A stretch of DNA of 64,000 bases, taken from Bacteroidales bacterium (GTDB lineage: Bacteria > Bacteroidota > Bacteroidia > Bacteroidales > UBA932). The stretch's first letter is position 1, and every line of letters begins with the position of its first letter. The notes under the pieces were generated by a model. That model was given only the letters and a program-made list of their open reading frames with translations, was not told the DNA's origin and searched no databases. This document shows positions 1-64,000 of this stretch, piece by piece. The position numbers and the translations under genes were made by a program. The stretch covers positions 24,547 to 88,546 of the forward strand of contig JAGCCX010000081.1 of the NCBI GenBank assembly GCA_017651465.1, given 5' to 3'.

Positions 1-2349
1 CTGCGCGACGTGGCCACCATACGCGACGGCGGCGAGGAGCGTGAGCAGGAGTCTTACACCAACGGCGAACGTTCGGCCAGAATCATTATCCAGAAGCAGT
101 CCGGCGCCAACACCGTCAACGTAATCAAGGGTATCAAGAAGCAGCTCGCCAAGATCGAGCCCACCCTTCCCGCCGATATCGACGTGAGCATTCTGGTCGA
201 CGGATCGACGGAGATTATCAATACCATCAAGACGCTCCGCGATACCATCATCATCACCTTCCTGGTGGTTATGCTGGTGGTGTTCCTGTTCCTCGGAAAT
301 GTCAGGTCCACCTTTATCATCGTGCTGTCTATCCCTATGGCCCTCCTGGCCTCGCTGGTATATCTGTTCGCCACAGGCAATACGCTGAATATCATATCGA
401 TGTCGGCTCTTGCCATAGCCATAGGAATGGTGGTGGACGACGCCATAGTGGTGCTGGAGAACGTGTCGACCCACCTTGCCAGGGGCGAACGGCCCAAGGA
501 GGCGGCGGTGCACGGCACGTCGGAAGTGGGTATTTCGGTTATCGCATCCACCCTTACAATGCTGTGCGTGTTCCTGCCGCTTACGATGATCAAAGGTATG
601 GCGGGAATGATGTTCCGGCAGCTCGGATGGATAGTGAGCATCATAATGATAGTGTCCACCACGGCGGCTCTTACCCTTGTGCCTATGCTTTGCTCCCGCT
701 GGCTCAAACCCAACGAGAAGCACGGCCGCGTGTACAATGCCATCTTCGGTCCTGTCAACCGCTTTATCAACTGGATTTCAAGAGGATACGGGCACGTCAT
801 ACATTGGGCTACAGGGCGCAGGGCCTTGGTGATTTCGGCTTTTGCCGTGATATTTGTGGCTACCGTGCTGCTGCTTGCCCCGGGCGTCAAGACCGAATTC
901 TTCCCCCGCGGCGACTCCGACCGTATCACCTGCAACATCGAGTTGCCTATGGGTACGGCGCAGGACGTAACCCGGGAGTTCGCTTTCGAGGTGTACGACG
1001 AGATTTGCGCCGAGGTGCCCGAAGCCCAGCGTATCAATGTCACCTTCGGCCAGGCCGACACCGACAACACATTCGCCAATATGCAGAACAACGGTACGCA
1101 CGTGATTTCGATGAACGTGCGCATCGGAACCAGCAGCACCCGCAAGCGCACCAGCGCCGAGATTGCCGATGTAATACGCGGCATCCTCAAGCGCCACCCC
1201 GACATCCACCGTGCTATGGTAACTGAGGGCGGCGGCGGAATGGGCGGCGCATCTTCCATCAAGGTCGAAGTGTACGGATACAGTTTCGAAACCACCGACC
1301 GCATTGCCAAAGAGCTGCAGGCCAAGATGCTGCAGGATCCAACTTTTGCCCAGGTGACACTCAGCCGCGACGAGTACACGCCCGAGTTCCAGATGGACTT
1401 CGACCGCACCAAGCTGGCGGTCAACGGGCTTAACTCCACTACTGCTGGCTCGGCGTTCAGCGCCGCAATGAGCGGAACGGTGGCCTCCTACTACCGCGAG
1501 GACGGTGAGGAGTACAGCATCCGCGTGCGCTACGCTCCTGAGTTCCGCACCAGCATAGAGGATATGGAGAACATTACGGTCACGGGCGCCCAGGGCAATA
1601 CCGTACGTATGAAGGAACTGGGCACCATAGTAGAAACGCTCGTCCCGCCTACCATCGAACGCAAAGACCGCGAGAGACTCATTACCATAACCGGAATCGT
1701 AGGACGCGGAAAAGCCCTTTCCGAGGCCGTCGAATCGGCGCAGAAGGCCATCGATTCTACCGATATCCCTTCGGAACTCAATATCCAGATTGCGGGCGAT
1801 TACGAGGACCAGCAAGATATGTTTGCCGACCTGTTCCTCCTTATCGTGCTCATTATCATTCTGGTATATATGGTTATGGCCTCGCAGTTCGAGTCGTTCA
1901 TGAGTCCGTTCGTGATTATGTTCAGCGTGCCGTTCGCAGTGGTTGGCGTGCTCATCGGCTTTGCCATATCGGGAGTCAACCTCGGTATGATGTCGCTGGT
2001 GGGTATCATCATCCTGCTGGGCATCGTGGTCAAGAACGGTATCGTGCTGATCGACTATACGATACTGCTCCGTGAGCGCGGTATGAACGTGCGCGATGCG
2101 TCCACCACTGCCGCGCGCAGCCGTCTGAGGCCTATCCTTATGACCACCCTCACCACCGTGCTGGGTATGCTCCCTATGGCAATCGGCACCGGCGAGGGCT
2201 CTGAGCTGTGGCGTTCGCTGGGTGTTACGGTGTGCTGGGGATTGTCTATCTCCACCCTGGTGACCCTGGTGCTTATACCCACGCTCTATTGCTCCATATG
2301 TGTGGGACAGGATAAACGTAAGAAGAAAAAACTCGCAAAGCAGCAATGA
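1..2349 (+). CDS. RND-family efflux transporter permease, C-terminal part
   Basis: The reading frame is open from the first base, so the N-terminus lies outside the window. This is the inner-membrane permease of a tripartite RND (AcrB/HAE1) pump, which exports drugs or other hydrophobic compounds using the proton gradient. Visible: the TM4 motif VVDDAIVVLENV with the paired Asp of the proton relay, the TM10 segment GIVVKNGIVLIDY with the relay Lys, two blocks of transmembrane helices, and between them a periplasmic porter domain with a Gly-rich stretch (GGGGMGG). The tail is Lys-rich and cytoplasmic. The stop overlaps the start of the next gene (ATGA), so the two are co-translated. The family assignment is sure; the substrate is not determinable. 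Confidence 0.95.
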   Translation: MRDVATIRDGGEEREQESYTNGERSARIIIQKQSGANTVNVIKGIKKQLAKIEPTLPADIDVSILVDGSTEIINTIKTLRDTIIITFLVVMLVVFLFLGNVRSTFIIVLSIPMALLASLVYLFATGNTLNIISMSALAIAIGMVVDDAIVVLENVSTHLARGERPKEAAVHGTSEVGISVIASTLTMLCVFLPLTMIKGMAGMMFRQLGWIVSIIMIVSTTAALTLVPMLCSRWLKPNEKHGRVYNAIFGPVNRFINWISRGYGHVIHWATGRRALVISAFAVIFVATVLLLAPGVKTEFFPRGDSDRITCNIELPMGTAQDVTREFAFEVYDEICAEVPEAQRINVTFGQADTDNTFANMQNNGTHVISMNVRIGTSSTRKRTSAEIADVIRGILKRHPDIHRAMVTEGGGGMGGASSIKVEVYGYSFETTDRIAKELQAKMLQDPTFAQVTLSRDEYTPEFQMDFDRTKLAVNGLNSTTAGSAFSAAMSGTVASYYREDGEEYSIRVRYAPEFRTSIEDMENITVTGAQGNTVRMKELGTIVETLVPPTIERKDRERLITITGIVGRGKALSEAVESAQKAIDSTDIPSELNIQIAGDYEDQQDMFADLFLLIVLIIILVYMVMASQFESFMSPFVIMFSVPFAVVGVLIGFAISGVNLGMMSLVGIIILLGIVVKNGIVLIDYTILLRERGMNVRDASTTAARSRLRPILMTTLTTVLGMLPMAIGTGEGSELWRSLGVTVCWGLSISTLVTLVLIPTLYCSICVGQDKRKKKKLAKQQ

Positions 2350-2639
2350 AAGCCATATTCATAAGTTACAACCAGGCCTATAGCGACGAGATTGTGGCCG
2401 TACTTGAGAATCACCGCCAGCGGGGATACACCCGCTGGACCGATGTTCAGGGCAAAGGCGGCTTCAACGGCATCCCCCATATGGGGAGCCACGCGTGGCC
2501 CGAGCAAAACCACGCCATCCTGACCTTCGTCAAAGACGAGAAGGTCCAGCCTATCCTCGGCTCCCTTAAAGCCAAAGACGAGGCTACCCCCGACCTCGGC
2601 CTCCGTGCCTTCGTTTGGAACGTGGAGGAGAGTTATTAG
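2346..2639 (+). CDS. PG0541-family transporter-associated small protein
   Basis: A 97-residue soluble protein whose start overlaps the stop of the RND permease by four bases. Its size, the opening MKAIFISYNQAYSDEI and its place directly behind an RND pump match the PG0541 family of Bacteroidetes, a PII/ferredoxin-like-fold family of unknown function found with efflux pumps. There is no signal peptide or membrane segment, so it is probably cytoplasmic. A regulatory role on the pump is inference from synteny only. Confidence 0.7.
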   Translation: MKAIFISYNQAYSDEIVAVLENHRQRGYTRWTDVQGKGGFNGIPHMGSHAWPEQNHAILTFVKDEKVQPILGSLKAKDEATPDLGLRAFVWNVEESY

Positions 2640-2687
2640 ACACTGGGAGCCTCCGGCAGCCCCTCAGGGAGCCAGACCTACACCTTC

Positions 2688-2903
2688 GGCCGCAAAGCGC
2701 ACAAAAACAAGGAGATTGTGTCAAAAGCAGCTCCGAACGGCCGCAAAGCGCACAAAAACCGGGGGATTGTGTCAAAAGCAGCTCCGAACGGCCGCAAAGC
2801 GCACAAATACCGGCGATTTGTGTCAAAAGCAGCTCCGAACGGCCGCAAAGCGCACAAATATCGGCGATCTGTGTCAAAAGCAGCTCCGAACGGGCGAAAA
2901 GCG
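2688..2903 (+). repeat. 51-bp minisatellite, four full units plus a partial
   Basis: Units start at 2688, 2739, 2790 and 2841, and a degenerate fifth begins at 2892. The unit starts GGCCGCAAAGCGCACAAA and ends CAGCTCCGAAC; divergence is concentrated in the middle. Because 51 is a multiple of three, several frames stay open on both strands, giving repetitive ORFs of 66-100 codons. No signal makes any of them a convincing gene. The stretch 2640-3147 otherwise has no gene. Confidence 0.93.
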
Positions 2904-2940
2904 TTGAACAATAAGTAGACAGGCCGTAAAATGTAACGTG

Positions 2941-3014
2941 TTGATAATCAACTGAAACTGATTTCGCTATAGTCGTCAGAAACTATAGCGATTTCTGTTC
3001 TTGCTGATTATCAA
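2941..3014. repeat. Nested inverted repeat (large hairpin)
   Basis: The outer arms TTGATAATCA (2941-2950) and TGATTATCAA (3005-3014) are exact reverse complements. The inner arms CGCTATAGT (2965-2973) and ACTATAGCG (2982-2990) are also exact, with an 8-base loop. The whole could fold into a two-part cruciform or RNA hairpin. It lacks a T-run, so it is not a classical terminator. It could be a palindromic mobile remnant or a protein-binding site. Confidence 0.75.
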
Positions 3015-3133
3015 GCAGATGTCGTTTACGCCCTCCCTACGCGCCACTGCGTCCAGGGTTGCGGCAGAACTCGTTGATAACAGCGGGAATGTGTACAAGG
3101 TACAAATAATGCTCTATTATCCAAATAATTGTC

Positions 3134-3141
3134 TATATTTG
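3134..3141 (+). promoter_or_regulatory. Bacteroidetes -7 promoter box of the trxA operon
   Basis: TATATTTG fits TAnnTTTG. Only six bases separate it from the trxA ATG, so the transcript probably begins at or next to the start codon (leaderless). No clear -33 TTTG was found. Confidence 0.65.
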
Positions 3142-3147
3142 TAGAAT

Positions 3148-3462
3148 ATGGATAAAGTAATTACATCAACCAATTTTCAGGAGTACCTGGAGGTTCCGGG
3201 ACTGCTGGTGATAGATTTCTGGGCCACTTGGTGCGGCCCTTGCCGTATGCTCAGCCCTATAGTTGACGACCTCGCCGCGGAGTTTGAAGGCCGCGCCACC
3301 ATTGCCAAGTGCAATGTGGACGATTGCGAGGACATTGCCGCCCAGTTCGGCGTCCGCAACATCCCCACCCTTGTGTTTGTCAAGAACGGGGCGGTGGTTG
3401 ACCGTACCGTGGGAGTGATGCCCAAGCAGGAACTCGAGGCCAAGATCAACCTCTATCTGTAA
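3148..3462 (+). CDS. trxA: Thioredoxin
   Basis: A 104-residue single-domain thioredoxin, the standard length. The redox motif WCGPC has its cysteines at residues 29 and 32. The cis-proline segment NIPTLVFVKNG and the preceding DFWATW strand are intact. There is no signal peptide, so it acts in the cytoplasm as a disulfide reductant for enzymes such as ribonucleotide reductase. It is the first gene of a compact run that continues through gldH: its TAA overlaps the ATG of the next gene. The start is set by a close upstream promoter box. Confidence 0.95.
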   Translation: MDKVITSTNFQEYLEVPGLLVIDFWATWCGPCRMLSPIVDDLAAEFEGRATIAKCNVDDCEDIAAQFGVRNIPTLVFVKNGAVVDRTVGVMPKQELEAKINLYL

Positions 3463-3983
3463 TGCGGGTCCTGTTCTTCTGCTCTGCAGTAAAGGACATA
3501 GCCCCCGAATACAATTCTGCCGCCCGCAGCCTGGTCAAGGCCGCGTGCGATAGGGGTTATGAGATAGTGTCGGGCGGCACTGTCAAGGGTACTATGGCCG
3601 TTGTTTGTGAGACGGCCGCAGAATGTGGAGCCCGCGTGCGGGGAGTCCTGCCTGCTTTTATGCGCGGCCTCGAGCATCCCGCCCTTACCGACCTGGAGTG
3701 GACGGAAACTATGGCCGAACGCAAAGAAAAGATGCGCGAGGGCGTGGACATTGTAATTGCCCTTCCCGGCGGAATAGGCACGATGGACGAGCTCTTCGAG
3801 ACTTTTACCCTGGCCAAGCTCGGACGATTCCCCGGCAAACTTGCGGTGCTTAACATCGGCGGTTTCTACGACCCGCTTGCTGCACTTCTGGACCATTTTG
3901 TGGCGGCAAATATGCTGACCCCGGAAGACCGTGGGCTTCTTCACATCTGTTCTACCATTCAAGAAATCGAAGATCTGCTGTGA
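3462..3983 (+). CDS. LOG family (TIGR00730-type) Rossmann-fold protein
   Basis: 173 residues. Carries the LOG-family nucleotide-binding motif PGGIGTMDE and an upstream SGGTVKGTMA loop in a Rossmann fold. Well-studied members release cytokinin bases from nucleoside monophosphates (phosphoribohydrolases); in gut bacteria the physiological substrate is usually unknown, so generic nucleotide 5'-monophosphate hydrolysis is the safest reading. The first ATG overlaps the trxA stop by one base, and its own TGA overlaps the next GTG start, indicating translational coupling. Confidence 0.85.
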   Translation: MRVLFFCSAVKDIAPEYNSAARSLVKAACDRGYEIVSGGTVKGTMAVVCETAAECGARVRGVLPAFMRGLEHPALTDLEWTETMAERKEKMREGVDIVIALPGGIGTMDELFETFTLAKLGRFPGKLAVLNIGGFYDPLAALLDHFVAANMLTPEDRGLLHICSTIQEIEDLL

Positions 3984-4948
3984 ATAGGGAAGATGTCATA
4001 AGCCTGCTGGGGCCTAGCTGGAACGAGTTCGGACGGCTCGTCAGTGATTCCCTGCGCTCCGACATCGCCCTTCTGGACCAGGTCAACGCCTCGCTGATGG
4101 AGAATGCCGGCAAGCAGCTCCGTCCGATGCTGCTGCTGCTTGTGGCCGGCGCATCGGGAGAGATAAGCAGCGACAGCGTCCATTATGCCGCCGCGGTGGA
4201 GATGCTCCATAATGCAACCCTGCTGCACGACGATGTTGCCGACCGTAGTTCGACCCGTCGCGGACAACCTACTCTCTGCGCTTTGATGGGGCCTTCCGCC
4301 GCCGTGCTGGTTGGCGATTTCTGGCTCTCGAAAGCTATGGACCACGTGGTGAACACCAAGCACAAAGACGGGGCCATCAAACTGTTTTCCAACACCTTGA
4401 GCCTGCTGGCAGAAGGGGAGATGCTGCAGCTCCAGAAGGCAGAGCGCGCAGATACCACAGAGGAGGACTATCTGCGGATAATTTACTGCAAGACGGCCTC
4501 TCTCTTCGAGACCGCCTGCCGCGTGGCTGCAATCTCGGTCGATGCCGAGCCGCGGCTCTGCGAGGCGGCAGGGCGCTATGGAAGGGCCCTGGGAATGGCT
4601 TTCCAGATCAGGGACGATATATTCGACTACACCGAGGGCTCCGAAATAGGCAAGCCGGTGGGCCTCGACCTTAAGGAACACAAGATTACCCTTCCCTTGC
4701 TGGGAACGCTGCGCAGCTGTCCTGACCCCGATGCCATACGCGGAATGGTACGGGACATTACGAACCATCCGGAATACTGCGATCAGTTGAGAGATTACGT
4801 ATTGGGCAACGGGGGCATAGAGTATGCTTCCTCAAGGCTGGGAGACTTTATTTCCGAAGCCCTCCAAGCCCTTGAGGCCTTCTCTCCCTCCGCCCACAGG
4901 GATATGCTCCGCACTATTGCCAACTATAACGCCATACGCACCAAATGA
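3980..4948 (+). CDS. Polyprenyl synthetase (trans-isoprenyl diphosphate synthase)
   Basis: 322 residues with both Asp-rich motifs of the family: first motif DDVAD at 84-88 within LLHDDVADRSSTRR, and second motif DDIFD at 212-216 followed by the GKPVGLDLKEHKITLPLL segment. It condenses isopentenyl diphosphate onto allylic diphosphates through Mg2+ held by these Asp clusters. Length and motif type suggest a longer-chain enzyme (octaprenyl type, for menaquinone side chains), but the product length is not certain. It starts with GTG overlapping the previous stop; its own stop overlaps holB by four bases. Confidence 0.9.
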   Translation: MNREDVISLLGPSWNEFGRLVSDSLRSDIALLDQVNASLMENAGKQLRPMLLLLVAGASGEISSDSVHYAAAVEMLHNATLLHDDVADRSSTRRGQPTLCALMGPSAAVLVGDFWLSKAMDHVVNTKHKDGAIKLFSNTLSLLAEGEMLQLQKAERADTTEEDYLRIIYCKTASLFETACRVAAISVDAEPRLCEAAGRYGRALGMAFQIRDDIFDYTEGSEIGKPVGLDLKEHKITLPLLGTLRSCPDPDAIRGMVRDITNHPEYCDQLRDYVLGNGGIEYASSRLGDFISEALQALEAFSPSAHRDMLRTIANYNAIRTK

Positions 4949-5859
4949 ACATCGAGGAAATACTTAAGGGAATGGTCGACTCGGGGCGCGTGCCCCACGC
5001 CATAATGTTTTCCGAACCGGACGGGGGACCAGCATTCGGCCTTGCCCTGGGCTTCCTTCAGTACCTGTATGGAGAAGCAGGCGGAAGGGTGGCCAAACTC
5101 ATACACCCCGATGTGCATTTTATCTTTCCTACCACTTCTCCCCAGACTTCAAGTTCTCTCGCTCCCCAGTTCAGGGAGCTTGCCCTTGCCAATCCTGCGT
5201 TCACCGAGGCCGAGCTGAACTCTGCCCTGGGCATAGAGGGCAAGAGTTCGATCATTGCCGTGGCCGAGGCCAAGGAAGTGCTCTCCAGCCTCTCGCTAAG
5301 CGCCCTGGAAGGCGGATGGCGGAGCGTGGTAATGTACTTGCCCGAAAAGATGAATCAGGAGACTGCCAACCGTCTCCTCAAATCGATAGAGGAACCCAGC
5401 GAGAAAACCCTTTTCATCCTTATCACCCACGCTCCGGAGAAGGTGCTCCGCACCATCTGGTCGCGCTGCCAGCATTTCCAGCTTGGCGATGCCCTGAGGG
5501 CGCCCGACTTTGACTCTCCCGAACTGCTTGATACTCTGATGGATGCTTTGAGCGCACGGGACCTTTTCGCCGCCCTTGAGGCGGGCGAAAAGATTTCCGC
5601 CCTTCCCTCGAGGGAAAATGCAAAAGCTTTTTGTAAATTTGCAGCCGACGCGATGCGCAACCTGTTCATTGCCCAGCAAGGACTGGATATTCCGAGCACC
5701 GCTTCAGGCAAGGCTGCCCAGTGGGCTCCGCGCTTTAAAAAGACCTTCCCAAGGGCCGCCGCCTCGTGTTTTGACAGGGCCTGGCGCCTTGTGGACAGGA
5801 ATGTAAATACCAAAATAGTGTTCACCGACTTGGTGAACCGGCTTTCAAGTTTGTGCTGA
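4945..5859 (+). CDS. holB: DNA polymerase III subunit delta' (clamp loader)
   Basis: 304 residues. The order of features fits delta': an N-terminal AAA+-like core without a usable Walker A motif (SEPDGGPAFG replaces the P-loop), the segment NRLLKSIEEPSEKTLFILIT, and the SRC motif in TIWSRCQHF. Delta' completes the clamp loader ring and contributes the arginine finger to a neighbouring subunit. The usual zinc-binding cysteines of the DnaX/HolB lid are absent here, as seen in many divergent delta' proteins. The neighbourhood holB-ricT-gldH is typical of Bacteroidetes and supports the call. Confidence 0.85.
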   Translation: MNIEEILKGMVDSGRVPHAIMFSEPDGGPAFGLALGFLQYLYGEAGGRVAKLIHPDVHFIFPTTSPQTSSSLAPQFRELALANPAFTEAELNSALGIEGKSSIIAVAEAKEVLSSLSLSALEGGWRSVVMYLPEKMNQETANRLLKSIEEPSEKTLFILITHAPEKVLRTIWSRCQHFQLGDALRAPDFDSPELLDTLMDALSARDLFAALEAGEKISALPSRENAKAFCKFAADAMRNLFIAQQGLDIPSTASGKAAQWAPRFKKTFPRAAASCFDRAWRLVDRNVNTKIVFTDLVNRLSSLC

Positions 5860-7013
5860 TGGACAACGAGACCATACAATACGATTGCTTCCGCGGCTGC
5901 ACCGTTACTACCGGTGCGGACGGCGAAGATATATCCTGCGGCTACAGGGCCGGCTGCTGCAAGCTGTCGGACCGCAACTGGCTCAACGGAATGGATGACG
6001 GCACCTGTCCGGACATATTCGAGGTTCGCTTTAAAAACACCCGCAAGGGATTCTACGTCAACGACTCACAGCAGAAGCTCAGCGTGGGCGACCTGGTGAT
6101 CGTAGAGGCTGCCAACGGCCACGACCTTGGTATAGTTACCCTCAGCGGTCCCATCGTGGCCCGCCAGATGGCCTGCAAGGGCGTGAATCCCGAGACTGCC
6201 GAGTTCAAGAAAATCTACCGCAAGGCCAAGCCCCTCGACATCCAGAAATGGCAGGAGGCCATAGCCCGCGAGCACGATACTATGATCAAGGCCCGCAAGA
6301 TTGCGGCCGAGCTTGGGCTGGAGATGAAAATCGGCGACGTGGAGTTCCAGGGCGACGGCACCAAGGCCATATTCTACTACATAGCAGACGGGCGCGTCGA
6401 TTTCCGCCAGCTTATCAAGGTGTTTGCCGAGGAGTTCCGTATCAGAATAGAGATGAAGCAGATAGGCGCCCGCCAGGAAGCCGGCCTCATAGGCGGCCTG
6501 GGCGTGTGCGGAAGGGAACTCTGCTGCGCCAACTACATCACCTCTTTCCAGAGCATCTCTACCTCTGCGGCCCGCTGCCAGGACCTCTCGCTCAATCCCC
6601 AGAAGCTGGCCGGACAGTGCGGCAAGCTCAAGTGCTGCCTCAATTATGAGGTGGCCAACTACCTCGACGCCCAGTCGCGCATTCCCCGTGTCCAGGGCCC
6701 CCTGGAGTTCGAAGACGGCCAGGCGTTCTTGCGAAAGACCGATATCCTCAGGGAGATTATGTACTTCTCATACGACCGTAACTCCGATGCCGACCTCTAT
6801 CCCCTCGATGCCGCCGAAGTGCGCGAGATTCTGGAAATGAACCGCAACGGCGAGCGTCCCGAGTCGCTGCGCACCGAGCCCGAACCGTCTGCCCCTGAGT
6901 TTGTTACGGCAGTCGGGGACGACAGCATTTCCCGTTTCGACGCTCCCAGGCGCAAGCGTTCGCGCTCCCACAAGAAGAGCCGTCACGGCCGCAAGCAGGG
7001 GGACAAACAGTGA
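5859..7013 (+). CDS. ricT: RicT/YaaT-like PSP1-domain iron-sulfur protein
   Basis: About 384 residues. A PSP1 C-terminal-type domain is flanked by cysteine clusters: CGYRAGCC near the N-terminus, then CGRELCC and CGKLKCC in the middle. These cysteines correspond to the Fe-S ligands of RicT in Bacillus, which works with RicA and RicF on RNase Y-dependent RNA maturation; in Bacteroidetes the role is not established. The basic C-terminal tail (RRKRSRSHKKSRHGRK) suggests nucleic-acid contact. The ATG at 5859 overlaps the holB stop (TGATG); an in-frame GTG two codons upstream is possible. Confidence 0.85.
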   Translation: MDNETIQYDCFRGCTVTTGADGEDISCGYRAGCCKLSDRNWLNGMDDGTCPDIFEVRFKNTRKGFYVNDSQQKLSVGDLVIVEAANGHDLGIVTLSGPIVARQMACKGVNPETAEFKKIYRKAKPLDIQKWQEAIAREHDTMIKARKIAAELGLEMKIGDVEFQGDGTKAIFYYIADGRVDFRQLIKVFAEEFRIRIEMKQIGARQEAGLIGGLGVCGRELCCANYITSFQSISTSAARCQDLSLNPQKLAGQCGKLKCCLNYEVANYLDAQSRIPRVQGPLEFEDGQAFLRKTDILREIMYFSYDRNSDADLYPLDAAEVREILEMNRNGERPESLRTEPEPSAPEFVTAVGDDSISRFDAPRRKRSRSHKKSRHGRKQGDKQ

Positions 7014-7420
7014 TGCGCCGCCTTCTCAGCCTGATTGCCTTAGCGGTGCTGCTGTCCTGCTGCGCCCAGCCATCGTCTTACGAGCATTTTATACGCTCCG
7101 ATAAGTCGGGAGAATATAGCTTTACCCTTGATATGTCGGACACTCTTGCTTCTTACGACTTGTCTTTCTTTTCGGTAATCGACCGCCCTCTGCTGCAGCG
7201 TGATACACTGGTTAGTTTTCCGCTGAATGTGGTGTGGCGCTCGCCCTCGGGCAGGTATTTTTCCGAGACGGTTTACTATCCGGCCGATTCGCTGCGCGTA
7301 AGGTACCGCAGCGGAGTCGTCCCCTCGGAAGGAGGGGAGTGGGCCCTTCAGGTAAGCGTAACCCCCGAACCTGCAGGGTTCAGGGGTCTTGGCGTAATCT
7401 GCAGCAAGACGGCGCTTTAA
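7013..7420 (+). CDS. gldH: GldH-family gliding motility lipoprotein
   Basis: About 135 residues. The N-terminus MRRLLSLIALAVLLSCC is a lipoprotein signal with a cysteine at the cleavage site. The body is a small beta-sandwich-type domain with the GldH pattern, including FPLNVVWRSPSG and SETVYYPADSL. GldH is needed for gliding in Flavobacterium but is conserved in many non-gliding Bacteroidetes, where it probably has a general envelope role. It overlaps the ricT stop (TGATG, or an alternative GTG at 7010) and ends the operon just before a strong hairpin. Confidence 0.75.
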   Translation: MRRLLSLIALAVLLSCCAQPSSYEHFIRSDKSGEYSFTLDMSDTLASYDLSFFSVIDRPLLQRDTLVSFPLNVVWRSPSGRYFSETVYYPADSLRVRYRSGVVPSEGGEWALQVSVTPEPAGFRGLGVICSKTAL

Positions 7421-7434
7421 TCAGATACAAAATA

Positions 7435-7467
7435 AAAGCCGGCGGGAACGAGGTTCCTGCCGGCTTT
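7435..7467. terminator. Bidirectional terminator between gldH and tsf
   Basis: Arms AAAGCCGGCGGGAAC and GTTCCTGCCGGCTTT with a three-base loop form a 15-bp stem with one G-T pair. It lies between convergent gldH and tsf, so it can serve both strands. Confidence 0.85.
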
Positions 7468-7483
7468 GGAGTTGAAGTGTTGA

Positions 7484-8479
7484 TTAGTCGTTGAGGGAGA
7501 AGCGCTTGAAGGCGACAACCTTGGCATCTTTGTCCTCGGCTGCGATAGCGGCCTTGACGGAGATCTTGTCGTCGCTCATCTGGTACTCCTGCTCCTCGAG
7601 GGTCTGCTCCTTGAGGAACTTCTGCACGCGGCCGTTTGCGATATTCTCGATCATCGCGGGGTTCAGGCTTGCGGCCTTCTCCTCACCGACGGTCTTGATA
7701 ATCTCGCGGGCCTGGGCAGCCTGCTCGGGAGTGATCCAGCCCTTAGCGGTGTTGGACTCGATATGGTCCTCGCTGTCCACGTGAGCGGGGTTGATGCCCA
7801 CCTTCTTGAGGGCGGCGTCGATGGCCTTCTGGACCATCTCGTCCTTGGTCTTCTGGACAGCAACGGTCTTCTCGTTGTCCAGAACGCTCTGAGGGCAGTC
7901 AGCTATGCCTATGGACACAGGGTTCATAGAAGCGACCTGCATCACCACACCCTTGGCGAGAGCCTCGCTGACGGGCTTGTTGAAGCCTACCAGTGCGCCC
8001 AGCTTGCCATTGATCTTGTGGATGTATTCGGCCACGAAAGGAGCCTCCACGAGGGCGTAGCCCACCAGGACGTGCTTCTCTCCGGTCTTGCCGGTCTGTG
8101 CCTCTACGGCCTCTGCCACGGTATATCCGTCGGGCATCTTGCAGGCCTTGAGGCCTTCAAGGTCGGCAGGGCAGTTTGCGATGGCCACGTCGGCGATGGC
8201 GTCGGCGAGGTTCTGGAAGTCGGAGTTGCGGGACACGAAGTCGGTCTCGCAGCCGAGGCATACCAGAATGCCCTTACCACCTGCGATGCGAGCCTTGACG
8301 GCGCCTTCCGATGTCTCACGGTCGGCCCTCTTGGCTGCAACCATCTTGCCCTTCTCGCGGATGATGCCGATAGCTTTCTCGAAGTTGCCTTCTGCCTCCT
8401 CGAGTGCCTTCTTGCAGTCCATCATACCGGCGGAAGTCATCTTACGTAACTTCATTACGTCTGCTGCTGTAATTGCCAT
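7484..8479 (-). CDS. tsf: Elongation factor Ts
   Basis: 331 residues. N-terminal UBA-like helix region with the signature LRKMTSAGMMDCKKALEEA, followed by the TDFVSRN core motif (CLGCETDFVSRNSDF). EF-Ts is the guanine-nucleotide exchange factor of EF-Tu. The protein is longer than the E. coli form (283 residues) because of extra sequence in the coiled-coil/C-terminal part, common in Bacteroidetes. It lies 28 bp behind rpsB, the near-universal rpsB-tsf pairing. Confidence 0.97.
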   Translation of the reverse strand: MAITAADVMKLRKMTSAGMMDCKKALEEAEGNFEKAIGIIREKGKMVAAKRADRETSEGAVKARIAGGKGILVCLGCETDFVSRNSDFQNLADAIADVAIANCPADLEGLKACKMPDGYTVAEAVEAQTGKTGEKHVLVGYALVEAPFVAEYIHKINGKLGALVGFNKPVSEALAKGVVMQVASMNPVSIGIADCPQSVLDNEKTVAVQKTKDEMVQKAIDAALKKVGINPAHVDSEDHIESNTAKGWITPEQAAQAREIIKTVGEEKAASLNPAMIENIANGRVQKFLKEQTLEEQEYQMSDDKISVKAAIAAEDKDAKVVAFKRFSLND

Positions 8480-8507
8480 AGCTTTATCTCTTTAAGGGTT
8501 AATGGAA

Positions 8508-9365
8508 CTATTCGGCCTTGGCAGCTTCGGCTGCGGGCTGCTCGGGAGCGACCTCTACCTTCTCGGCCTGCTCGGGAGCCTCTTCCTTGGTAGCCTTGCG
8601 GGAGCGGAGACGGCGGGTAGCGGCCTTGGGCTCGCTCTGGGCCTCCTCCTGCTCGGGAGCCTCTTTGTCCTTCTCGAGCTTGCGCTCCTCAAGACCTTCG
8701 GCGATGGCTGCGCAGAGGATGTTCATAATGCACTCGATAGACTTTGCCGCGTCGTCGTTTGCCGGAATCACATAATCGATAGTGGTGGGATCGCAACAAG
8801 TATCAACCATTGCGAATACCGGAATGTTGAGGCGGTTGGCTTCTTTGACGGCGTTGGCTTCCTTCTGGATGTCAATCACGAAGATTGCCGAAGGGAGGCG
8901 GCTCATGTCGCGGATAGAACCGAGGTTCTTCTCGAGTTTTGCCCTCTGGCGGTCAACCTGGAGTCTCTCTCTCTTTGCGAGTTTCTCGAAGGTGCCGTCT
9001 TCTTTCATCTTGTCGATGGTGCCCATCTTCTTGATGGCCTTGCGGATGGTGGGGAAGTTGGTAAGCATACCACCTGCCCAGCGCTCGGTGACCGAAGGCA
9101 TACCGACAGCGGTAGCTTTCTCGCTGACGATGTCTTTGGCCTGCTTCTTGGTGGCTACGAAGAGAATCTTACGGCCGCTCTTGGCGAGTATCTTCATTTC
9201 TTCGGCAGCCTCGTCTATCTTGACGATGGTCTTGTGCAGGTCGATGATGTGGATTCCGTTCTTCTGGTCGAAGATGTACGGAGCCATTTTGGGGTTCCAC
9301 TTGCGGGCGAGATGTCCGAAGTGTACGCCTGCATCAAGCAGTTCTTGGAAATTGGTACGTGACAT
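8508..9365 (-). CDS. rpsB: 30S ribosomal protein S2
   Basis: 285 residues. S2 motifs are intact: FQELLDAGVHFGHLARKWNP at the N-terminus and the FVIDIQKEANAVKEANRLNI region. The last 55 residues or so form an Ala/Glu-rich, low-complexity extension with short basic patches (RRLRSRKATKEE) that is not part of the S2 fold. It is followed immediately by tsf and preceded by a 160-base leader with two hairpins. Confidence 0.97.
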   Translation of the reverse strand: MSRTNFQELLDAGVHFGHLARKWNPKMAPYIFDQKNGIHIIDLHKTIVKIDEAAEEMKILAKSGRKILFVATKKQAKDIVSEKATAVGMPSVTERWAGGMLTNFPTIRKAIKKMGTIDKMKEDGTFEKLAKRERLQVDRQRAKLEKNLGSIRDMSRLPSAIFVIDIQKEANAVKEANRLNIPVFAMVDTCCDPTTIDYVIPANDDAAKSIECIMNILCAAIAEGLEERKLEKDKEAPEQEEAQSEPKAATRRLRSRKATKEEAPEQAEKVEVAPEQPAAEAAKAE

Positions 9366-9525
9366 TGTTTGTTTTGTTCTGTTTTGTTTTTAACTGTGCC
9401 CGACTACGGGCCTCTTTTCTTCAAGGCGGAGTAGCGGATTTTCCGGTCTCCGGCCTTTTCCGCAGGGTGGCAACATTCCGCCGGGAATGTTTAAAACCAC
9501 CTCTGTGCCGTAAATCAACAAAAGA
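9366..9525 (-). promoter_or_regulatory. rpsI-rpsB intergenic leader with two hairpins
   Basis: Read on the minus strand, this 160-base gap contains a hairpin with arms ACATTCC/GGAATGT (9473-9490) and a GCCCG/CGGGC hairpin (9398-9411). Neither is followed by a T-run, so they are more likely an RNA leader structure than terminators. S2 leaders with autoregulatory structures are known in bacteria; the role here is inference. Confidence 0.4.
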
Positions 9526-9915
9526 CTAACGTTTGCTGAACTGGAAGCGTCTGCGGGCTCCGGGCTGACCGGGCTTCTTGCGCTCGACCTCGCGTGCATC
9601 GCGGGTGAGGAAACCGGCGGCCTTGAGAGCGGGACGATATGCTTCCTTGTCAACCTCACAGAGTGCGCGGGCGATTCCGAGACGGATAGCCTCGGCCTGG
9701 CCTTTGGTGCCGCCGCCGCAGATAGTGACCTGAATGTCAAACTGACCTGCAGTACCGGTGACCTCAAGAGGCTGGTTCACCACGTAACGGAGAGTCTCGG
9801 CGGGGAAGTAGTTCTCCAGGGGACGGTCGTTGATGGTGATGTTGCCTTTGCCGGCAGTGAGATAAACGCGAGCCACAGCTGCTTTACGTCTTCCAAGGGC
9901 GTGTGTCTGTTCCAT
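9526..9915 (-). CDS. rpsI: 30S ribosomal protein S9
   Basis: 129 residues, the standard size. It has the N-terminal [12 protein letters not shown] segment, the [19 protein letters not shown] motif and the basic C-terminal tail ending RRRFQFSKR, which reaches the ribosomal P site. It is nine bases downstream of rplM, forming the conserved rplM-rpsI pair. Confidence 0.98.
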
Positions 9916-9924
9916 TTGCTCTGT

Positions 9925-10377
9925 TTAAATTTCGTTTAACTTGATGGTTTTGGGATTCTGGGCCTGGTGCGGATGCTCGGGACCTGCGTAAACGTGCAGG
10001 TTGCCAAGGATCTTAACACCAAGACGGGTCTTGGGGAGCATTCCACGGACTGCCCTCCTCACGAGTTCGGCTGGCCTCTTCTCGAGGATCTCCTTGGGCG
10101 TTGTAAAGCGCTGTCCGCCGGGATAACCGGTGTAACGCGTGTAAACGCGGTCGGTCATTTTCTTGCCACCCAGGGCCACCTTCTCGGCGTTGACCACGAT
10201 GACGTTGTCACCACAGTCCACGTTGGGGGTGAAGCCGGGCTTGGTCTTGCCACGAAGGACAAGAGCCACGCGGGCGGCGAGACGACCAAGTGCGAGATCC
10301 GTCGCGTCAATGACGACCCACTCTTTGTTCACAGTGCCCTTGTTCAGGGATACTGTCTTGTAGCTTTGTGTGTCCAC
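9925..10377 (-). CDS. rplM: 50S ribosomal protein L13
   Basis: 150 residues with the L13 pattern: WVVIDATDLALGRLAARVA, then GDNVIVVNAEKVALGGKKMTD and the YRHTGYPGG-like YTRYTGYPGGQ. The start is a GTG at 10377 (protein MDTQSYKTVSLNKG); no in-frame ATG precedes it near the promoter. First gene of the minus-strand ribosomal run. Confidence 0.97.
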   Translation of the reverse strand: MDTQSYKTVSLNKGTVNKEWVVIDATDLALGRLAARVALVLRGKTKPGFTPNVDCGDNVIVVNAEKVALGGKKMTDRVYTRYTGYPGGQRFTTPKEILEKRPAELVRRAVRGMLPKTRLGVKILGNLHVYAGPEHPHQAQNPKTIKLNEI

Positions 10378-10436
10378 TGTCTTGATCTTTAATAGGTTAA
10401 TAATAACATTGCGATCCCTTCAAAAATTAGGGGACG

Positions 10437-10467
10437 CAAAGGTAGAAATTATTTCTTAAATATCAAA
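10437..10467 (-). promoter_or_regulatory. Promoter of rplM-rpsI
   Basis: On the minus strand a -33 TTTG (complement of 10464-10467) is separated by 19 bases from a -7 box TACCTTTG (complement of 10437-10444). Spacing and sequence match the Bacteroidetes primary-sigma promoter exactly. The leader to the GTG start is about 55 bases. Confidence 0.8.
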
Positions 10468-10475
10468 GTTTATGC

Positions 10476-10505
10476 TTGCTAATTCAAAAATTAACCCTAT
10501 CTTTG
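10476..10505 (+). promoter_or_regulatory. Promoter of tRNA-Met
   Basis: TTG at 10476-10478, a 19-base spacer and TATCTTTG at 10498-10505 give a good Bacteroidetes promoter ending 16 bases before the tRNA. Confidence 0.75.
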
Positions 10506-10521
10506 CAGTCCCTTCAATGAT

Positions 10522-10595
10522 GGCGGGGTAGCTCAGCTGGTTAGAGCGTCGGATTCATAATCCGGAGGTCGTGGGATCATGCCCCACCCCCGCTA
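10522..10595 (+). tRNA. tRNA-Met (anticodon CAT)
   Basis: 74 bases. Acceptor arms GGCGGGG/CCCCGCT (one G-U at the end), D arm GCTC...GAGC, anticodon loop TTCATAA with CAT, T stem GTGGG/CCCAC and discriminator A. CCA is not encoded, as usual in Bacteroidetes. The T loop reads ATCATGC instead of the normal TTCRANY, so positions 54 and 58 are A and T rather than T and A. Its 3' 30 bases are the target of integration (see att sites). An elongator rather than initiator role is inferred from the G-U-closed acceptor; ile-lysidine modification of the CAT anticodon cannot be excluded. Confidence 0.92.
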
Positions 10596-10596
10596 C
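10566..10596 (+). other. Attachment site copy 1 (3' end of tRNA-Met)
   Basis: The 31-base segment starting AGGTCGTGGGATCATGCC and ending CCCGCTAC is shared with 16222-16252 (one mismatch) and 37306-37336 (identical). This copy completes the functional tRNA, as expected for attL of an element that restores the 3' end on integration. Confidence 0.9.
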
Positions 10597-10610
10597 GAAA
10601 TGGCAAAAAG

Positions 10611-10643
10611 AAAAATCCACAAGCCTCAGACTTGTGGATTTTA
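10611..10643 (+). terminator. Terminator after tRNA-Met
   Basis: Arms AAAATCCACAAG and CTTGTGGATTTT form a perfect 12-bp stem with a seven-base loop, followed by T-rich sequence. A hairpin of the same kind also follows att copies 2 and 3. Confidence 0.85.
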
Positions 10644-10832
10644 TCGTTTTATGTATCAGTACCTTAGGTTGTTTGTGATGGGCGGCGGGAGTTAATCAGC
10701 GGAGGCAAAAACAGCGGTAAAAATGCGACCTTATATGCGACCAACTAAGTTTAACCCAAAAACTGGTCGCAGATTATGACCCGAAACACTGCAAATGTCT
10801 CGTTCTACTGTCGCGAGAGCAAGAAAAAGAGT

Positions 10833-10840
10833 TATCTTTG
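10833..10840 (+). promoter_or_regulatory. -7 box of the first AlbA_2 gene
   Basis: TATCTTTG, six bases before the ATG at 10847. It overlaps an upstream in-frame TTG and so argues for the ATG as the real start. Confidence 0.65.
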
Positions 10841-10846
10841 TCTAAA

Positions 10847-12493
10847 ATGATTGCTATGAGAGAAGAAAATGTCACATTCGACCGTAAGTCTTTAAAGATT
10901 GTGCAAGGCAAGAACCCTGGCTGGGAAGAGCTCGCCAAAGACTGTGTAGCCTTTGCGAACGCTAGGGGTGGGCACATCTTCATTGGTATTGAGAATGATA
11001 GTGATCTCCCTCCAGTCGGGCAGAGGATTCCAGAGAGCCTTCCTGGAAAGATTCAGCTTCGATTATCTCAACTCACCGTCAACACTTCTATTCTAACATC
11101 GGTTGTGACTTCATCTAACGGTGGGCAATACATTGATATGACTATACAACAGAGTGTTTCTACAATTGCAGGCACGACAGACGGAAAATACTATATTAGG
11201 ATCGGTGATGCCTGTACCCCTCTCCATCCCGATCAACTCCTTCGGCTCCTTAACGATAAACCCGCATATAATTGGGAGGCGAAGCCAACTCGCGTCAAAC
11301 GTGAAGACTATGATGCAAATAAGTTCAGTCGTTTTGTTAATGACATAAGAAACTCTCCTCGAGTTAGTTCTTTTGTGAAAGAGAAAACAGATGATGAGAT
11401 TATTGACTACTATCTGTTTGCAGACGGTGATTATCTCACAAATCTCGGTGTGCTTTGGGTAGGAAGGCGCACTGACCGAGCTAAATTGAAATATGCACCT
11501 GCCATACAGTTCTTAAAGTATGACGAAAGAGGCGAAAGGGTTAACAAACTTGTCTGGGATGATTATTCTCTCAATCCAAAAGAACTAATTGAGGAGGTGT
11601 GGCAAAATATACCGGACTGGAAAGAGGGTATAGAAGTATCCGATGGTATTTTTCGAGATTTTATTCCAAATTATGGTGAACGCACAATAAGGGAACTTAT
11701 TACTAATGCTCTTGTACACAGACCCTACACAACAGCCGGAGACGTTTTTATCAATTTGTATCCTGATCGTCTAGAAATTCATAACCCCGGAGGTTTCCCC
11801 GTCGGTGTTACTCCTCAGAATATTCTACACGAGTCCAAGAGACGAAACGAACTATTATGCAAGGTTGCTTATGACTTACTGTTGATGGAGAAGGAGGGTT
11901 CTGGCTACGATGTGATATATGAAGATCTTATCGCTAACGGAAAACCGGCACCGGAACCAGAAGAAAGGGATGATCGGGTTGTGGTCACTGTTCGGAGGCT
12001 GATTGTTAAACCCGAGATTGTCCGACTCATTAAGACTGTTTCAGAGCAGTATAACCTTTCACGAAAAGAAAAGATATCGTTTGGCTTGATTGCGCAGAAC
12101 CAATCTCTGTCCGCAATACAATTTAGCAAAATGCTAAACCTAAAAGGTCTTAATCCAACTAGAGGGTGGTTGGATAGACTTTTAAGTAGCAATATTATTC
12201 TGTCTCAGGGAAGAACAAGGGGTACTGAATATTACGTCAACCCAGTAATCATTCGATCTTCAAATTATATTAAAATACCTAGTCTTAAAACTATAGAACC
12301 ATATCGTCTTCGTGAACTTATCTATGAAGACCTAAGGGTCTATCCCAATAGTTCTATCTCAGAAGTATCTACTAGGATAGGTTTGGAAATCTCCCGTTAC
12401 AAAATACGGGAGCAATTGAAACTATTAATTGAACAGGGCAGGGTAATCTCTACAGGTGTACGTGCAGCCACGAAATACTCTTGTAAAAAATAG
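10847..12493 (+). CDS. AlbA_2-domain ATP-binding protein (RecG-like/Schlafen-type)
   Basis: About 548 residues. The N-terminal AlbA_2 domain contains AKDCVAFANARGGHIFIGIE, typical of Schlafen-type nucleic-acid-binding domains in prokaryotes. A middle HATPase_c_4 region contains ERTIRELITNALVHRPYTTA and IHNPGGFPVG. The C-terminal 150 residues look like tandem winged-helix domains. Such proteins are common in defence islands and mobile elements as putative regulators or effectors; the exact role is unknown. The start at 10847 is chosen because the promoter box ends at 10840. It is the only large gene on the left half of E1 and is a distant paralogue of the protein at 16736. Confidence 0.85.
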   Translation: MIAMREENVTFDRKSLKIVQGKNPGWEELAKDCVAFANARGGHIFIGIENDSDLPPVGQRIPESLPGKIQLRLSQLTVNTSILTSVVTSSNGGQYIDMTIQQSVSTIAGTTDGKYYIRIGDACTPLHPDQLLRLLNDKPAYNWEAKPTRVKREDYDANKFSRFVNDIRNSPRVSSFVKEKTDDEIIDYYLFADGDYLTNLGVLWVGRRTDRAKLKYAPAIQFLKYDERGERVNKLVWDDYSLNPKELIEEVWQNIPDWKEGIEVSDGIFRDFIPNYGERTIRELITNALVHRPYTTAGDVFINLYPDRLEIHNPGGFPVGVTPQNILHESKRRNELLCKVAYDLLLMEKEGSGYDVIYEDLIANGKPAPEPEERDDRVVVTVRRLIVKPEIVRLIKTVSEQYNLSRKEKISFGLIAQNQSLSAIQFSKMLNLKGLNPTRGWLDRLLSSNIILSQGRTRGTEYYVNPVIIRSSNYIKIPSLKTIEPYRLRELIYEDLRVYPNSSISEVSTRIGLEISRYKIREQLKLLIEQGRVISTGVRAATKYSCKK

Positions 12494-12748
12494 TGTTTAA
12501 TAATGAAGCGTTTTTTACAAGTTATTTAATAAGCGTTGCGGACAACACGCTGATAATAAGCCAGTTAAGCGATGTGAAATAACGGCCACTAGAGGGGAGT
12601 ATGTCACAACTCACCACATAATAGAAGATTATGCTTTTGGCTTGAGTCTCTTTGGGCAATGATATAGTAGGTAAATTGTGAAGTAATCAGAGTAGAAAAA
12701 GAAAAAAGAAGAGTTGCTGTTCACACTCTCATAGTGGACGCATAACAT

Positions 12749-12931
12749 AGCGGTTCTCTTCCATCAGCCAGAGATACAGATACACCAAATAGTTCCATCA
12801 TGAGTGGAGCGGCATATCGGTATCGGCTTTGACATTCTTCCGGCTATCCTTCCTCAGGGCCGTGTCAGGGAGCTTTTTCGTGGCTGTATTGTTTACTTTT
12901 ACATATAAGGCTTTGCTTACTTGTGGGGCGG
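12749..12931 (+). ncRNA. Repeated intergenic sequence family X, copy 1
   Basis: Homologous over about 180 bases to 19707-19888. Shared blocks include CTCTTCCATCA, CAGAGATAC, ATCATGAGT, GTATCGGCTTTGACATTC and GGGGCGGT. Around 12832-12868 a stem TGACA/TGTCA with an inner CGGC/GCCG pairing can form; in copy 2 the inner pairing is CCGG/CCGG. Conservation outside any ORF plus a shared stem suggests a structured RNA or recognition site. The rest of 12494-13068 shows no gene. Confidence 0.45.
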
Positions 12932-13068
12932 TCTGTGTCACTAAATAAGGGAACTATATACATGATGTCAGCAAAGATAGAAGCGACGTTAAGCCTAAAA
13001 CCTTTACTATCATCACCATCTCATTATCTTCTTGATGATAATAATTGTATCTTTGCAAAGATTTAACA

Positions 13069-13443
13069 ATGATGAATATGACAAGACTACTGACTATATT
13101 TGCGCTTACAACTCTGTTCTTTTTGGCGGGTTGCTCCCTAGCGCCATCCATTGACCGAGTTCAAGAAGATACTGCAGAGGGGGTTGAAGAACTATTGACG
13201 GAAGATAATAACGAAAAGATATCTTTACGATTAGATAGGTACTTCCTCAGCGAGCAGGTAGATGACCTGACTTATAAAGGTACACTCAAAGCCACGGCTT
13301 TCTACAAGTCATCAAAATGGGATAGTAAACGGTATAAGTTTGTCGATGTCCCAGATAGCACAAAACTATATCGTACTGTCATTATTAAGTTCCGTGACAA
13401 AAAGTACGATTACTACACGATTTCCATTCAAGCGGACGAATAA
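13069..13443 (+). CDS. Small lipoprotein of unknown function
   Basis: 124 residues. The N-terminus MMNMTRLLTIFALTTLFFLAGCS has a clear lipobox LAGC. The rest is a short, charged, mostly beta domain (KISLRLDRYFLSEQVDDLTYKGTLKATAF) that I do not recognise. A TATCTTTG box at 13048-13055 sets the start just downstream; an in-frame TTG at 13045 lies in the promoter and is rejected. The gene is alone inside a pair of 13-bp inverted repeats and has its own terminator. Confidence 0.7.
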   Translation: MMNMTRLLTIFALTTLFFLAGCSLAPSIDRVQEDTAEGVEELLTEDNNEKISLRLDRYFLSEQVDDLTYKGTLKATAFYKSSKWDSKRYKFVDVPDSTKLYRTVIIKFRDKKYDYYTISIQADE

Positions 13444-13448
13444 CAAAT

Positions 13449-13478
13449 AAGGGTTGGCTTTTCACCAACCCTCTCTTA
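13449..13478 (+). terminator. Terminator of the lipoprotein gene
   Basis: Stem GGGTTGG/CCAACCC with the loop CTTTTCA, starting eight bases after the stop, followed by CTCTCTT. Confidence 0.7.
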
Positions 13479-13541
13479 TATCCTGTTTTGGGCAACAGGT
13501 ATATAGTTCCCCTAAATAAAGTGTCGCGAGGTGCCCCACTT

Positions 13542-15002
13542 TCAGTCGTTGAATATTTTGAGGACTTCATCCGCATAGTGTGATAGTCTGTGCGGTTCAA
13601 TCTTGGATTTTCCGGTATAGTTTATCGTCGAGCCGTCCTTGAATGTAATTCTGACGTTCGTCACTTCGAGTCTTTCGATGATGTCGAACTCATCCCAGAA
13701 CAGTTTATCGAATCTCCATGTTCCTTCATCATCTTTTGCGAGAGGGCCGATGCAATGTGCGCTCTTCGTATGGTTGCCGAGGTAGTCCTTCTGCTTGTCT
13801 CCAACGGCGTTGTAGGCAACTACAGTGAAGTCGACGTATTTGATGTCCTTGTCGAAACAGTTGTATACATCGAATTCAAGTCCGAACTGGAAGTCGTTGT
13901 AAGCATATTCGCTTTTCATTAGGAAGATTTTCTTCTGCCGGTAGAACTTGTGCGCGGCATCGAGTTTTGCGTTTATCTTGGCAGTTTTGTCGTTAAGTTT
14001 TTTTGTGAACGCATCTATCTGTGCCTCGTCTCGTTCTTTTGCTGTCTCTTTGCGTGCTGCAACGCCTTTGAATCCACGACTCTCTACGTAAGCTCTGGCT
14101 TCCGTATCTTTGAATTCTACTGCATCCTTGTCGACCTCAATCTCATAACCGAGTATGATTCCTTTGTACTTGCGGGTCTTTAGGGTCTTCGACTCCTCTC
14201 CGGCATAATATACATATACGGAAAGGGTGTCTTCAATCTCGTTGTAGTCGAGCAGTGAAGATGCTTCTTTCAATGCATAATAGGCGCTTGTGTTCTTATG
14301 CTTCAATAAAGCCTCGCAAATAAGAGTCCGGTCGGCGATTGAGTCCCTCCGTGCCTTTTCTATGCGCTCGGCTTCCTCCCGGGCGGCTATCTCCGCATAC
14401 TCCTGCCTGGTGACGAAGTATTTGTTTGGGCTCTGGACATTCTCTTCGGTGACGTAGACTTTCTTATCCCTGACGGTGCAGTCGTAGCTTGCTTTTTCTC
14501 CTAACGAAGCGGGTATTCGCAGGGCGTTCCAGGTGATCGGATAGAAGCCTCCGGCTCCTGAGTCTCCAAGCGTGCGTCCGTTCAGTGCAGGACAGTCTTT
14601 GTTTATGTATGCAAGTTCGTTGAGATGCCTGTTGAACTTTTCGCGCCAGTAGGTGATGGAACGGGCAAACGACAGATAGTCCACCTTTTCGTCGAGTAGA
14701 AGATAGTATGTCTTCAGTGTGGTGTTGATTTCAAGGAATCGTTTTTTCTTCCAGACGACTATATCCGTAACTTTGACGGGTATTGAGTTGATGGAATCGT
14801 ATTCTAGGGCGTCCTTGATGGGCTTGTAGTTTTTACCGTTGGTCGAATAGGCATATGGGCCGTTCATTTCGAAACACTTGTCCGTCTGGTAGAAGACTAC
14901 TTCCTTACCAATCATATCCTCGTAAGATGTAAACCTGTCTTGACTGTGGAGGGAGAGAGAGATGAATGACAGTGACAGAATGCAGAATATGATTCTTTGC
15001 AT
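13542..15002 (-). CDS. Secreted protein of unknown function with a coiled coil
   Basis: 486 residues from the ATG at 15002, which gives a signal peptide (MQRIIFCILSLSFISLSLHSQ). Upstream in-frame codons lie beyond the TATTTTTG promoter box (complement of 15031-15038) and are excluded. A Glu/Arg-rich helical segment (EYAEIAAREEAERIEKARRD) lies mid-protein and a second near residue 330. The C-terminal about 110 residues form a beta-rich domain (FGLEFDVYNCFDKDIKYVDFTVVAYN spans its core) that resembles FxLYD-type extracellular domains; this is tentative. Function unknown; probably periplasmic or surface. Confidence 0.7.
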   Translation of the reverse strand: MQRIIFCILSLSFISLSLHSQDRFTSYEDMIGKEVVFYQTDKCFEMNGPYAYSTNGKNYKPIKDALEYDSINSIPVKVTDIVVWKKKRFLEINTTLKTYYLLLDEKVDYLSFARSITYWREKFNRHLNELAYINKDCPALNGRTLGDSGAGGFYPITWNALRIPASLGEKASYDCTVRDKKVYVTEENVQSPNKYFVTRQEYAEIAAREEAERIEKARRDSIADRTLICEALLKHKNTSAYYALKEASSLLDYNEIEDTLSVYVYYAGEESKTLKTRKYKGIILGYEIEVDKDAVEFKDTEARAYVESRGFKGVAARKETAKERDEAQIDAFTKKLNDKTAKINAKLDAAHKFYRQKKIFLMKSEYAYNDFQFGLEFDVYNCFDKDIKYVDFTVVAYNAVGDKQKDYLGNHTKSAHCIGPLAKDDEGTWRFDKLFWDEFDIIERLEVTNVRITFKDGSTINYTGKSKIEPHRLSHYADEVLKIFND

Positions 15003-15250
15003 AAATAATATGGTTATTTGGTTATGATTACAAAAATAGTGATTTTTGGCTATTAATGATGGCGCACGACACAAAGGATCTTCGATATGAGAATCAAATC
15101 TGGAATCGTTTACATTAACACCGTTCAGTCAATAATCACAATAATGTTAGTATAGCGCCGTCTTTGGTCTGCAAAACTACTCCGGCTGCTTTTGTGTTCC
15201 TACGAAAGAATTGCTATTTTTACAAGGCAAAGCAATATTCTTTTTTTCTT

Positions 15251-15994
15251 ATGGAAGGAGGCACAATCATAGGGCTGTTGATGCTGATAGTGGTCTTTGC
15301 CGCAGTTGTTATCTGGAGGAAGACAAAGGGTACACGCGGCGAAGCACAGATGTCAGCAATCTTGTCGGTGCTTCCGAATAGTAAATATACCGTCCTTGAC
15401 AACCTCCTTCTTCAGTCTGGCCAATATAGTTCACAGATAGATCATGTTGTGGTATCGCTATATGGTGTGTTTGTAATAGAAACCAAGTATTACAAAGGCT
15501 GGATCTTTGGTGGGGCAAAAAGTGAGAATTGGACGCAGAACATATACGGCAATAAGTATCAGCTACGTAATCCGCTTTTACAAAACGAAGGACACATTAA
15601 GGCCATCGATCGTTTATTAGGATATCCCAAGGACGTTCCCATCTATAACATTGTCGCTTTTTCTCGGCAAGCACAATTAAAGGTTGATGATTCTCTGCCG
15701 GTTATGTATTGGGGGCAAGTTCCTGGATATATAAGAAGTTTCCAGGATCAGTGTTTATCCGCCGAAAAAGTTGACGAGATTTGTAATATCCTCCTTGCCG
15801 CAAATTTGGTAGATCGTTCAGCAAGAAAAGAGCATGTCCAAAATGCCAAGTATCAAAAGGACCTACACAATGCTTTTATGGCTCAAGGTCGATGTCCTAG
15901 ATGCGGTGGAGAATTAGTGCTTCGAGATGGTAAATATGGCAAGTTCTATGGGTGCTCGAATTATCCTCGCTGCAAGTATACAACAAAGAACTAA
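15251..15994 (+). CDS. NERD-domain protein with C-terminal topoisomerase-type zinc finger
   Basis: 247 residues. An N-terminal TM helix (GTIIGLLMLIVVFAAVVIW) is followed by a NERD nuclease-related domain: GTRGEAQMSAIL, then QIDHVVVSLYGVFVIETKYYKG, where IDHV and ETK match the NERD core (D and ExK). The C-terminus has a C4 zinc ribbon (CPRCGG...CSNYPRCKYT) as at the end of topoisomerase I. NERD proteins are candidate PD-(D/E)XK-type nucleases. Starting at the ATG 15251 places the TM at the N-terminus; longer in-frame extensions have no hydrophobic sense. Last gene of E1; a defence role is inferred from context. Confidence 0.85.
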   Translation: MEGGTIIGLLMLIVVFAAVVIWRKTKGTRGEAQMSAILSVLPNSKYTVLDNLLLQSGQYSSQIDHVVVSLYGVFVIETKYYKGWIFGGAKSENWTQNIYGNKYQLRNPLLQNEGHIKAIDRLLGYPKDVPIYNIVAFSRQAQLKVDDSLPVMYWGQVPGYIRSFQDQCLSAEKVDEICNILLAANLVDRSARKEHVQNAKYQKDLHNAFMAQGRCPRCGGELVLRDGKYGKFYGCSNYPRCKYTTKN

Positions 15995-16044
15995 AGCGGT
16001 ATTATCGGCAAGTATACGGTCATAACACTTTGGCGGACTATCTT

Positions 16045-16252
16045 CGGCGGCTTAATAAATGGCGGTTGAATTCTCGGCGGAAAAAACTATATTTGCATTC
16101 GGTTGCTGTTATATGCGACCATTAGTTCATTGGCACATATATAGTCGCACTTTATATCCGGCGGTTAGAGTCCCTGCTTGTGGTTCAGCTGTAGATTTTG
16201 CGTCGTTAAAGAAATAGTTTTAGGTCGTGGGATCATGCCCCACTCCCGCTAC
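16045..16252. other. Right-end sequence of E1 with arm-like repeats
   Basis: Homologous to 37125-37336. Shared in the same order: TCGGCGG repeats, GCGGTTG, GCGACC, TAGTTC.TTGGCACATATAT, CGGCGGTTA, CAGCTGT, and TTTGCGTCGTT, just before the att core. The interval 15995-16300 has no gene. Confidence 0.7.
16222..16252 (+). other. Attachment site copy 2 (junction of E1 and E2)
   Basis: 31 bases matching the tRNA-Met 3' end with one change (CACTCCCGCT for CACCCCCGCT). No complete tRNA surrounds it; the upstream bases are element-derived. Confidence 0.88.
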
Positions 16253-16257
16253 CAAAC

Positions 16258-16287
16258 AAACTCCACGGCCTTAGGGCTGGGGAGTTT
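16258..16287 (+). terminator. Hairpin after att copy 2
   Basis: AAACTCC (16258-16264) pairs with GGAGTTT (16281-16287), followed by ATCTTTTT. Weaker than the hairpin after the true tRNA. Confidence 0.45.
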
Positions 16288-16300
16288 ATCTTTTTATGTA

Positions 16301-16465
16301 TCAACGGTTTAGAAGCTGAAGTGTAACAGTGGGTGTGTAGTCGGCGGGGCTTTTTGCCCTTCGTTTGATTTTGATCTTGTGGTGGATATCCATAACAATG
16401 TCCACCAGGATAGCCGCGTCCACCAAAATACAGAGCGGACCGGCAATGCGAGTAAGTAGTTTCAT
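16301..16465 (-). CDS. Possible 54-residue small membrane protein
   Basis: An ATG at 16465 opens 54 codons ending at TGA 16301. The peptide has an N-terminal hydrophobic helix (IAGPLCILVDAAILVDIVMDI) followed by a basic stretch (HHKIKIKRRAK), a plausible single-pass arrangement. It has no clear promoter or ribosome binding site, and it lies in the element's left end. Its composition argues for a real small protein; conservation is untested. Confidence 0.35.
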   Translation of the reverse strand: MKLLTRIAGPLCILVDAAILVDIVMDIHHKIKIKRRAKSPADYTPTVTLQLLNR

Positions 16466-16552
16466 TGCGATTTGATTGTTTTAAGAGTTAATAAAGTATT
16501 GATAGTAAATATGTTATTCCAATAATAAGAGCTTGACCTATGTATCACCCGG

Positions 16553-16692
16553 ACGAAAGAAAAGCCACCAGATTCTTTGGTCTGATGGCATGTAGAGAGG
16601 TTATGGCACCAAGATATCCACTAAGAAGCAGTGGTCAAGCAAGCAAGAGAGATGGTGCCAAGGTCGATAGTCTCCCCAAGAATAAGGCTTTG
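16553..16692 (+). ncRNA. Repeated intergenic sequence family Y, copy 1
   Basis: Homologous over about 140 bases to 18575-18715, with 62 identical consecutive bases (16600-16661). The core can fold: outer stem GGCACCA/TGGTGCC, inner stem CCACT/AGTGG. It sits immediately upstream of the AlbA_2 gene; copy 2 lies downstream of it. It could be a structured RNA, a regulator binding site or direct repeats left by insertion of the gene. Confidence 0.5.
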
Positions 16693-16711
16693 AGGGTATT
16701 GGCAGATTGAT

Positions 16712-16719
16712 TATCTTTG
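16712..16719 (+). promoter_or_regulatory. -7 box of the second AlbA_2 gene
   Basis: TATCTTTG, 16 bases before the ATG at 16736. An earlier out-of-frame ATG at 16726 opens only five codons. Confidence 0.6.
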
Positions 16720-16735
16720 CAGAAAATGAATTTGA

Positions 16736-18388
16736 ATGCTTGACAATATTACATATACCAAATTGCTCGATTCCTTTATCGGCCAGTATAAGAAAGAGAA
16801 TCGCTTTTTAGAGTTCAAGAGCAATTACCAGTCTCCGGAAAAACTCGGCCAATATATTTCCGCTTTATCCAATGGCGCCTGTTTGGATCATGTCGATTTC
16901 GGATATCTGTTCTTCGGCGTAGAGAATAATACCCTCAAGATAATAGGCACTACCTTTGATTGGGAACGCGAGAATGTAAAGAATGGGCAATCTTTAGAAC
17001 TATATCTGAGAAGAAGTATTTCTCCTGGCATTCCATTTCAGATAGACGAGTTTAGGTATCGTGGGAAAGAACGCATTGTGGTTTTCAAAGTGCCTGCTGC
17101 AGAAGGATTGCCAACGTCATTCATTAACGAGCCCTATGTTCGTATTAATGAGTCCACGACCACTCTGCGACCTTATACGGAATGGATTCGAGAAATCTAC
17201 AATTCTACAAAAGATTGGAGCAAAGAGATAATAGAAAACGCTTCATTGGTTGATCTGGACCCAGAAGCAATAACGATTGCTAAGAAAGGATATCAGGAGC
17301 GCTATCCCAAGTTTGCCGAAGATATGGGTAAGTCGGATTTGGCCACTTTCTTAGATCGTGCCGGGTTGACAATTGACGGCAGGATTACGCGTACAGCTCT
17401 GTTGCTTGTCGGGAAGGAGAGTTCCGTACATCACTTGAACCATATCGCCCAAATTAACTGGAAGTTGCAAACGCAGGAGGAAAAAGCCGCTGAAATTTTC
17501 ACCATCCCTTTCCTACTATCCACCACTCAGCTTCTTTCCAAAATTAGAAACTATCGTTTCAAGATTTATCCACAGAATACTCTAATCCCGACAGAGGTTT
17601 GGAAATATGATGAGCAGACCATCCTTGAAGCTCTACATAACTGTATCGCCCACCAAAGATATCTTTCCAATTCTCGTGTCATTGTGACGGAAAGGGAGGA
17701 TTCGCTGGACTTCTGGAATGCCGGCGATTTTTATGATGGCCATTTTGAGGATTACATCGAAGGAAAGAAAACGCCCAAGAAGTATCGGAATCCGTTCCTT
17801 GTCAATGCAATGGTTAACATTAAGATGATTGATTCTCAAGGATATGGAATTCATACAATGTTTACCAGGCAGAAAGACAGATTCCTTCCTATGCCTGATT
17901 ACTCCATTGGAGTTGACGATGGCGTTATGCTGACAATTCCTGGTAGTGTTATTGATATTGAATACAGTGTTCGTTTGATTCAGGACACAAGTATCGATTT
18001 GACAACTGCCGTACTTCTTGACCGAGTTCAAAAGCATCTGCCGATTTCTAATGACGCAGTTAAGAAACTTCGCAAGGAACACTTGATTGAAGGACGAAAA
18101 CCATACTTGATTATATCAAAAGCTTTGGCTCAATCTACAGGCCGGGAGGCTGATTATTCAAAGAATAAACCATTTAGCGATAAATTCTGCTGCGATCTGA
18201 TAGTCAAAGCCTTACAGGAGCACAAATCGCTGCCCAGAAGGAAGATTAATGATTTGATAATGGAGTATCTACCCAAAGAGCAGGAAGAGCAGAAGAAAGT
18301 TTTTAAAGTTGGTAATCTTTTGGCGAAATTGAAACGAAAGGGAATCATTTTCCTCAATGACAAAAAAGAATGGGGGTTAGGCAAGTAG
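16736..18388 (+). CDS. AlbA_2-domain ATP-binding protein (RecG-like), second copy type
   Basis: 550 residues. The N-terminal AlbA_2 domain starts at ENRFLEFKSNYQS and includes YISALSNGACLDHVDFGYLFFGVE, where the usual AFANTxGG is replaced by ALSNGACL. The middle contains a HATPase_c_4-like part (ILEALHNCIAHQRYL, DSLDFWNAGDFYDG) in which motifs are changed relative to the E1 protein. The C-terminus (from about 430) looks like winged helices. Divergent paralogue of the protein at 10847, each the first gene of its element. Flanked on both sides by family Y repeats. A regulatory or defence role is inferred. Confidence 0.82.
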   Translation: MLDNITYTKLLDSFIGQYKKENRFLEFKSNYQSPEKLGQYISALSNGACLDHVDFGYLFFGVENNTLKIIGTTFDWERENVKNGQSLELYLRRSISPGIPFQIDEFRYRGKERIVVFKVPAAEGLPTSFINEPYVRINESTTTLRPYTEWIREIYNSTKDWSKEIIENASLVDLDPEAITIAKKGYQERYPKFAEDMGKSDLATFLDRAGLTIDGRITRTALLLVGKESSVHHLNHIAQINWKLQTQEEKAAEIFTIPFLLSTTQLLSKIRNYRFKIYPQNTLIPTEVWKYDEQTILEALHNCIAHQRYLSNSRVIVTEREDSLDFWNAGDFYDGHFEDYIEGKKTPKKYRNPFLVNAMVNIKMIDSQGYGIHTMFTRQKDRFLPMPDYSIGVDDGVMLTIPGSVIDIEYSVRLIQDTSIDLTTAVLLDRVQKHLPISNDAVKKLRKEHLIEGRKPYLIISKALAQSTGREADYSKNKPFSDKFCCDLIVKALQEHKSLPRRKINDLIMEYLPKEQEEQKKVFKVGNLLAKLKRKGIIFLNDKKEWGLGK

Positions 18389-18442
18389 CCTGATACAAAT
18401 TTACTCGCGTTATCTCGCTTTTACTTACTCACTTCATTACAG

Positions 18443-18476
18443 AAAAGGCCTCACAAGTTGCTGTGTGGCCTTTTTT
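18443..18476 (+). terminator. Terminator downstream of the AlbA_2 gene
   Basis: AAAAGGCC(T)CAC pairs with GTG(T)GGCCTTTT around the loop AAGTTGCT, followed by a T-run. Confidence 0.8.
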
Positions 18477-18574
18477 GAATAAACAAATTTACTCGTTTGT
18501 TACTTCTCCTTTTACTAGGGATTAAGTCGACATCCTAGCGGATCAGGAATCTTTTCTTCCATAAGTAATGGGGT

Positions 18575-18715
18575 AAAAGAAAAGTCACCAGAACACCCGT
18601 ATGATGGCATGTGAAAAGGTTATGGCACCAAGATATCCACTAAGAAGCAGTGGTCAAGCAAGCAAGAGAGATGGTGCCAAAGTCGATAGTACTCCTTAGA
18701 AGTATAAGGGTTTGA
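18575..18715 (+). ncRNA. Repeated intergenic sequence family Y, copy 2
   Basis: The identical 62-base core is at 18619-18680. The same two nested stems are kept, while the flanks have diverged. It lies about 90 bases upstream of the HEPN-like pseudogene, so both copies stand before an ORF. Confidence 0.5.
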
Positions 18716-18804
18716 TTGTTGCTATTGTAAATTGCCTCTTGATGCGGTTCTATATTATATGTATTTTTGTGGAACAAAAACGAGTGTAAAAGCGAGGTTA
18801 ATAT

Positions 18805-19666
18805 ATGAGTAAAGTTCTTAAGGCCACTTCGAAGATCCTTAATCTTGACTTCAATAACTATGAAGAAGGGCGTTTAGTATTCAAAAATAAATACATCATT
18901 AAAGATTCATATTCTCCAGCAATAGACACACAGAGTCATGGAGAATACATTATTACACTTGAAACTTCCGAGATTAGAAACGAAAACGACTTATTGCGAG
19001 AAGCAAGTAACCTTAGAGCAATAACAGGTGTAATAACCCTTCTTTTTAAATGCGTGTTGGGAAGCGCACTCAATACACCAGAGCGTTCTATGAAATCTTT
19101 CACAAGAACATATTATATTCCTGGAGAAATGCCAACAGGGTGGAGTTCCAATTATAATGAGGTGAAAACAGCGCTGGAGAAGAAAAAACAGTATTAAGTG
19201 TAGTATCCGTAAACTCAATCCCTTTTGCGGAGCTCCCCAAAAGCCCCTTTTGTGATTTATCAAATGCTTTGCAGAATTACGATAGACTCTCTGCTGAAAT
19301 CAAAGACTTGCTCTCTATCATTAACAGTGCCGATCTTGTTTCGGATGCGGCTAGATATATGTTGCTTGGTAAAGCCTTGGAAATTGTTAATTCGCTCTAT
19401 CCTCTCAAAGGCAAAGCAGATTTACGTGTTAAAAATGAGTTCCCGAGTTGTCGGACACTTTTGGATTGACAACAATTAAGGATCTTCAAAATTTGGCGAA
19501 CAATAGGAAAGAATCTCGACATTATATCAAAGACAAGCCGACATCATCACCACATCCCTCAATGACTGAAGATGAGAGAAAGAAGTTTTATGATTTGATC
19601 AACTTGTTGTGTATAAACATAGTTCGAAAATCTTTAGGCCTTAAAACTGTTCTGTTTGAGTATTAA
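18805..19666 (+). pseudogene. Frameshifted protein with a HEPN-like C-terminal domain
   Basis: Three successive reading frames give one coherent protein of about 287 residues. Frame 1 runs from MSKVLKATSKILNLDF to the stop at 19197. Translation continues sensibly in another frame from the A-run at 19183-19188 (VNSIPFAELPKSPF...LQNYDRLSAEIKDLL), and shifts again near 19441-19447 to read LSDTFGLTTIKDLQNLANNRKESRHYIKDK. The last part has RKESRH, matching the RxxxxH motif of HEPN ribonuclease-type domains, in a helical context ending at 19666. It could be a dead toxin, a sequencing artefact at the A-run, or programmed frameshifting; decay is most likely. Confidence 0.6.
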
Positions 19667-19706
19667 AAAGAAAGAGCCCCGCAGCTGCTCTCCATAGCAA
19701 GCTTTC

Positions 19707-19888
19707 CAAACGGGTACTCTTCCATCAATCAGAGATACCTTCAAGACCAGAGTTCTATCATGAGTAGAGCGGCTTGGGGGTATCGGCTTTGACATTCCTC
19801 CGGCAATCCTCCTCGGTCCGGTGTCAGTGAGCGTTTTCTGGTTAGTTTTATTTCATATATGAGGGTTTGAGGCGATTCTGGGGCGGTT
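19707..19888 (+). ncRNA. Repeated intergenic sequence family X, copy 2
   Basis: Second copy of the family at 12749-12931, sharing CTCTTCCATCA, CAGAGATAC, ATCATGAGT, GTATCGGCTTTGACATTC and GGGGCGGTTTT. Here the stem TGACA/TGTCA encloses a CCGG/CCGG pairing. It lies downstream of the HEPN-like pseudogene. Confidence 0.45.
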
Positions 19889-19935
19889 TTATTGCTGCAG
19901 TGCTCATAGCAGTAAAACAAGGAACAGAGTTTTAG

Positions 19936-20109
19936 GTAAAAAAGCCGGACTCTCTAGAGTATTCATCAGACAGCCCTAATTTTTGCTGGCCTGATGCCGA
20001 AATCCCTATGGCTGGCCACCGGCCGGCAAAGGTCTTGCCCATGCTCGATGAAAGCATTCGCGAGGAACTCAAGGCGATGATAGAAGATTTGGATCTCGTT
20101 CTTATCTAA
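19936..20109 (+). pseudogene. Possible C-terminal gene fragment
   Basis: An open frame follows a TAG at 19933 and ends at TAA 20107. It contains an ATG at 20008 giving MAGHRPAKVLPMLDESIREE and a helical acidic tail (LKAMIEDLDLVLI). It has no promoter or start context, is GC-richer than its surroundings, and is followed by a good terminator, so it reads like the tail of a lost gene. I do not recognise the family. Confidence 0.35.
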
Positions 20110-20137
20110 TGACCCCGCCCTTTGGTCTGAAACGCAA

Positions 20138-20174
20138 AATGAGCCGGTGAGTCTTGTCTCGTTCCCGGCTCATT
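20138..20174. terminator. Terminator hairpin
   Basis: AATGAGCCGG (20138-20147) pairs exactly with CCGGCTCATT (20165-20174). It lies between the gene fragment and the convergent minus-strand ORF and can act on both. Confidence 0.75.
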
Positions 20175-20200
20175 CTTAGTTTGTTTGTAGCTTGCACCCC

Positions 20201-20461
20201 CTATTCGGGAATCTCATTCAAAACATACTTAGGGCACATTTTCCTACCTAGATTATTCTCTGACCGCTCACCCATTAGACACGTGTCTGTCGCATAGTAA
20301 GCCCGAATGAGGCCCTTCTGGGGAAATGCCCTACTTATGATGTCATAAGCTGCCATAATCTGCTTCTCGCAAGTGACTGACTTCTCGAAGTCATCCTGCT
20401 CCAACTCCACTGCAGTGAGGTTGTTTTGCTTGATTGAAATTACCAGAATTAAATCATTCAT
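20201..20461 (-). CDS. Hypothetical protein
   Basis: 86 residues from the ATG at 20461 (MNDLILVISIKQNN), or 92 from a GTG at 20479 that lies against the Shine-Dalgarno-like AGGAAGG. It has a hydrophobic first strand, then a mixed helical region with IMAAYDIISRAFPQKG and two later cysteines. No known family is recognised. It is transcribed divergently from the large E2 operon, 120-odd bases away, so it could encode a regulator of it; that is inference from position. Confidence 0.5.
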   Translation of the reverse strand: MNDLILVISIKQNNLTAVELEQDDFEKSVTCEKQIMAAYDIISRAFPQKGLIRAYYATDTCLMGERSENNLGRKMCPKYVLNEIPE

Positions 20462-20528
20462 AAAGGGTATAATTCTCACCTTCCTGTTAAAGAGTTCTTT
20501 TTTTTATTAATAATTGAATCAAATTTTG

Positions 20529-20536
20529 TAATTTTG
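20529..20536 (+). promoter_or_regulatory. Probable -7 box of the E2 operon
   Basis: TAATTTTG matches TAnnTTTG, 42 bases before the first ATG. It lies in the AT-rich divergent intergenic region and has no clear -33 partner. Confidence 0.45.
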
Positions 20537-20578
20537 ATGAATTATACACAACGGAAGCAGATAACTTACATATAACCA

Positions 20579-21937
20579 ATGAAAAAGAATCAATATACTA
20601 GACTCATTGCTTTGAGTATTGTATCTCTATTCTTGACAGCGTGCATAACCGGAACGCCAGGTGCTTCCGGGAATAGTGCCGTAAACAAGAATACTCCGGC
20701 CGTGAATGTCCCAACGGCAGATCCAAATGCGCCTCAGACCAGTGCGGCCACTCAGGAAACAGGTGTATATCCTACCACTCCGAATCCTGTGGTCAATGTG
20801 TACCTGGAAATCTCCGGAAGTATGAACGGCTACGTAAACGGTGGCACCTCGACCTTCCAGCAGGTTGTCAAGGAGTATCTTTCCGGAATCAATAATGCCG
20901 GTTTTGCGTCTGCTGTCAATTATTACTACGTGGGGAGCAAAATCACTTCCAAGGGAAATGATCTGAACAATTACATCACAAAGTTGACTCCGTCTTCCTT
21001 TGGCGCTGCAGGTGGTGGTGCGACCACCGATATTGGCGGTCTGTTCAAGACCATCCTGGGCAACATGGATAGTAACACTATTTCGATTTTCATCTCTGAC
21101 TGCATCATTTCGCCTGGCAGCAATACCAATACTGCTGCATACGCACGTGGTCAGATGACCGATGTGCGCGATGCCATTGTCAGCTACACCAATCATTATG
21201 AAGATCTGGCCTGCCTGGTTTATCAGTTTGATTCCGAGTTCAACGGTCGTTACTTCGACTATCAGAACCATCCTCGTAAGGTAAATATGCAGCGCCCGTT
21301 CTATATCTGGGTGTTTGGACATACAGCTCATGTGGCTATGATGAAACTCCAGTATGTCCCGGATAAGGATTTCAAGGTAGCCCCGATTCGCAATCAGTGG
21401 ATTATCTTCAATACTCCGCTGTCAGCACTTCAAGACAACAACAAGTACGGTCTTCTCCTCCCGAACACGGCAAAGAATGGCCAGTATGTTCGTAAATCTG
21501 GGACAGAACTTCGCACCATCCAGAAGGCCGGTGATAATTATCGCTTCTCGTTTGGCGCGAATCTGCTTACAGCGCAGTTCCTGATGGGCGATGATTATGT
21601 TGAGGACACCAGGAACTACAAGCAGATGATTGGGAAAGCCGTCAAGGAAAAGTTCTACGGAGAGATTGAGAAGGATTTCAATCAGTCATCTCCGTTCTCA
21701 GAGATTTTCCGTGTGGATTCTGATTCTCCTTTCCAGAAAGGAACGTTCTCTCTCGCGTTTATTCCTGAGGTTCCTGACTGGGCATATGAATGCACGGATA
21801 CCGATGACCGCATGTTTAACGGGGCCAATGATAACAAGACCTATGGCCTCAACAACATTTTCGAGGGTGTCTTCAATGGCTTCAATAATGGCGGCCACAT
21901 CAACATTCTGGCTCAGTTTGACTTCGAAATAAAATAA
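20579..21937 (+). CDS. vWA-like lipoprotein, first gene of the E2 operon
   Basis: 452 residues. The lipoprotein signal MKKNQYTRLIALSIVSLFLTAC has Cys22 at the lipobox LTAC. A Ser/Pro/Thr/Ala-rich linker (residues 25-70) leads to a domain opening VVNVYLEISGSMNGYVNG. This resembles the MIDAS start of a von Willebrand A domain, DxSxS, with Glu77 in place of the first Asp. Later elements fit as well: GGGATTDIGGLF (MIDAS Thr) and ISIFISDCIISP (MIDAS Asp). It is therefore probably an envelope-anchored, metal-dependent adhesion or scaffold protein outside the inner membrane. It heads an operon of 11 genes with gaps under 20 bp. Confidence 0.8.
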   Translation: MKKNQYTRLIALSIVSLFLTACITGTPGASGNSAVNKNTPAVNVPTADPNAPQTSAATQETGVYPTTPNPVVNVYLEISGSMNGYVNGGTSTFQQVVKEYLSGINNAGFASAVNYYYVGSKITSKGNDLNNYITKLTPSSFGAAGGGATTDIGGLFKTILGNMDSNTISIFISDCIISPGSNTNTAAYARGQMTDVRDAIVSYTNHYEDLACLVYQFDSEFNGRYFDYQNHPRKVNMQRPFYIWVFGHTAHVAMMKLQYVPDKDFKVAPIRNQWIIFNTPLSALQDNNKYGLLLPNTAKNGQYVRKSGTELRTIQKAGDNYRFSFGANLLTAQFLMGDDYVEDTRNYKQMIGKAVKEKFYGEIEKDFNQSSPFSEIFRVDSDSPFQKGTFSLAFIPEVPDWAYECTDTDDRMFNGANDNKTYGLNNIFEGVFNGFNNGGHINILAQFDFEIK

Positions 21938-21946
21938 AACACAGAT

Positions 21947-22411
21947 ATGGAATTCTTTTCACTGTTCTACCAGCTCAATGTCTACGGGCAGGATTTGTTC
22001 TATCACCTGAAGGGATGGGACAATGGAATGCAGGACTTTGTGGCGGCCAACAATCAATTCCCGACAATCTGGCTTGTCACCTTCCTGTCCGCCGTGGCAA
22101 TGTTTGTAGTTTTCTACTACATTCTCAATCACCCCAGGTTTAACAAGTTCTGGCATTGGCTTATCGCCCTTGCTGTTCTTGCAATCGGAATCTTCATCTG
22201 GTCAAGAGGACTTGTACTTGCCGACATTACCGGCGCATCCATGCATCCGGTTGACCCGTCCCTGAATATCAGCGCAGACAATGCAATGATGTTCGGTGTG
22301 TACAACGCTGTCCTTTCTGCGATCTTCTTCCTGTTCTTCTCCGTTATTGGAAGATTCGGAAGCAAGAACTGCAAGAATGCTCCTTGGAAGTCACTCATTA
22401 ACAGGAAATAG
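21947..22411 (+). CDS. Three-TM membrane protein of the E2 operon
   Basis: 154 residues, nine bases after the previous stop. Hydrophobic segments: about 41-60 (TIWLVTFLSAVAMFVVFYYI), 68-86 (WHWLIALAVLAIGIFIWSR) and 116-134 (YNAVLSAIFFLFFSVIGRF), followed by a basic C-terminus. The N-terminal 35 residues are amphipathic and aromatic. No known family is recognised. Its position between a lipoprotein and a tubulin-like protein suggests a membrane adaptor. Confidence 0.75.
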   Translation: MEFFSLFYQLNVYGQDLFYHLKGWDNGMQDFVAANNQFPTIWLVTFLSAVAMFVVFYYILNHPRFNKFWHWLIALAVLAIGIFIWSRGLVLADITGASMHPVDPSLNISADNAMMFGVYNAVLSAIFFLFFSVIGRFGSKNCKNAPWKSLINRK

Positions 22412-22413
22412 CC

Positions 22414-23856
22414 ATGGCAAAGTTATACGTATTTGGTATAGGCGGTACGGGTTCACGTACCCTTCGCGCTCTCACTATGATGCTGGCCAGCGGTGTTGAA
22501 TGCAAGTTCGACACAGTTGTTCCTGTTATCATCGACCCCGATGCCTCTGCAGCAGATATGAGTCGCACCGTAGATGCGATGACTCGCTATATGAAGGTCC
22601 GCAAGTCCCTTGATTTTAACTCTGCTAACGAGAACCGATTCTTCAAGACTGAGATTTGCCCTATTCAGGACATGTCTACCTTCAAACTCACGCTGGAGAA
22701 TACTGAGAATGTCACATTCCGTGACTACATGAAAACAAACCAGATGGATGCTCCCAGTAAGGCACTCATCAATATGCTTTTCTCTCAAGCCAACCTTGAT
22801 TCCGATATGGTGGTCGGCTTCAAGGGAAATCCGAATATCGGCAGTGTGGTCCTGAATCAGTTCTCCACTTCTGATGCCTACAAGGCTTTCTCCAATAACT
22901 TCGAGGAAGGGGACCGTATTTTCATTATCAGCTCCATCTTCGGCGGCACCGGCGCCAGTGGCTTCCCGCTGCTGCTCAAGACGCTCCGCAACGACCAGAC
23001 TTCCCAGCATTGGAATTACATCAAAAACGCCAAAATTGGTGCAGTGACTGTCCTACCGTATTTCAACGTTGAGCAGGACGACAATAGTGGTGTGGATTCA
23101 TCAACTTTCTATTCCAAGACCAAATCCGCCTTAGCATATTATGACAGGAATATCACTGGTAACAATTCAGTGAATGCCTTGTACTACATTGGCGACAGCA
23201 TGCTGGCTACGTACAAGAATCATGACGGCGGTTCTGAGCAGCGCAACAACGCCCACATGGTTGAGTTATACGCTGCTCTCTCAATCCTGAAGTTCGCTTC
23301 CACTCCGGACAACGAATTGGACGGCCGGACTCAGACTTATGAATATGGCATCGACACAAACGACGAGGACATCAAGCAGGTTATCTTCAAAGACCTTGGC
23401 CCCGAAACTCGTCAACTTATTCAGAAGCCTCTTACGATGTTCTTATTGATGAACAAATACATGAAGAGCGCTCTTTCTTCTCAGTATAAGTACCAGCCTT
23501 GGGCTAAAGATTGTGGTCTTGACGAGAACTTCTTCACGTCACAATACTACGCTGACCTCGTCAAATTCCAGGATGCCTTCCGTGTATGGCTTCAGGAACT
23601 GGATGACAACAAGCGCTCCTTTAAGCCCTTCGACGAGAATCGGGTAATTCCGCTCTTTGACCTTGTCAACGGAGCTAAAGCGCATAAGATACTCTGGCCG
23701 CTGCACGACCTTTTCGCCAAGAATTATGCGTTGATGGATTCGTTCCTCAACACCAACTGGCCGAAATGGAATAAGACTGCTTCTAAAGAACAAAAATTCA
23801 TGGAAGTGTTCTATCGTGCCACTAATAAGTTGACCCTCAAGAAATATAACTTCTAA
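22414..23856 (+). CDS. Tubulin-like protein (Tubulin_2/PF13809-type)
   Basis: 480 residues. The N-terminal Rossmann start LYVFGIGGTGSRTLRAL (Gly loop at 8-15) and the tubulin-signature-like loop FGGTGASG (176-183, matching GGGTGSG) are in the expected order and spacing for the tubulin/FtsZ superfamily. Overall similarity to FtsZ is low, so it belongs to the bacterial tubulin-like group rather than cell-division FtsZ. It presumably binds GTP and may polymerise on the cytoplasmic side. It begins two bases after the 3-TM protein and is followed four bases later by an actin-fold ATPase, an unusual pairing. Confidence 0.82.
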   Translation: MAKLYVFGIGGTGSRTLRALTMMLASGVECKFDTVVPVIIDPDASAADMSRTVDAMTRYMKVRKSLDFNSANENRFFKTEICPIQDMSTFKLTLENTENVTFRDYMKTNQMDAPSKALINMLFSQANLDSDMVVGFKGNPNIGSVVLNQFSTSDAYKAFSNNFEEGDRIFIISSIFGGTGASGFPLLLKTLRNDQTSQHWNYIKNAKIGAVTVLPYFNVEQDDNSGVDSSTFYSKTKSALAYYDRNITGNNSVNALYYIGDSMLATYKNHDGGSEQRNNAHMVELYAALSILKFASTPDNELDGRTQTYEYGIDTNDEDIKQVIFKDLGPETRQLIQKPLTMFLLMNKYMKSALSSQYKYQPWAKDCGLDENFFTSQYYADLVKFQDAFRVWLQELDDNKRSFKPFDENRVIPLFDLVNGAKAHKILWPLHDLFAKNYALMDSFLNTNWPKWNKTASKEQKFMEVFYRATNKLTLKKYNF

Positions 23857-23860
23857 GATT

Positions 23861-26800
23861 ATGGCAAAGGTTTTCAGAATACATAAGGAAGGCTCTGGTA
23901 ACATTATTGACTGGGCAAAGAGCCATTCGTACGGAGATAACGTAATCAAGCAGATTACCGACCCCTTCGGTGCCAAGGCGACCAAGGAGATTACCTCCAT
24001 ACCTTCGCCGTTCTCAAGAATTGACCTGGCTGTCACTGCATTCAAGACTGTAGTGGAGGCCGGCCTGGAAGGCGCTACCATCTATCATAAGATTGTGTCC
24101 GACTGCCTTGACATTGGCGAAATCTTCTTCAACGCAGAGAATTTCAAAGATCCGCGTGACCATAGCAAAAACAAGATTGAAATCCTTGTTTGGGACCGTG
24201 CCCAGGAGATTGCCAAATTGAAGAATTCTCCCGTAAAGGAGCACAAGATTGTTGGCGAGACTCTTGATATGTATCTTAATCAGGATGCCAAGGCCTACAA
24301 CTTTGACAAGATGGACAAAGTCTATCTCCTCAACTACAAAGGCCCTGACCGGAAAGACCCTCAAATCAATATCATAGGTGCCACTTCACCGGCTACGCTC
24401 TTCTTCAGCTCTGCGAATGATTTGTCTTATGTTTCAGACCATCTACGTTTCCGGAACAACGATCGTCCATTCGATTCCGAATATACGCCACTGTACAAAC
24501 GTGATATTGAATTCCAGAAGTTCCTTTATGCGTTGAGGCTTAGCATCGGAAAGACGCAGTTCGCCGCACTGTTTGGTGCTGTGGATTCCTATATGGACCA
24601 GTCTTACGGTTATCTTAGCGAAGAGTACAAGGCCAAAATAGATGCGCTGAATGAGGAATCCGTGGAGAATTACGAGGTACTTACCGACGGAGGCAGCAAC
24701 CGTGTTGATATTCTCGGCTATCCTGTGCGTAAGCGGAACGAGACTGGTATCATAGAGAGTGACTTTGAGATTCTTGCTACCAACAAGAGCGCTATCAAGC
24801 CCCTCGTTCTTCCTGTGGAGGCAGGCAATACTTACAAGAACCTGAATTACGTCCAGGGCCAGTGGAAGGAGACTTATCAGGCCCCCATGCATGATGATGC
24901 AGACCTGACAAGCCGTCAGCTTCCTTATATCGGCCTGAAGTACCCCTATCTCACCATTGATGACTTCCTTTCGCGGGATATGGTATTCCTTCCGTACTCC
25001 TTCAATTCGAATGACTTTTACAACGGGAACAAAGACCCCAGGAAGAGCAACAACACATTCCTGCTGCCTCTGACCAAGACATTCTTCCAGTACTTCACGG
25101 TCAATGACCTGATGGGAACCATGAAGGACGGTAAGAACATGTTCGAGATTCAGCCGCTCCAGGGAGGTAGTGTGAATGTCGAACTGCGTATTCCTATTAA
25201 AAAGGGTGGATATATCCGGTATTCCAGAATGTACGTTCCGGGTAAATCCATCGACCTTACCGATAACTCAGGCTGCATAACAGAAAAACAGTTCGGACTT
25301 GGCGTGATGCCTCTTGTCCGCTTTGGCGATGGAATATTGCCCAGTTATCGTATTGCTATGTTCAGCAAATCGGCTCGTACTGAGCTTGAGTTTGCTAATG
25401 GCGAAAGCACTTGCCAGATTGAACATCATATTACTCGTCGTGAGGCAGGGCAGAATGCCTGTAGCGTGGAGTCGTATGTAATGGAGCACAATTTTGATGT
25501 GATATACGCCACGGTAGACGGCCTTACGAATGTGATTATTCCTCGCTTCCGCAAGGCCTCTGGCGGCTCCCAGTTTACATTTGCTATTGACTTTGGTACC
25601 ACGAATACACACATTGAGTATTCGGTAGATGGTTCTGCTCCGAAGGCCTTTGATATGCCGGCCGCTGAGAGTCAGCTTTGCCGCCTTAGCACGGACTACG
25701 AAGAGCAGGAAGCCATTGATATCAATGTCGCCTTTGACGAGGCATTTATTCCGTCCACCATTGGTGACGCATCTGATTATCATTTCCCGATGCGTACTGT
25801 ATACGCAGAATGGACCGACGTCAATTATCAGCAGCATACCGAAACTTTGGCAGAAGGTAACATTCCTTTCCGCTATGAAAAGGCACGTAACCCTCTGTAT
25901 AACAAGGTAAAGACCAATCTTAAATGGTCTAAGGCTGAAGAAGCAAATACCCGTGTCAAACTGTACATCGAGAATCTCTTCATTATGATGAGGAATAAGG
26001 TTCTCCTGTCAGGTGGCCGTCTTTCTGACACCAAGGTTATCTGGTTCTATCCTGCCAGTATGACGGAGTTCCGACTCAATGCTTTCCGTGGTGTCTGGGA
26101 AAAACTCTTCTCTAAGTACATCAATGCTAATTCTAATGACAAGCTGCTTTGCCTGTCTGAATCCGCAGCACCTTACTTCTTCTATAAGAACCGTCGTGGC
26201 TTGACCTCCAATGCCGTTACTATTGACGTGGGCGGTGGAACTACGGATGTCCTGGTCATTAAGGATGATGTCCCCGTGGCAATGACCTCCTTCCGTTTTG
26301 CCTCCAATGCAATTTTCGGCGATGGCTACAACTGGAGTCCGGAAACCAACGGCTTTGTGAAGAAGTACAAAGGAGATATCAACGACCGTTTGGTGGGCAA
26401 TTCCATGCACCTGAAAGATGCCCTCAACGCCTATCAGGAAATCATGAATAGCGATAATTCCAGCGACATAGCAGCCTTCTTCTTCTCGCTGGCCGGCAAT
26501 GCATCTGTCGTAAAGAACAGAATTCCCCTGGACTTCATGGCCATGCTCTGCAACGACCCGAAGATGAAGTATGTATTTATCGTCTTCTATGGCTCTGTGA
26601 TATATCATATCGCCAAGATGATCAAGGCAAAGAATCTACCGGTTCCTCAGGTTGTTGCCTTCAGTGGTAACGGCTCCAAGACCCTTAACGTTCTTTCACC
26701 GTCAGACCAGACCATTTCAGAATTCGTTACCCGAATCTTCCGGAAGGTTCTTGGCGAATGCCCTGAAATTCGTGTCATCAAAGAAGAAGAACCCAAACTT

Positions 26801-27232
26801 GCAACGAGTAAAGGCGGTATTTACTATGACAACTCTCTCTCTTATGAGGGCATTGAAAAACTGCGCTTCTCGCAGTTAGGTGCAGATGATACCACCTCCA
26901 CGGAAGGGAAGAAGTACAATGAAGTCAATAATGATTCTGCTATCAATGCCGTCAGCAATAACGTTAGCAAGTTCATTGATGAACTCTTCCATATCACTGA
27001 TGCCAATAAGTTTATGGTGCGCTCTTTGGGCGCAGACCCGAGCTTGTTCGAGCAGATTCCGGATCTGTGCAAGTACAACCTTGTTGAATTCACACGTCAA
27101 GGCCTAAAGGCCAAGTTGAACGAACTCAGTGACTGGGGCCAAGACCCGACCGCTCCCATTGAGGAAACCATGTTCTTCTATCCTATTGTTGCCATGTTAA
27201 ACAACCTCGCTCGCGAGATTAGCAATAAATAA
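23861..27232 (+). CDS. Large protein with C-terminal actin/Hsp70-type ATPase domain
   Basis: 1123 residues. The first about 560 residues are an uncharacterised region (beta-rich, no TM). From there the actin-fold motifs follow in order: phosphate-1 AIDFGTTNTH (575-584), phosphate-2 IDVGGGTTDVLV (788-799) and the adenosine motif VVAFSGNGSK (931-940). These match Hsp70/MreB/ParM-like ATPases; no substrate-binding Hsp70 domain is present. It probably couples ATP binding to assembly with the adjacent tubulin-like protein or the motor channel. It is more than twice the size of ordinary actin homologues because of the N-terminal extension. Confidence 0.85.
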   Translation: MAKVFRIHKEGSGNIIDWAKSHSYGDNVIKQITDPFGAKATKEITSIPSPFSRIDLAVTAFKTVVEAGLEGATIYHKIVSDCLDIGEIFFNAENFKDPRDHSKNKIEILVWDRAQEIAKLKNSPVKEHKIVGETLDMYLNQDAKAYNFDKMDKVYLLNYKGPDRKDPQINIIGATSPATLFFSSANDLSYVSDHLRFRNNDRPFDSEYTPLYKRDIEFQKFLYALRLSIGKTQFAALFGAVDSYMDQSYGYLSEEYKAKIDALNEESVENYEVLTDGGSNRVDILGYPVRKRNETGIIESDFEILATNKSAIKPLVLPVEAGNTYKNLNYVQGQWKETYQAPMHDDADLTSRQLPYIGLKYPYLTIDDFLSRDMVFLPYSFNSNDFYNGNKDPRKSNNTFLLPLTKTFFQYFTVNDLMGTMKDGKNMFEIQPLQGGSVNVELRIPIKKGGYIRYSRMYVPGKSIDLTDNSGCITEKQFGLGVMPLVRFGDGILPSYRIAMFSKSARTELEFANGESTCQIEHHITRREAGQNACSVESYVMEHNFDVIYATVDGLTNVIIPRFRKASGGSQFTFAIDFGTTNTHIEYSVDGSAPKAFDMPAAESQLCRLSTDYEEQEAIDINVAFDEAFIPSTIGDASDYHFPMRTVYAEWTDVNYQQHTETLAEGNIPFRYEKARNPLYNKVKTNLKWSKAEEANTRVKLYIENLFIMMRNKVLLSGGRLSDTKVIWFYPASMTEFRLNAFRGVWEKLFSKYINANSNDKLLCLSESAAPYFFYKNRRGLTSNAVTIDVGGGTTDVLVIKDDVPVAMTSFRFASNAIFGDGYNWSPETNGFVKKYKGDINDRLVGNSMHLKDALNAYQEIMNSDNSSDIAAFFFSLAGNASVVKNRIPLDFMAMLCNDPKMKYVFIVFYGSVIYHIAKMIKAKNLPVPQVVAFSGNGSKTLNVLSPSDQTISEFVTRIFRKVLGECPEIRVIKEEEPKLATSKGGIYYDNSLSYEGIEKLRFSQLGADDTTSTEGKKYNEVNNDSAINAVSNNVSKFIDELFHITDANKFMVRSLGADPSLFEQIPDLCKYNLVEFTRQGLKAKLNELSDWGQDPTAPIEETMFFYPIVAMLNNLAREISNK

Positions 27233-27240
27233 AGGAGCAG

Positions 27241-27894
27241 ATGGATTCGAATAATTTAGTATTGATAATCATTCTGATTGCAGTTGTCCTTGCACTGGTA
27301 TTGTCTCTGATAGCCCTTATTTCAGCCAAGAAAGCATCGGATCGCAGTCACAATATTGGTCATATTGCCCGAGAGGAAATTCGCCGATACATGGGTTTTG
27401 AAGGTGAGCAGCGTATTAAGAGTGCTATCCGCGATGAATTGTCTCGAGAGCAGCAAAAGAATGACGGACCTAAACAGGAGCTGGTTAAGTCTGCAGAGAC
27501 AGTCGTGAACACTCCGGAGAAAGAGGAAAAGCCCATGGAGGTTGTTCCTGCCCAAGAAGCCGAGACCGAGAAAGCCCCTGTTGAGATTACTCTTCCGGAG
27601 CCTGTCACTTTCTATACTGGAATTTGCAAGGAAGGCGCATTTAAGCACGTAACTACCGCCCCGGACAGTAAGACAATCTTTACCATCTATGCCGAAAGCA
27701 AAGATGCCGTTAACGGTATCCTCAACGTTGATCAAAGTGCTTACGACAAGATTGCACAGACGCCTGATTACTTGCAAAATGCCTGCGTGTATAGCGGGAA
27801 TGGTACACAACTCAAAATAACCAAGACTGGTACTGTTCAGAAAGAGAATGGCACCTGGGTCGTTAAGGAGCCCATTGTGGCTGAATTTAACTAA
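27241..27894 (+). CDS. Single-pass membrane protein of the E2 operon
   Basis: 217 residues. An N-terminal TM (NLVLIIILIAVVLALVLSLIAL) is followed by a basic/helical stretch (ASDRSHNIGHIAREEIRRYMG), a Glu/Pro/Lys-rich linker (about 75-120) and a compact C-terminal beta domain from PVTFYTGICKEGAF. The topology suggests a cytoplasmic domain tethered by the helix. No family is recognised. It sits between the actin-fold ATPase and the motor channel and could link them. Confidence 0.75.
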   Translation: MDSNNLVLIIILIAVVLALVLSLIALISAKKASDRSHNIGHIAREEIRRYMGFEGEQRIKSAIRDELSREQQKNDGPKQELVKSAETVVNTPEKEEKPMEVVPAQEAETEKAPVEITLPEPVTFYTGICKEGAFKHVTTAPDSKTIFTIYAESKDAVNGILNVDQSAYDKIAQTPDYLQNACVYSGNGTQLKITKTGTVQKENGTWVVKEPIVAEFN

Positions 27895-27902
27895 CTGATT
27901 AA

Positions 27903-29480
27903 ATGACAGGAATAGATATTACCAAGTTCATTCCGGAACTTATCTTTGTCGCAATAATCGTTGTTTTACAATTCAGGTTTTTCTTCGCCAATTCTTGGAA
28001 AAGAAATATCCTGAAGGGCATCTTCCCAGAGAAACTTGAAGACAACCTTGCTGTCGACAAAGATGAAGAGGGTGTTGCAAAGATTGTGACCTCGGACAAG
28101 GTAAGCGATACCCTGCGTGATGAAATCATTGCCCCAATCAATTCTTATCTTGAGAATAATAAGGGGGCAACTGATTACCACATTATTAAAGACTTATCAG
28201 ACCGTACCTGTGACAAGATACAGGATGAGGTTGATTCATACAATCCCATTCCGCTGTACCTTGGCCTTTGCGGTACAATGCTGGGCATCATATTCGGTAT
28301 TTTCTTCCTTTTTAGGGCAGGTGGTCTTGAATCACTTTTGGCATCAGCATCTTCCGCCGGAACAACATCCGGAGCAGCTGCATCTGAGGGCATTCAGCAT
28401 CTTCTCGGAGGTGTGGCTGTCGCAATGATTGCGAGCCTATTTGGCGTTGTTTTGACAATTATCGGCACACGTCATACCAAAGAGGCTGTATCGGCTAACG
28501 AGGAAGGACGCAACAAGTTCTTGTCTTGGATACAGAGCAATCTGTTGCCGAAGATGAGCAGTGATGTGGTGAGTACTCTGGGTAACTTCTACCAGAACCT
28601 GAATGAATTCAATGGAACGTTCTCCAGGAACTCTAAGGAGTTACAGGAGGCCTTCGAAGCCATCAAAAATGCATATGCTGGCCAAACGGAATATGCAAAA
28701 GAACTCAATAAACTGGACATTGCAAAAGCTCAAATGGCTTTTGCCGCGTTAGGGGGCGCCACAGACAAGATTAACGATCTCAATGAGTTCTTGAAAGGCT
28801 CGTCGCAGTACCTGGCCAGTGTAGTCGCCTTGGCTAATAAGTTGGATACGGCTGATGAAAGAACAAAGGCCATCGAGCGGATGGGCCAGTTCTTCCAGAG
28901 CGAGATTGAGCAGATTTCTGCCCGCAAGGCCCTTCTTTCTGAGACGGTTGGTAAGATTGACCTGAACCTTAGGAATTCTCTTGATGGCCTTCAAACTTCC
29001 TCCACTGAACATGTAGGAAATCTTCAGACGCACCTCAATAAGGTGTATCTGGACTTCCAAAATGCAGTAGCGGAACAACAGAGGTTACTTGAGCAGAAAC
29101 TTTCCGAATCTTCTCTATATCTTGAGCAGTTTAAACGTCTTGAAACCATTCAGGGCCAATTGGATAAGATGCTTAAGTCCGAAGAGTTTATTGATAAGGC
29201 TGATGCAGAGATAGCTAGACTTGACACTCAAATTGGAAGATTAGATCGGATTGAATCGGCCCTCAACCGTCTGATAGAGATTGTTTCAAAGCGTCCCGCA
29301 GTCGCAAGCCCGGCGGTACGGGAAGCCACCTTGTTCGACAATCCTCAACAGCCTCAGGATGTTAAAGTCAAGGTTAATCTGCCAGTACCACGTTGGCTGG
29401 CATTTACTACTTGCGGCGTTCTCATAGCTGCCGGACTTTTCTCAATCGTTTATCCTTTACTGATAAAGTTCCTTGGATAA
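27903..29480 (+). CDS. MotA/TolQ/ExbB-type channel protein with long coiled-coil tail (ZorA-like)
   Basis: 525 residues. TM1 at about 13-29, TM2 at 117-137 (PLYLGLCGTMLGIIFGIFFLF) and TM3 at 168-188 (LGGVAVAMIASLFGVVLTIIG) give the MotA/TolQ core with its conserved Gly-Thr and small-residue helices. A long helical, Gln/Glu/Leu-rich cytoplasmic tail (about 200-470) follows, then a further TM near 499-521. The long tail is like ZorA of the Zorya anti-phage system and unlike plain ExbB. It forms an ion-conducting stator with the next protein. The extra C-terminal TM is unusual for ZorA. Confidence 0.8.
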   Translation: MTGIDITKFIPELIFVAIIVVLQFRFFFANSWKRNILKGIFPEKLEDNLAVDKDEEGVAKIVTSDKVSDTLRDEIIAPINSYLENNKGATDYHIIKDLSDRTCDKIQDEVDSYNPIPLYLGLCGTMLGIIFGIFFLFRAGGLESLLASASSAGTTSGAAASEGIQHLLGGVAVAMIASLFGVVLTIIGTRHTKEAVSANEEGRNKFLSWIQSNLLPKMSSDVVSTLGNFYQNLNEFNGTFSRNSKELQEAFEAIKNAYAGQTEYAKELNKLDIAKAQMAFAALGGATDKINDLNEFLKGSSQYLASVVALANKLDTADERTKAIERMGQFFQSEIEQISARKALLSETVGKIDLNLRNSLDGLQTSSTEHVGNLQTHLNKVYLDFQNAVAEQQRLLEQKLSESSLYLEQFKRLETIQGQLDKMLKSEEFIDKADAEIARLDTQIGRLDRIESALNRLIEIVSKRPAVASPAVREATLFDNPQQPQDVKVKVNLPVPRWLAFTTCGVLIAAGLFSIVYPLLIKFLG

Positions 29481-29481
29481 A

Positions 29482-30129
29482 ATGGCCAAGAAGAAAAGAG
29501 AATCCTTTTTCTGGACAAGCTATTCTGACATGATGACGAGTCTGTTCTTCATCATGTTAACTTTGTTTGTCCTGGCCATTGCTTTGCTGCATCGTGAGGT
29601 CGTACAGATTGGGAAAGATAAGGAAGCAACGGAAGCTGAGCTTCAGAAAATCAACGAGATACGTACGGCCGTTCAAAGTATTGACTCCACCTATTTTTTA
29701 TACGATCCTGGTTACAAGAAGCATATCTTGAAGACTGAGGTAAAATTCCAGAAAGGAAGTGCTAATATCAACGACCTCGACCAGGCCACTCAAGCGGAAC
29801 TGCTTGCGGTTAGGGATACCATCAAATCTTTCCTCGATGACCTAATCGCCAAAGATAAGAGTGCATCATACCTGTTGATTATTGAGGGACAGGCATCAAA
29901 GGATAATTATGCCCTGAATAACCAACTCAGCTACGATAGGGCGCTATCTCTGTTCAAGTTTTGGTTTCCTAACCAAAGAGAAACCACGCTTCAGTTCTAT
30001 AATCTTCCGTGCGAGGTGGTTATTGCCGGCGCAGGCTATATGGAAGGAAAGCCTAGAGCTCCCAGGAATGAAGATAACCAGCGCTTCCTTATCCAGATTA
30101 TCCCTAAGCCTGGTATTATAGATGAGTAG
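29482..30129 (+). CDS. MotB/ZorB-like OmpA-domain motor protein
   Basis: 215 residues from the ATG at 29482; a TTG three codons upstream overlaps the previous gene and is less likely. The N-terminus FFWTSYSDMMTSLFFIMLTLFV is a MotB-type plug and TM with the ion-carrying Asp16. A coiled linker leads to a C-terminal OmpA-like peptidoglycan-binding domain (LIIEGQASKDNYALNNQLSY and DRALSLFKFW). It pairs with the ZorA-like protein to make an ion-driven stator anchored in the cell wall. The gene overlaps the nuclease gene by eight bases. Confidence 0.85.
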   Translation: MAKKKRESFFWTSYSDMMTSLFFIMLTLFVLAIALLHREVVQIGKDKEATEAELQKINEIRTAVQSIDSTYFLYDPGYKKHILKTEVKFQKGSANINDLDQATQAELLAVRDTIKSFLDDLIAKDKSASYLLIIEGQASKDNYALNNQLSYDRALSLFKFWFPNQRETTLQFYNLPCEVVIAGAGYMEGKPRAPRNEDNQRFLIQIIPKPGIIDE

Positions 30130-30916
30130 TAGGCATCTCACATACCTTCTGCTGAGCGTTGTGTTCGCTGTAAGCTGCATCCCGGCGCGCCCCAATGGGA
30201 ATCCGGGAAGACAGCAGCGACCAACTGGAGCCAGCCTGCTCGAGTTGCCGGCTGTAAGGCAGAGTGAGGTAATCACGTTACATACTGGCTACACATCTTC
30301 ATTCAACTCCACCCTGATGATTCCCAACTGGGTGGCGTATGAATTGACGGCAGAAGAGTTACAAGGAACAGTAAGGCGTCCCAGTAATTCTCCATTCCAG
30401 CCCGATCCTGATTATCGAGGCAAACAGCCGGATAGAAGCGACTATTCACGCACAGGCTGGGATAAAGGTCATCTGGCCCCTTGTGCCGATATGAAATGGA
30501 GCGAACAGGCCATGTTCGAGAGTTTCTTCTTTACCAACGTTTGCCCGCAGAATCACGATTTCAATGAGAAGGACTGGCAGAAACTTGAGGACAAGGCTCG
30601 TTCCATCGCACGAAAGAAAGGATCTGTTTACATTGTTTGCGGACCGATAGTGACCACCAACGAATATGGTAGGCTGGGGAAGAACCAAGTGGCCATTCCC
30701 GACTATTTCTTCAAGGCCTTCCTTTATAAGGACGATGCCGGATTCCATTCAATTGCCTATGTTATGCCGAATCAGTACACAGGGCGGCCTGTGAATGAAT
30801 TCGCTATGTCCGTCAATGAGTTGGAGAAGATACTTGGCATAGACCTCTTTTCGCGCCTAAATGATAAGATAGAGGAAACCGTTGAGGAGCAGTTGAACCT
30901 TGATGATTGGAGGTAA
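30122..30916 (+). CDS. DNA/RNA non-specific endonuclease (NUC family), lipoprotein
   Basis: 264 residues. The signal ends at a lipobox AVSC (Cys19). The catalytic motif WDKGHLAPCADM (Asp114, His117) and NVCPQNHDFN (Asn144) match the DRGH-type beta-beta-alpha-metal nucleases of the Serratia NucA/NUC family, with Lys for Arg in DRGH. Being lipidated and exported, it should cut nucleic acid in the periplasm or at the surface rather than the chromosome. Start and stop overlap show co-translation with the MotB-like gene. In an anti-phage system it would attack incoming DNA. Confidence 0.88.
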   Translation: MSSRHLTYLLLSVVFAVSCIPARPNGNPGRQQRPTGASLLELPAVRQSEVITLHTGYTSSFNSTLMIPNWVAYELTAEELQGTVRRPSNSPFQPDPDYRGKQPDRSDYSRTGWDKGHLAPCADMKWSEQAMFESFFFTNVCPQNHDFNEKDWQKLEDKARSIARKKGSVYIVCGPIVTTNEYGRLGKNQVAIPDYFFKAFLYKDDAGFHSIAYVMPNQYTGRPVNEFAMSVNELEKILGIDLFSRLNDKIEETVEEQLNLDDWR

Positions 30917-30922
30917 CGGATC

Positions 30923-31240
30923 ATGACGAAGAAAGACACTTCCATACAATCGATCATCTTCGTGGCATTGGCGTTTCTGCTACTCCTTTGTCTCGCGAAA
31001 ATGCCGTATGGATTCTATCAGATAGTGAGATTTCTGGCTTTTGCCGGGTTTGCCTATTCTGCCTACCTTCAATACAAAGCAAAGAGCACGGATAGGAAGA
31101 TTCTGTTCATTGTCCTCGCTCTGCTGTTCCAGCCTTTCCTTCCGCTGTCATTGGGCCGGATAATCTGGAATATTGTCGATGTTATTGTTGCCGGGTATCT
31201 GATATACCTTCTGGCGCAGATGCACCTTAAGAAGAAATAA
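30923..31240 (+). CDS. DUF6804-like small membrane protein
   Basis: 105 residues with three to four hydrophobic segments: IQSIIFVALAFLLLLCL, IVRFLAFAGFAYSAYLQ, ILFIVLALLFQPFLPL and IVDVIVAGYLIYLLAQ. The pattern MPYGFYQIVRFLAFAGFAY is like the DUF6804 family, which is scattered in gut bacteria. Function unknown. It is six bases after the nuclease gene, within the same operon. Confidence 0.65.
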   Translation: MTKKDTSIQSIIFVALAFLLLLCLAKMPYGFYQIVRFLAFAGFAYSAYLQYKAKSTDRKILFIVLALLFQPFLPLSLGRIIWNIVDVIVAGYLIYLLAQMHLKKK

Positions 31241-31249
31241 TAGAAGCCT

Positions 31250-32659
31250 ATGTATAAGCCTCCCTATGTCATACAACCATCTTCGCTGGACTTCTTCGGC
31301 GACAAGTTGCACGGAACCGGGAAATGGACGTTGCACAAGATTACCAGGCCGTTTGACCCTGTCCTTATGGATGCACCCCAAGAGTTCGCTCAGTACAATT
31401 TCTACGGCTACGTAGGGAAATCCGTCCGGACTGCGTTGGAAGTTGAACGCGAAGATGCCCAGCTCGTGAAACCACAAGCCTATGAGTCGGTCCCATATGT
31501 CAGGGCGTCCTTCCAAACTCCCGAGCCAACACAGGAGTCTGTTGATGCCTTATTGGTAGAGGAGGCGAAAAAAGCCATCCGAGTGATGCTATTCGGAAGC
31601 GTTGATAAAAAGCGTCAGATGTACATAATTGAAAGACGTGGCACCAGACTTGATGCCGAGCAGAAGAAATGGATTGCCGATAAGGAAGCCTTTGAAAAGG
31701 TCGAGGACGAAAACGAGAATAGGCACAATGCGGAGGAGGCGAAGAAGAAAGAGAAAGCGCAGGAAGTAATAGACAAGTATGACAAAGCACATAAGGCAAA
31801 CGAACTGTTTCTGTATTCAACACAGGAGGAAGTTGAGGAACTGTTTCAGCGACTGAATCCTCATTTCCCGGCCGATTTCAACGCTTTCTATCAGGTCGAT
31901 TTGGCTCACAAACTGGTCAATATCAGTTTTGAGGCACCTTCAGAAAGAATAATCCCTGAAGAAAAACTTGTTTTCCATTCCAGAGGTTCCTCCCTCAAAC
32001 CAAAGACTCGCACAGAGATCAATAAAGACTATGTGGACTGTATCTGCAGCCTCGCATATGTATTGGCAGCCCAATGCTTCAATCTAACCGGTAAAGTGGA
32101 TAATGTGTTCATCTCGGCCTATTCTAAGGCGTTGAATCCACAGACCGCCACATTCGAGGAGTCCACACTTTATTCCATAGTCTTTGACCGTGATACATTC
32201 AACTGGGTGATTAGGCCGAAATCATTCCAGCCATATGAGTCGTTGGTGTTTTTCCCGCACACAATAGAGTTGGGTGCACGGCTCAACATCCAGCCAATTG
32301 ATCCGCTTGACCTTGCTCCTGCAGGAGAAGTAATACCGGGAAACAACCAGTTTGTTGACGTAACAAAAAGAGATGAGCGATACTCCCATGGAGAGAATAA
32401 AAATGAGAAGAATAACGATAGACCTGATGCTCTACGAACAAATCAAAACAGACTACGTGAAGCAGCAGAACTTGTTGTGACTTGTCAGAAAGCATCGGTG
32501 CCATTCTTGCAGACACGCCTAGGGATGGGATTCGCAAAGGCGTCATTTATTATTGGCCAACTAGAGACTATGGGTATTATAGGCCCCCAAGAGGATAATA
32601 GGCCTAGAGTAGTTCTAGTTTCTAGTATCTACGATTTAGAAAAACTGTTCGAATCTTAA
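31250..32659 (+). CDS. Coiled-coil protein with C-terminal FtsK-gamma-like winged helix
   Basis: 469 residues. N-terminal half helical with a charged coil (EAKKKEKAQEVIDKYDKAHK). The middle domain DYVDCICSLAYVLAAQCFNL and STLYSIVFDRDTFNWV is shared with the divergent 541-residue protein at 33469. The C-terminal about 65 residues (ELVVTCQKASVPFLQTRLGM, then AKASFIIGQLETMGIIGPQ) match the FtsK gamma winged-helix domain, which in FtsK reads KOPS DNA sequences. No motor domain is present, so the module is borrowed as a DNA- or protein-binding head. The role in the system is unknown; it is the only clear sequence-specific DNA-binding candidate in the operon. Confidence 0.78.
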   Translation: MYKPPYVIQPSSLDFFGDKLHGTGKWTLHKITRPFDPVLMDAPQEFAQYNFYGYVGKSVRTALEVEREDAQLVKPQAYESVPYVRASFQTPEPTQESVDALLVEEAKKAIRVMLFGSVDKKRQMYIIERRGTRLDAEQKKWIADKEAFEKVEDENENRHNAEEAKKKEKAQEVIDKYDKAHKANELFLYSTQEEVEELFQRLNPHFPADFNAFYQVDLAHKLVNISFEAPSERIIPEEKLVFHSRGSSLKPKTRTEINKDYVDCICSLAYVLAAQCFNLTGKVDNVFISAYSKALNPQTATFEESTLYSIVFDRDTFNWVIRPKSFQPYESLVFFPHTIELGARLNIQPIDPLDLAPAGEVIPGNNQFVDVTKRDERYSHGENKNEKNNDRPDALRTNQNRLREAAELVVTCQKASVPFLQTRLGMGFAKASFIIGQLETMGIIGPQEDNRPRVVLVSSIYDLEKLFES

Positions 32660-32678
32660 TAATCATAGAATAGCAATA

Positions 32679-33434
32679 ATGAGAAAGAAACTGTTTGAAA
32701 TAATTGAACAAGCACGAGATGGCAACAAAATAAGTCTTGCGTATGACATCTTTATGCTTATTGCAATTTCAATAAGCATTATTCCGTTAATGTTCGTTGA
32801 AGAGAATGACGCCTTTCGAATTATTGAACAGGTTACTGTAGGTATATTCATTATTGACTATTTGCTTCGTTGGATAACAGCAGATTATAGATTGAACAAA
32901 GGTAAATGGTCTTTTGTGCTCTATCCTATAACAGTTTGGGCAATTATTGACATGCTGTCTATTTTGCCGGCGTTGAGCGTACTAGGAAGAGGATTCAAAA
33001 TTTTCCGAATAACGCGTCTTTTGAGAATCTTGCGACTGTTTAAGTTTATCCGCTATTCTAATAAGATTCAGGTTCTTGGAAAGGTGATTAACAAAGAAAA
33101 GGGCGTTCTCTTAACAGTCTTAGGGATAGCTGTTTTCTATGTGTTTCTTACTGCGTTAATTATGTTTAATGCAGAGCCACACATTAACCCGCTTACAGGT
33201 AATGCTACTTTTGAGGACTTCTTTGACGCTTTATATTGGGCAACAGTTACTTTGACAACAGTGGGCTATGGAGATATGATTCCTGTTACAGATATTGGCC
33301 GTTTTGTTAGTATGCTCTCATCTCTTTTTGGCGTGGCAGTAATAGCACTGCCATCAGGAGTAATAACGGCCAGCTACCTAGAGGAACTTCGAAATGCGAA
33401 GAATGATAACTCTATTGAAAGGAAGGACGAATAA
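32679..33434 (+). CDS. Voltage-gated-type potassium channel
   Basis: 251 residues. Six TM segments with a basic S4 (FKIFRITRLLRILRLFKFIR, residues 106-125) and the selectivity filter TVGYGD at 194-199, matching prokaryotic Kv channels. It should pass K+ and respond to membrane potential. Lies 19 bases after the FtsK-gamma-type gene, so it is probably the last gene of the operon. An ion channel next to a motor and a nuclease suggests sensing or causing depolarisation. It could also be a bystander gene. Confidence 0.9.
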   Translation: MRKKLFEIIEQARDGNKISLAYDIFMLIAISISIIPLMFVEENDAFRIIEQVTVGIFIIDYLLRWITADYRLNKGKWSFVLYPITVWAIIDMLSILPALSVLGRGFKIFRITRLLRILRLFKFIRYSNKIQVLGKVINKEKGVLLTVLGIAVFYVFLTALIMFNAEPHINPLTGNATFEDFFDALYWATVTLTTVGYGDMIPVTDIGRFVSMLSSLFGVAVIALPSGVITASYLEELRNAKNDNSIERKDE

Positions 33435-33468
33435 AAACAAAACAACGTAATCCCTAGTAGATATATTA

Positions 33469-35094
33469 TCAGAAATTGAAGTAAGAAGATGCGAAGAGCT
33501 TATCTTCTTGTGGTTTGGAGACCTCCTCAAAGCAACGCTCAAACGTAGATTTAATGTAACGTTCAGTCTTTCCGCAGATTATTGAAAGTATGTCGAGCTC
33601 CTGACATAGTTTATTTATATCGGATTTCCCTGCGGCATAAGCTGAAAACAAATCAAAGAAGAGTGTAAAACCGTAATTTGTTTTTCCTTCATCTGATAAA
33701 TCATAAAACGTTCCATTTATGAAGTCATTTCTAAGTTTAAGATAAGCATCTTGAATTAGTTTAGTGGCCCTAATGATATCACTCTTGGAATAGATATACA
33801 TATGCTTCCATTCGGGCAAAAAATCGCCATTCTCTAATACAATACTAGACGGATCGATTGCTTGCCAATCATGATAGCCAAGATAATCAAAACCAGACCC
33901 ATCATTTGCGCTAAAAGCACGATACGGATTTGACTTATCATTAGGAAGATTCGATGATATCGAAAGATTAATAGATTTACCCAATCCGGGAATATTAATA
34001 GAACGCGAAATACTGCCTTTATCTACAGAGGAAGAATATGTTGCGTTATCAAGACTATCTGGAGATATGGTTTTAAAAAAATACTGAGGAGAGAGTGATA
34101 TCTTATGGGGGAAAGAAGAAAACTTTTCATGGGGAGCGACATCAAAATTAAACATAACTTGAGCAAAAGTGTCGCGATCAAAAACCACTGCATACAAATA
34201 ATCGTTTCTAAAAGTAGCCGTTTTATCATCCATCCTGGAAGTCCTCCCGAAAACTGACACATAATTGATGCGCGCGGAAATATTAAATGCCTGTGATGCA
34301 ATTTTGAAAGCAGCCCCACAAATGGCTAAAACATAATCGTAATTCCGCTCTTTGATAGTTTTATCTTTAATAGATAACTTGCCGCTTTTAAGTAAAGATC
34401 CCTTTTGAGGTGGAATAAAGTCTTTGTTAGGGAATTCGATATCAAACAATATATTACCATTCCCTTTGTCGAAACTTAACTTGGTTGAAATATCAAAAGG
34501 CAATTCTAATTTAGATAACAAACTATCGGCCTTGTTGAGTATTGTATTATCTGATGGTATAAGGAAATCTTCCAGGGCCTTTTTTGTCTTATTATACCTG
34601 GCTTGAGAAGCTTCATTATATGCGAGTTCTGCCTTATCTTGCTCTCTTTCAAAAGAATCTTTATCTGCTTCCCATTGCTCGATATAATCGGCTAAACGTT
34701 CTGTAATGTGTTCTGTAATGTACTGCTCTCTGTTTGCTTTATTCTTCCAAAAAAGGATAGAATGAATAGACTTGCGGGCTTCCTTTTCTAATCTGATTTT
34801 AGCGGATTCAATACTAGGCTTAGGTGTATTAAAATGAGCCCGTGAATACTTATCAAGCACTAAATTATCATAATCGTGTTTGGCGTTCTCGACAGATCTC
34901 AATTCCTCAATTTCCTCATGAATTTTTGTGAAAACATCATTTTGCGCTTGTAATCTAGAGTATCCACGTAATGCATCATTAAGGGCCTCTTGCTTCTCTT
35001 GCTCTCTAATATATCGGTTAATTGAAGCCGATAACGAAGAGGTTGTTCGACGAATATTGGTTGCAGTGAACAGAGAGTGATGCCTATATGCCAT
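33469..35094 (-). CDS. Coiled-coil protein, paralogue of the FtsK-gamma-type protein
   Basis: 541 residues, convergent with the K+ channel gene. It shares with the 469-residue protein a helical charged N-half (EKEARKSIHSILFWKNKANR) and the middle domain (DYVLAICGAAFKIASQAFNI and DKTATFRNDYLYAVVFDRDT), but its C-terminus is different (no FtsK gamma). It is probably cytoplasmic. A TATCTTTA box (complement of 35116-35123) fits the start MAYRHHSLFT. Transcribed opposite to the operon, yet clearly related to one of its members, so probably part of the same system. Confidence 0.7.
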   Translation of the reverse strand: MAYRHHSLFTATNIRRTTSSLSASINRYIREQEKQEALNDALRGYSRLQAQNDVFTKIHEEIEELRSVENAKHDYDNLVLDKYSRAHFNTPKPSIESAKIRLEKEARKSIHSILFWKNKANREQYITEHITERLADYIEQWEADKDSFEREQDKAELAYNEASQARYNKTKKALEDFLIPSDNTILNKADSLLSKLELPFDISTKLSFDKGNGNILFDIEFPNKDFIPPQKGSLLKSGKLSIKDKTIKERNYDYVLAICGAAFKIASQAFNISARINYVSVFGRTSRMDDKTATFRNDYLYAVVFDRDTFAQVMFNFDVAPHEKFSSFPHKISLSPQYFFKTISPDSLDNATYSSSVDKGSISRSINIPGLGKSINLSISSNLPNDKSNPYRAFSANDGSGFDYLGYHDWQAIDPSSIVLENGDFLPEWKHMYIYSKSDIIRATKLIQDAYLKLRNDFINGTFYDLSDEGKTNYGFTLFFDLFSAYAAGKSDINKLCQELDILSIICGKTERYIKSTFERCFEEVSKPQEDKLFASSYFNF

Positions 35095-35241
35095 AAATCA
35101 TTCAATTTAGACCTCTAAAGATAATCCATTTCATGGGAATAATCAAAAATTAATCTATTTGTCGTTTGCCACAGAGTGATTCGATTATAAACAAAATGGC
35201 ATTTAAAATATGTTGAGCATATTAATACAAGAAATAATCAC

Positions 35242-35281
35242 TTGGCAAATTCGCCAATTCAAAATATTATTTATATATTTG
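35242..35281 (+). promoter_or_regulatory. Promoter with palindromic operator for the XRE gene
   Basis: The dyad TTGGC-AAATTC-GCCAA (35242-35257) lies 16 bases upstream of a -7 box TATATTTG (35274-35281), covering the -33 position. A near-copy, TGGGCAAATCCGCCAATT, occurs at 35654-35671 within the XRE gene. This fits autorepression by the XRE protein. The 250-base divergent gap also holds the promoter of the gene at 33469. Confidence 0.55.
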
Positions 35282-35345
35282 GAGCGTTATTTAGTTTAAC
35301 TGTGGCGACACCACGTAAAAAAACGGCCGATTAAATAATACGATT

Positions 35346-35843
35346 ATGGATAAACAATTAAAGAAATTCCTTGAGACTGAGTACAAATCAAAGGCTCAGA
35401 TTCTAGATGACCGTACTGTTGAGGTACAGGCTCAAGATGGTGAACTGTTTCAGTTTATCAGCAATGTTGCCCGGTACGAAAGCGAAGAAACCAGGCTCTA
35501 TTATCTACACCTGTTTGAAATGGCGTTTGACAAGCATTTCTGCGATGATAAAGAAATGATGTCAAACTCTATCTGGCGCGAATTAAATCTTCTCGGCGTT
35601 CCTTTTATGGGTATGAGCGCTGGTAACAGACATAGGGAAAGAGTTCGGATTGGTGGGCAAATCCGCCAATTAAGACAAGGGAAAGGGATGGAAGCGAGGG
35701 ACTTAGCTTTACTTGCCGGCATTGATGCAGCTAATCTAAGTCGTATCGAACAGGGAAAGTATTCCGTTGGGCTTGATATCCTATCCAGAATTGCTTTTGT
35801 CCTTGGTGCTCACATAGACCTTGTTCCCAATCAAGTAGTTTAG
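35346..35843 (+). CDS. XRE-family HTH regulator
   Basis: 165 residues. A helical N-terminal region of about 100 residues precedes a classic XRE helix-turn-helix: IGGQIRQLRQGKGMEARDLA then LAGIDAANLSRIEQGKYSVG and LDILSRIAFVLGAHI. It probably controls itself and the CoiA-like gene eight bases downstream. Operator-like palindromes occur in its promoter and again within its own gene. A role in controlling cargo of E2 is inferred. Confidence 0.85.
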   Translation: MDKQLKKFLETEYKSKAQILDDRTVEVQAQDGELFQFISNVARYESEETRLYYLHLFEMAFDKHFCDDKEMMSNSIWRELNLLGVPFMGMSAGNRHRERVRIGGQIRQLRQGKGMEARDLALLAGIDAANLSRIEQGKYSVGLDILSRIAFVLGAHIDLVPNQVV

Positions 35844-35850
35844 CGTTGAT

Positions 35851-36978
35851 ATGGACGGGATACTATACCACAGCGCCTTTGACGAAAACGGCAAAGTCGT
35901 TGATATTGACACGTTAAAAGTAGAGGAAAGGCGCTCTCATTCCTATACTTGCATTGCCTGTGGCGCAGAAATGATTCCCAGGTTGGGACAAGAGCGAGCC
36001 AAGCATTTTGCACATAAAGGAGATTCTGAGCACTGTAGTAGTGAAACTTATCTTCACAAATTAGCAAAGCTAAAGTTCAAACAAAAGTTCGATACCAGTA
36101 GCGAGTTTTGCGTTCAGTATTACCGTGAATTAAAATGCTCGGACAAGGACAGTTGTCCTTTTTATTATGAGGATTCATGCCACAAAAAGGTCTTGAAGGA
36201 CATAGACCTTAGAAGGCATTATGATACGTGCGAAGAAGAAAAGCCAATAGATGGTTTCGTGGCCGATTTATTGCTGACAAAGTCTGATGCCCCAAACAGG
36301 CCACCAGTTTTGCTTGAAATAAATGTGACTCATGAAAGCACTGACGAGAAAAAGAGATCCGGCAAAAGAATTATTGAGATTGGCATTACATCAGAAGAAA
36401 TCCTAAATAGAATTCTTGTTGGTCCAATAACTGAGTCTAGAGAAAATGATTACTCATTAGATAGACGGAAACACGATTCGGGAAATATAGCCTTCTATGG
36501 GTTTAAACGAAATATGTCCGAAACAGAGCCTCTGAATGAAAGACACATATCCAAGTTTTATTTGTTCAAGAGTGGCAAGGCATTCGTTAATAACGTAGAC
36601 GATATTAGAACTTGCAGCGATTCTAGAAGAAAAGACAATGAGAAAGCAATATTCGAGGTGTGCATAGAGAGTGACATTCTTGCTCGGCCATCATCATATG
36701 ATTACGGATACCTTTTGGCTCAACAGAAGGGGATACAGGTTAAAACGTGTCAGTTCTGCAAGTACCACAGAGATGGTTTTATGACAGGATTGGGATTAGA
36801 TCCAATCTTTTGCTGTATGCACAAAAACTATGGGACCCCTGAAAACCCGGAACCTCATTATGCTAGGAATTGTATGTACTATCGCGAAGACGGAGAGCTT
36901 CTAGGTACAATTAAGTCGACTATGCCGCCTTATCAAATATGTGAGACAACAGACACTGATTTATTCCAAGGACAATAA
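35851..36978 (+). CDS. CoiA-like competence nuclease family protein
   Basis: 375 residues. The N-terminus has the CoiA-type zinc finger (SYTCIACGAEMIPRLGQERA then HFAHK). The central part carries a PD-(D/E)XK-like core: DGFVADLLLT followed by PVLLEINVTHEST, where D and ExN stand for the catalytic residues, with EKKRSGKRIIEI as a further conserved strand. A second cysteine cluster (CQFCKYHRDGF, CCMH) is near the C-terminus. CoiA-like proteins occur widely in mobile elements and defence islands. It is eight bases behind the XRE gene and ends about 150 bases before the right-end repeats. Confidence 0.78.
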   Translation: MDGILYHSAFDENGKVVDIDTLKVEERRSHSYTCIACGAEMIPRLGQERAKHFAHKGDSEHCSSETYLHKLAKLKFKQKFDTSSEFCVQYYRELKCSDKDSCPFYYEDSCHKKVLKDIDLRRHYDTCEEEKPIDGFVADLLLTKSDAPNRPPVLLEINVTHESTDEKKRSGKRIIEIGITSEEILNRILVGPITESRENDYSLDRRKHDSGNIAFYGFKRNMSETEPLNERHISKFYLFKSGKAFVNNVDDIRTCSDSRRKDNEKAIFEVCIESDILARPSSYDYGYLLAQQKGIQVKTCQFCKYHRDGFMTGLGLDPIFCCMHKNYGTPENPEPHYARNCMYYREDGELLGTIKSTMPPYQICETTDTDLFQGQ

Positions 36979-37124
36979 ATAACCATCCCACAAGAAATAG
37001 GTTATTGTAATTGCAACACTGATTGTCATGGCAACATTAGCCGTGGCTTCGGATTATGCAGATTAGGTAAAGCAAGAACAATGTGGGTGTTTAAGAGAAG
37101 TATTGCAGCGGCACTATTATTCGG

Positions 37125-37336
37125 CGGTTGTAATCTTCGGCGGAAACACTTATCTTTGTTGTTGGTCGCTGGTTTTGAACTTATTTGCGACCTATAGTTC
37201 TTTGGCACATATATGGTCACACTTTTTCGGCGGTTATCCTCGGCGGAAAAACACCATCCTATATACCTCCAGCTGTGAATTTGCGTCGTTGATATATTTG
37301 TAATTAGGTCGTGGGATCATGCCCCACCCCCGCTAC
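37125..37336. other. Right-end sequence of E2 with arm-like repeats
   Basis: Homologue of 16045-16252: TCGGCGG repeats at 37125, 37139, 37230 and 37242 or nearby, GCGACC, GTTCTTTGGCACATATAT and TTTGCGTCGTT in the same order just before the att core. Nothing else is seen in 36979-37403 apart from att copy 3, a hairpin and a promoter. Confidence 0.7.
37306..37336 (+). other. Attachment site copy 3 (right boundary of E2)
   Basis: 31 bases identical to the tRNA-Met 3' end at 10566-10596. As the rightmost copy it is probably the original chromosomal tRNA tail displaced by the two insertions. Confidence 0.9.
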
Positions 37337-37342
37337 CGAAAT

Positions 37343-37374
37343 CCACGAGTTTTGCGGCTCGTGGTATTTTTTTT
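37343..37374 (+). terminator. Hairpin after att copy 3, probable original tRNA terminator
   Basis: CCACGAG (37343-37349) pairs with CTCGTGG (37358-37364), followed by TATTTTTTTT. It is a classical intrinsic terminator. Confidence 0.8.
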
Positions 37375-37375
37375 G

Positions 37376-37383
37376 TATATTTG
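37376..37383 (+). promoter_or_regulatory. -7 box of the TonB-plug-like lipoprotein gene
   Basis: TATATTTG, about 20 bases before the ATG at 37404 and directly after the terminator T-run. Confidence 0.65.
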
Positions 37384-37403
37384 ACAGAAAAAGACAGTTG
37401 GTT

Positions 37404-37790
37404 ATGAGAACATTACTCTTATTTCTTTCCGCGCTGATGCTGACTGGCTGCTCTGCCGCCTTTCAAAGTTCGCAAAACAATAGCGGCAGCGCCAATACCG
37501 CCCAGACGGGGAGCGACACCTCCCGGAAGATTACCTCGACCAAGGGCTACCAGCCTACGAATGACGATGTAGTACGCTACAACAACGACGTGGAGGCCTT
37601 CCTCAAGGCTAATGTTCCGGATTATGACCGGAACGGCAAGACTTTGATTATGATTAACGACGAGAAGGCATCTTCCTTAAAGGGCGTGGCGCTCAAGGAT
37701 GTCAAGCTTATATCAGTGCTTGACGCATCCAACGCCTCCATCCTTGGCTCGAGCACGTACAAAGGTGCTGTCATAATCAAGACAAAGTAA
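37404..37790 (+). CDS. Small lipoprotein with TonB-plug-like C-terminus
   Basis: 128 residues. Signal MRTLLLFLSALMLTGCSA with lipobox LTGC, a Ser/Asn/Thr-rich linker, then a compact domain ending VLDASNASILGSSTYKGAVI. The last strand resembles the plug domain of TonB-dependent receptors (DASATAIYGSRGANGVVLITTK-like), here without barrel or receptor. It is likely an outer-membrane-facing lipoprotein. It is chromosomal, just right of E2, with its own promoter. Confidence 0.65.
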   Translation: MRTLLLFLSALMLTGCSAAFQSSQNNSGSANTAQTGSDTSRKITSTKGYQPTNDDVVRYNNDVEAFLKANVPDYDRNGKTLIMINDEKASSLKGVALKDVKLISVLDASNASILGSSTYKGAVIIKTK

Positions 37791-37805
37791 TCCCTCTCTG
37801 CAATA

Positions 37806-39083
37806 ATGCACAGATTATTGGAATTATTGTGCCTGGGACTGATGGTCTCTTGCATAAACGATCCGGGGCAGAACAACCTCCCCGGAGACTATTCGGATTA
37901 TACCAGGGTCCCCCTGCAGTCGGAGATCCGGGGAGTCCAGCCTATGACTGGAATTGTTATCTGGTCCGACAGCGCCGGCAGCCACAATGAGAGCTATGCC
38001 TTGGAGTATTCGTATATGCGCTACAACGATATCTGCAAGAACAAAGACGAGTACGACTGGTCGCCGGTTGAGAAGCTGCTCTCGCAGGCTGCCTCCAGAG
38101 GGCATCAGACCGTGCTGCGGTTCTACTATGTGTATGTAGGCAAGCAGTGTACCGTGCCCGACTACATCAAGGCCCTTCCCGATTACGAGGAGACCAGCGG
38201 AAGGAGCGAGGGACGTATGACCTATTTTCCCGATTGGCGTAACGCCGAGCTGCAGCGCTTCCATTTAGATTTCTACCGCCGCTTTGCCGAGAAATTCGAT
38301 AAAGACCCCCGCCTGGCATTTCTGGAGACCGGTTTCGGTCTTTGGGCAGAGTATCATATCTACGAGGGGCCGTTTATCAAGGGCAAGACCTTCCCCTCGA
38401 TGGAGTTCCAGGCGGAGTTCTTCAGGGGTATGCAAAAGTGGTTCATACACACGCCGTGGATGATATCCATCGATGCCGCCGACAGTAAATACGGCCCCTT
38501 CCGCCAGGATCCCTCACTGCTTGACATTCCCTTCGGCAACTTCGACGATTCTTTTATGTGCGAAGACCACGACGGATATAACCGCCGCAGCTGGCTCTTC
38601 TTTGGCGAGGAGCGCTACAAGACTTCGCCTTTCGGGGGCGAATTCAGCTATTATACTGACTACGACCAGAAGCATTGCATTGACAAAGAGGGTATGTACG
38701 GCCGCACATTCGAAAGCGAGGTGGCACGCTACCATATGACCTTCATCATCGGCAACGACCAGCCCAGATACCAGAGCTGGGAGCGTATCGCCGAGGCTTC
38801 GCGCTCTATGGGATACAGCTTCAGGATAAAAGATTTCCGCGTGCTGCAGGGCAAGGGAGCGGCAGTGGAGATTGAAAACTCGGGCGTGGCCCCCATCTAT
38901 CACGACGCCTATGTCGAAGTTGACGGCGTGCGTGGGAGCTACAATCTAAAGGCTCTGCTCCCCGGAGAATCGGTCTGGGTGGAGATTCCCAACCGGTCCG
39001 TTTCCGCTTCACCACAGCTGTCAATTGCCTGCGAGAGGCTTGTGGACGGGCAGAAGATTATGTTCGAAGCCGACATCCGGTAA
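37806..39083 (+). CDS. DUF4832-type secreted lipoprotein
   Basis: 425 residues, N-terminal signal ending at Cys (LGLMVSC). The body matches the DUF4832 arrangement: a TIM-barrel-like first part (residues 40-330) with GFGLWAEYHIYEGP and FDDSFMCEDHDGY, then a C-terminal beta domain (DFRVLQGKGAAVEIENSGVA). Members are secreted proteins in polysaccharide-degrading Bacteroidetes and may be glycoside hydrolase-related, but no activity has been assigned. It lies 15 bases after the small lipoprotein and ends before a strong terminator. Confidence 0.75.
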   Translation: MHRLLELLCLGLMVSCINDPGQNNLPGDYSDYTRVPLQSEIRGVQPMTGIVIWSDSAGSHNESYALEYSYMRYNDICKNKDEYDWSPVEKLLSQAASRGHQTVLRFYYVYVGKQCTVPDYIKALPDYEETSGRSEGRMTYFPDWRNAELQRFHLDFYRRFAEKFDKDPRLAFLETGFGLWAEYHIYEGPFIKGKTFPSMEFQAEFFRGMQKWFIHTPWMISIDAADSKYGPFRQDPSLLDIPFGNFDDSFMCEDHDGYNRRSWLFFGEERYKTSPFGGEFSYYTDYDQKHCIDKEGMYGRTFESEVARYHMTFIIGNDQPRYQSWERIAEASRSMGYSFRIKDFRVLQGKGAAVEIENSGVAPIYHDAYVEVDGVRGSYNLKALLPGESVWVEIPNRSVSASPQLSIACERLVDGQKIMFEADIR

Positions 39084-39084
39084 T

Positions 39085-39116
39085 AAAAATCCGGCCCTCC
39101 GCGGGGCCGGATTTTT
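39085..39116. terminator. Bidirectional terminator
   Basis: AAAAATCCGGCCC and GGGCCGGATTTTT (with small offset) form a GC-rich stem around TCCGC, flanked by A- and T-runs. It separates the convergent DUF4832 and esterase genes. Confidence 0.85.
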
Positions 39117-39123
39117 AATTTAT

Positions 39124-39984
39124 CTAACGGTCAAAACATCGAGACGCAAAAGGTAGCGCCAAGCGCAAGGCCTGGTGCCAGTATTCCTGCGTGTGGCCTC
39201 CGTCGCGTACGCGGAATTCGCTCTTTATGCGGGCGGCCTTCATTTTCCGGTGGAAGTCTTCGTTGAGTTCCAGAAGGAAGTCGTCGTCGCCGCAGTCGAT
39301 AAACCATTTGACGGTGCGCAGGCTCGCCAGGGTGGCCTCGGAAGCATTGTCGATAAAGTCGAGAGCCGAATGGTCGCACACCGACTGGCAGACGATATCC
39401 AGCTTGTCTCCGCCGTTGTCGGCACGTCCCACGTTGTTCTGCTTGTTGTCGAGCCAGGCGCTCATAGCATAGCAGCTTGAGAACATATCGGGGTGCCTCT
39501 GCGCGTAAACGGTGCTTCCGCCGCCTCCCATCGAGAGGCCCATTACGGCGCGGTGCCCCTTGTCTCCGATGCACCTGTACTTTGCTTCCACGGCCGGAAT
39601 GAGCTCCTTGAAGAAGAAATCTTCGTAGTTCCATCCGGGCATATTGAAGTAGCCGTTCTGCACGTGGTGTACGTCAGGATGACCGGCGTTGGGCATAATG
39701 ATAACCATAGGTACCGCCTCTCCGGAAGCTATGAGTTCGTCGGCCACGCCTTTCATCTTCATCCCTTCCTCCCAGTTGGTGTAGGTGCCGTACAGTCCGT
39801 GAAGAAGATACACCACGGGGTACTTGCGATCCGAATTCTTGAAGCCGTCGGGAAGATAGACGTTGAACTTGACCTGTGCGCCCAGGACTTCGCTGCGGAG
39901 GCTGTCGGTAACGACTACGCCCCCGTTGACGCGCACTGCCGGCAGGATCAGCAGTATTGCCAGGAGGTAAAGAAAACGTTTCAT
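39124..39984 (-). CDS. Secreted alpha/beta-hydrolase esterase (CE1/esterase D-like)
   Basis: 286 residues with an N-terminal signal peptide (MKRFLYLLAILLILPAVRVN). Alpha/beta-hydrolase elements: oxyanion region YLLHGLYGTYTNW, nucleophile elbow GLSMGGGG, Asp in DCGDDDF, His in GGHTQEYW. This is the trehalose/feruloyl esterase group (CE1-like). It is likely a periplasmic esterase on acyl groups of polysaccharides. The start overlaps the stop of the upstream gene by a few bases (ATGA type), and it is the last gene of a three-gene minus-strand run. Confidence 0.85.
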   Translation of the reverse strand: MKRFLYLLAILLILPAVRVNGGVVVTDSLRSEVLGAQVKFNVYLPDGFKNSDRKYPVVYLLHGLYGTYTNWEEGMKMKGVADELIASGEAVPMVIIMPNAGHPDVHHVQNGYFNMPGWNYEDFFFKELIPAVEAKYRCIGDKGHRAVMGLSMGGGGSTVYAQRHPDMFSSCYAMSAWLDNKQNNVGRADNGGDKLDIVCQSVCDHSALDFIDNASEATLASLRTVKWFIDCGDDDFLLELNEDFHRKMKAARIKSEFRVRDGGHTQEYWHQALRLALPFASRCFDR

Positions 39985-40892
39985 TTCTTGTACTTCATTT
40001 CAAAGAGTCCGTCCTGCCCCTGGACCAGGAAGCGCCTGCACTTGAAGTGCGCAAGGTCTTCCAGCTCGCCGGTAGTGCCAATGCTCATATCCAGCACTTC
40101 CACGGGGCGCTTGTTCTTGAGGTCCCACACAAACAGGTAGCTGGGATACTCGGGAGTGCCAAGTCCGGTGGGCATCATAAGCTTGTCTTTCCAGATGCAC
40201 AGGCCCTGGCCTATGGTGGCGTAAGCAAGACCGTGATCTTCAACCACATAGGTGTCAATGATGTCGTCTTTCGTAAACACCACGTCCCCCTCGCTCAGCC
40301 TAGGAAGGCGGAACTTGATGACACGGTGGCGGTTGCCCTCCACGTCTTTGTCTTTGGTGGTGTTGCCAAAGCCGTAGAGGACTTTGTGCCGGCGGTCCAC
40401 CACCCACTGGAGGGCGTAGCCGTAGAGCTGGTCAACGTCGTCAAAGTGGATGGTCTGCACCAGATCGGAACCTTGGAAGCCGGGCAGGATGCGCTCAACG
40501 AACAGCACGTCCTTGCGGCCCTTGTAGGGCTGTTTGTGGCACTGGCTCACGTAGATAACGGGCATAGGGTCGCGGGGCGCTGCCTTCTCGACTCCGAACG
40601 AGCACACATTGGAGTGATTCACCGGGTCGTGGGTGGCCAGCTTGAAGCCGCCGAGCTTGGCAAGGCCGTCCTTGCCGTCGTATTTCCACACGGTGGCAAT
40701 TCCGGTGTGCTGGAGGCTCACTACATAATTCTTGTAGCAGTCCATTCCCTGATAGTTTGCCTTTTCGAAGGCGGTGATGTGCCTGTTGGAGAACGAGTCG
40801 GTGCTCAGGGGTACGGACACGAACCCGTTGTTTTGTGCAAAAGCAACTGCCGCCAGCATTAGAGCGGCGGCAGTAAGGAAGAATCTTTTCAT
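39981..40892 (-). CDS. Secreted protein of unknown function, propeller-like
   Basis: 303 residues with signal peptide MKRFFLTAAALMLAAVAFAQ. Repeated short beta segments (NYVVSLQHTGIATVWKYDGK, QGLCIWKDKLMMPTGLGTP, YLFVWDLKNKRPVEVLDMS) suggest a beta-propeller. No catalytic motif is obvious. It lies between a nucleoside-hydrolase-like gene and the esterase, and is probably periplasmic. Confidence 0.7.
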   Translation of the reverse strand: MKRFFLTAAALMLAAVAFAQNNGFVSVPLSTDSFSNRHITAFEKANYQGMDCYKNYVVSLQHTGIATVWKYDGKDGLAKLGGFKLATHDPVNHSNVCSFGVEKAAPRDPMPVIYVSQCHKQPYKGRKDVLFVERILPGFQGSDLVQTIHFDDVDQLYGYALQWVVDRRHKVLYGFGNTTKDKDVEGNRHRVIKFRLPRLSEGDVVFTKDDIIDTYVVEDHGLAYATIGQGLCIWKDKLMMPTGLGTPEYPSYLFVWDLKNKRPVEVLDMSIGTTGELEDLAHFKCRRFLVQGQDGLFEMKYKK

Positions 40893-40893
40893 T

Positions 40894-42255
40894 TTAATGC
40901 TGGATAGCCATTAAGCGTAAATACTTCAGCACCGTATCGCACCACTCCTCGTCGCCGGGGAACTGATAGCGGGCGTTGCCTGCGGGGTCGGGAGTGAAGA
41001 GGGTCTCTCCCTTGGGAGTCAGGGTTACCCATCCGCGCTCCGAAAGGGTGTAAAGCTCGTCGCCCTCCACCGCATTGATAACGGCAAGGGGATCCCACAT
41101 CTTCTGGCCGGTATCGCACTGGACGTTCTGGTAAACCCACTTAATGGGATGGATGTCGGTCCAGTTCATATCGGAAATCACCAGCTCGGGCTTGTAGTTG
41201 AGCGGATCGCCCACCTCGCCGGGCGAGAACACTATGTCTATCTCCTTGGGCCAGAGCTCGAAGAACTTGAGCGAAAAATCGATAGCCTGGGTGAAGTTGT
41301 AATCGGGCTCCACTGCCTGGCCGAACACTCCGCCCATCGTATAGATGTCCTTGACCTTGGCGCGCACGAGTTCGACTCCGTTGAGAGGCGAATACTCGTC
41401 CGGACCCGACTGCAGCAGGCGGGCGAGGGAAGTGACGAAGCCCACGGAAGCGATGGTAACGCTGTGGTCGGGCTGCTCGGAGAGGAGCTTGCGGTAAAGC
41501 TTGTAGCCCTCGGGATACTCGTCCTTGCTCTTGTAGGTCTGCTTGAACATAGGATCCGAATCTTCGGTGCGGGCGTAGGCAACGTTGTGGTAGGGGATGA
41601 ACACCATAGGATCTTTGATACCTGCCCTCTCGAGGCCCACGGGGATATCGGGATATCCGTAGAAGTTGTTCATAATGTCCACTGCGTCGGCGTTCGCGGC
41701 ACCCATACGGTCCACGATGACTCCAAGCAGGTTGCAGCGCTTCATATCCATATAGCGGTAGAGGAGCATAAGGGCGAACAGGTCGTCCGTCGATGATCCC
41801 ATATCGCAGTCGAATATGATGCGGCAGTCCCTTTGCTCATAATTGGACTTGACGTTGATGCCCTTGGCTACGTCGTACACTGTGTGCTGGCCGTTCTCGC
41901 GGGCAAACGCCACAGCTGCGGCGAGGCTGTCTTCGGGGAAGCAGCGGGTGGAGTCGAAATAGTACTTGCCGTTCTCGGGATTGTACCATCCGCCCACCAG
42001 GCCGTTGTGTGCGCGGGCGTGCTTGACCACCGCAGCTATGCTCTTCTTGTCGAAGCTGTTCTGGGTGGCGGCGTACGATACCATAAGGCCCTCTGTGGGC
42101 TGCTTGAGAGTGTTGATGTCAAGAGTAAAGCCCTCGGGATACATCTGGCTCATTGCCCAGATGACGTTGTAGAGCTCTTTGTCGGAAAGTTTATTCTGGC
42201 CGAGGGCGGCTACGCTAACCGCCGTCAGGGCAAGTGCCAACAAAACCTTGCGCAT
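40894..42255 (-). CDS. Secreted nucleoside hydrolase-like protein
   Basis: 453 residues with a signal peptide (MRKVLLALALTAVSVAALG) and an additional N-terminal region of about 120 residues. The hydrolase part begins at IIFDCDMGSSTDDLFALMLL, a form of the DxDxxxDD metal-binding motif of IU-nucleoside hydrolases, with an insertion of Ser-Ser-Thr. Later elements MGGVFGQ and WDPLAVI also fit. It may hydrolyse a ribosyl or related N-glycosidic bond in the periplasm. First gene of its run. Confidence 0.78.
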   Translation of the reverse strand: MRKVLLALALTAVSVAALGQNKLSDKELYNVIWAMSQMYPEGFTLDINTLKQPTEGLMVSYAATQNSFDKKSIAAVVKHARAHNGLVGGWYNPENGKYYFDSTRCFPEDSLAAAVAFARENGQHTVYDVAKGINVKSNYEQRDCRIIFDCDMGSSTDDLFALMLLYRYMDMKRCNLLGVIVDRMGAANADAVDIMNNFYGYPDIPVGLERAGIKDPMVFIPYHNVAYARTEDSDPMFKQTYKSKDEYPEGYKLYRKLLSEQPDHSVTIASVGFVTSLARLLQSGPDEYSPLNGVELVRAKVKDIYTMGGVFGQAVEPDYNFTQAIDFSLKFFELWPKEIDIVFSPGEVGDPLNYKPELVISDMNWTDIHPIKWVYQNVQCDTGQKMWDPLAVINAVEGDELYTLSERGWVTLTPKGETLFTPDPAGNARYQFPGDEEWCDTVLKYLRLMAIQH

Positions 42256-42259
42256 AAGC

Positions 42260-42823
42260 TTAGACTCTCTGGCCGTAGGAACGGTCGGTGGTGTTGACGG
42301 TAATCATATCCCCGGTTTCGATGAAGAGGGGGACCATAATCTTGGCGCCGGTCTCCAGAGTGACCTCTTTGAGTGCGGAAGTGGAAGCGGTGTTACCCTT
42401 AACTGCGGGCTCGCTGTAGGTCACTTCCAGGGTTACGTAGGTGGGAAGCTCGCAGGTGAGGCATTTCTCCTCGCCCACCACGAACATCATCTCCACGTGC
42501 TGGCCTTCTTTCATAAGGTCGGAGTTCTCAACCACGTCCTTGGGGAGAAGGATCTGCTCGTAGGTCTCTTCGTGCATGAAGTTGAAACCGTCTTCCTCGG
42601 CGTAGAGGAACTGGTAGGGGCGCCTCTCCACCTCTATGGTCTCGATCTTGGCGCCTGCGGTGAAGGTGTTCTCCAGGATGCGCCCGTTCTCGAGGTTGCG
42701 GAGTTTGGTCTTGACGAAAGCGGGGCCCTTGCCCGGCTTGACGTGCTGGAACCAAACAATCATACAGGGTTTGTCGTTGAATTTAAGGTAAAGACCGTTC
42801 TTGAAATCTGCTGTTGTTGCCAT
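42260..42823 (-). CDS. efp: Elongation factor P
   Basis: 187 residues, standard three-OB-fold length. The loop that carries the functional lysine reads HVKPGKGPAFV (Lys32). The closing motif FIETGDMITVNTTDRSYGQR is intact. EF-P rescues ribosomes stalled at polyproline. It lies alone between the nucleoside-hydrolase-like gene and ispH. The type of lysine modification cannot be told from the sequence. Confidence 0.97.
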   Translation of the reverse strand: MATTADFKNGLYLKFNDKPCMIVWFQHVKPGKGPAFVKTKLRNLENGRILENTFTAGAKIETIEVERRPYQFLYAEEDGFNFMHEETYEQILLPKDVVENSDLMKEGQHVEMMFVVGEEKCLTCELPTYVTLEVTYSEPAVKGNTASTSALKEVTLETGAKIMVPLFIETGDMITVNTTDRSYGQRV

Positions 42824-42879
42824 ATTGATATAAGTTAAAGATTATCAAACAATCTTGCGAATATACTTAATCGCCTGAA

Positions 42880-43746
42880 TTAATGCAAATTTTTGATTCC
42901 CTCGGCCACCCTCTCGAGCAGCCATTTGGGGGTGGAAGTGGCTCCGCACACGCCTGCGGAAAGGGCTCCGTCAAACCATTCGGGGTTGAGCTCCCCGGGC
43001 CCTCCGATGAGATGTGTGCGGGGGTTGATGCTGCGGCACCACTGGAAGAGTACCTTGCCGTTGGAGCTGGAGCTGCCGGATACAAATACTATTACGTCGT
43101 GCCCCGCAGCAAACTCGGCGAGCTCTTTGTGCCTGCCCGCGACCTGGGCGCAGATGCTGTGATGCACCGTAAGCCGCCCGCCTGCGAAGGCCCGCAGCTT
43201 CTCTTCTACGATGCGGTAGCTTCCCGGACTCATGGTGGTTTGGGAGAAGAGCTCGAGACTCCTGCCGGTATCCACAGCTCCTTTTTCTATGAGGGCGTCC
43301 AGCGCCTCGGGGCTCTCGACCACCAGGGCCCTGCCGCCGGTGCGGCCCACCAGGGCCAGTACCTCGGGATGGCCTATCTTGCCGTAAATCAGCACTTGGG
43401 AGTGCTCGGCCGCGGCCGCCACCTTGTCCTGGAGGCGCAGCACCACGGGGCAGGTGCAGTCAATGACGTTCAGCCCCAGTTCTTTGAGGCTGTCGTAGGT
43501 TGAGGGAGGCTCTCCGTGTGCCCGGATGAGTACCGTGGCACCTTTGAAAAGGGCGTCAAGATGGCTGTGGGAAGTGATTAGCAGCCCAAGGTTTTGCAAG
43601 CGGGAGAGTTCGGCCTCGTTGTGGACTATCTCGCCCAGCGACCATAACTCACCCCCGCCGCGGCCCAGGAAATCCTCGGCCGTGCTGATGGCGCGGATAA
43701 CTCCGCCGCAAAAACCGGAATGCGGGTCTATCCCTACTTTTATCAT
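42880..43746 (-). CDS. ispH: 4-hydroxy-3-methylbut-2-enyl diphosphate reductase
   Basis: 288 residues from the ATG at 43746. The three cysteine motifs binding the [4Fe-4S] cluster are in place: SGFCGGV (Cys13), DCTCPVV and GVCGATSTPKWLLE. It performs the last step of the MEP pathway, making IPP and DMAPP, which feed the polyprenyl synthase gene elsewhere in this window. The start overlaps the cmk stop (ATGA), so cmk and ispH form one minus-strand operon. Confidence 0.95.
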   Translation of the reverse strand: MIKVGIDPHSGFCGGVIRAISTAEDFLGRGGGELWSLGEIVHNEAELSRLQNLGLLITSHSHLDALFKGATVLIRAHGEPPSTYDSLKELGLNVIDCTCPVVLRLQDKVAAAAEHSQVLIYGKIGHPEVLALVGRTGGRALVVESPEALDALIEKGAVDTGRSLELFSQTTMSPGSYRIVEEKLRAFAGGRLTVHHSICAQVAGRHKELAEFAAGHDVIVFVSGSSSSNGKVLFQWCRSINPRTHLIGGPGELNPEWFDGALSAGVCGATSTPKWLLERVAEGIKNLH

Positions 43747-44426
43747 AGGATGCCGAACTTGCCCTGGATGAGGCCCTGCACCCACGCAAGCTCTTCCTCG
43801 AAGGTCATTTCGGAGTTGTCAAGCTCGAAGGCATCTTCGGCCCGGCGCAGCGGATTCGTTTCGCGGTGTGAGTCGATATAATCCCTCTCTCGCAGGTTCT
43901 TGACCACCTCTTCCAGCAGCGGATTCTCGCCCTTTGCCACCAGCTCGTCGTAGCGCCTCTGGGCCCTTACCTGCTCGCTTGCCGTCATAAAAATCTTGAG
44001 CTGGGCATTGGGGAATACGGCGGTGCCTATGTCGCGCCCGTCCATTACTATGCGGCCCTTCTTGCCGAATTCGCGCAGCTTTTCGTCCACCCAAGCCCTT
44101 ACGTAAGGCACTGCGGCAATGGGACTTACCTGAGCGCTGACCTCCATCGAGCGTATTTGCTGCTCTATGCAGCGGGGCCCCATATAGAGCTTGCCTTCCG
44201 CTCCGAAGTGCAGATCAAGCTGTGCCAGAGCGTCTTTAAGCGCGCGGTTAATTTCTGCCAGCCGGTTGATGAAACCTTCTTCCTGTGCGAACAGCGTCAC
44301 ACCCCTGTAAAGGGCGCCGGAGTCGAGGTAGAGGAAGTTGAATTTGCGGGCGATTTTCTTGGCGAAGCTGCTCTTGCCTGTGGAAGAGTAGCCGTCTATA
44401 GCAATAATAATATCAGGAATAGTCAT
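43743..44426 (-). CDS. cmk: Cytidylate kinase
   Basis: 227 residues. P-loop IAIDGYSSTGKSSFAKKIAR near the N-terminus, DSGALYRGVT for the monophosphate site and DGRDIGTAVFPNA followed by the lid region RAQRRYDELVAKG. It phosphorylates CMP and dCMP. A TACATTTG box (complement of 44434-44441) lies seven bases before the ATG, so a leaderless transcript is likely; longer upstream readings of the frame are rejected. Confidence 0.95.
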   Translation of the reverse strand: MTIPDIIIAIDGYSSTGKSSFAKKIARKFNFLYLDSGALYRGVTLFAQEEGFINRLAEINRALKDALAQLDLHFGAEGKLYMGPRCIEQQIRSMEVSAQVSPIAAVPYVRAWVDEKLREFGKKGRIVMDGRDIGTAVFPNAQLKIFMTASEQVRAQRRYDELVAKGENPLLEEVVKNLRERDYIDSHRETNPLRRAEDAFELDNSEMTFEEELAWVQGLIQGKFGIL

Positions 44427-44433
44427 ATCAGCA

Positions 44434-44441
44434 CAAATGTA
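44434..44441 (-). promoter_or_regulatory. -7 box of cmk
   Basis: TACATTTG on the minus strand, seven bases upstream of the cmk start. The divergent response-regulator gene has a near-consensus GATATTTG at 44453-44460, five bases before its ATG. Confidence 0.65.
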
Positions 44442-44465
44442 GAAAAAAATAACGATATTTGCCGT

Positions 44466-45616
44466 ATGAAGATTCTGATAATTGATGACGAGCGGAGCAT
44501 CCGCAACTCCCTCGGAGAGATTCTTTCCGACGAGGGTTATATAGTAGAAACGGCAGAGAACGGCACCGAAGGCCTGGAGAAGGCTCTCAAAGGTCACTAC
44601 GACATAATTTTCTGCGACATCAAGATGCCGGGTCTCGACGGGGTTGAGGTGCTTGAAAAACTCGCCGCCGAGGGCACCGAGAGCGCCGTGGTCATGATTT
44701 CCGGTCACGGTGACATAGAGACTGCCGTGGAGTGCATCAAGAAGGGCGCATTCGACTTTATCCAGAAGCCCCTCGACCTTAACCGCATACTCATCACCAT
44801 CAAGAACGCCACCGACAAAACCAAGCTCGTCAGCCAGAACAAGAGCCTCAAAAAGAAGGTTTACGGAGGCGAGCGCATGGTGGGCGAGAGCGAGGCCATC
44901 TGTCACGTGCGCGAGATGATAGAAAAGGTTGCGCCCACGCCCGCACGCGTGCTCATCACAGGTGGCAACGGCTCGGGCAAGGAGTTGGTAGCCAGAGGCT
45001 TGCACGCCCTCAGCGACAGGGCCTCCCAGCCATACATCGAGGTCAACTGCGCCGCCATCCCTTCGGAACTCATCGAGAGCGAACTCTTCGGTCACGAAAA
45101 AGGCTCGTTCACTTCTGCCATCAAGCAGCACAAGGGCAAGTTCGAGCAGGCGGACGGAGGCACTCTCTTCCTGGACGAGATTGGCGATATGTCGCTAGCT
45201 GCGCAGGCCAAGGTGCTTCGCGTGCTGCAGGAGAACAAACTCTCCCGCGTGGGCAGCGACACTGACATCAAAGTGGATGTGCGGGTTATTGCGGCCACCA
45301 ACAAGGACCTTCGCGCCGAGATTGAAAAGGGTACTTTCCGGGAGGACCTCTATCACCGCCTGAGCGTCATCGTAATCAGGTCCCGAGCCTCGACGAGTGC
45401 AAGGAAGACGTACCCCTGCTGGTTGATTATTTCGTGGAGCGCATCTGCACCGAGACCGCCATGCCCCGCAAAACTTTCAGCCCCCAGGCCGTAAAGATGT
45501 TGCAGGAGCGCAGCTGGAAAGGCAATATCAGGGAACTGCGCAACGTGGTGGAGCGCCTTCTCATCCTTGGCGACCCGGAAATCTCCGCCGCCAACGTCCG
45601 CGACTACGTCCTATAG
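44466..45616 (+). pseudogene. Sigma-54-type response regulator, frameshifted
   Basis: Receiver domain with phospho-acceptor Asp51 (FCDIKMPG), then an AAA+ sigma-54-interaction domain: Walker A GGNGSGKE (166-173), GSFTSA (213-218) at the place of GAFTGA, and Walker B GGTLFLDEIG (231-240). After residue 305 (LYHRLSVIVIR, near 45380) the frame breaks. Inserting one base restores VPSLDECKEDVPLLVDYFVE and continues to WKGNIRELRNVVERLL, ending at 45616; the restored length is 383 residues. No Fis-type HTH follows. It is either a real one-base deletion or a sequencing error. Likely partner of the NtrY-like kinase downstream. Confidence 0.85.
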
Positions 45617-46054
45617 CCGCTCGATCTTAAGCTGCTGGATGCGGTAACGGTCTTCCTTGCAGCTGAGGAAGATGGTGACGTTGAATGTCTCGCCGCCGGC
45701 CTTGAGTGTGCCGAGGGCGTATTTCATGTTGGCACGGCCGGCCGTGTGCGTGATGTTGAAGCTGCGTGGAGTGAAGTTGTCGAAAAAGGTCTTGACTATC
45801 TGCCGGGCCTGGGCGCGGCTTGCGTCGCTCTCTCTTGCCAGGACGGCTATCTCCAGATTGTCTGCAAACCAGGCCGAAAGGGCCTCGGCGTTGCCTGCCG
45901 CGATATATTTGCTTATGGGCACGAACACATCGTCCCCGCCTTCCGCAGCGGGAGCGGGGGCCGGTTGCGACGTTTTTTGTAATATATAGTTCTGCGCCAG
46001 GGCCACGGGGCCGGCGAGCGCAAGGGTGAGGAGTACTATAGCCAAGCGTTTCAT
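45611..46054 (-). CDS. DUF4783 family secreted protein
   Basis: 147 residues with signal peptide MKRLAIVLLTLALAGPVALA and a compact NTF2-like domain (ISKYIAAGNAEALSAWFADN, TFFDNFTPRSFNITH) typical of DUF4783, a family common in Bacteroidetes. Function unknown; probably periplasmic. It converges on the response regulator, overlapping its 3' end by a few bases. Confidence 0.8.
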   Translation of the reverse strand: MKRLAIVLLTLALAGPVALAQNYILQKTSQPAPAPAAEGGDDVFVPISKYIAAGNAEALSAWFADNLEIAVLARESDASRAQARQIVKTFFDNFTPRSFNITHTAGRANMKYALGTLKAGGETFNVTIFLSCKEDRYRIQQLKIERL

Positions 46055-46091
46055 ACCGCCGTTTTTCTTTGCAAATATTAAGCCAGTTTGT

Positions 46092-46099
46092 TATTTTTG
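46092..46099 (+). promoter_or_regulatory. -7 box of rlmH
   Basis: TATTTTTG, six bases before the rlmH ATG. Confidence 0.65.
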
Positions 46100-46105
46100 C
46101 ACCTG

Positions 46106-46576
46106 ATGCGAATACTCTTGCTCACAATGGGGAAGACCGATATCCGCTGGGTGGCGGAAGGCCTGGAGATGTATGCTTCCAGGCTGGTGCATTATGTGCC
46201 TTTTTCCGTAAAGGAGCTTCCGGAACTCAAGGGCGCCGGGTCGCTCAGGCCCGAGCAGATCAAGCAAAAGGAGGGAGAGGCCTTGCTGAAGGCCATCAAA
46301 CCTGCCGATACCGTTATACTGCTTGACGAAAGAGGAGAGGAGTTTACATCGAAGCAGTTTGCCGAGCGTGTGGGCAAGTATCTGCAGGCCGGAAAAGATG
46401 TGGTTTTCGTGGTTGGAGGAGCCTATGGCTTCGGCCCCTCGATGTACGAGAGGGCCCAGGCCAAACTGTCTCTTTCAAAAATGACCTGCTCACATCAGCT
46501 TGTGAGAACGGTTTTTGCAGAGCAACTCTACCGTGCTTTTACAATTTTGAAAGGCGAGCCTTATCACAATGAATAA
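46106..46576 (+). CDS. rlmH: 23S rRNA (pseudouridine1915-N3)-methyltransferase
   Basis: 156 residues from the ATG at 46106. SPOUT knot features: DTVILLDERGEEFTSKQFAE, then VVFVVGGAYGFGPSMYERA, and the C-terminal KMTCSHQLVRTVFAEQLYRA. It methylates pseudouridine 1915 in helix 69 of 23S rRNA using S-adenosylmethionine. An upstream in-frame ATG lies before the promoter box and is not used. The stop overlaps the start of the kinase gene by eight bases. Confidence 0.95.
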   Translation: MRILLLTMGKTDIRWVAEGLEMYASRLVHYVPFSVKELPELKGAGSLRPEQIKQKEGEALLKAIKPADTVILLDERGEEFTSKQFAERVGKYLQAGKDVVFVVGGAYGFGPSMYERAQAKLSLSKMTCSHQLVRTVFAEQLYRAFTILKGEPYHNE

Positions 46577-49500
46577 AAAGTGGTCCATACGGGATTATTT
46601 ATCTCCGGTTTTCTTGCTGCTGAGCGTGCTGCTGCTGATTTTTGCAGTAGCTACACCGCGCACCGTGGGCGATACCGATTCGGCCGCCCGCAAGATGGAG
46701 CGGCGCCTCTCGCACAGGATGGCCCGCCTGGATTACTTCATCGACCATCCCCAGCAAAAGCTCCCGGACGATATGGTCATCTACACCTATGTGGACGATA
46801 CCCTTCAGAGCTGGCGGGGCCAATTCCCCCTGTATAACGATGATATAAGTTCGCGCGTGGTGGTGCAGCGCATCACCAACCCGCGGGTAAACCTGCGATC
46901 GCCCTTAAGTTACGTCAGCGAGGAGCCGCAATTCATTAATATCGGCCCTAAATGGTACATAGTCAAAGCTAAGGAAATAGACGGCAAGCGCTCGATAGCA
47001 GGTCTGCAGATCAGCAACACCCAGGACGAAAGTTCGTACGGAGGCGTGAACAAGAGGCTGCATCTGCGCCGGCGTTTCTCCGTAAGGCCTCTTACCTACA
47101 GCGGAGGCAGTCCCGTGCTTCTTTACGGACGTCCGGTGTTCAAGATCCTGTACGATTCGCTCACAGGAGTGGTGATGGCCAACGATACCTTGCTGTGGCT
47201 CTCGCTGCTGTTCTTCCTGTGTGCTGCAGTGCTGTTCGTTTTCCAGCGGAAGACCATAACCAGGGCTGTGATTGCATCGGCAGGCATAGTGCTCGCCCTT
47301 GCGGCTATGTATTTCTGGGGACGCAGCGTGCAGAGCGAGGTGAGGCTTTTCTCTCCTATGCTCTACGCCGGCGGATCGTTCCTCTTCTCGCTCGGAGCCG
47401 TAATCTTGCTCAACCTGGCGCTGCTGTTGTGTACGGTTTGCTTTTATCTTGCACGCTGGAGCCTTTGGGCCAAGCTCCGCAGTAAAGCTGCCATCGCCGC
47501 AGCCTCGGTAATCGACATAGTATGTGTGGTGCTTATCCTGCTCAACGTGCATATGACACTGGGCAGTATAGTCGCCAACTCCGGTATTACATTGGAGTTG
47601 TATAAGCTGGCGAGCCTGTCGATATATACCTTGTTCGTGTATCTGTCGTTCCTCTCGCTGCTGTGCGCGGTGCCTATGCTGCTCCAGATGCTCCGGCCGG
47701 TGATTCTCAAGCTTACGGGCCGCTCGCCGCGCTTTTTCTCCAGGGGCTGGAGGCTTGCCTACACGGTAATCTGCGCCGTTTATATGGTGGTGACGATGGC
47801 CTTCCTCGGCTTCGAAAAGGAGGAGGACCGAATGGAAGTGTGGGCCGGCAAGCTCTCGGTTGACCGGGACGTCACCCTCGAACTTCAACTCCTCAAGGTC
47901 GAACGCCCCATTGCCGAAGACGCCGTTATAGGCACCCTCGCCTTGATGGAAGGCAGCGAGGTGGCCATCCGCAACAGGATAATCGACAATTACCTCTCGT
48001 CGGAGGCGCTGGACTATTCTATCACGGTCCAGCTGGTGCGTCCCGGAAACACCTTGCCCCAGTTTATGCCGCATTTCGAGCAGATTGCCCGGAACGGCAG
48101 CCCCATTGCCGAAGGGTCGTTCTTCGTGGGCTCTCCCACTGCCGAGGGTCCTTCGCGCTACGACGGAGTGTTCAGCTATTTTACTCCGGACGGCGGAGTG
48201 GTCCACCTGCTGGTTGGCATAGAGCAGAAGACTATGCCGTCAGGCAAGGGCTATGCGCGCCTGATAGGTTTCATTACTCCCGGGCGCACGAGCCTGCCGG
48301 CGGCCTATTCTTATTCGCGCTACCAGGGCAGGGACCTGAGGACTTTCCGCGGCGAGTATCCTTATGCTACCCGAATGGACGACTGGACGTATTCCGAAGT
48401 GTACCGCCATCGGGCCTGCCACTACTACAGAGACTCCTACGCCCACTTTGTGAACGTCATTTCCGACGACGAGGCTATGATTATCTCGCGCCGCCGCATC
48501 GGAGCTTTCAGTTATGTGGTGGCCATTGTTACCGCCGGCCTGTTGATGTACGGGTTGCTGTGGTGCTTCAAACCGCGGGGGAAGCGCAAGAAGTCGCGTG
48601 GAGTCACTTATTTCCGCTCGCGCATATCCTGGACACTTATGCTCTCGCTCATCGGGGCCCTCGTGGTTATGGCCCTTGTGAGCGTGGTGTTCGTGTACAG
48701 GCGCAACGAGGCCAACCAGCAGGCCATTATGTCGGACCGTATCAACGCCATACAGCTTCTGGCCCAGAACGGTATGAGGGGGCTTGAGGGCGCCGACATT
48801 ACCGGTTCGGCCGAATTTGCTTCTATGATCCAGTCGGTGAGCGACAATACCGGGTCGGATATCAGCGTGTACCGCACCGACGGGCACATCGTGATGTGCA
48901 CCAATCCCGACGCCCTCGACCGCCTGCTGCTGGGATTCCGCATCGACCCCGAGGCCCTCTCGCGCATCAGCGAACGCAACCTGCGCTACTGCATCATCAA
49001 AGAGCAGCGGGGCTGGCGGCACTACTATTCGATGTATATGCCGCTTATGGACTCCGCCGGCAATATGGCGGCCGTGCTCTGCGCCCCTTACGTGGAGGAA
49101 AGTTACGACTTCGAGCGGGATGCTGTTATGCATATGATGACCATTCTGACGGTGTTCCTGCTGCTGTTCATCGTGGCGAGGTTCACCGAGTCGGCGGTGC
49201 TTGACAGGGTGTTTATGCCGCTCAGTATGATGGGCGTGACAATGCGTAAGGCGGGCCAGGGACTGGAGCACATCAGCTATTCCCGCAAGGACGAGATATC
49301 CACTTTGGTGGATGCGTACAACCGTATGGTGGACGAGCTTTCCGAGAGCAGCAGCCGTCTGGCTCAGGCCGAACGAGACAAGGCCTGGCACGGAATGGCT
49401 CGCCAGGTGGCCCACGAGATCAAGAACCCCCTGACTCCGATGAAGCTGCAGATTCAGCGCCTGATGCGTCTCAAGCAGAAGGGCGACCCAGCCTGGAAAG

Positions 49501-50045
49501 ACAAGTTCGACGACGTGTGCAGCATCCTGCTCTACCATATCGACGTGCTTACCGAGACGTCAAACGAGTTCTCGACCCTGGCCAAGCTCGATACCGAGGA
49601 GCATACCCTGCTGAACCTCGATACCCTGCTGCAGGACGAGATTACTATGTTCGACAACCGCGACGACGTGGCGTTTACCTATGTGGGCCTTCACGACGCT
49701 ATGGTTATGGGGCCCAGGCCCCAGCTTACCAGGGTGTTCGTGAACCTGCTCGGCAATGCCGTTCAGGCGGTCGAAGGCAGGGGAGGAGCCAAGGTATATG
49801 TGTCGCTGCGCAAGTCGATGCGTGAGGGTTATTACGATATAGTGGTGGAAGACAACGGCCCCGGCGTGTCGGAAGAGAACATCGACAAGCTCTTTACCCC
49901 CAACTTTACCACCAAGAGCGGAGGCTCCGGCCTGGGACTCGCCATTAGCCGCAGCATACTCGACCGTTGCGGGGCCACCATCAGTTACTCCCGCTCTTTC
50001 TCGCTGCAGGGAGCCTGCTTCACCATCTGCTACCCGGCAGCCTGA
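46569..50045 (+). CDS. Large NtrY-like membrane sensor histidine kinase
   Basis: 1158 residues with about ten predicted TM helices: one near 12-29, a periplasmic domain to about 210, a block of six or seven helices between 213 and 420, a second extracytoplasmic domain, and further helices before residue 880. The last part carries HAMP, HisKA with the phosphorylated His949 (QVAHEIKNPLTPMKLQIQRL) and HATPase_c (DNGPGVSEENI, TKSGGSGLGLAISRS). The C-terminal organisation resembles NtrY. It is probably the partner of the frameshifted sigma-54-type regulator. If that gene is truly broken the kinase may be orphaned. Starts inside rlmH. Confidence 0.9.
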   Translation: MNKKWSIRDYLSPVFLLLSVLLLIFAVATPRTVGDTDSAARKMERRLSHRMARLDYFIDHPQQKLPDDMVIYTYVDDTLQSWRGQFPLYNDDISSRVVVQRITNPRVNLRSPLSYVSEEPQFINIGPKWYIVKAKEIDGKRSIAGLQISNTQDESSYGGVNKRLHLRRRFSVRPLTYSGGSPVLLYGRPVFKILYDSLTGVVMANDTLLWLSLLFFLCAAVLFVFQRKTITRAVIASAGIVLALAAMYFWGRSVQSEVRLFSPMLYAGGSFLFSLGAVILLNLALLLCTVCFYLARWSLWAKLRSKAAIAAASVIDIVCVVLILLNVHMTLGSIVANSGITLELYKLASLSIYTLFVYLSFLSLLCAVPMLLQMLRPVILKLTGRSPRFFSRGWRLAYTVICAVYMVVTMAFLGFEKEEDRMEVWAGKLSVDRDVTLELQLLKVERPIAEDAVIGTLALMEGSEVAIRNRIIDNYLSSEALDYSITVQLVRPGNTLPQFMPHFEQIARNGSPIAEGSFFVGSPTAEGPSRYDGVFSYFTPDGGVVHLLVGIEQKTMPSGKGYARLIGFITPGRTSLPAAYSYSRYQGRDLRTFRGEYPYATRMDDWTYSEVYRHRACHYYRDSYAHFVNVISDDEAMIISRRRIGAFSYVVAIVTAGLLMYGLLWCFKPRGKRKKSRGVTYFRSRISWTLMLSLIGALVVMALVSVVFVYRRNEANQQAIMSDRINAIQLLAQNGMRGLEGADITGSAEFASMIQSVSDNTGSDISVYRTDGHIVMCTNPDALDRLLLGFRIDPEALSRISERNLRYCIIKEQRGWRHYYSMYMPLMDSAGNMAAVLCAPYVEESYDFERDAVMHMMTILTVFLLLFIVARFTESAVLDRVFMPLSMMGVTMRKAGQGLEHISYSRKDEISTLVDAYNRMVDELSESSSRLAQAERDKAWHGMARQVAHEIKNPLTPMKLQIQRLMRLKQKGDPAWKDKFDDVCSILLYHIDVLTETSNEFSTLAKLDTEEHTLLNLDTLLQDEITMFDNRDDVAFTYVGLHDAMVMGPRPQLTRVFVNLLGNAVQAVEGRGGAKVYVSLRKSMREGYYDIVVEDNGPGVSEENIDKLFTPNFTTKSGGSGLGLAISRSILDRCGATISYSRSFSLQGACFTICYPAA

Positions 50046-50155
50046 TAGGGCTTGCCCGGTGCCGGCGAATAGGGCATAAAGTATGCGCCCGGCGGCCTCC
50101 GCGCGCCATTGAACAACTTATTTGGAGCGATGTGGAAGATATGCAAAAAATTGTA

Positions 50156-50163
50156 TATCTTTG
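50156..50163 (+). promoter_or_regulatory. -7 box of ysxC
   Basis: TATCTTTG, 17 bases before the ysxC ATG at 50181; marks the preceding in-frame codons as untranslated. Confidence 0.6.
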
Positions 50164-50180
50164 TACTGAATTTTACGGCA

Positions 50181-50780
50181 ATGAAAATCTCTGAGGCAAT
50201 ATTCGCAGGAAGCAGCCCGAGGGTTGCACAAGGCCCCAAGAGACAATTGCCGGAATTCGCTTTCATCGGCCGCTCCAACGTAGGTAAATCATCGCTTATC
50301 AATATGTTGACCGGCCGCCGCAAGCTGGCTCTCACCTCCGCCACGCCCGGCAAGACCAAGGTGGTAAACCATTTCCTCATCAACGACAGCTGGTACCTGG
50401 TTGACCTGCCCGGTTACGGTTACGCCAAGCTCCCCGAAAAGATGCGCCGTGAAATCGGCGCCGTCATCGACGACTACATCCTCAATTCGGCCCAGATGCA
50501 GTTGCTTTTCGTGCTGGTCGATTCACGGCACGACATAGGCCGCATCGACGTGGACTTTCTCGCCTCCCTGGGCGAGAGGGGCATTCCCTGCGCCATTATC
50601 TTCACCAAGGCTGACAAACTCGGCCCCGTGGCCCTGCAGACCCAGATCGAGCGGGACAAGGCCATACTCTCGGAATACTGGGAAGAGCTGCCGCCTATGT
50701 TCAGCAGCAGCTCCGCGAGGGGAGACGGCCGGGAGCAGATACTCGACTACATAGACTCTATACTTAAAAGATCCGAATAG
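50181..50780 (+). CDS. ysxC: Ribosome biogenesis GTP-binding protein YsxC/EngB
   Basis: 199 residues from the ATG at 50181. G1 GRSNVGKSS, G2/G3 region TPGKTKVVNHF and DLPGYGYAKLP (characteristic of EngB), G4 TKADK and a short C-terminus. It helps assemble the 50S subunit. The next gene starts two bases after its stop. Confidence 0.95.
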   Translation: MKISEAIFAGSSPRVAQGPKRQLPEFAFIGRSNVGKSSLINMLTGRRKLALTSATPGKTKVVNHFLINDSWYLVDLPGYGYAKLPEKMRREIGAVIDDYILNSAQMQLLFVLVDSRHDIGRIDVDFLASLGERGIPCAIIFTKADKLGPVALQTQIERDKAILSEYWEELPPMFSSSSARGDGREQILDYIDSILKRSE

Positions 50781-50782
50781 TT

Positions 50783-51769
50783 ATGATCCACACTCATCGA
50801 ATGGAACTTTTCGCCTGCAGGGCTTCCAGGGATTTCGCCTGCAAGGTAATAGAACATCTGAACGAGATCCGCCGCCCGGACGAGCCCCTCGCCCGTTTGG
50901 GAGACCTTCAAGTTACGCCGTTCAGCGACGGGGAATTCCAGCCCTGCTTTGCCGAGAGCGTGCGTGGCGCTACCGTGTTTATCCTGCAGTCCACCTTCCC
51001 GCCGGCAGACAACCTGATGGAGTTGCTCCTCACCGTAGATGCCGCCAAAAGGGCCTCGGCCGACAAGGTGATTGCCGTTATTCCTTATTTCGGATGGGCG
51101 CGCCAGGACCGCAAAGACAAGCCTCGCGTAGCCATCGGAGCCAAACTTGCCGCCAATCTGCTCACCGCTGCGGGCGCCGACCGCATTATGACCTGCGACC
51201 TGCACGCCGACCAGATTCAAGGCTTCTTCGACATTCCCGTGGATCACTTATATGCCAGCAAGGTATTCATCCCTTGCATCCAGTCGCTTAAACTCCAGAA
51301 CCTCTCCATTGCGGCTCCCGATATGGGCGGCGCCAAGAGGGCTAATTCTTACGCCAAGAGCCTCGGCGGAGAGAGGCAGGAGTGCGGCGTAGTCATCTGC
51401 CATAAGACTCGCGAGAGGGCGAATGTGGTTTCCGAAATCAAGGCTATCGGCGACGTTGACGGCAGGGATATCATCATCGTGGACGATATGATCGACACTG
51501 CCGGCACCCTGTGCAAGGCCGCCGACGTGCTGAAGGAAAAAGGCGCCACCAGCGTCCGTTGCTGCGCCACCCACGGCATCCTGTCGGGCAATGCCCTGGA
51601 GCGTATCCACAATTCTTCCCTCGAAGAAGTGTTCATCACCGACACCATTCCTCATCCCGAGCTGGAAGGGGACAGCAAGATACGTGTAGTGTCGATGGCG
51701 CCCGTGTTTGCCAGCATCATCGACAAAGTGTATAACTACGAGCCCATCAGCCCCGGGTTCGTGTATTGA
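50783..51769 (+). CDS. prs: Ribose-phosphate pyrophosphokinase
   Basis: 328 residues. RQDRKDKPRVAIGAKLAANL, CDLHADQIQGFFDIPVDHLY and the PRPP-binding signature IIIVDDMIDTAGTLCKAAD are intact. It makes PRPP for nucleotide, His and Trp synthesis. An alternative start is the in-frame ATG at 50801 (MELFACRASRD), which matches the usual N-terminus slightly better. It follows ysxC by two bases. Confidence 0.95.
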   Translation: MIHTHRMELFACRASRDFACKVIEHLNEIRRPDEPLARLGDLQVTPFSDGEFQPCFAESVRGATVFILQSTFPPADNLMELLLTVDAAKRASADKVIAVIPYFGWARQDRKDKPRVAIGAKLAANLLTAAGADRIMTCDLHADQIQGFFDIPVDHLYASKVFIPCIQSLKLQNLSIAAPDMGGAKRANSYAKSLGGERQECGVVICHKTRERANVVSEIKAIGDVDGRDIIIVDDMIDTAGTLCKAADVLKEKGATSVRCCATHGILSGNALERIHNSSLEEVFITDTIPHPELEGDSKIRVVSMAPVFASIIDKVYNYEPISPGFVY

Positions 51770-51770
51770 T

Positions 51771-52025
51771 ATGGGCGCCACAATCTTAGTTGCGGTGGTC
51801 CTTGTGGGCCTCGGGGTGTTGGGGCTGTGCTTCAACATCATCTTCCGCAAGAAGGACTTCCCGCACTACGATGTGGGCTCCAACGAAGAAATGCGTCGCC
51901 GCGGCATCCGCTGCTATAAAGAAGAGGATGCCGCGCTTTACTCCTCACCTTGCTCCGGAGGCGATTCCGAAGCTTGTAAAGAATGTAAACTGTATGAGTC
52001 TGGTAGCAATCGTAGGACGTCCTAA
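51771..52025 (+). CDS. Small membrane protein with cysteine-rich tail
   Basis: 84 residues from the ATG at 51771, one base after the prs stop. N-terminal TM ([22 protein letters not shown]), basic patch RKKDF, and a C-terminal cluster [16 protein letters not shown] with four cysteines that could bind metal. Small membrane proteins like this are common before der in Bacteroidales; function unknown. Its last codons overlap the der start in another frame. Confidence 0.7.
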
Positions 52026-53301
52026 CGTAGGCAAGTCCACCCTTTTCAACCGCCTGGTCGGTGCCAGGCAGGCAATAGTAGATGACACCGCCGGCGTGAC
52101 CCGCGACAGGCATTACGGCCGATGCGAATGGTGCGGCAGGGAGTTTTCGGTAGTCGATACCGGAGGCTATACCAGCAATTCGGACGATGTGTTCGAGTCC
52201 GCCATACGCTCGCAGGTGCAGATTGCCATCGACGAGGCCGACGTGGTGCTCTTTATGGTGGAGGCGGCCACGGGCATCACCGACTACGACGCCGAGATTG
52301 CCGACCTTCTGCGCCGCTCGCGCAAGAGCGTGGTGCTGTGCGTGAACAAGGTCGATTCGGGCGCCAAGATGTTCGATGCCTACCAGTTCTACTCCCTGGG
52401 CCTGGGGGAGATTTACAGCATTTCGGCCGCCAACGGCTCCGGCACCGGCGACCTGCTTGACGCGGTAGTGGCCGCCCTCCCCGAGGAGAGCGACCAGGCC
52501 GATCCTTACGAGGGTCTGCCCCGTATCACCATAGTGGGTAAGCCCAATGTGGGCAAATCGTCGCTCACCAACGCCCTGCTCGGGGTTGAGCGCAATATCG
52601 TTACGCCCGTCGCCGGAACCACTCGCGACAGCATCGAGTCGCACTACAATAAATTCGGATATGAATTTATGCTGGTCGACACCGCCGGCATACGCCGCAA
52701 GGCCAAGGTCAACGAAGACCTTGAATTCTATTCGGTTATGCGCTCCATCCGTGCCATAGAGCACTCGGACGTGTGCATTATGATGATAGATGCAACCACG
52801 GGTATGGAGTCGCAGGATATGAACATTTTCTCGCTCATACAGCGTAACCGCAAGGGTTGCGTGCTGGTGGTGAACAAGTGGGACCTCTTTATCAAGGATT
52901 CCAATACGCTCAAGGAGTACACCGTGGCTTTGAAGAGCCGCCTGGCCCCCTTCGACGACGTGCCCATCATCTTTACTTCCGTGCTCAAGATGCAGCGTAT
53001 CCAGGACGTATTGAGCGCCGCCGCCGAGGTGTACGCCAACTATTCACAAAAGATTCCCACCGCCCGCCTGAACGAGGTGATGCTCCCGCTGATAGAGCAG
53101 ACCCCGCCTCCTGCGTGGAAGGGTAAATACGTAAAAATCAAATACGTAACCCAGCTGCCTACCAAGTTCCCGGCCTTTGCGTTCTTCTGTAATCTGCCCC
53201 AGTACATCAAGGATCCGTATAAGCGCTTCCTCGAGAATAAGTTGCGTGAGAACTTCCCCCTGAGCGGCTGCCCGGTGCAGATTTACACCCGTCAGAAATA
53301 A
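51994..53301 (+). CDS. der: GTPase Der (EngA), two G domains
   Basis: 435 residues from the ATG at 51994 ([15 protein letters not shown]); upstream in-frame codons are inside the membrane-protein gene and are ignored. G domain 1 with [19 protein letters not shown] domain 2 with [26 protein letters not shown]-terminal KH-like domain. It acts in 50S ribosome assembly. The next gene begins directly after the stop. Confidence 0.97.
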
Positions 53302-54156
53302 ATGGACTCCGCGCGCCCCATCGATTCCCCCGGGAAGATGAGCGAGGTGGTGCGCCGCTTCGGAGTGATTCCGTTTTTCAAAGGAGCGGTGAGCGGTTGG
53401 TCCATCGAGGAGCTGACCGCCCCCGGCTGCTGGTTCGACGACGGTCCCGACAGCGTGATCCTGGGTCCGTGGGATTGGAAAATCGATGTGGTCCGGGAAG
53501 GGGATATTGCCTACGGGAAGTTTCTTGGCGGCAAGGCGGCATTTGCTACCGTGCGGTGGTATCGGGAGCTGATGAACTGGCGCCGGAGCCTGCCGCGTTT
53601 CCGTATGGCTCTGGGTGAACCGTACAAGGCTGTCAGCAGCTCGGACAAGCTGTTCAAATACCTGTCAGGCCCGGTTCTGGACATCATCCGCCGCGAGGGT
53701 GCGGTGGAGACCGGGCGGCTGCGATTGCTTTGTGCCGAGGCTGTGACGCCGTCGGTGGTGCGGGCTCTCGGGGCTCGTTACAAGGCCCTGCTTACGCCTT
53801 CGGTCAAGAAGAATGTGATGGACAGTATAGTGCAGTTCCTGCAGTCGGGTACCTGGATAGTGACGGGAGATTTCGAGCGGGTGTACCGTGGCCCGGACCT
53901 GCATTACAATGGCTGGCAGAGGGCCTCCAACACCACTCCCGACGGGTTGTTTGCTTCGTTTGAAAGTGAAGGCGGTGACCAGCCTTTCTGGGTACGTGCA
54001 ATCGAAGGCGGCGGCCCGGGCGAAGGGTCCGGCCTGGGCGAAGGGTCAGGCCTATCTGTCCCCCGTACCCCCTTGGAGTCCCGCGCCCTTCTCATCTCGC
54101 ACGTTCAGGAGTTTTTCCCCTCCGCCCCTCTCAAGACCCTCGAGAAGCTGTTCTGA
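53302..54156 (+). CDS. AlkZ-related winged-helix-type protein
   Basis: 284 residues starting at the base after the der stop. Pattern VVRRFGVIPFFKGAVSGWSI, then GPWDWKIDVVREGDIAYGKF and helical wHTH-like parts (LLCAEAVTPSVVRALGARYK). It is like the short AlkZ-related proteins of Bacteroidetes, relatives of AlkZ/YcaQ DNA glycosylases; whether it cuts DNA lesions is unknown. A low-complexity Gly/Glu/Ser stretch near residue 238 (PGEGSGLGEGSG) sits just before the C-terminus. Confidence 0.65.
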   Translation: MDSARPIDSPGKMSEVVRRFGVIPFFKGAVSGWSIEELTAPGCWFDDGPDSVILGPWDWKIDVVREGDIAYGKFLGGKAAFATVRWYRELMNWRRSLPRFRMALGEPYKAVSSSDKLFKYLSGPVLDIIRREGAVETGRLRLLCAEAVTPSVVRALGARYKALLTPSVKKNVMDSIVQFLQSGTWIVTGDFERVYRGPDLHYNGWQRASNTTPDGLFASFESEGGDQPFWVRAIEGGGPGEGSGLGEGSGLSVPRTPLESRALLISHVQEFFPSAPLKTLEKLF

Positions 54157-54175
54157 CAGCCAGGTGGCGCCGGCA

Positions 54176-54790
54176 GCGGGCTGTTTCTCCGCCCTCGGGC
54201 AGGCGGCCCTCGCCCTCCCACCGCTGCGCGGCGGGCCCCTCCCTCTACAAGCGAGGGTGCTTACGGCTCCAAAACAGCTCCGCCGCCGGCCCGCTCCTCT
54301 CCCGCGAGCAAAACCAGCTTTCCTGCACACTGCCCTTACGTTGTTATGTCGGAGGTGTCCCGTCGGCTGGCAGGGTCTCCGACGTTTTAGGCGGTTTTCG
54401 TCGGAGGTGTCCCTGTGGCTAGCGGGGTCACAGACGTTGGGCCGGCGGCGGGCTGCCTCTCCGCTGGTTTTTACTGCCGGCGGAGGACTGTTTATCCGCC
54501 GGTTTTCGCTGCTGGCGGCGGGCTGTTTCTCCGCCCTCGGGCCTGGCGGCCCTCGCCCTCCCACCGCTGCGCGGCGGGCCCCTCCCTCTACAAGCGAGGG
54601 TGCTTACGGCTCCGGAACAGCTCCGCCGCCGGCCCGCTCCTCTCCCGTGTGCAAAACCGGTCTTCCTGCGCACGGCTCCGTCCCGTTGCCACCTCCCGTG
54701 AGCAAAACCGATCTTCCTGACCCAGTACCGAAACAGCTCCGTCGTCGGCTCGCTCCTCTCACGCGAGCAAAAACCTGTCTTCCTACCTCA
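54176..54790. repeat. GC-rich duplicated repeat region
   Basis: 54176-54330 and 54518-54673 are near-identical copies of about 155 bases (each starting GCGGGCTGTTTCTCCGCCCT). A shorter unit (AACAGCTCCGCCGCCGGC...GCTCCTCTC...GCAAAA) is repeated within them and again near 54731 and 54796. GTCGGAGGTGTCCC occurs twice between the copies. The region 54157-55079 has no plausible gene; open frames come from GC-rich repetition. It lies just upstream of the RAYT transposase gene. Confidence 0.85.
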
Positions 54791-55067
54791 ATACCGAAAC
54801 AGCCCCGCCGCCGGCTCACTGCATTGCCTGGTGGCTTTTTGCTTCCATAAAGCTTAACTTTTTAGTAAACTTTTTTGGACGATACACCCACTGCTGTAGC
54901 TAGGGCAAAACTAACTACTTAATAGTCAGCAATTTGTATGTATCAGAGCGGTGTTATTTGAGGTACCCTGAAACACGTAATAAACAGATTTTTAGCTAGA
55001 TAACTTTGCGCTGCTTAGTGTCGTCCTTTTTTCAAGATGTGCCGTTGTTATTCAACTGGATGTTTTT

Positions 55068-55075
55068 TACCTTTG
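55068..55075 (+). promoter_or_regulatory. -7 box of the RAYT gene
   Basis: TACCTTTG, with TTG 20 bases upstream (55045-55047); four bases before the ATG at 55080, so leaderless. Confidence 0.65.
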
Positions 55076-55079
55076 CTGT

Positions 55080-56072
55080 ATGACTATGAAAGACTCTTCC
55101 AGGCCATTTGTGCCGGGCATTATCAACCATTGTTACCAAAACACAATCAATGGTGCGCTGCTTTTCTATTCTGTCAGCGACTTTCTTGTTATGTTCACGC
55201 TTATTTGTGTTGCGGCTAAGCGGTATGATGTAAAGGTCTTGGCTCTCTGTTTTATGCCCGATCATATTCACGGTTCTTATGTTTCAGTCTCCAAAAGGAA
55301 ACTGTCGGCTTTTGTGGGATACTATTCGTCCGAATATGTAAAGATGTTCAACGACTATTACGGACGTAGCGGCCCGTTGTTTAACAGGCCTTTCGGAAGC
55401 GTCCCCAAAATTGGAGATAAAAAAGGTAGGACCAATCTGATTTATGTTGATAATAATCCAGTGGAACGCCGCCTTACCAATGATGCTGTGTTGTACAGGT
55501 GGAATTTCCTTGCTTACGGACAATCAAAGCATCCTTTTTCCGAACCTATCAAGCGCCGCACAGCGTCAACGATGCTGAAGAAAGCTATGGCAATTGTTGA
55601 TTTACAATCCTCTCGCGGGCATCCGTTAACCTTTGCGCTGCTGGGTAAGTGGTTCTCGCGCTTGAGTAAAAAAGAATCTTTGCAGTTGGTCGATTATATT
55701 ATAACCACCTATTCTGTAATTGATTATGATGCGGCAGTCAGATTCTTCGGAGGTTTTGACAATATGTTGCTTGCAATACGTTCTACAACCGGCAGCGAGT
55801 ATGATCTGAATGAGCCTTTCGAAGGGAGGAATGACAGTTACTATGCCTCGATGAGTGCCTGGCTGCTGAAGACCGGGCGCTTTAAAGACGTGCATAAGGT
55901 AATAACCCTGCCTCTGGATGAAAAGCTAAATCTTTTCAAGGAATTACTGTATGTGTCAAACGCTACGCCGGGCCAGGTTGCTAAGTACTTGCATCTTCCG
56001 CCGCCAAAAAAGGGGACCAAATATGCTGTTGGCCAAAACCACGCTCAAAAGCGAGCAATCTTAAGTGGTTGA
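55080..56072 (+). CDS. IS200-like/REP-associated tyrosine transposase (RAYT)
   Basis: 330 residues. The Y1 transposase HUH motif is HIH at 62-64 within CFMPDHIHGSYVSV, followed by candidate catalytic Tyr in VGYYSSEYVKMFNDYYGRSG. The C-terminal half is an extension beyond the Y1 domain, typical of RAYTs rather than IS200 proper. No terminal inverted repeats or TnpB are seen. Direct repeats GAGGTACCCTGA occur at about 54960 and 56110, flanking the gene. Domesticated RAYTs mobilise short palindromic REP sequences. Confidence 0.82.
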   Translation: MTMKDSSRPFVPGIINHCYQNTINGALLFYSVSDFLVMFTLICVAAKRYDVKVLALCFMPDHIHGSYVSVSKRKLSAFVGYYSSEYVKMFNDYYGRSGPLFNRPFGSVPKIGDKKGRTNLIYVDNNPVERRLTNDAVLYRWNFLAYGQSKHPFSEPIKRRTASTMLKKAMAIVDLQSSRGHPLTFALLGKWFSRLSKKESLQLVDYIITTYSVIDYDAAVRFFGGFDNMLLAIRSTTGSEYDLNEPFEGRNDSYYASMSAWLLKTGRFKDVHKVITLPLDEKLNLFKELLYVSNATPGQVAKYLHLPPPKKGTKYAVGQNHAQKRAILSG

Positions 56073-56160
56073 TTCATAGTGGGTTGGTTGTTTTAGGGCG
56101 CATTGAATAGAGGTACCCTGATATGGCTAAATCGCTGATAATTAGCAAGATAGTTTTGCG

Positions 56161-56427
56161 GCGGCTGGAGCAGAATCGAGCAGAACCGGTCGGAATCGGG
56201 CGGTGGCTGTAACAGAATCGGTCGGAATCGGGCGGCGGCTAGGGCAGAATCGAGCAGAATCGGTCGGAATCGGGCGGCGGCTGGCGCAGAATCGAGCAGA
56301 ATCGGTCGGAATTGGGTGGAGGCTGGAGCAGAATCGAGCAGAATCGGTCGGAATCGGGCGGCGGCTGGAGTGGAATCGAGCAGAATCGAGCAGAATCGGT
56401 CGGCGGCTGGAGCGGAATCGGGCACGT
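56161..56427. repeat. 42-bp minisatellite
   Basis: Units of 42 bases (GCGGCTGGAGCAGAATCGAG...GGTCGGAATCGGGCG) start at 56161, 56235, 56277, 56319 and 56361; one unit at 56203 is shortened to 32. A shorter internal word (AGAATCG) also repeats. 42 is a multiple of three, so frames stay open on both strands, but no gene is supported. It lies between the RAYT and xseA genes. Confidence 0.92.
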
Positions 56428-56461
56428 TTAAGAAGCAGTGGTAAGTAATCGAAAAAAATAC

Positions 56462-56469
56462 TATATTTG
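56462..56469 (+). promoter_or_regulatory. -7 box of xseA
   Basis: TATATTTG, five bases before the xseA ATG at 56475. Confidence 0.65.
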
Positions 56470-56474
56470 TAAGT

Positions 56475-57695
56475 ATGTCAGATCGGGACTATTTGGAGCT
56501 GCTTGAGCTGCAGCAGATTATTCAGGAAGGGGTTGAGGAGGCCGTCCCGGGGCCGGTACGTGTGAGGGCGGAGATAGCCTCGCTGCAGCACAAAGCCAAC
56601 GGCCATTGTTACCTGGAGCTTTGCCAGAGCGGCCTGGGCGCTCCGGTGGCCAAGGCAAGGGCCGTTATCTGGCGTTCCCGTTTTGATGTTCTGTCTGCCC
56701 GATTCATCGAGGCTTCCGGCAGCGCCCTCTCTCCCGGTATGGCTCTGGTGTTCGAGGTGAGGGTCAATTATAGCGAGCTGTACGGCCTGACCCTGGTCAT
56801 CGAAGACGTCGATGTGGAGCATACTTTAGGCGAGGCCGAACTGCGCCGCCGCCAGACCATAGAGCGCCTCGAAAAAGAAGGCCTTGCCGATCTGCAAAAA
56901 GAACTCGCCCTGCCCGATGTGCCGTATTTTCTGGCCGTAATATCCGCCGCCGATGCAGCCGGGTACGGTGACTTCCGCGCACATCTGCTGAATAACGAAT
57001 GGGGCTTTGCCTTCAACCCGGTATTGTTCCCCGCTACAATGCAGGGCGACGGTGCTCCGGGCTCGATAATAAGCGCCCTCGGCGACATTGAGGCCCTTCC
57101 CGAGGCCCCCGATGCCGTGCTCATACTGCGCGGTGGCGGCTCCACCCTTGACCTTGCCTGCTTTGACGATTATGACCTCTGCGCTGCCATTGCCCGCTTG
57201 CCCATTCCGGTCTTTACCGCAATTGGGCACGACCGTGACAACCACGTGGCCGATATGGTGGCCTGCGAGGCAGTCAAGACTCCCACCGCCCTGGCCGACC
57301 TGTTCGTCGATGCCGTTGCAAGGGAAGACGAACGCATAGGAGACCTTTCGCACAGGCTCCGTATGGGGTTGCTCTCGGCGGTGAGCAAAGCCGAGGCCGG
57401 ACTTGACCGGTCCCTGCGCCGTGTGGCCCTGTCGCTCTCCGCCAAGGTCTCGGCCGCCGAGCGTGCTCTCTCGGCCATCGAAGCACGGGTCGCCTCTGCC
57501 AATCCCCGCAAGATCCTGGAGCGCGGCTACACCCTGGTTTCCGACTCCTCGGGCCGCCTGGTCAAGAACTCCGCCGCCGTCAGCACCGGCGACAAAATAG
57601 ACATACATTTTCCCGACGGCACAATAAACTGTACAGTAAATGGAAAGGCGCTTCCGGCCCCTGCTCCGGGGACCGTGCCACCCTCGGCGCCGTAA
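56475..57695 (+). CDS. xseA: Exodeoxyribonuclease VII large subunit
   Basis: 406 residues. N-terminal OB domain (VRVRAEIASLQHKANGHCYL), then the catalytic domain with ILRGGGSTLDLACFDDYDL, TAIGHDRDNHVADMVACEAV and KTPTALADLF, and a coiled-coil C-terminus. The enzyme degrades single-stranded DNA in both directions together with XseB. The leader is very short (promoter box five bases before the ATG). The 3' end overlaps a perfect inverted repeat. Confidence 0.95.
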   Translation: MSDRDYLELLELQQIIQEGVEEAVPGPVRVRAEIASLQHKANGHCYLELCQSGLGAPVAKARAVIWRSRFDVLSARFIEASGSALSPGMALVFEVRVNYSELYGLTLVIEDVDVEHTLGEAELRRRQTIERLEKEGLADLQKELALPDVPYFLAVISAADAAGYGDFRAHLLNNEWGFAFNPVLFPATMQGDGAPGSIISALGDIEALPEAPDAVLILRGGGSTLDLACFDDYDLCAAIARLPIPVFTAIGHDRDNHVADMVACEAVKTPTALADLFVDAVAREDERIGDLSHRLRMGLLSAVSKAEAGLDRSLRRVALSLSAKVSAAERALSAIEARVASANPRKILERGYTLVSDSSGRLVKNSAAVSTGDKIDIHFPDGTINCTVNGKALPAPAPGTVPPSAP

Positions 57696-57757
57696 GAGGG
57701 AGGTGCCCGGTTCCGGGAATGGCCGCGCAGCGGCGTCCCCGGAGCAGGGGCCGGAAG
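57651..57757. repeat. 22-bp perfect inverted repeat at the xseA-xseB junction
   Basis: The arm at 57651-57672 begins CTTCCGGCCCCTGCTCC; the arm at 57736-57757 is its exact complement. The 63-base loop contains the xseA stop. It would form a very stable RNA hairpin between xseA and xseB. Confidence 0.85.
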
Positions 57758-57774
57758 TGCCGGAAACGAATTAT

Positions 57775-57957
57775 ATGGAAAAGTTTGACTTCTCCGCGGC
57801 AATGGCCGAACTCGAGGCCATAGCGGCAAAAGTGGAAGACCCGCAGACGGGCCTTGCCGACATAGACAAATACATAGCCCGCTCCGAGGAACTCATCAGC
57901 GGGTGCCGGGAGTACCTGCGTACATCCCGCGAAAAAGTAGAAAACCTGGGCAAATGA
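57775..57957 (+). CDS. xseB: Exodeoxyribonuclease VII small subunit
   Basis: 60 residues from the ATG at 57775, typical length. MEKFDFSAAMAELEAIAAKV and the helical LADIDKYIARSEELISGCRE match XseB. Longer in-frame readings would run through the hairpin and are rejected. The stop overlaps the glgB start (ATGA). Confidence 0.9.
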   Translation: MEKFDFSAAMAELEAIAAKVEDPQTGLADIDKYIARSEELISGCREYLRTSREKVENLGK

Positions 57958-59948
57958 AAAAGATATATCAAACCGACCCCTGGCTGGAGCCTTACGCCAA
58001 AGCCATTGACGACCGCCACAAGCGCATACTGGCCGAAAAGCAAAAGCTCGCCGGCGACGGCCCCCTGGGCGATGCCGCCAACAATCATCTCTACTACGGC
58101 CTGCATCATCTCAAAGACGGCTGGGTGATACGTGAATGGGCACCCAACGCCAGCAGGATTTACCTGATAGGTGACTTCAACAACTGGAAACGCACTCCCG
58201 ATTATGCCCTGCAACCCGTGGGCTCCGGCAACTGGGAGCTACGCCTCGGGGAGCTTTTCCTCAGCCACGGCTGCCTGTACAAACTCTGGATAGAGTGGCC
58301 CGGCGGAGGCGGTGAACGCATACCCGCCTACGCCACGCGCGTGGTTCAAGACCCCGACACCAAGGTGTTCTGCGCGCAGGTCTGGGACCCCGTTCCCTAC
58401 AAGTGGAAGCACCGCACTCCCGGCAAGCGTCCCCATCCTCTCATTTACGAATGCCACATAGGTATGAGCGGAGAGAAAGAAGGCGTATCCACCTTCGAGG
58501 AATTCCGCACCGATGTGCTTCCCCGCGTCAAGCGCCTGGGCTACGACACCCTTCAGATAATGGCCCTTCAGGAGCATCCGTACTACGGATCGTTCGGCTA
58601 TCAGGTGTCGAGTTTCTTTGCCCTGAGCTCCCGTTTCGGAACCCCCGAGGAGTTCAAGCGTCTGGTGGATGAAGCCCACGCTGCAGGAATCGCGGTCATT
58701 ATGGACATAGTTCATTCGCACGCCGTGGGCAACGAGGCCGAAGGCCTTGGCAAGCTGGACGGAGACGAATCGCTTTACTTCTACAAGGGCGACGCCGGCC
58801 ATCATACCGCCTGGGGCACAAGATGCTTCGACTACGGCAAAGACGAGGTAAAATACTTCCTGCTGTCGAACTGCAAATACTGGATGCAGGAGTACCATCT
58901 GGACGGATTCCGCTTTGACGGAGTCACCAGTATGCTGTACTGGAACCACGGCCTCGGAGCCGATTTCGGCGACTACGCCCTGTATTTCAACGAGGGAGTG
59001 GACGAGAACGCGGTGTGCTATCTGGGCCTTGCCAATATGCTCATCCACGAACTCAATCCCAAGGCCCTTACCATTGCGGAAGATGTGTCCGGTATGGCCG
59101 GGCTTGCGGCTCCTTTCAATGCGGGCGGCGTGGGCTTCGATTTCCGTATGGCTATGGGCATAGCGGACCACTGGATCAAGTGGATCAAGGAGCTCTCCGA
59201 CGAGCAGTGGAGTATGGGCGGTATATGGTGGGAGCTCACCAACAAACGCGCCGACGAAAAGACCGTCAGCTACGCCGAGTGCCACGACCAGGCCCTGGTG
59301 GGCGACAAGACCATAATCTTCCGCCTCATCGACAAAGAAATGTACTTCAGTATGCGCAAAGACCAGCCCAATCCCATTGTGGACAGGGGAGTGGCCCTGC
59401 ACAAGCTGATCCGCCTTGCCACCGCGGCCACCTGCGGCGGAGGCTATCTTACATTTATGGGGAATGAATTCGGACATCCCGAATGGATTGACTTCCCGCG
59501 CGAGGGGAACGGCTGGTCGTACAAGCACGCCAGGCGCCAGTGGTCGATCGCCGATGATCCCGAACTCCGTTTCCACGGCCTGGAGGAATTTGACGAGGCG
59601 ATGATACATTTCCTCAAGAAAGAAAAGCTGCTTTCGGCCACCCCCGAACTGCTGACCGCCGACGAGGAAAAGAAAATATTGATTTTCCGTCGGGAAAACT
59701 GTATCTTTGCGCTGAATTTCAATCCACAAGGCTCTTTCCAGGATTACGGATTTGCAGCCCCTGCGGGTGAATACGAAATGGCCTTCAGCTCCGACGACCC
59801 GCGTTTCGGCGGATTCGGCCGGCTCGAAGGTCCCCAGAAACACGTGTCGGTGGCCGGGCGCTGCCCCAACGGCAACCAGGCATACGACCATACCCTTTAT
59901 CTGTACCTGCCCAGCAGGTGCGCCATAGTATTGAAAAAGATTGTTTGA
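57954..59948 (+). CDS. glgB: 1,4-alpha-glucan branching enzyme (GH13, eukaryote-like)
   Basis: 664 residues from the ATG at 57954. N-terminal CBM48-like part (VIREWAPNASRIYLIGDFNN), then the GH13 barrel with DGFRFDGVTS (nucleophile Asp322), the acid in TIAEDVSGM and ECHDQALVGD. The WNHGLGADFGDY loop resembles eukaryotic branching enzymes (GH13_8). It introduces alpha-1,6 branches in glycogen. First of a glycogen operon, overlapping xseB. Confidence 0.95.
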   Translation: MKKIYQTDPWLEPYAKAIDDRHKRILAEKQKLAGDGPLGDAANNHLYYGLHHLKDGWVIREWAPNASRIYLIGDFNNWKRTPDYALQPVGSGNWELRLGELFLSHGCLYKLWIEWPGGGGERIPAYATRVVQDPDTKVFCAQVWDPVPYKWKHRTPGKRPHPLIYECHIGMSGEKEGVSTFEEFRTDVLPRVKRLGYDTLQIMALQEHPYYGSFGYQVSSFFALSSRFGTPEEFKRLVDEAHAAGIAVIMDIVHSHAVGNEAEGLGKLDGDESLYFYKGDAGHHTAWGTRCFDYGKDEVKYFLLSNCKYWMQEYHLDGFRFDGVTSMLYWNHGLGADFGDYALYFNEGVDENAVCYLGLANMLIHELNPKALTIAEDVSGMAGLAAPFNAGGVGFDFRMAMGIADHWIKWIKELSDEQWSMGGIWWELTNKRADEKTVSYAECHDQALVGDKTIIFRLIDKEMYFSMRKDQPNPIVDRGVALHKLIRLATAATCGGGYLTFMGNEFGHPEWIDFPREGNGWSYKHARRQWSIADDPELRFHGLEEFDEAMIHFLKKEKLLSATPELLTADEEKKILIFRRENCIFALNFNPQGSFQDYGFAAPAGEYEMAFSSDDPRFGGFGRLEGPQKHVSVAGRCPNGNQAYDHTLYLYLPSRCAIVLKKIV

Positions 59949-59952
59949 TGAT

Positions 59953-61896
59953 ATGGCATTCTTAAAGTTCAACAAAAACGAGCTGGTTAACCTGGCCTAC
60001 TCCCTTAAGCGCGAGATTATCTGCGCGGGTAAGACGGGTGCCTACAGCAACACCTCCATCGTGGGCTGCAACACCCGCCGCTACCACGGCCTGCTCGCCG
60101 TCACCCTCGACCGTTTCGGCGGAGACCGCTATATGCTGCTGTCCGACCTGGACGTCAGCCTGATAGTGCGCGGCAAGCAGTTCAACCTCGGCATCCATTG
60201 CTACGGAGACATCTACGAGCCCCGCGGCCACAAGTATGTGGTTGACTTTGCCGAGGATCCTGTGCCCAACATCACCTACAAAGTGGGGGATGTGCTGTTC
60301 CGTAAGAGCCTTATCCTGGTTCCCGACAAAGATCAGGTGCTCATCAAGCTGGAGCTCCTCTCGTCGCCGGTACCTGCGACAGTGCTCCTCAAGCCTTATC
60401 TGGCTTTCCGCAACACCAACGACCTTACATCCCAGAACAACGAGGCCAACACCTCTTACCAGGAGGTTCCGGGCGGCGTAAGTTTCAGGATGTATCCCAA
60501 TTTCCCCGACCTTAACCTGCAGCTGAGCGACAGCAAGGCGGAGTGGAAATACATACCCTGCTGGAACAACCGCATCACCTACTCGGACGAGTACCGCCGC
60601 GGATTCGACTGCACGGAAGACCTGTTCACTCCCGGCGTATTCAGCCTCAAGCTCTCGGCAGGCGACTCGGTGGTGTTCTCGGGCGCTACCTTCGAGGCCA
60701 ATCCCTCGCAGCTCAAGCGCCAGTTCAATACCATCAATAACAAGCTCCCCCTGGTCAGCGGCTACCGCGACCAGCTGGTGCGTTGCGCCGACTGGCTCAT
60801 CACCCGTCACAACGGCGTGGCAATGGTCAATGCGGGCCTGAGCTGGCTCAAGACAGGTTTGTTGAGAGAAACTCTCATCGCCCTGCCCGGACTTACCCTC
60901 CACGGCGCCAAGCGTCCGGCCCTCTTTGAGGAGATTCTGGACAACCTCATCGCCGCGGAGCAGGAGAGGCTCACGGTGCGTACCACCCAGGTGGAATCGC
61001 CCCTCTATATGGCCGTGACGCTCCAGCAGTACATCGACTGGGGCGCCGATCCCGCCAAGGTATGGAAGAAATACGGTCCGACAATCAAGATGATTCTGGA
61101 CAGCTACCTGCCCGGCCGCCGCAAAGAGGTTGCGATGCATCCCAACGGGCTCCTGTGGGCTCAGGTGGACGGCGTAGCGCTGACCTGGATGAACGCCTAC
61201 ATCAACGGCCGCGCCGTAACCGAGCGCCCCGGCTATCAGATAGAGACCAACGCGTTCTGGTACAACGCAATCTGCTTCGCCATCGATATGGAGAAGCGTT
61301 TCGGCGCCAAGAGCAGCAGCTTCGCCTCCAAGTGGGAGCCTCTGGCCGCCCAGGTCAAGAACAGCTTCAGGGAAGTGTTCATCGACCCCGCAAGCGGGCG
61401 CCTTGCCGATTACGTAGACGGCTACGGCCGCAACATGGACACCCGTCCCAACCAACTTTACGCCATCTGGGTCAAATACTCTCCCCTCGAGGAAGAGATG
61501 TTCCCGGAGGTGCTAAGGGTTATCGACAACGAACTGGTAACCAGCCGCGGCATCAGGACCCTGTCGCCGCGCGACGTCAAGTACAAGGGCGTCTATGAGG
61601 GTTCGCAGGTCGAGAGAGACCTCGCCTATCATCAGGGCTGCACACGTCCTTTCCTGCTGGAGCCTTACATCGAGATGAGCTTCCACGTCAAGGGCCCCTC
61701 GTTCACCAAGAGGGCCGAGTGGCTCATCGAGGGATTCTGGGCCGACCTTAGCAAGCACGGCGTGGGCGCCTTCTCCGAACTTTACGACGGCGACCCGCCC
61801 CACGAGCCTCACGGCACCATCTCGTCTGCGCTCAGCACCGCCGCCCTGCTTGCGGTTACCGATATGATTGACAAACATAAGGAGGAGAACTTATGA
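59953..61896 (+). CDS. Glycogen debranching enzyme (amylo-alpha-1,6-glucosidase, GH133-type)
   Basis: 647 residues from the ATG at 59953, four bases after the glgB stop. Opens with the bacterial GDE N-terminal domain (EIICAGKTGAYSNTSIVGCN, TRRYHGLLAV); the C-terminal (alpha/alpha)6 barrel includes NAGLSWLKTGLLRETLIALP and GLLWAQVDGVALTWMNAYIN. It would hydrolyse alpha-1,6 branch points in glycogen. The stop overlaps the GT4 gene (ATGA). Confidence 0.92.
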   Translation: MAFLKFNKNELVNLAYSLKREIICAGKTGAYSNTSIVGCNTRRYHGLLAVTLDRFGGDRYMLLSDLDVSLIVRGKQFNLGIHCYGDIYEPRGHKYVVDFAEDPVPNITYKVGDVLFRKSLILVPDKDQVLIKLELLSSPVPATVLLKPYLAFRNTNDLTSQNNEANTSYQEVPGGVSFRMYPNFPDLNLQLSDSKAEWKYIPCWNNRITYSDEYRRGFDCTEDLFTPGVFSLKLSAGDSVVFSGATFEANPSQLKRQFNTINNKLPLVSGYRDQLVRCADWLITRHNGVAMVNAGLSWLKTGLLRETLIALPGLTLHGAKRPALFEEILDNLIAAEQERLTVRTTQVESPLYMAVTLQQYIDWGADPAKVWKKYGPTIKMILDSYLPGRRKEVAMHPNGLLWAQVDGVALTWMNAYINGRAVTERPGYQIETNAFWYNAICFAIDMEKRFGAKSSSFASKWEPLAAQVKNSFREVFIDPASGRLADYVDGYGRNMDTRPNQLYAIWVKYSPLEEEMFPEVLRVIDNELVTSRGIRTLSPRDVKYKGVYEGSQVERDLAYHQGCTRPFLLEPYIEMSFHVKGPSFTKRAEWLIEGFWADLSKHGVGAFSELYDGDPPHEPHGTISSALSTAALLAVTDMIDKHKEENL

Positions 61897-63179
61897 GAGT
61901 ACTGATGTTCGGTTGGGAGTTTCCTCCCCACATCGCAGGCGGTCTGGGTACGGCCTGTGAGGGCATAGTCAAAGGTCTCGCCTACAATGGAGTAGAGACC
62001 CTGTTCGTGATGCCCAACGCTTCCGGCGACGAAGACCAGAGCGCCACCACCATCCTCAATGCCAGCGACGTGGCGGTGCAGAACGTGAGCAGCACCGTGG
62101 AGGAATTCATCAATAAGGTGAAGTTCTTCTACGTTGACTCCAACATCGTCCCTTACGTCGATCCCGACGAGTACTTCGCCGCCATCGAAAAGATGAAGGC
62201 CGAGGGCTTGTCGCAGACCACCGTGGGCTTCGGGCAGAAGTTTAAGTTCTCGGGCAAGTACGGGGCCAACCTCATGGAAGAGGTGTCGCGCTACGCTCAG
62301 GTGGGCGGCACCATTGCAATGCAGCACAAAGACGAATTCGACGTCATCCACGCCCACGACTGGCTTACCTACCTGGCAGGCATAGCCGCCAAGGAGCTTA
62401 CCGGCAAGCCGCTGGTGGTGCACGTGCACGCCACATCGTACGACCGTGGCGACGAGAAGCACATGGACTCCCGCGTGCTCGATATCGAAAAGAAGGGAAT
62501 GATGGCAGCCGACCGCGTGGTGACGGTGAGCGACCTGACCCGCGGAATCGTCATCAACAAATACGGCATCGACCCTGCCAAGGTGGTCACGGTACACAAC
62601 GCCGTCGATTTCAGCGGCCGCGAGAACATCGAAGTGGAGCGCGGAGTCAAAGACAAAGTGGTCACCTTCCTTGGCCGTATCACCTTCCAGAAGGGTCCTG
62701 AATACTTTATCGACGCAGCCGCCAAAGTGCTCAAGCGCACCAAGGGCGTCCGCTTCGTAATGGCCGGCAGCGGTGATATGATGAACCGCGCCATACGCCA
62801 GGTGGCACGCCTGGGCATATCGGACCGCTTCCACTTCACGGGCTTCCTCAGGGGCGCGGAGGTGCAGAAGATGTTCGCCCTGTCCGATGTGTACATCATG
62901 CCTTCGGTGTCGGAGCCTTTCGGCATTTCGCCGCTGGAGGCCATGCGCACCGGCGTACCTTCCATTATCTCCCACCAGTCCGGCGCAGCCGAAGTTCTCA
63001 AGTACGCCCTCAAGGTTGACTTCTGGGATGTAGATGCTCTGGCCGATGATATTTATGCCCTCGTTTCATATCCGGCCCTTACCGAATTTGCTTCCAAGCA
63101 AGGTTTTGACGAGGTGAATCAGCTCAAGTGGAACGGCGCCACCGCCAAATTGAAAAAAGTTTACGAATCGCTATTATGA
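61893..63179 (+). CDS. Glycosyltransferase family 4, alpha-glucan associated
   Basis: 428 residues. MRVLMFGWEFPPHIAGGLGT is the typical start of glycogen/sucrose synthase-like GT4/GT5 enzymes; HAHDWLTY and the donor-site motif EPFGISPLEAMRTG follow. In Bacteroidetes this gene lies with GDE and GH57 enzymes and is thought to elongate or make alpha-glucan. Overlaps the preceding and following genes by four bases. Confidence 0.9.
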   Translation: MRVLMFGWEFPPHIAGGLGTACEGIVKGLAYNGVETLFVMPNASGDEDQSATTILNASDVAVQNVSSTVEEFINKVKFFYVDSNIVPYVDPDEYFAAIEKMKAEGLSQTTVGFGQKFKFSGKYGANLMEEVSRYAQVGGTIAMQHKDEFDVIHAHDWLTYLAGIAAKELTGKPLVVHVHATSYDRGDEKHMDSRVLDIEKKGMMAADRVVTVSDLTRGIVINKYGIDPAKVVTVHNAVDFSGRENIEVERGVKDKVVTFLGRITFQKGPEYFIDAAAKVLKRTKGVRFVMAGSGDMMNRAIRQVARLGISDRFHFTGFLRGAEVQKMFALSDVYIMPSVSEPFGISPLEAMRTGVPSIISHQSGAAEVLKYALKVDFWDVDALADDIYALVSYPALTEFASKQGFDEVNQLKWNGATAKLKKVYESLL

Positions 63180-64000
63180 AAAAGTCAATCTGCCTTTATT
63201 TCCAGGTCCATCAGCCTACCAGGCTCCGCCAGTACCGTTTCTTCGATATAGGCAAGGACTCACATTATTATGATGATTTTGCCAACAGGACCATACTCAA
63301 GAGGGTGGCCCAGAACTGCTATCTGCCTATGAACGAGCTGCTGCTCGAGGCAATCAAGGCAAGCAAGGGCAAGTTCAAGGTGGCTTTTTCAATCTCAGGT
63401 TCGGCGCTCGAGCAGTTTGACCGCTATGCCCCGGAGGTGCTGGACAGCTACCGCAAACTGGCTGAGACCGGCAGCGTGGAGTTCCTCTGCGAGACTTATT
63501 ATCATTCGCTGGCTTCCCTTGCCTCTCCTTCGGAGTTCCTGCATCAGGTCGAAAAGCACAAGAAGCATTTGCAGGACACCCTGGGAGTCACTCCCACCGC
63601 TTTCCGCAACACAGAGCTTATCTATTCCGACGATATAGCACGCCAGGTTTACGACCTCGGTTTCAAGACTATGCTTACCGAGGGTGCCCGTCACATAATG
63701 GGCTGGCAGAGCCCCAATTATATCTACACGGCCGAATCGCAGCCCAAGCTGAAGTTGCTGCTCCGTAACTACGGTCTGAGCGACGACCTTGCTTTCCGCT
63801 TCTCCGACCGCGGCTGGGCAGAGTGGCCTCTTACCGCCGAGAAGTACGTTGGATGGCTTCGTGAGGCCGAGGGGGATATCGTGAATCTGTTTATGGATTA
63901 CGAGACCTTCGGTGAGCACCAGAAAGCCGAGAGCGGCATATTCGACTTTATGCGCGCCCTTCCAGCACAGGTCCTTGCCGACGGCGGCTTTGAGTTCGTA
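63176..64000 (+). CDS. GH57 alpha-amylase/glucanotransferase, N-terminal part
   Basis: An ATG at 63176, overlapping the GT4 stop, opens 275 codons without stop to the window end. The GH57 signatures are visible: YFQVHQPTRLRQYRFFDIG at the N-terminus, nucleophile Glu147 in FRNTELIYSD and acid Asp241 in FMDYETFGEHQK. It acts on alpha-1,4-glucan in the cytoplasm. Last visible gene of the glycogen operon; the C-terminus lies outside the window. Confidence 0.92.
   Translation, partial: MKKSICLYFQVHQPTRLRQYRFFDIGKDSHYYDDFANRTILKRVAQNCYLPMNELLLEAIKASKGKFKVAFSISGSALEQFDRYAPEVLDSYRKLAETGSVEFLCETYYHSLASLASPSEFLHQVEKHKKHLQDTLGVTPTAFRNTELIYSDDIARQVYDLGFKTMLTEGARHIMGWQSPNYIYTAESQPKLKLLLRNYGLSDDLAFRFSDRGWAEWPLTAEKYVGWLREAEGDIVNLFMDYETFGEHQKAESGIFDFMRALPAQVLADGGFEFV

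What the first reader, a model, noticed from the sequence alone, without database searches (positions are those of the whole stretch)
20579..33434. Candidate undescribed system: tubulin-like, actin-like, ZorAB-like motor, vWA lipoprotein and exported nuclease in one operon
Eleven genes on one strand with gaps under 20 bp combine two cytoskeletal NTPase folds (GIGGTGSR/FGGTGASG and the three actin-fold motifs), a MotA/ZorA-like channel with a long coiled-coil tail, its OmpA-domain partner, a vWA-like lipoprotein, a NUC nuclease with lipobox, an FtsK-gamma winged helix and a K+ channel, all inside an integrated element. ZorAB-type motors are known from Zorya defence, but Zorya uses cytoplasmic ZorC/D/E effectors; here the effector candidate is extracytoplasmic and two filament-type NTPases are added. 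I infer an envelope sensor/motor that releases or activates a nuclease against phage DNA.
Basis: partly seen in the sequence, partly recalled or inferred. Interest (0 to 1): 0.93.

Follow-up and report, generated by a model that had tools for sequence, protein, structure and literature searches.

The report
Cytoskeleton-motor operon with swappable secreted effectors
A mobile island in a Bacteroidales-type bacterium carries a conserved gene set that joins relatives of two cell-division filament proteins to an ion-driven membrane motor and to exchangeable exported enzymes that cut DNA or protein, which may make it an untested kind of defence system at the cell envelope.

Summary
Ten of the eleven genes form one unit: the nearest relative (L002) has g1-g10 in order, and DNA similarity to the window stops at the operon. 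The core (vWA-like lipoprotein, small membrane protein, Tubulin_2/FtsZl1, ~1100-aa FtsA/MreB-like actin-fold protein) recurs across Bacteroidota and on cyanobacterial plasmids; the actin-fold gene follows tubulin in 35 of 36 other loci, the exception ending inside tubulin. A ZorA/ZorB-like pair is present in 18 of 36. The operon tail carries an exported Endonuclease_NS (8 of 36) or a retropepsin-like aspartyl protease (6 of 36), with at least four changes between them on the tree. The K+ channel was in none of the 36. The island is bounded by copies of the tRNA-Met 3' end. Flank ORFs of relatives match 118 PADLOC families, control ORFs 1 (a rough contrast). It is not Zorya: no ZorC/D/E in the window proteins scanned. 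Tubulin-vWA-OmpA operons were predicted in 2010 (membrane remodelling), tubulin-vWA neighbourhoods in 2020 (conflict). The FtsA-like partner, Zorya-type motor and swapped exported effectors appear new. Best reading: a modular envelope conflict machine. No function was tested.

The parts
10564..10600 (+). 3' end of tRNA-Met(CAT), left attachment copy of the tandem islands
16220..16256 (+). second copy of the tRNA-Met 3' end; left border of the unit that carries the operon
20579..21937 (+). g1: vWA-like lipoprotein (lipobox LTAC; MIDAS-like ExSGSM, T150, D174); fast evolving (66.8% to L002)
21947..22411 (+). g2: 154-aa membrane protein, three hydrophobic segments predicted, core part
22414..23856 (+). 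g3: tubulin/FtsZ-like GTPase, Tubulin_2 (PF13809, the FtsZ-like family of 2010)
23861..27232 (+). g4: 1123-aa protein; unknown N-terminal half and C-terminal FtsA/MreB-like actin-fold ATPase (motifs DFGTTN, DVGGGTTD, SGNGS)
27241..27894 (+). g5: single-TM protein; BLAST cluster of 22 members found after the actin-fold gene in many loci; variable (73.7% to L002)
27903..29480 (+). g6: ZorA/MotA-type channel subunit with long coiled-coil tail and a predicted C-terminal hydrophobic segment (506)
29482..30129 (+). g7: ZorB/MotB-type partner, TM Asp19 and OmpA-type domain (the ORF can also begin at TTG 29473; residue numbers count from there)
30122..30916 (+). g8: exported Endonuclease_NS (NUC) nuclease with lipobox-like N-terminus, H117/N148/E156 kept; effector candidate
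30923..31240 (+). g9: small membrane protein, in 4 of 36 relatives
31250..32659 (+). g10: protein with C-terminal FtsK_gamma winged helix; only in the nearest relative L002 (61%); probable accessory part
32679..33434 (+). g11: K+ channel; absent from the stretches of all 36 relatives, probably a passenger of the island
37304..37340 (+). third copy of the tRNA-Met 3' end; right border of the island

Best explanation
A modular, horizontally moving conflict (defence) machine of the cell envelope. Shown by sequence: a constant core of a vWA-like lipoprotein, a small membrane protein, an FtsZ-like GTPase and an FtsA/MreB-like ATPase, commonly followed by the membrane protein g5; a ZorA/ZorB-type ion channel with coiled-coil tail and OmpA-type partner in half of the loci; an exported hydrolase of exchangeable type in the tail of the set. 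Inferred mechanism: the fast-evolving vWA lipoprotein and g5 sense an insult at the envelope (phage adsorption or DNA entry, or a conjugation or contact apparatus); the FtsZ/FtsA-like pair assembles under the membrane and switches or anchors the ZorAB-type motor, which is fixed to peptidoglycan by ZorB; ion flow through the motor then unmasks or releases the exported effector (nuclease, aspartyl protease, or nuclease with a trypsin-like protease encoded just before it), which acts in the periplasm on incoming DNA or proteins. My odds: one modular unit about 0.95; a conflict role about 0.6; this order of events about 0.3.
For: One unit: a profile from near relatives, tested on 11 outlying loci, found tubulin in 11, actin-fold in 8, vWA-like in 8 and g2 in 6, each at the expected place; in 13 loci used in no profile (L002, L048, L049, L089-L098) tubulin 13, actin-fold 13, vWA-like 12, g2 11. 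All 19 of 299 family genomes with a long actin-fold match have the tubulin gene (hypergeometric 4e-29, kinship not corrected); 14 of 17 genomes with the ZorB-like gene have it (6e-17, same caveat). Mobile: blastn similarity to L002 covers 20636-32359 and nothing else of the window; tRNA-Met island with lower GC; patchy, 20 of 299 family genomes and 11 of 395 in the phylum. Constrained: dN/dS 0.01-0.06 in g2-g4 and g6-g8, against dN 0.26 (g1), 0.19 (g5), 0.31 (g10). Motor: ZorB Asp19 and Arg156, Arg195, Asn202, Arg204 in 13 of 13, ZorA Thr125 in 12 of 12; the best solved match of both is type I ZorAB, 8VVN (1.2e-10 for ZorB, 0.016 for ZorA). Effectors: NUC in 8 of 36, aspartyl protease in 6 of 36 with DTGAS intact, trypsin-like gene directly before NUC in L029 and L031 with GxSGG kept; at least 4 changes between NUC and aspartyl protease on the tubulin+actin tree, 15 labelled rows. 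Neighbourhood: 96 flank ORFs match 118 PADLOC families at 1e-10, with Type I specificity subunits in 3 ORFs; 96 control ORFs match 1 family.
Against: No function was tested and no structure model could be made. The PADLOC contrast counts redundant families, not genes: at least 3 flank ORFs are involved, and of 10 large flank ORFs scanned singly only 1 matched; the control ORFs lie beside ribosomal-protein genes and may include spurious ORFs of GC-rich DNA. 18 of 36 loci show no ZorAB-type pair (some because contigs end; L098 has a possible diverged ZorA), and three genomes without tubulin have a ZorB-like gene (G039, G123, weakly G080), so the motor is not an obligate partner. Effector candidates are exported whereas the NTPases are cytoplasmic by sequence; the link across the membrane is inference. 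The vWA assignment is weak by profile. Three outlying loci (L045-L047) were not recognised for actin-fold, vWA or g2 by the near-relative profiles.
Confidence: 0.5

Rival explanations
1. Membrane remodelling or vesicle biogenesis: the FtsZ/FtsA-like pair bends or divides membrane, and the vWA and OmpA-type proteins link it to the envelope (the 2010 proposal for FtsZl1).
For: FtsZl1 with vWA and OmpA-type proteins is the set described in PMC2875224; here an FtsA-like partner of the tubulin is added, as in the FtsZ-FtsA division pair.
Against: Patchy occurrence within the family, island location and unit transfer, and exchange of exported nuclease and protease are not expected of a housekeeping function.
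Confidence: 0.2
2. Energised envelope transport: the motor drives export or uptake across the envelope, with the nuclease and proteases digesting the cargo, for example environmental DNA or protein as food or genetic material.
For: The motor is of the MotAB/ExbBD class and the hydrolases are exported; a reviewer in PMC2875224 proposed a transport or signalling role for FtsZl1.
Against: No pore, receptor or TonB-type family was found among the window's operon proteins scanned; patchy island distribution; the hydrolase type changes while the core stays.
Confidence: 0.15
3. Interbacterial weapon or self-killing device: the effector acts on neighbours or on the host cell itself (abortive response).
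For: NUC-type nucleases and trypsin-like proteases are paired in System 3 of PMC7159879, proposed there to be deployed by proteolysis; effectors vary.
Against: No immunity gene or secretion apparatus was recognised among the window genes scanned; lipobox-like N-termini suggest anchoring rather than release.
Confidence: 0.12

Closest known systems
FtsZl1 (Tubulin_2)-vWA-OmpA predicted membrane-remodelling operons (Makarova and Koonin 2010, PMC2875224; parts 1-3 of 5 read)
   Same: Same tubulin-like family (PF13809), vWA-type partner that can carry a signal peptide, OmpA-type protein, many membrane proteins of unknown family.
   Different: No GTPase or protein kinase family among the window's operon proteins scanned (a kinase is annotated near the cyanobacterial locus L004); the constant actin-fold partner, the ZorA-type channel and the exchangeable exported nuclease or protease are not named in the parts read.
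GTPase-centric conflict systems with tubulin, HSP70 and vWA (Kaur et al. 2020, PMC7159879; section 29 and passages read)
   Same: Tubulin homologues next to membrane vWA proteins, a modular core with variable parts, conflict role proposed.
   Different: DO-GTPase, GAP1 and FNIII proteins define them; no GTPase family was found here. Section 29 describes the tubulin and HSP70 themes as non-overlapping; here the tubulin and actin-fold genes stand together.
Zorya (ZorAB motor; PMC11890865, passages read)
   Same: ZorA/ZorB-type channel with long coiled-coil tail and OmpA-type, probably peptidoglycan-binding partner; TM Asp conserved.
   Different: No ZorC, ZorD or ZorE among the window proteins scanned; exported effector candidates; in the window and near relatives the ZorA tail ends in an extra predicted hydrophobic segment.
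System 3, NucA-type endonuclease with trypsin-like peptidase (PMC7159879, passages read)
   Same: Endonuclease_NS next to a trypsin-like protease in L029 and L031.
   Different: Here attached to the tubulin/actin/ZorAB core; no trypsin-like gene was recognised beside the nuclease in the window itself.

Membership tests
FtsZl1/Tubulin_2 family | Pfam PF13809 above cut-off | tested here: met
   33.5 bits against a cut-off of 27; 34.9 bits in the genome search
FtsZl1-vWA operon (2010) | vWA-type and OmpA-type genes next to the tubulin gene | tested here: met
   vWA-like gene by profile in 32 of 36 loci, on the opposite strand in L005; OmpA-type ZorB-like gene in 18 of 36. The vWA label itself is not settled, see below
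FtsZl1-vWA operon (2010) | P-loop GTPase or protein kinase partner (frequent, not constant) | tested here: not met
   no such Pfam family in 10 of the 11 operon proteins (g9 not scanned)
Zorya | ZorA and ZorB | tested here: inconclusive
   PADLOC ZorB1 8.3e-14 and ZorA2 5.8e-5, but far below the NCBIfam cut-off for ZorB1 (26.4 of 400 bits)
Zorya | ZorC/ZorD or ZorE effector | tested here: not met
   no such PADLOC match among 10 operon and 10 flank proteins of the window; not tested in full for the relatives, where only 25 of 118 matched families were listed
DO-GTPase/GAP1 conflict systems (2020) | DO-GTPase and GAP1 proteins | tested here: inconclusive
   no GTPase family other than tubulin in Pfam scans of the window; I know of no GAP1 model in the libraries used
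Actin superfamily, FtsA/MreB-like | phosphate-1, phosphate-2 and adenosine motifs; profile match | tested here: met
   D577, G579, D789, G791, G792, D796, G936, G938 in 21 of 21
Actin superfamily, FtsA/MreB-like | three-dimensional fold | not testable with these tools
   structure prediction switched off
vWA domain | MIDAS residues and vWA fold | tested here: inconclusive
   motif pattern 18 of 18; no Pfam vWA match in 18 members; no PDB match; hhalign E 2.6e-4, probability 43%
tRNA-integrated element | direct repeats of a tRNA 3' end at the borders | tested here: met
tRNA-integrated element | own integrase | tested here: not met
   no integrase family among the island ORFs scanned; small ORFs, g9 and 37311-37790 were not scanned

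The most novel reading that the evidence does not exclude
A distinct class of bacterial envelope immunity in which an FtsZ-like and an FtsA-like protein, borrowed from the logic of cell division, form a membrane-bound switch that gates a peptidoglycan-anchored ion motor and through it fires interchangeable exported effectors (nuclease, retropepsin-like protease, trypsin-nuclease cascade) in the periplasm.
Probability: 0.3. Interest if true: 0.92.

Novelty: new variant of a known kind. Interest (0 to 1): 0.74.

Why it matters
The FtsZl1 proteins have had a predicted role since 2010, and I found no experimental test of it in the papers searched. The constant FtsA-like partner gives the tubulin a plausible membrane anchor, the Zorya-type motor gives an energised link to peptidoglycan, and the exchange of exported nuclease and protease around an unchanging core makes a conflict role directly testable. 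If right, it would be a defence machine that acts in the periplasm, before or while DNA enters, and it would put a tubulin-actin pair to use in immunity, of which I know no tested case.

Tried and rejected
Zorya membership: rejected, no ZorC/D/E in the window proteins scanned. Two unrelated neighbouring systems: rejected by co-occurrence and synteny. K+ channel as a part: rejected. Empty-site comparison through rpsB in 10 of 21 genus genomes with a match: none of the window's island or right-flank genes was found on the 10-20 kb fetched and no tRNA-Met beside rplM, so it gave no clean empty site. tRNA genes next to related loci: only L042 (tRNA-Leu) of 31 searched, so a tRNA site is not general. 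Phage relatives: no tubulin match in the phage records; L048 flank DNA none; one L048 flank protein matches 72-residue stretches of phage proteins, some annotated as tail fibre. One search used coordinates of the wrong locus and tells nothing. Plasmid records: tubulin in 6, actin-fold in 5 of the same records by tblastn; the sixth, L005, was recognised by profile. Window 10600-33500 has no near match among plasmids. Promoter and terminator scan near shuffle level. The full-length ZorA profile against PDB listed mainly coiled-coil proteins (best 60 of 77); the N-terminal part gave ZorA of 8VVN at 0.016. Paper searches that listed no description of the whole set: (open-licence PMC only).

The 36 relatives counted are L002-L005, L028-L047, L048, L049 and L089-L098. 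Left out: L001, L006-L027 and L054-L069 (short stretches of loci already held, or ZorB stretches fetched again), L050 (near copy of L049), L051-L053 (same contigs as L048-L050), L084-L088 (found by ZorB; no tubulin on the stretch). Several of the 36 served to build the profiles (g2 in particular for L003-L005 and L028-L047), so the independent tests are and the 13 loci named there.
Full report
What is there. The window holds eleven tightly packed + strand ORFs at 20579-33434. Profile searches support a Tubulin_2 protein (g3), an Endonuclease_NS protein (g8), an FtsK_gamma domain (g10) and a K+ channel (g11), and a ZorB/ZorA-like pair (g7, g6). Protein g4 has actin-fold motifs; as a family of 21 it matches MreB and Hsp70 in PDB, and its phosphate-2 region matches FtsA of two related genomes by hhalign at E 2e-8, with four controls at 0.3 or worse; one of the two FtsA proteins was checked with Pfam (PF14450 2.7e-35). 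Protein g1 is a lipoprotein with a MIDAS-like pattern in 18 of 18 aligned relatives, but no vWA profile matched in 18, no solved structure matched and hhalign to Bat-type vWA proteins is suggestive only.

It is one unit. In L002, an uncultured Bacteroidales (RUG173), g1-g10 are present in the same order (protein identity 61-97%), and blastn similarity to the window is confined to 20636-32359; at protein level L002 also has a 42% match to the window's NERD protein directly before g1. In 299 genomes of the family the tubulin was found in 20. The actin-fold profile gave long matches in 19, all among those 20; the remaining one, G129, has a contig that ends inside the tubulin gene. The other 66 of the 85 genomes reported matched only a short stretch near the phosphate-2 motif in smaller ORFs; one of these was confirmed as FtsA. 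A profile from near relatives, tested on 11 outlying loci, recognised at the expected positions tubulin in 11, actin-fold in 8, vWA-like in 8 and g2 in 6; L045-L047 account for the three actin-fold misses. In the phylum, 11 of 395 genomes (the window's own included) had a long actin-fold match; the 10 others were fetched and all 10 have tubulin directly before it. In all, of 36 relatives: tubulin 36 (the loci were found by tubulin or actin-fold searches), actin-fold 35, g2 34, vWA-like 32, ZorA+ZorB 18, NUC 8, g9 4, g10 1, g11 0. The vWA misses are L096, whose contig starts too late, and L045-L047, which have a 436-453 aa ORF there without a profile match. In L005 the vWA-like gene is on the other strand. 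Profiles were built from many of these rows; the 13 loci used in no profile give tubulin 13, actin-fold 13, vWA-like 12, g2 11. A TM protein of the g5 cluster commonly follows the actin-fold gene (22 members with the window's own).

The motor. ZorB-like proteins keep TM Asp19 and Arg156, Arg195, Asn202 and Arg204 in 13 of 13 aligned; ZorA-like proteins keep Thr125 in 12 of 12 and Ser or Thr at 178 in 12 of 12. The best solved match of both is 8VVN (1.2e-10; 0.016), which is type I ZorAB. Passages of PMC11890865 report that ZorB Asp24, peptidoglycan binding and the ZorA tail are needed for Zorya defence. The ZorB-like family occurs in 17 of 299 family genomes, 14 of them with tubulin. G039 and G123 have the pair without tubulin (L084, L085), and G080 a weaker ZorB match, so the motor module can be separate.

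Effector slot. Directly behind ZorB lies Endonuclease_NS in the window, L002, L028 and L040-L042, and with genes between in L029, L031 and L049. In L032-L036 a retropepsin-like aspartyl protease stands directly behind ZorB, and L089, in which no ZorAB-like pair was recognised, has one after g5. PF13975 was measured in L033 and L089; the other five cluster members, including L088 outside the 36, were assigned by BLAST cluster and the intact DTGAS motif. In L029 and L031 a trypsin-like gene directly precedes the nuclease (Pfam measured in L031 and L044; L029 and L085 by cluster); the serine motif GxSGG is present in 4 of 4, the His and Asp were not resolved. N-termini of these hydrolases look exported; by eye most have a lipobox-like Cys, the L029 nuclease has none. 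On a tubulin+actin tree of 33 rows (quick method, SH-aLRT only, some long branches flagged), the 15 rows labelled nuclease or aspartyl protease need at least 4 changes; for example L032 (protease) is sister to the window/L002/L028 clade (nuclease). This is the pattern of an exchangeable effector; the count cannot tell gain from loss.

Selection. Window against L002: dN/dS 0.01-0.06 for g2-g4 and g6-g8, 0.22 for g5; g1 and g10 have dN 0.26 and 0.31 with saturated dS; dS is above 1 for most genes, so ratios are rough. The machine is under strong constraint while g1, g5 and g10 vary, which fits sensor or partner-specific roles but could also come from older recombination.

Mobility. Three copies of the last 34-37 bases of tRNA-Met (10564, 16220, 37304) frame two tandem islands; the operon is in the second. 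These are the only three in the genome. GC is 0.424 and 0.435 inside, 0.564 and 0.567 outside. Each unit starts with an SLFN_AlbA/HATPase_c_4 protein; no integrase family was found in the ORFs scanned. A NERD protein (first unit), and an HTH protein and a CoiA_N protein with a weak DruB match (second unit), are also there.

Neighbourhood test. 96 flank ORFs (150 aa or more, from 20 family loci; 96 of 179 listed for all loci; recognised operon parts removed) match 118 PADLOC families at 1e-10, Type I specificity subunits in 3 ORFs. 96 control ORFs from the rpsB region of genus genomes, picked by hand from 147 (ORFs at rpsB, tsf and rplM, all of L107 and some ends left out), match 1 family. Families are redundant and some control ORFs may be spurious, so this is a contrast, not a gene count; of 10 large flank ORFs scanned singly 1 matched.

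Interpretation. Constant core plus changing exported hydrolases, island location, patchy distribution and company of defence genes favour a conflict function over housekeeping membrane remodelling. The order of events (sensing by g1/g5, assembly of the FtsZ/FtsA-like pair, gating of the motor, firing of the effector) is inference.

Known background. PMC2875224 (parts 1-3 of 5 read) defined FtsZl1, its vWA and OmpA-type neighbours and a membrane-remodelling hypothesis. PMC9871819 (passages) ties the FtsZ-like sequences of 2010 to PF13809. PMC7159879 (section 29 and passages) describes tubulin-vWA and HSP70 themes in GTPase-centred conflict systems and a nuclease-trypsin system. None of the parts read describes the set found here. 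I therefore file it as a new variant of a known, untested kind.

A small extra: Glu284 of the tubulin is invariant in 21 of 21 and may be the T7-type catalytic acid that the 2010 paper could not place; this is a guess from spacing, recalled from tubulin.

Noticed in passing
10564-10600, 16220-16256, 37304-37340: Two tandem islands behind tRNA-Met, each bounded by a copy of the tRNA 3' end and each beginning with an SLFN_AlbA/HATPase_c_4 gene; no integrase family found in the ORFs scanned, so mobilisation in trans is possible.
   Followed up: partly
16580-16682 / 18599-18701 and 12791-12850 / 19751-19810: Direct repeats of 103 and 60 nt, in gaps between the listed ORFs, around the SLFN genes of both island units.
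   Followed up: no
33469-35094 (-): 541-aa protein is a 33% paralogue of g10 (281 aa aligned, 1.4e-37); the match covers g10 83-358, not its FtsK_gamma part.
   Followed up: partly
L002:7099-7998: An ORF with 42% identity to the window's NERD protein lies directly before g1 in L002, whereas in the window NERD lies in the neighbouring island unit.
   Followed up: no
L084:5541-7647; L085 (ZorA/ZorB at 5741-7828 of the reversed locus): ZorA/ZorB-like pair of this subfamily in genomes without a tubulin match; a possible separate system.
   Followed up: partly
L048, L049, L050: The core set is on IMG/VR contigs; L049 and L050 also carry ZorA, ZorB and NUC. Whether these are proviruses or host contigs is open.
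   Followed up: partly
window g6 (27903-29480) and L028, L029, L031-L037: The ZorA-like tail ends in a predicted hydrophobic segment, not predicted in L040-L042 and L090-L093.
   Followed up: partly
46569-50045: 1158-aa protein with HisKA and HATPase_c domains, a sensor kinase in the chromosomal right flank.
   Followed up: no
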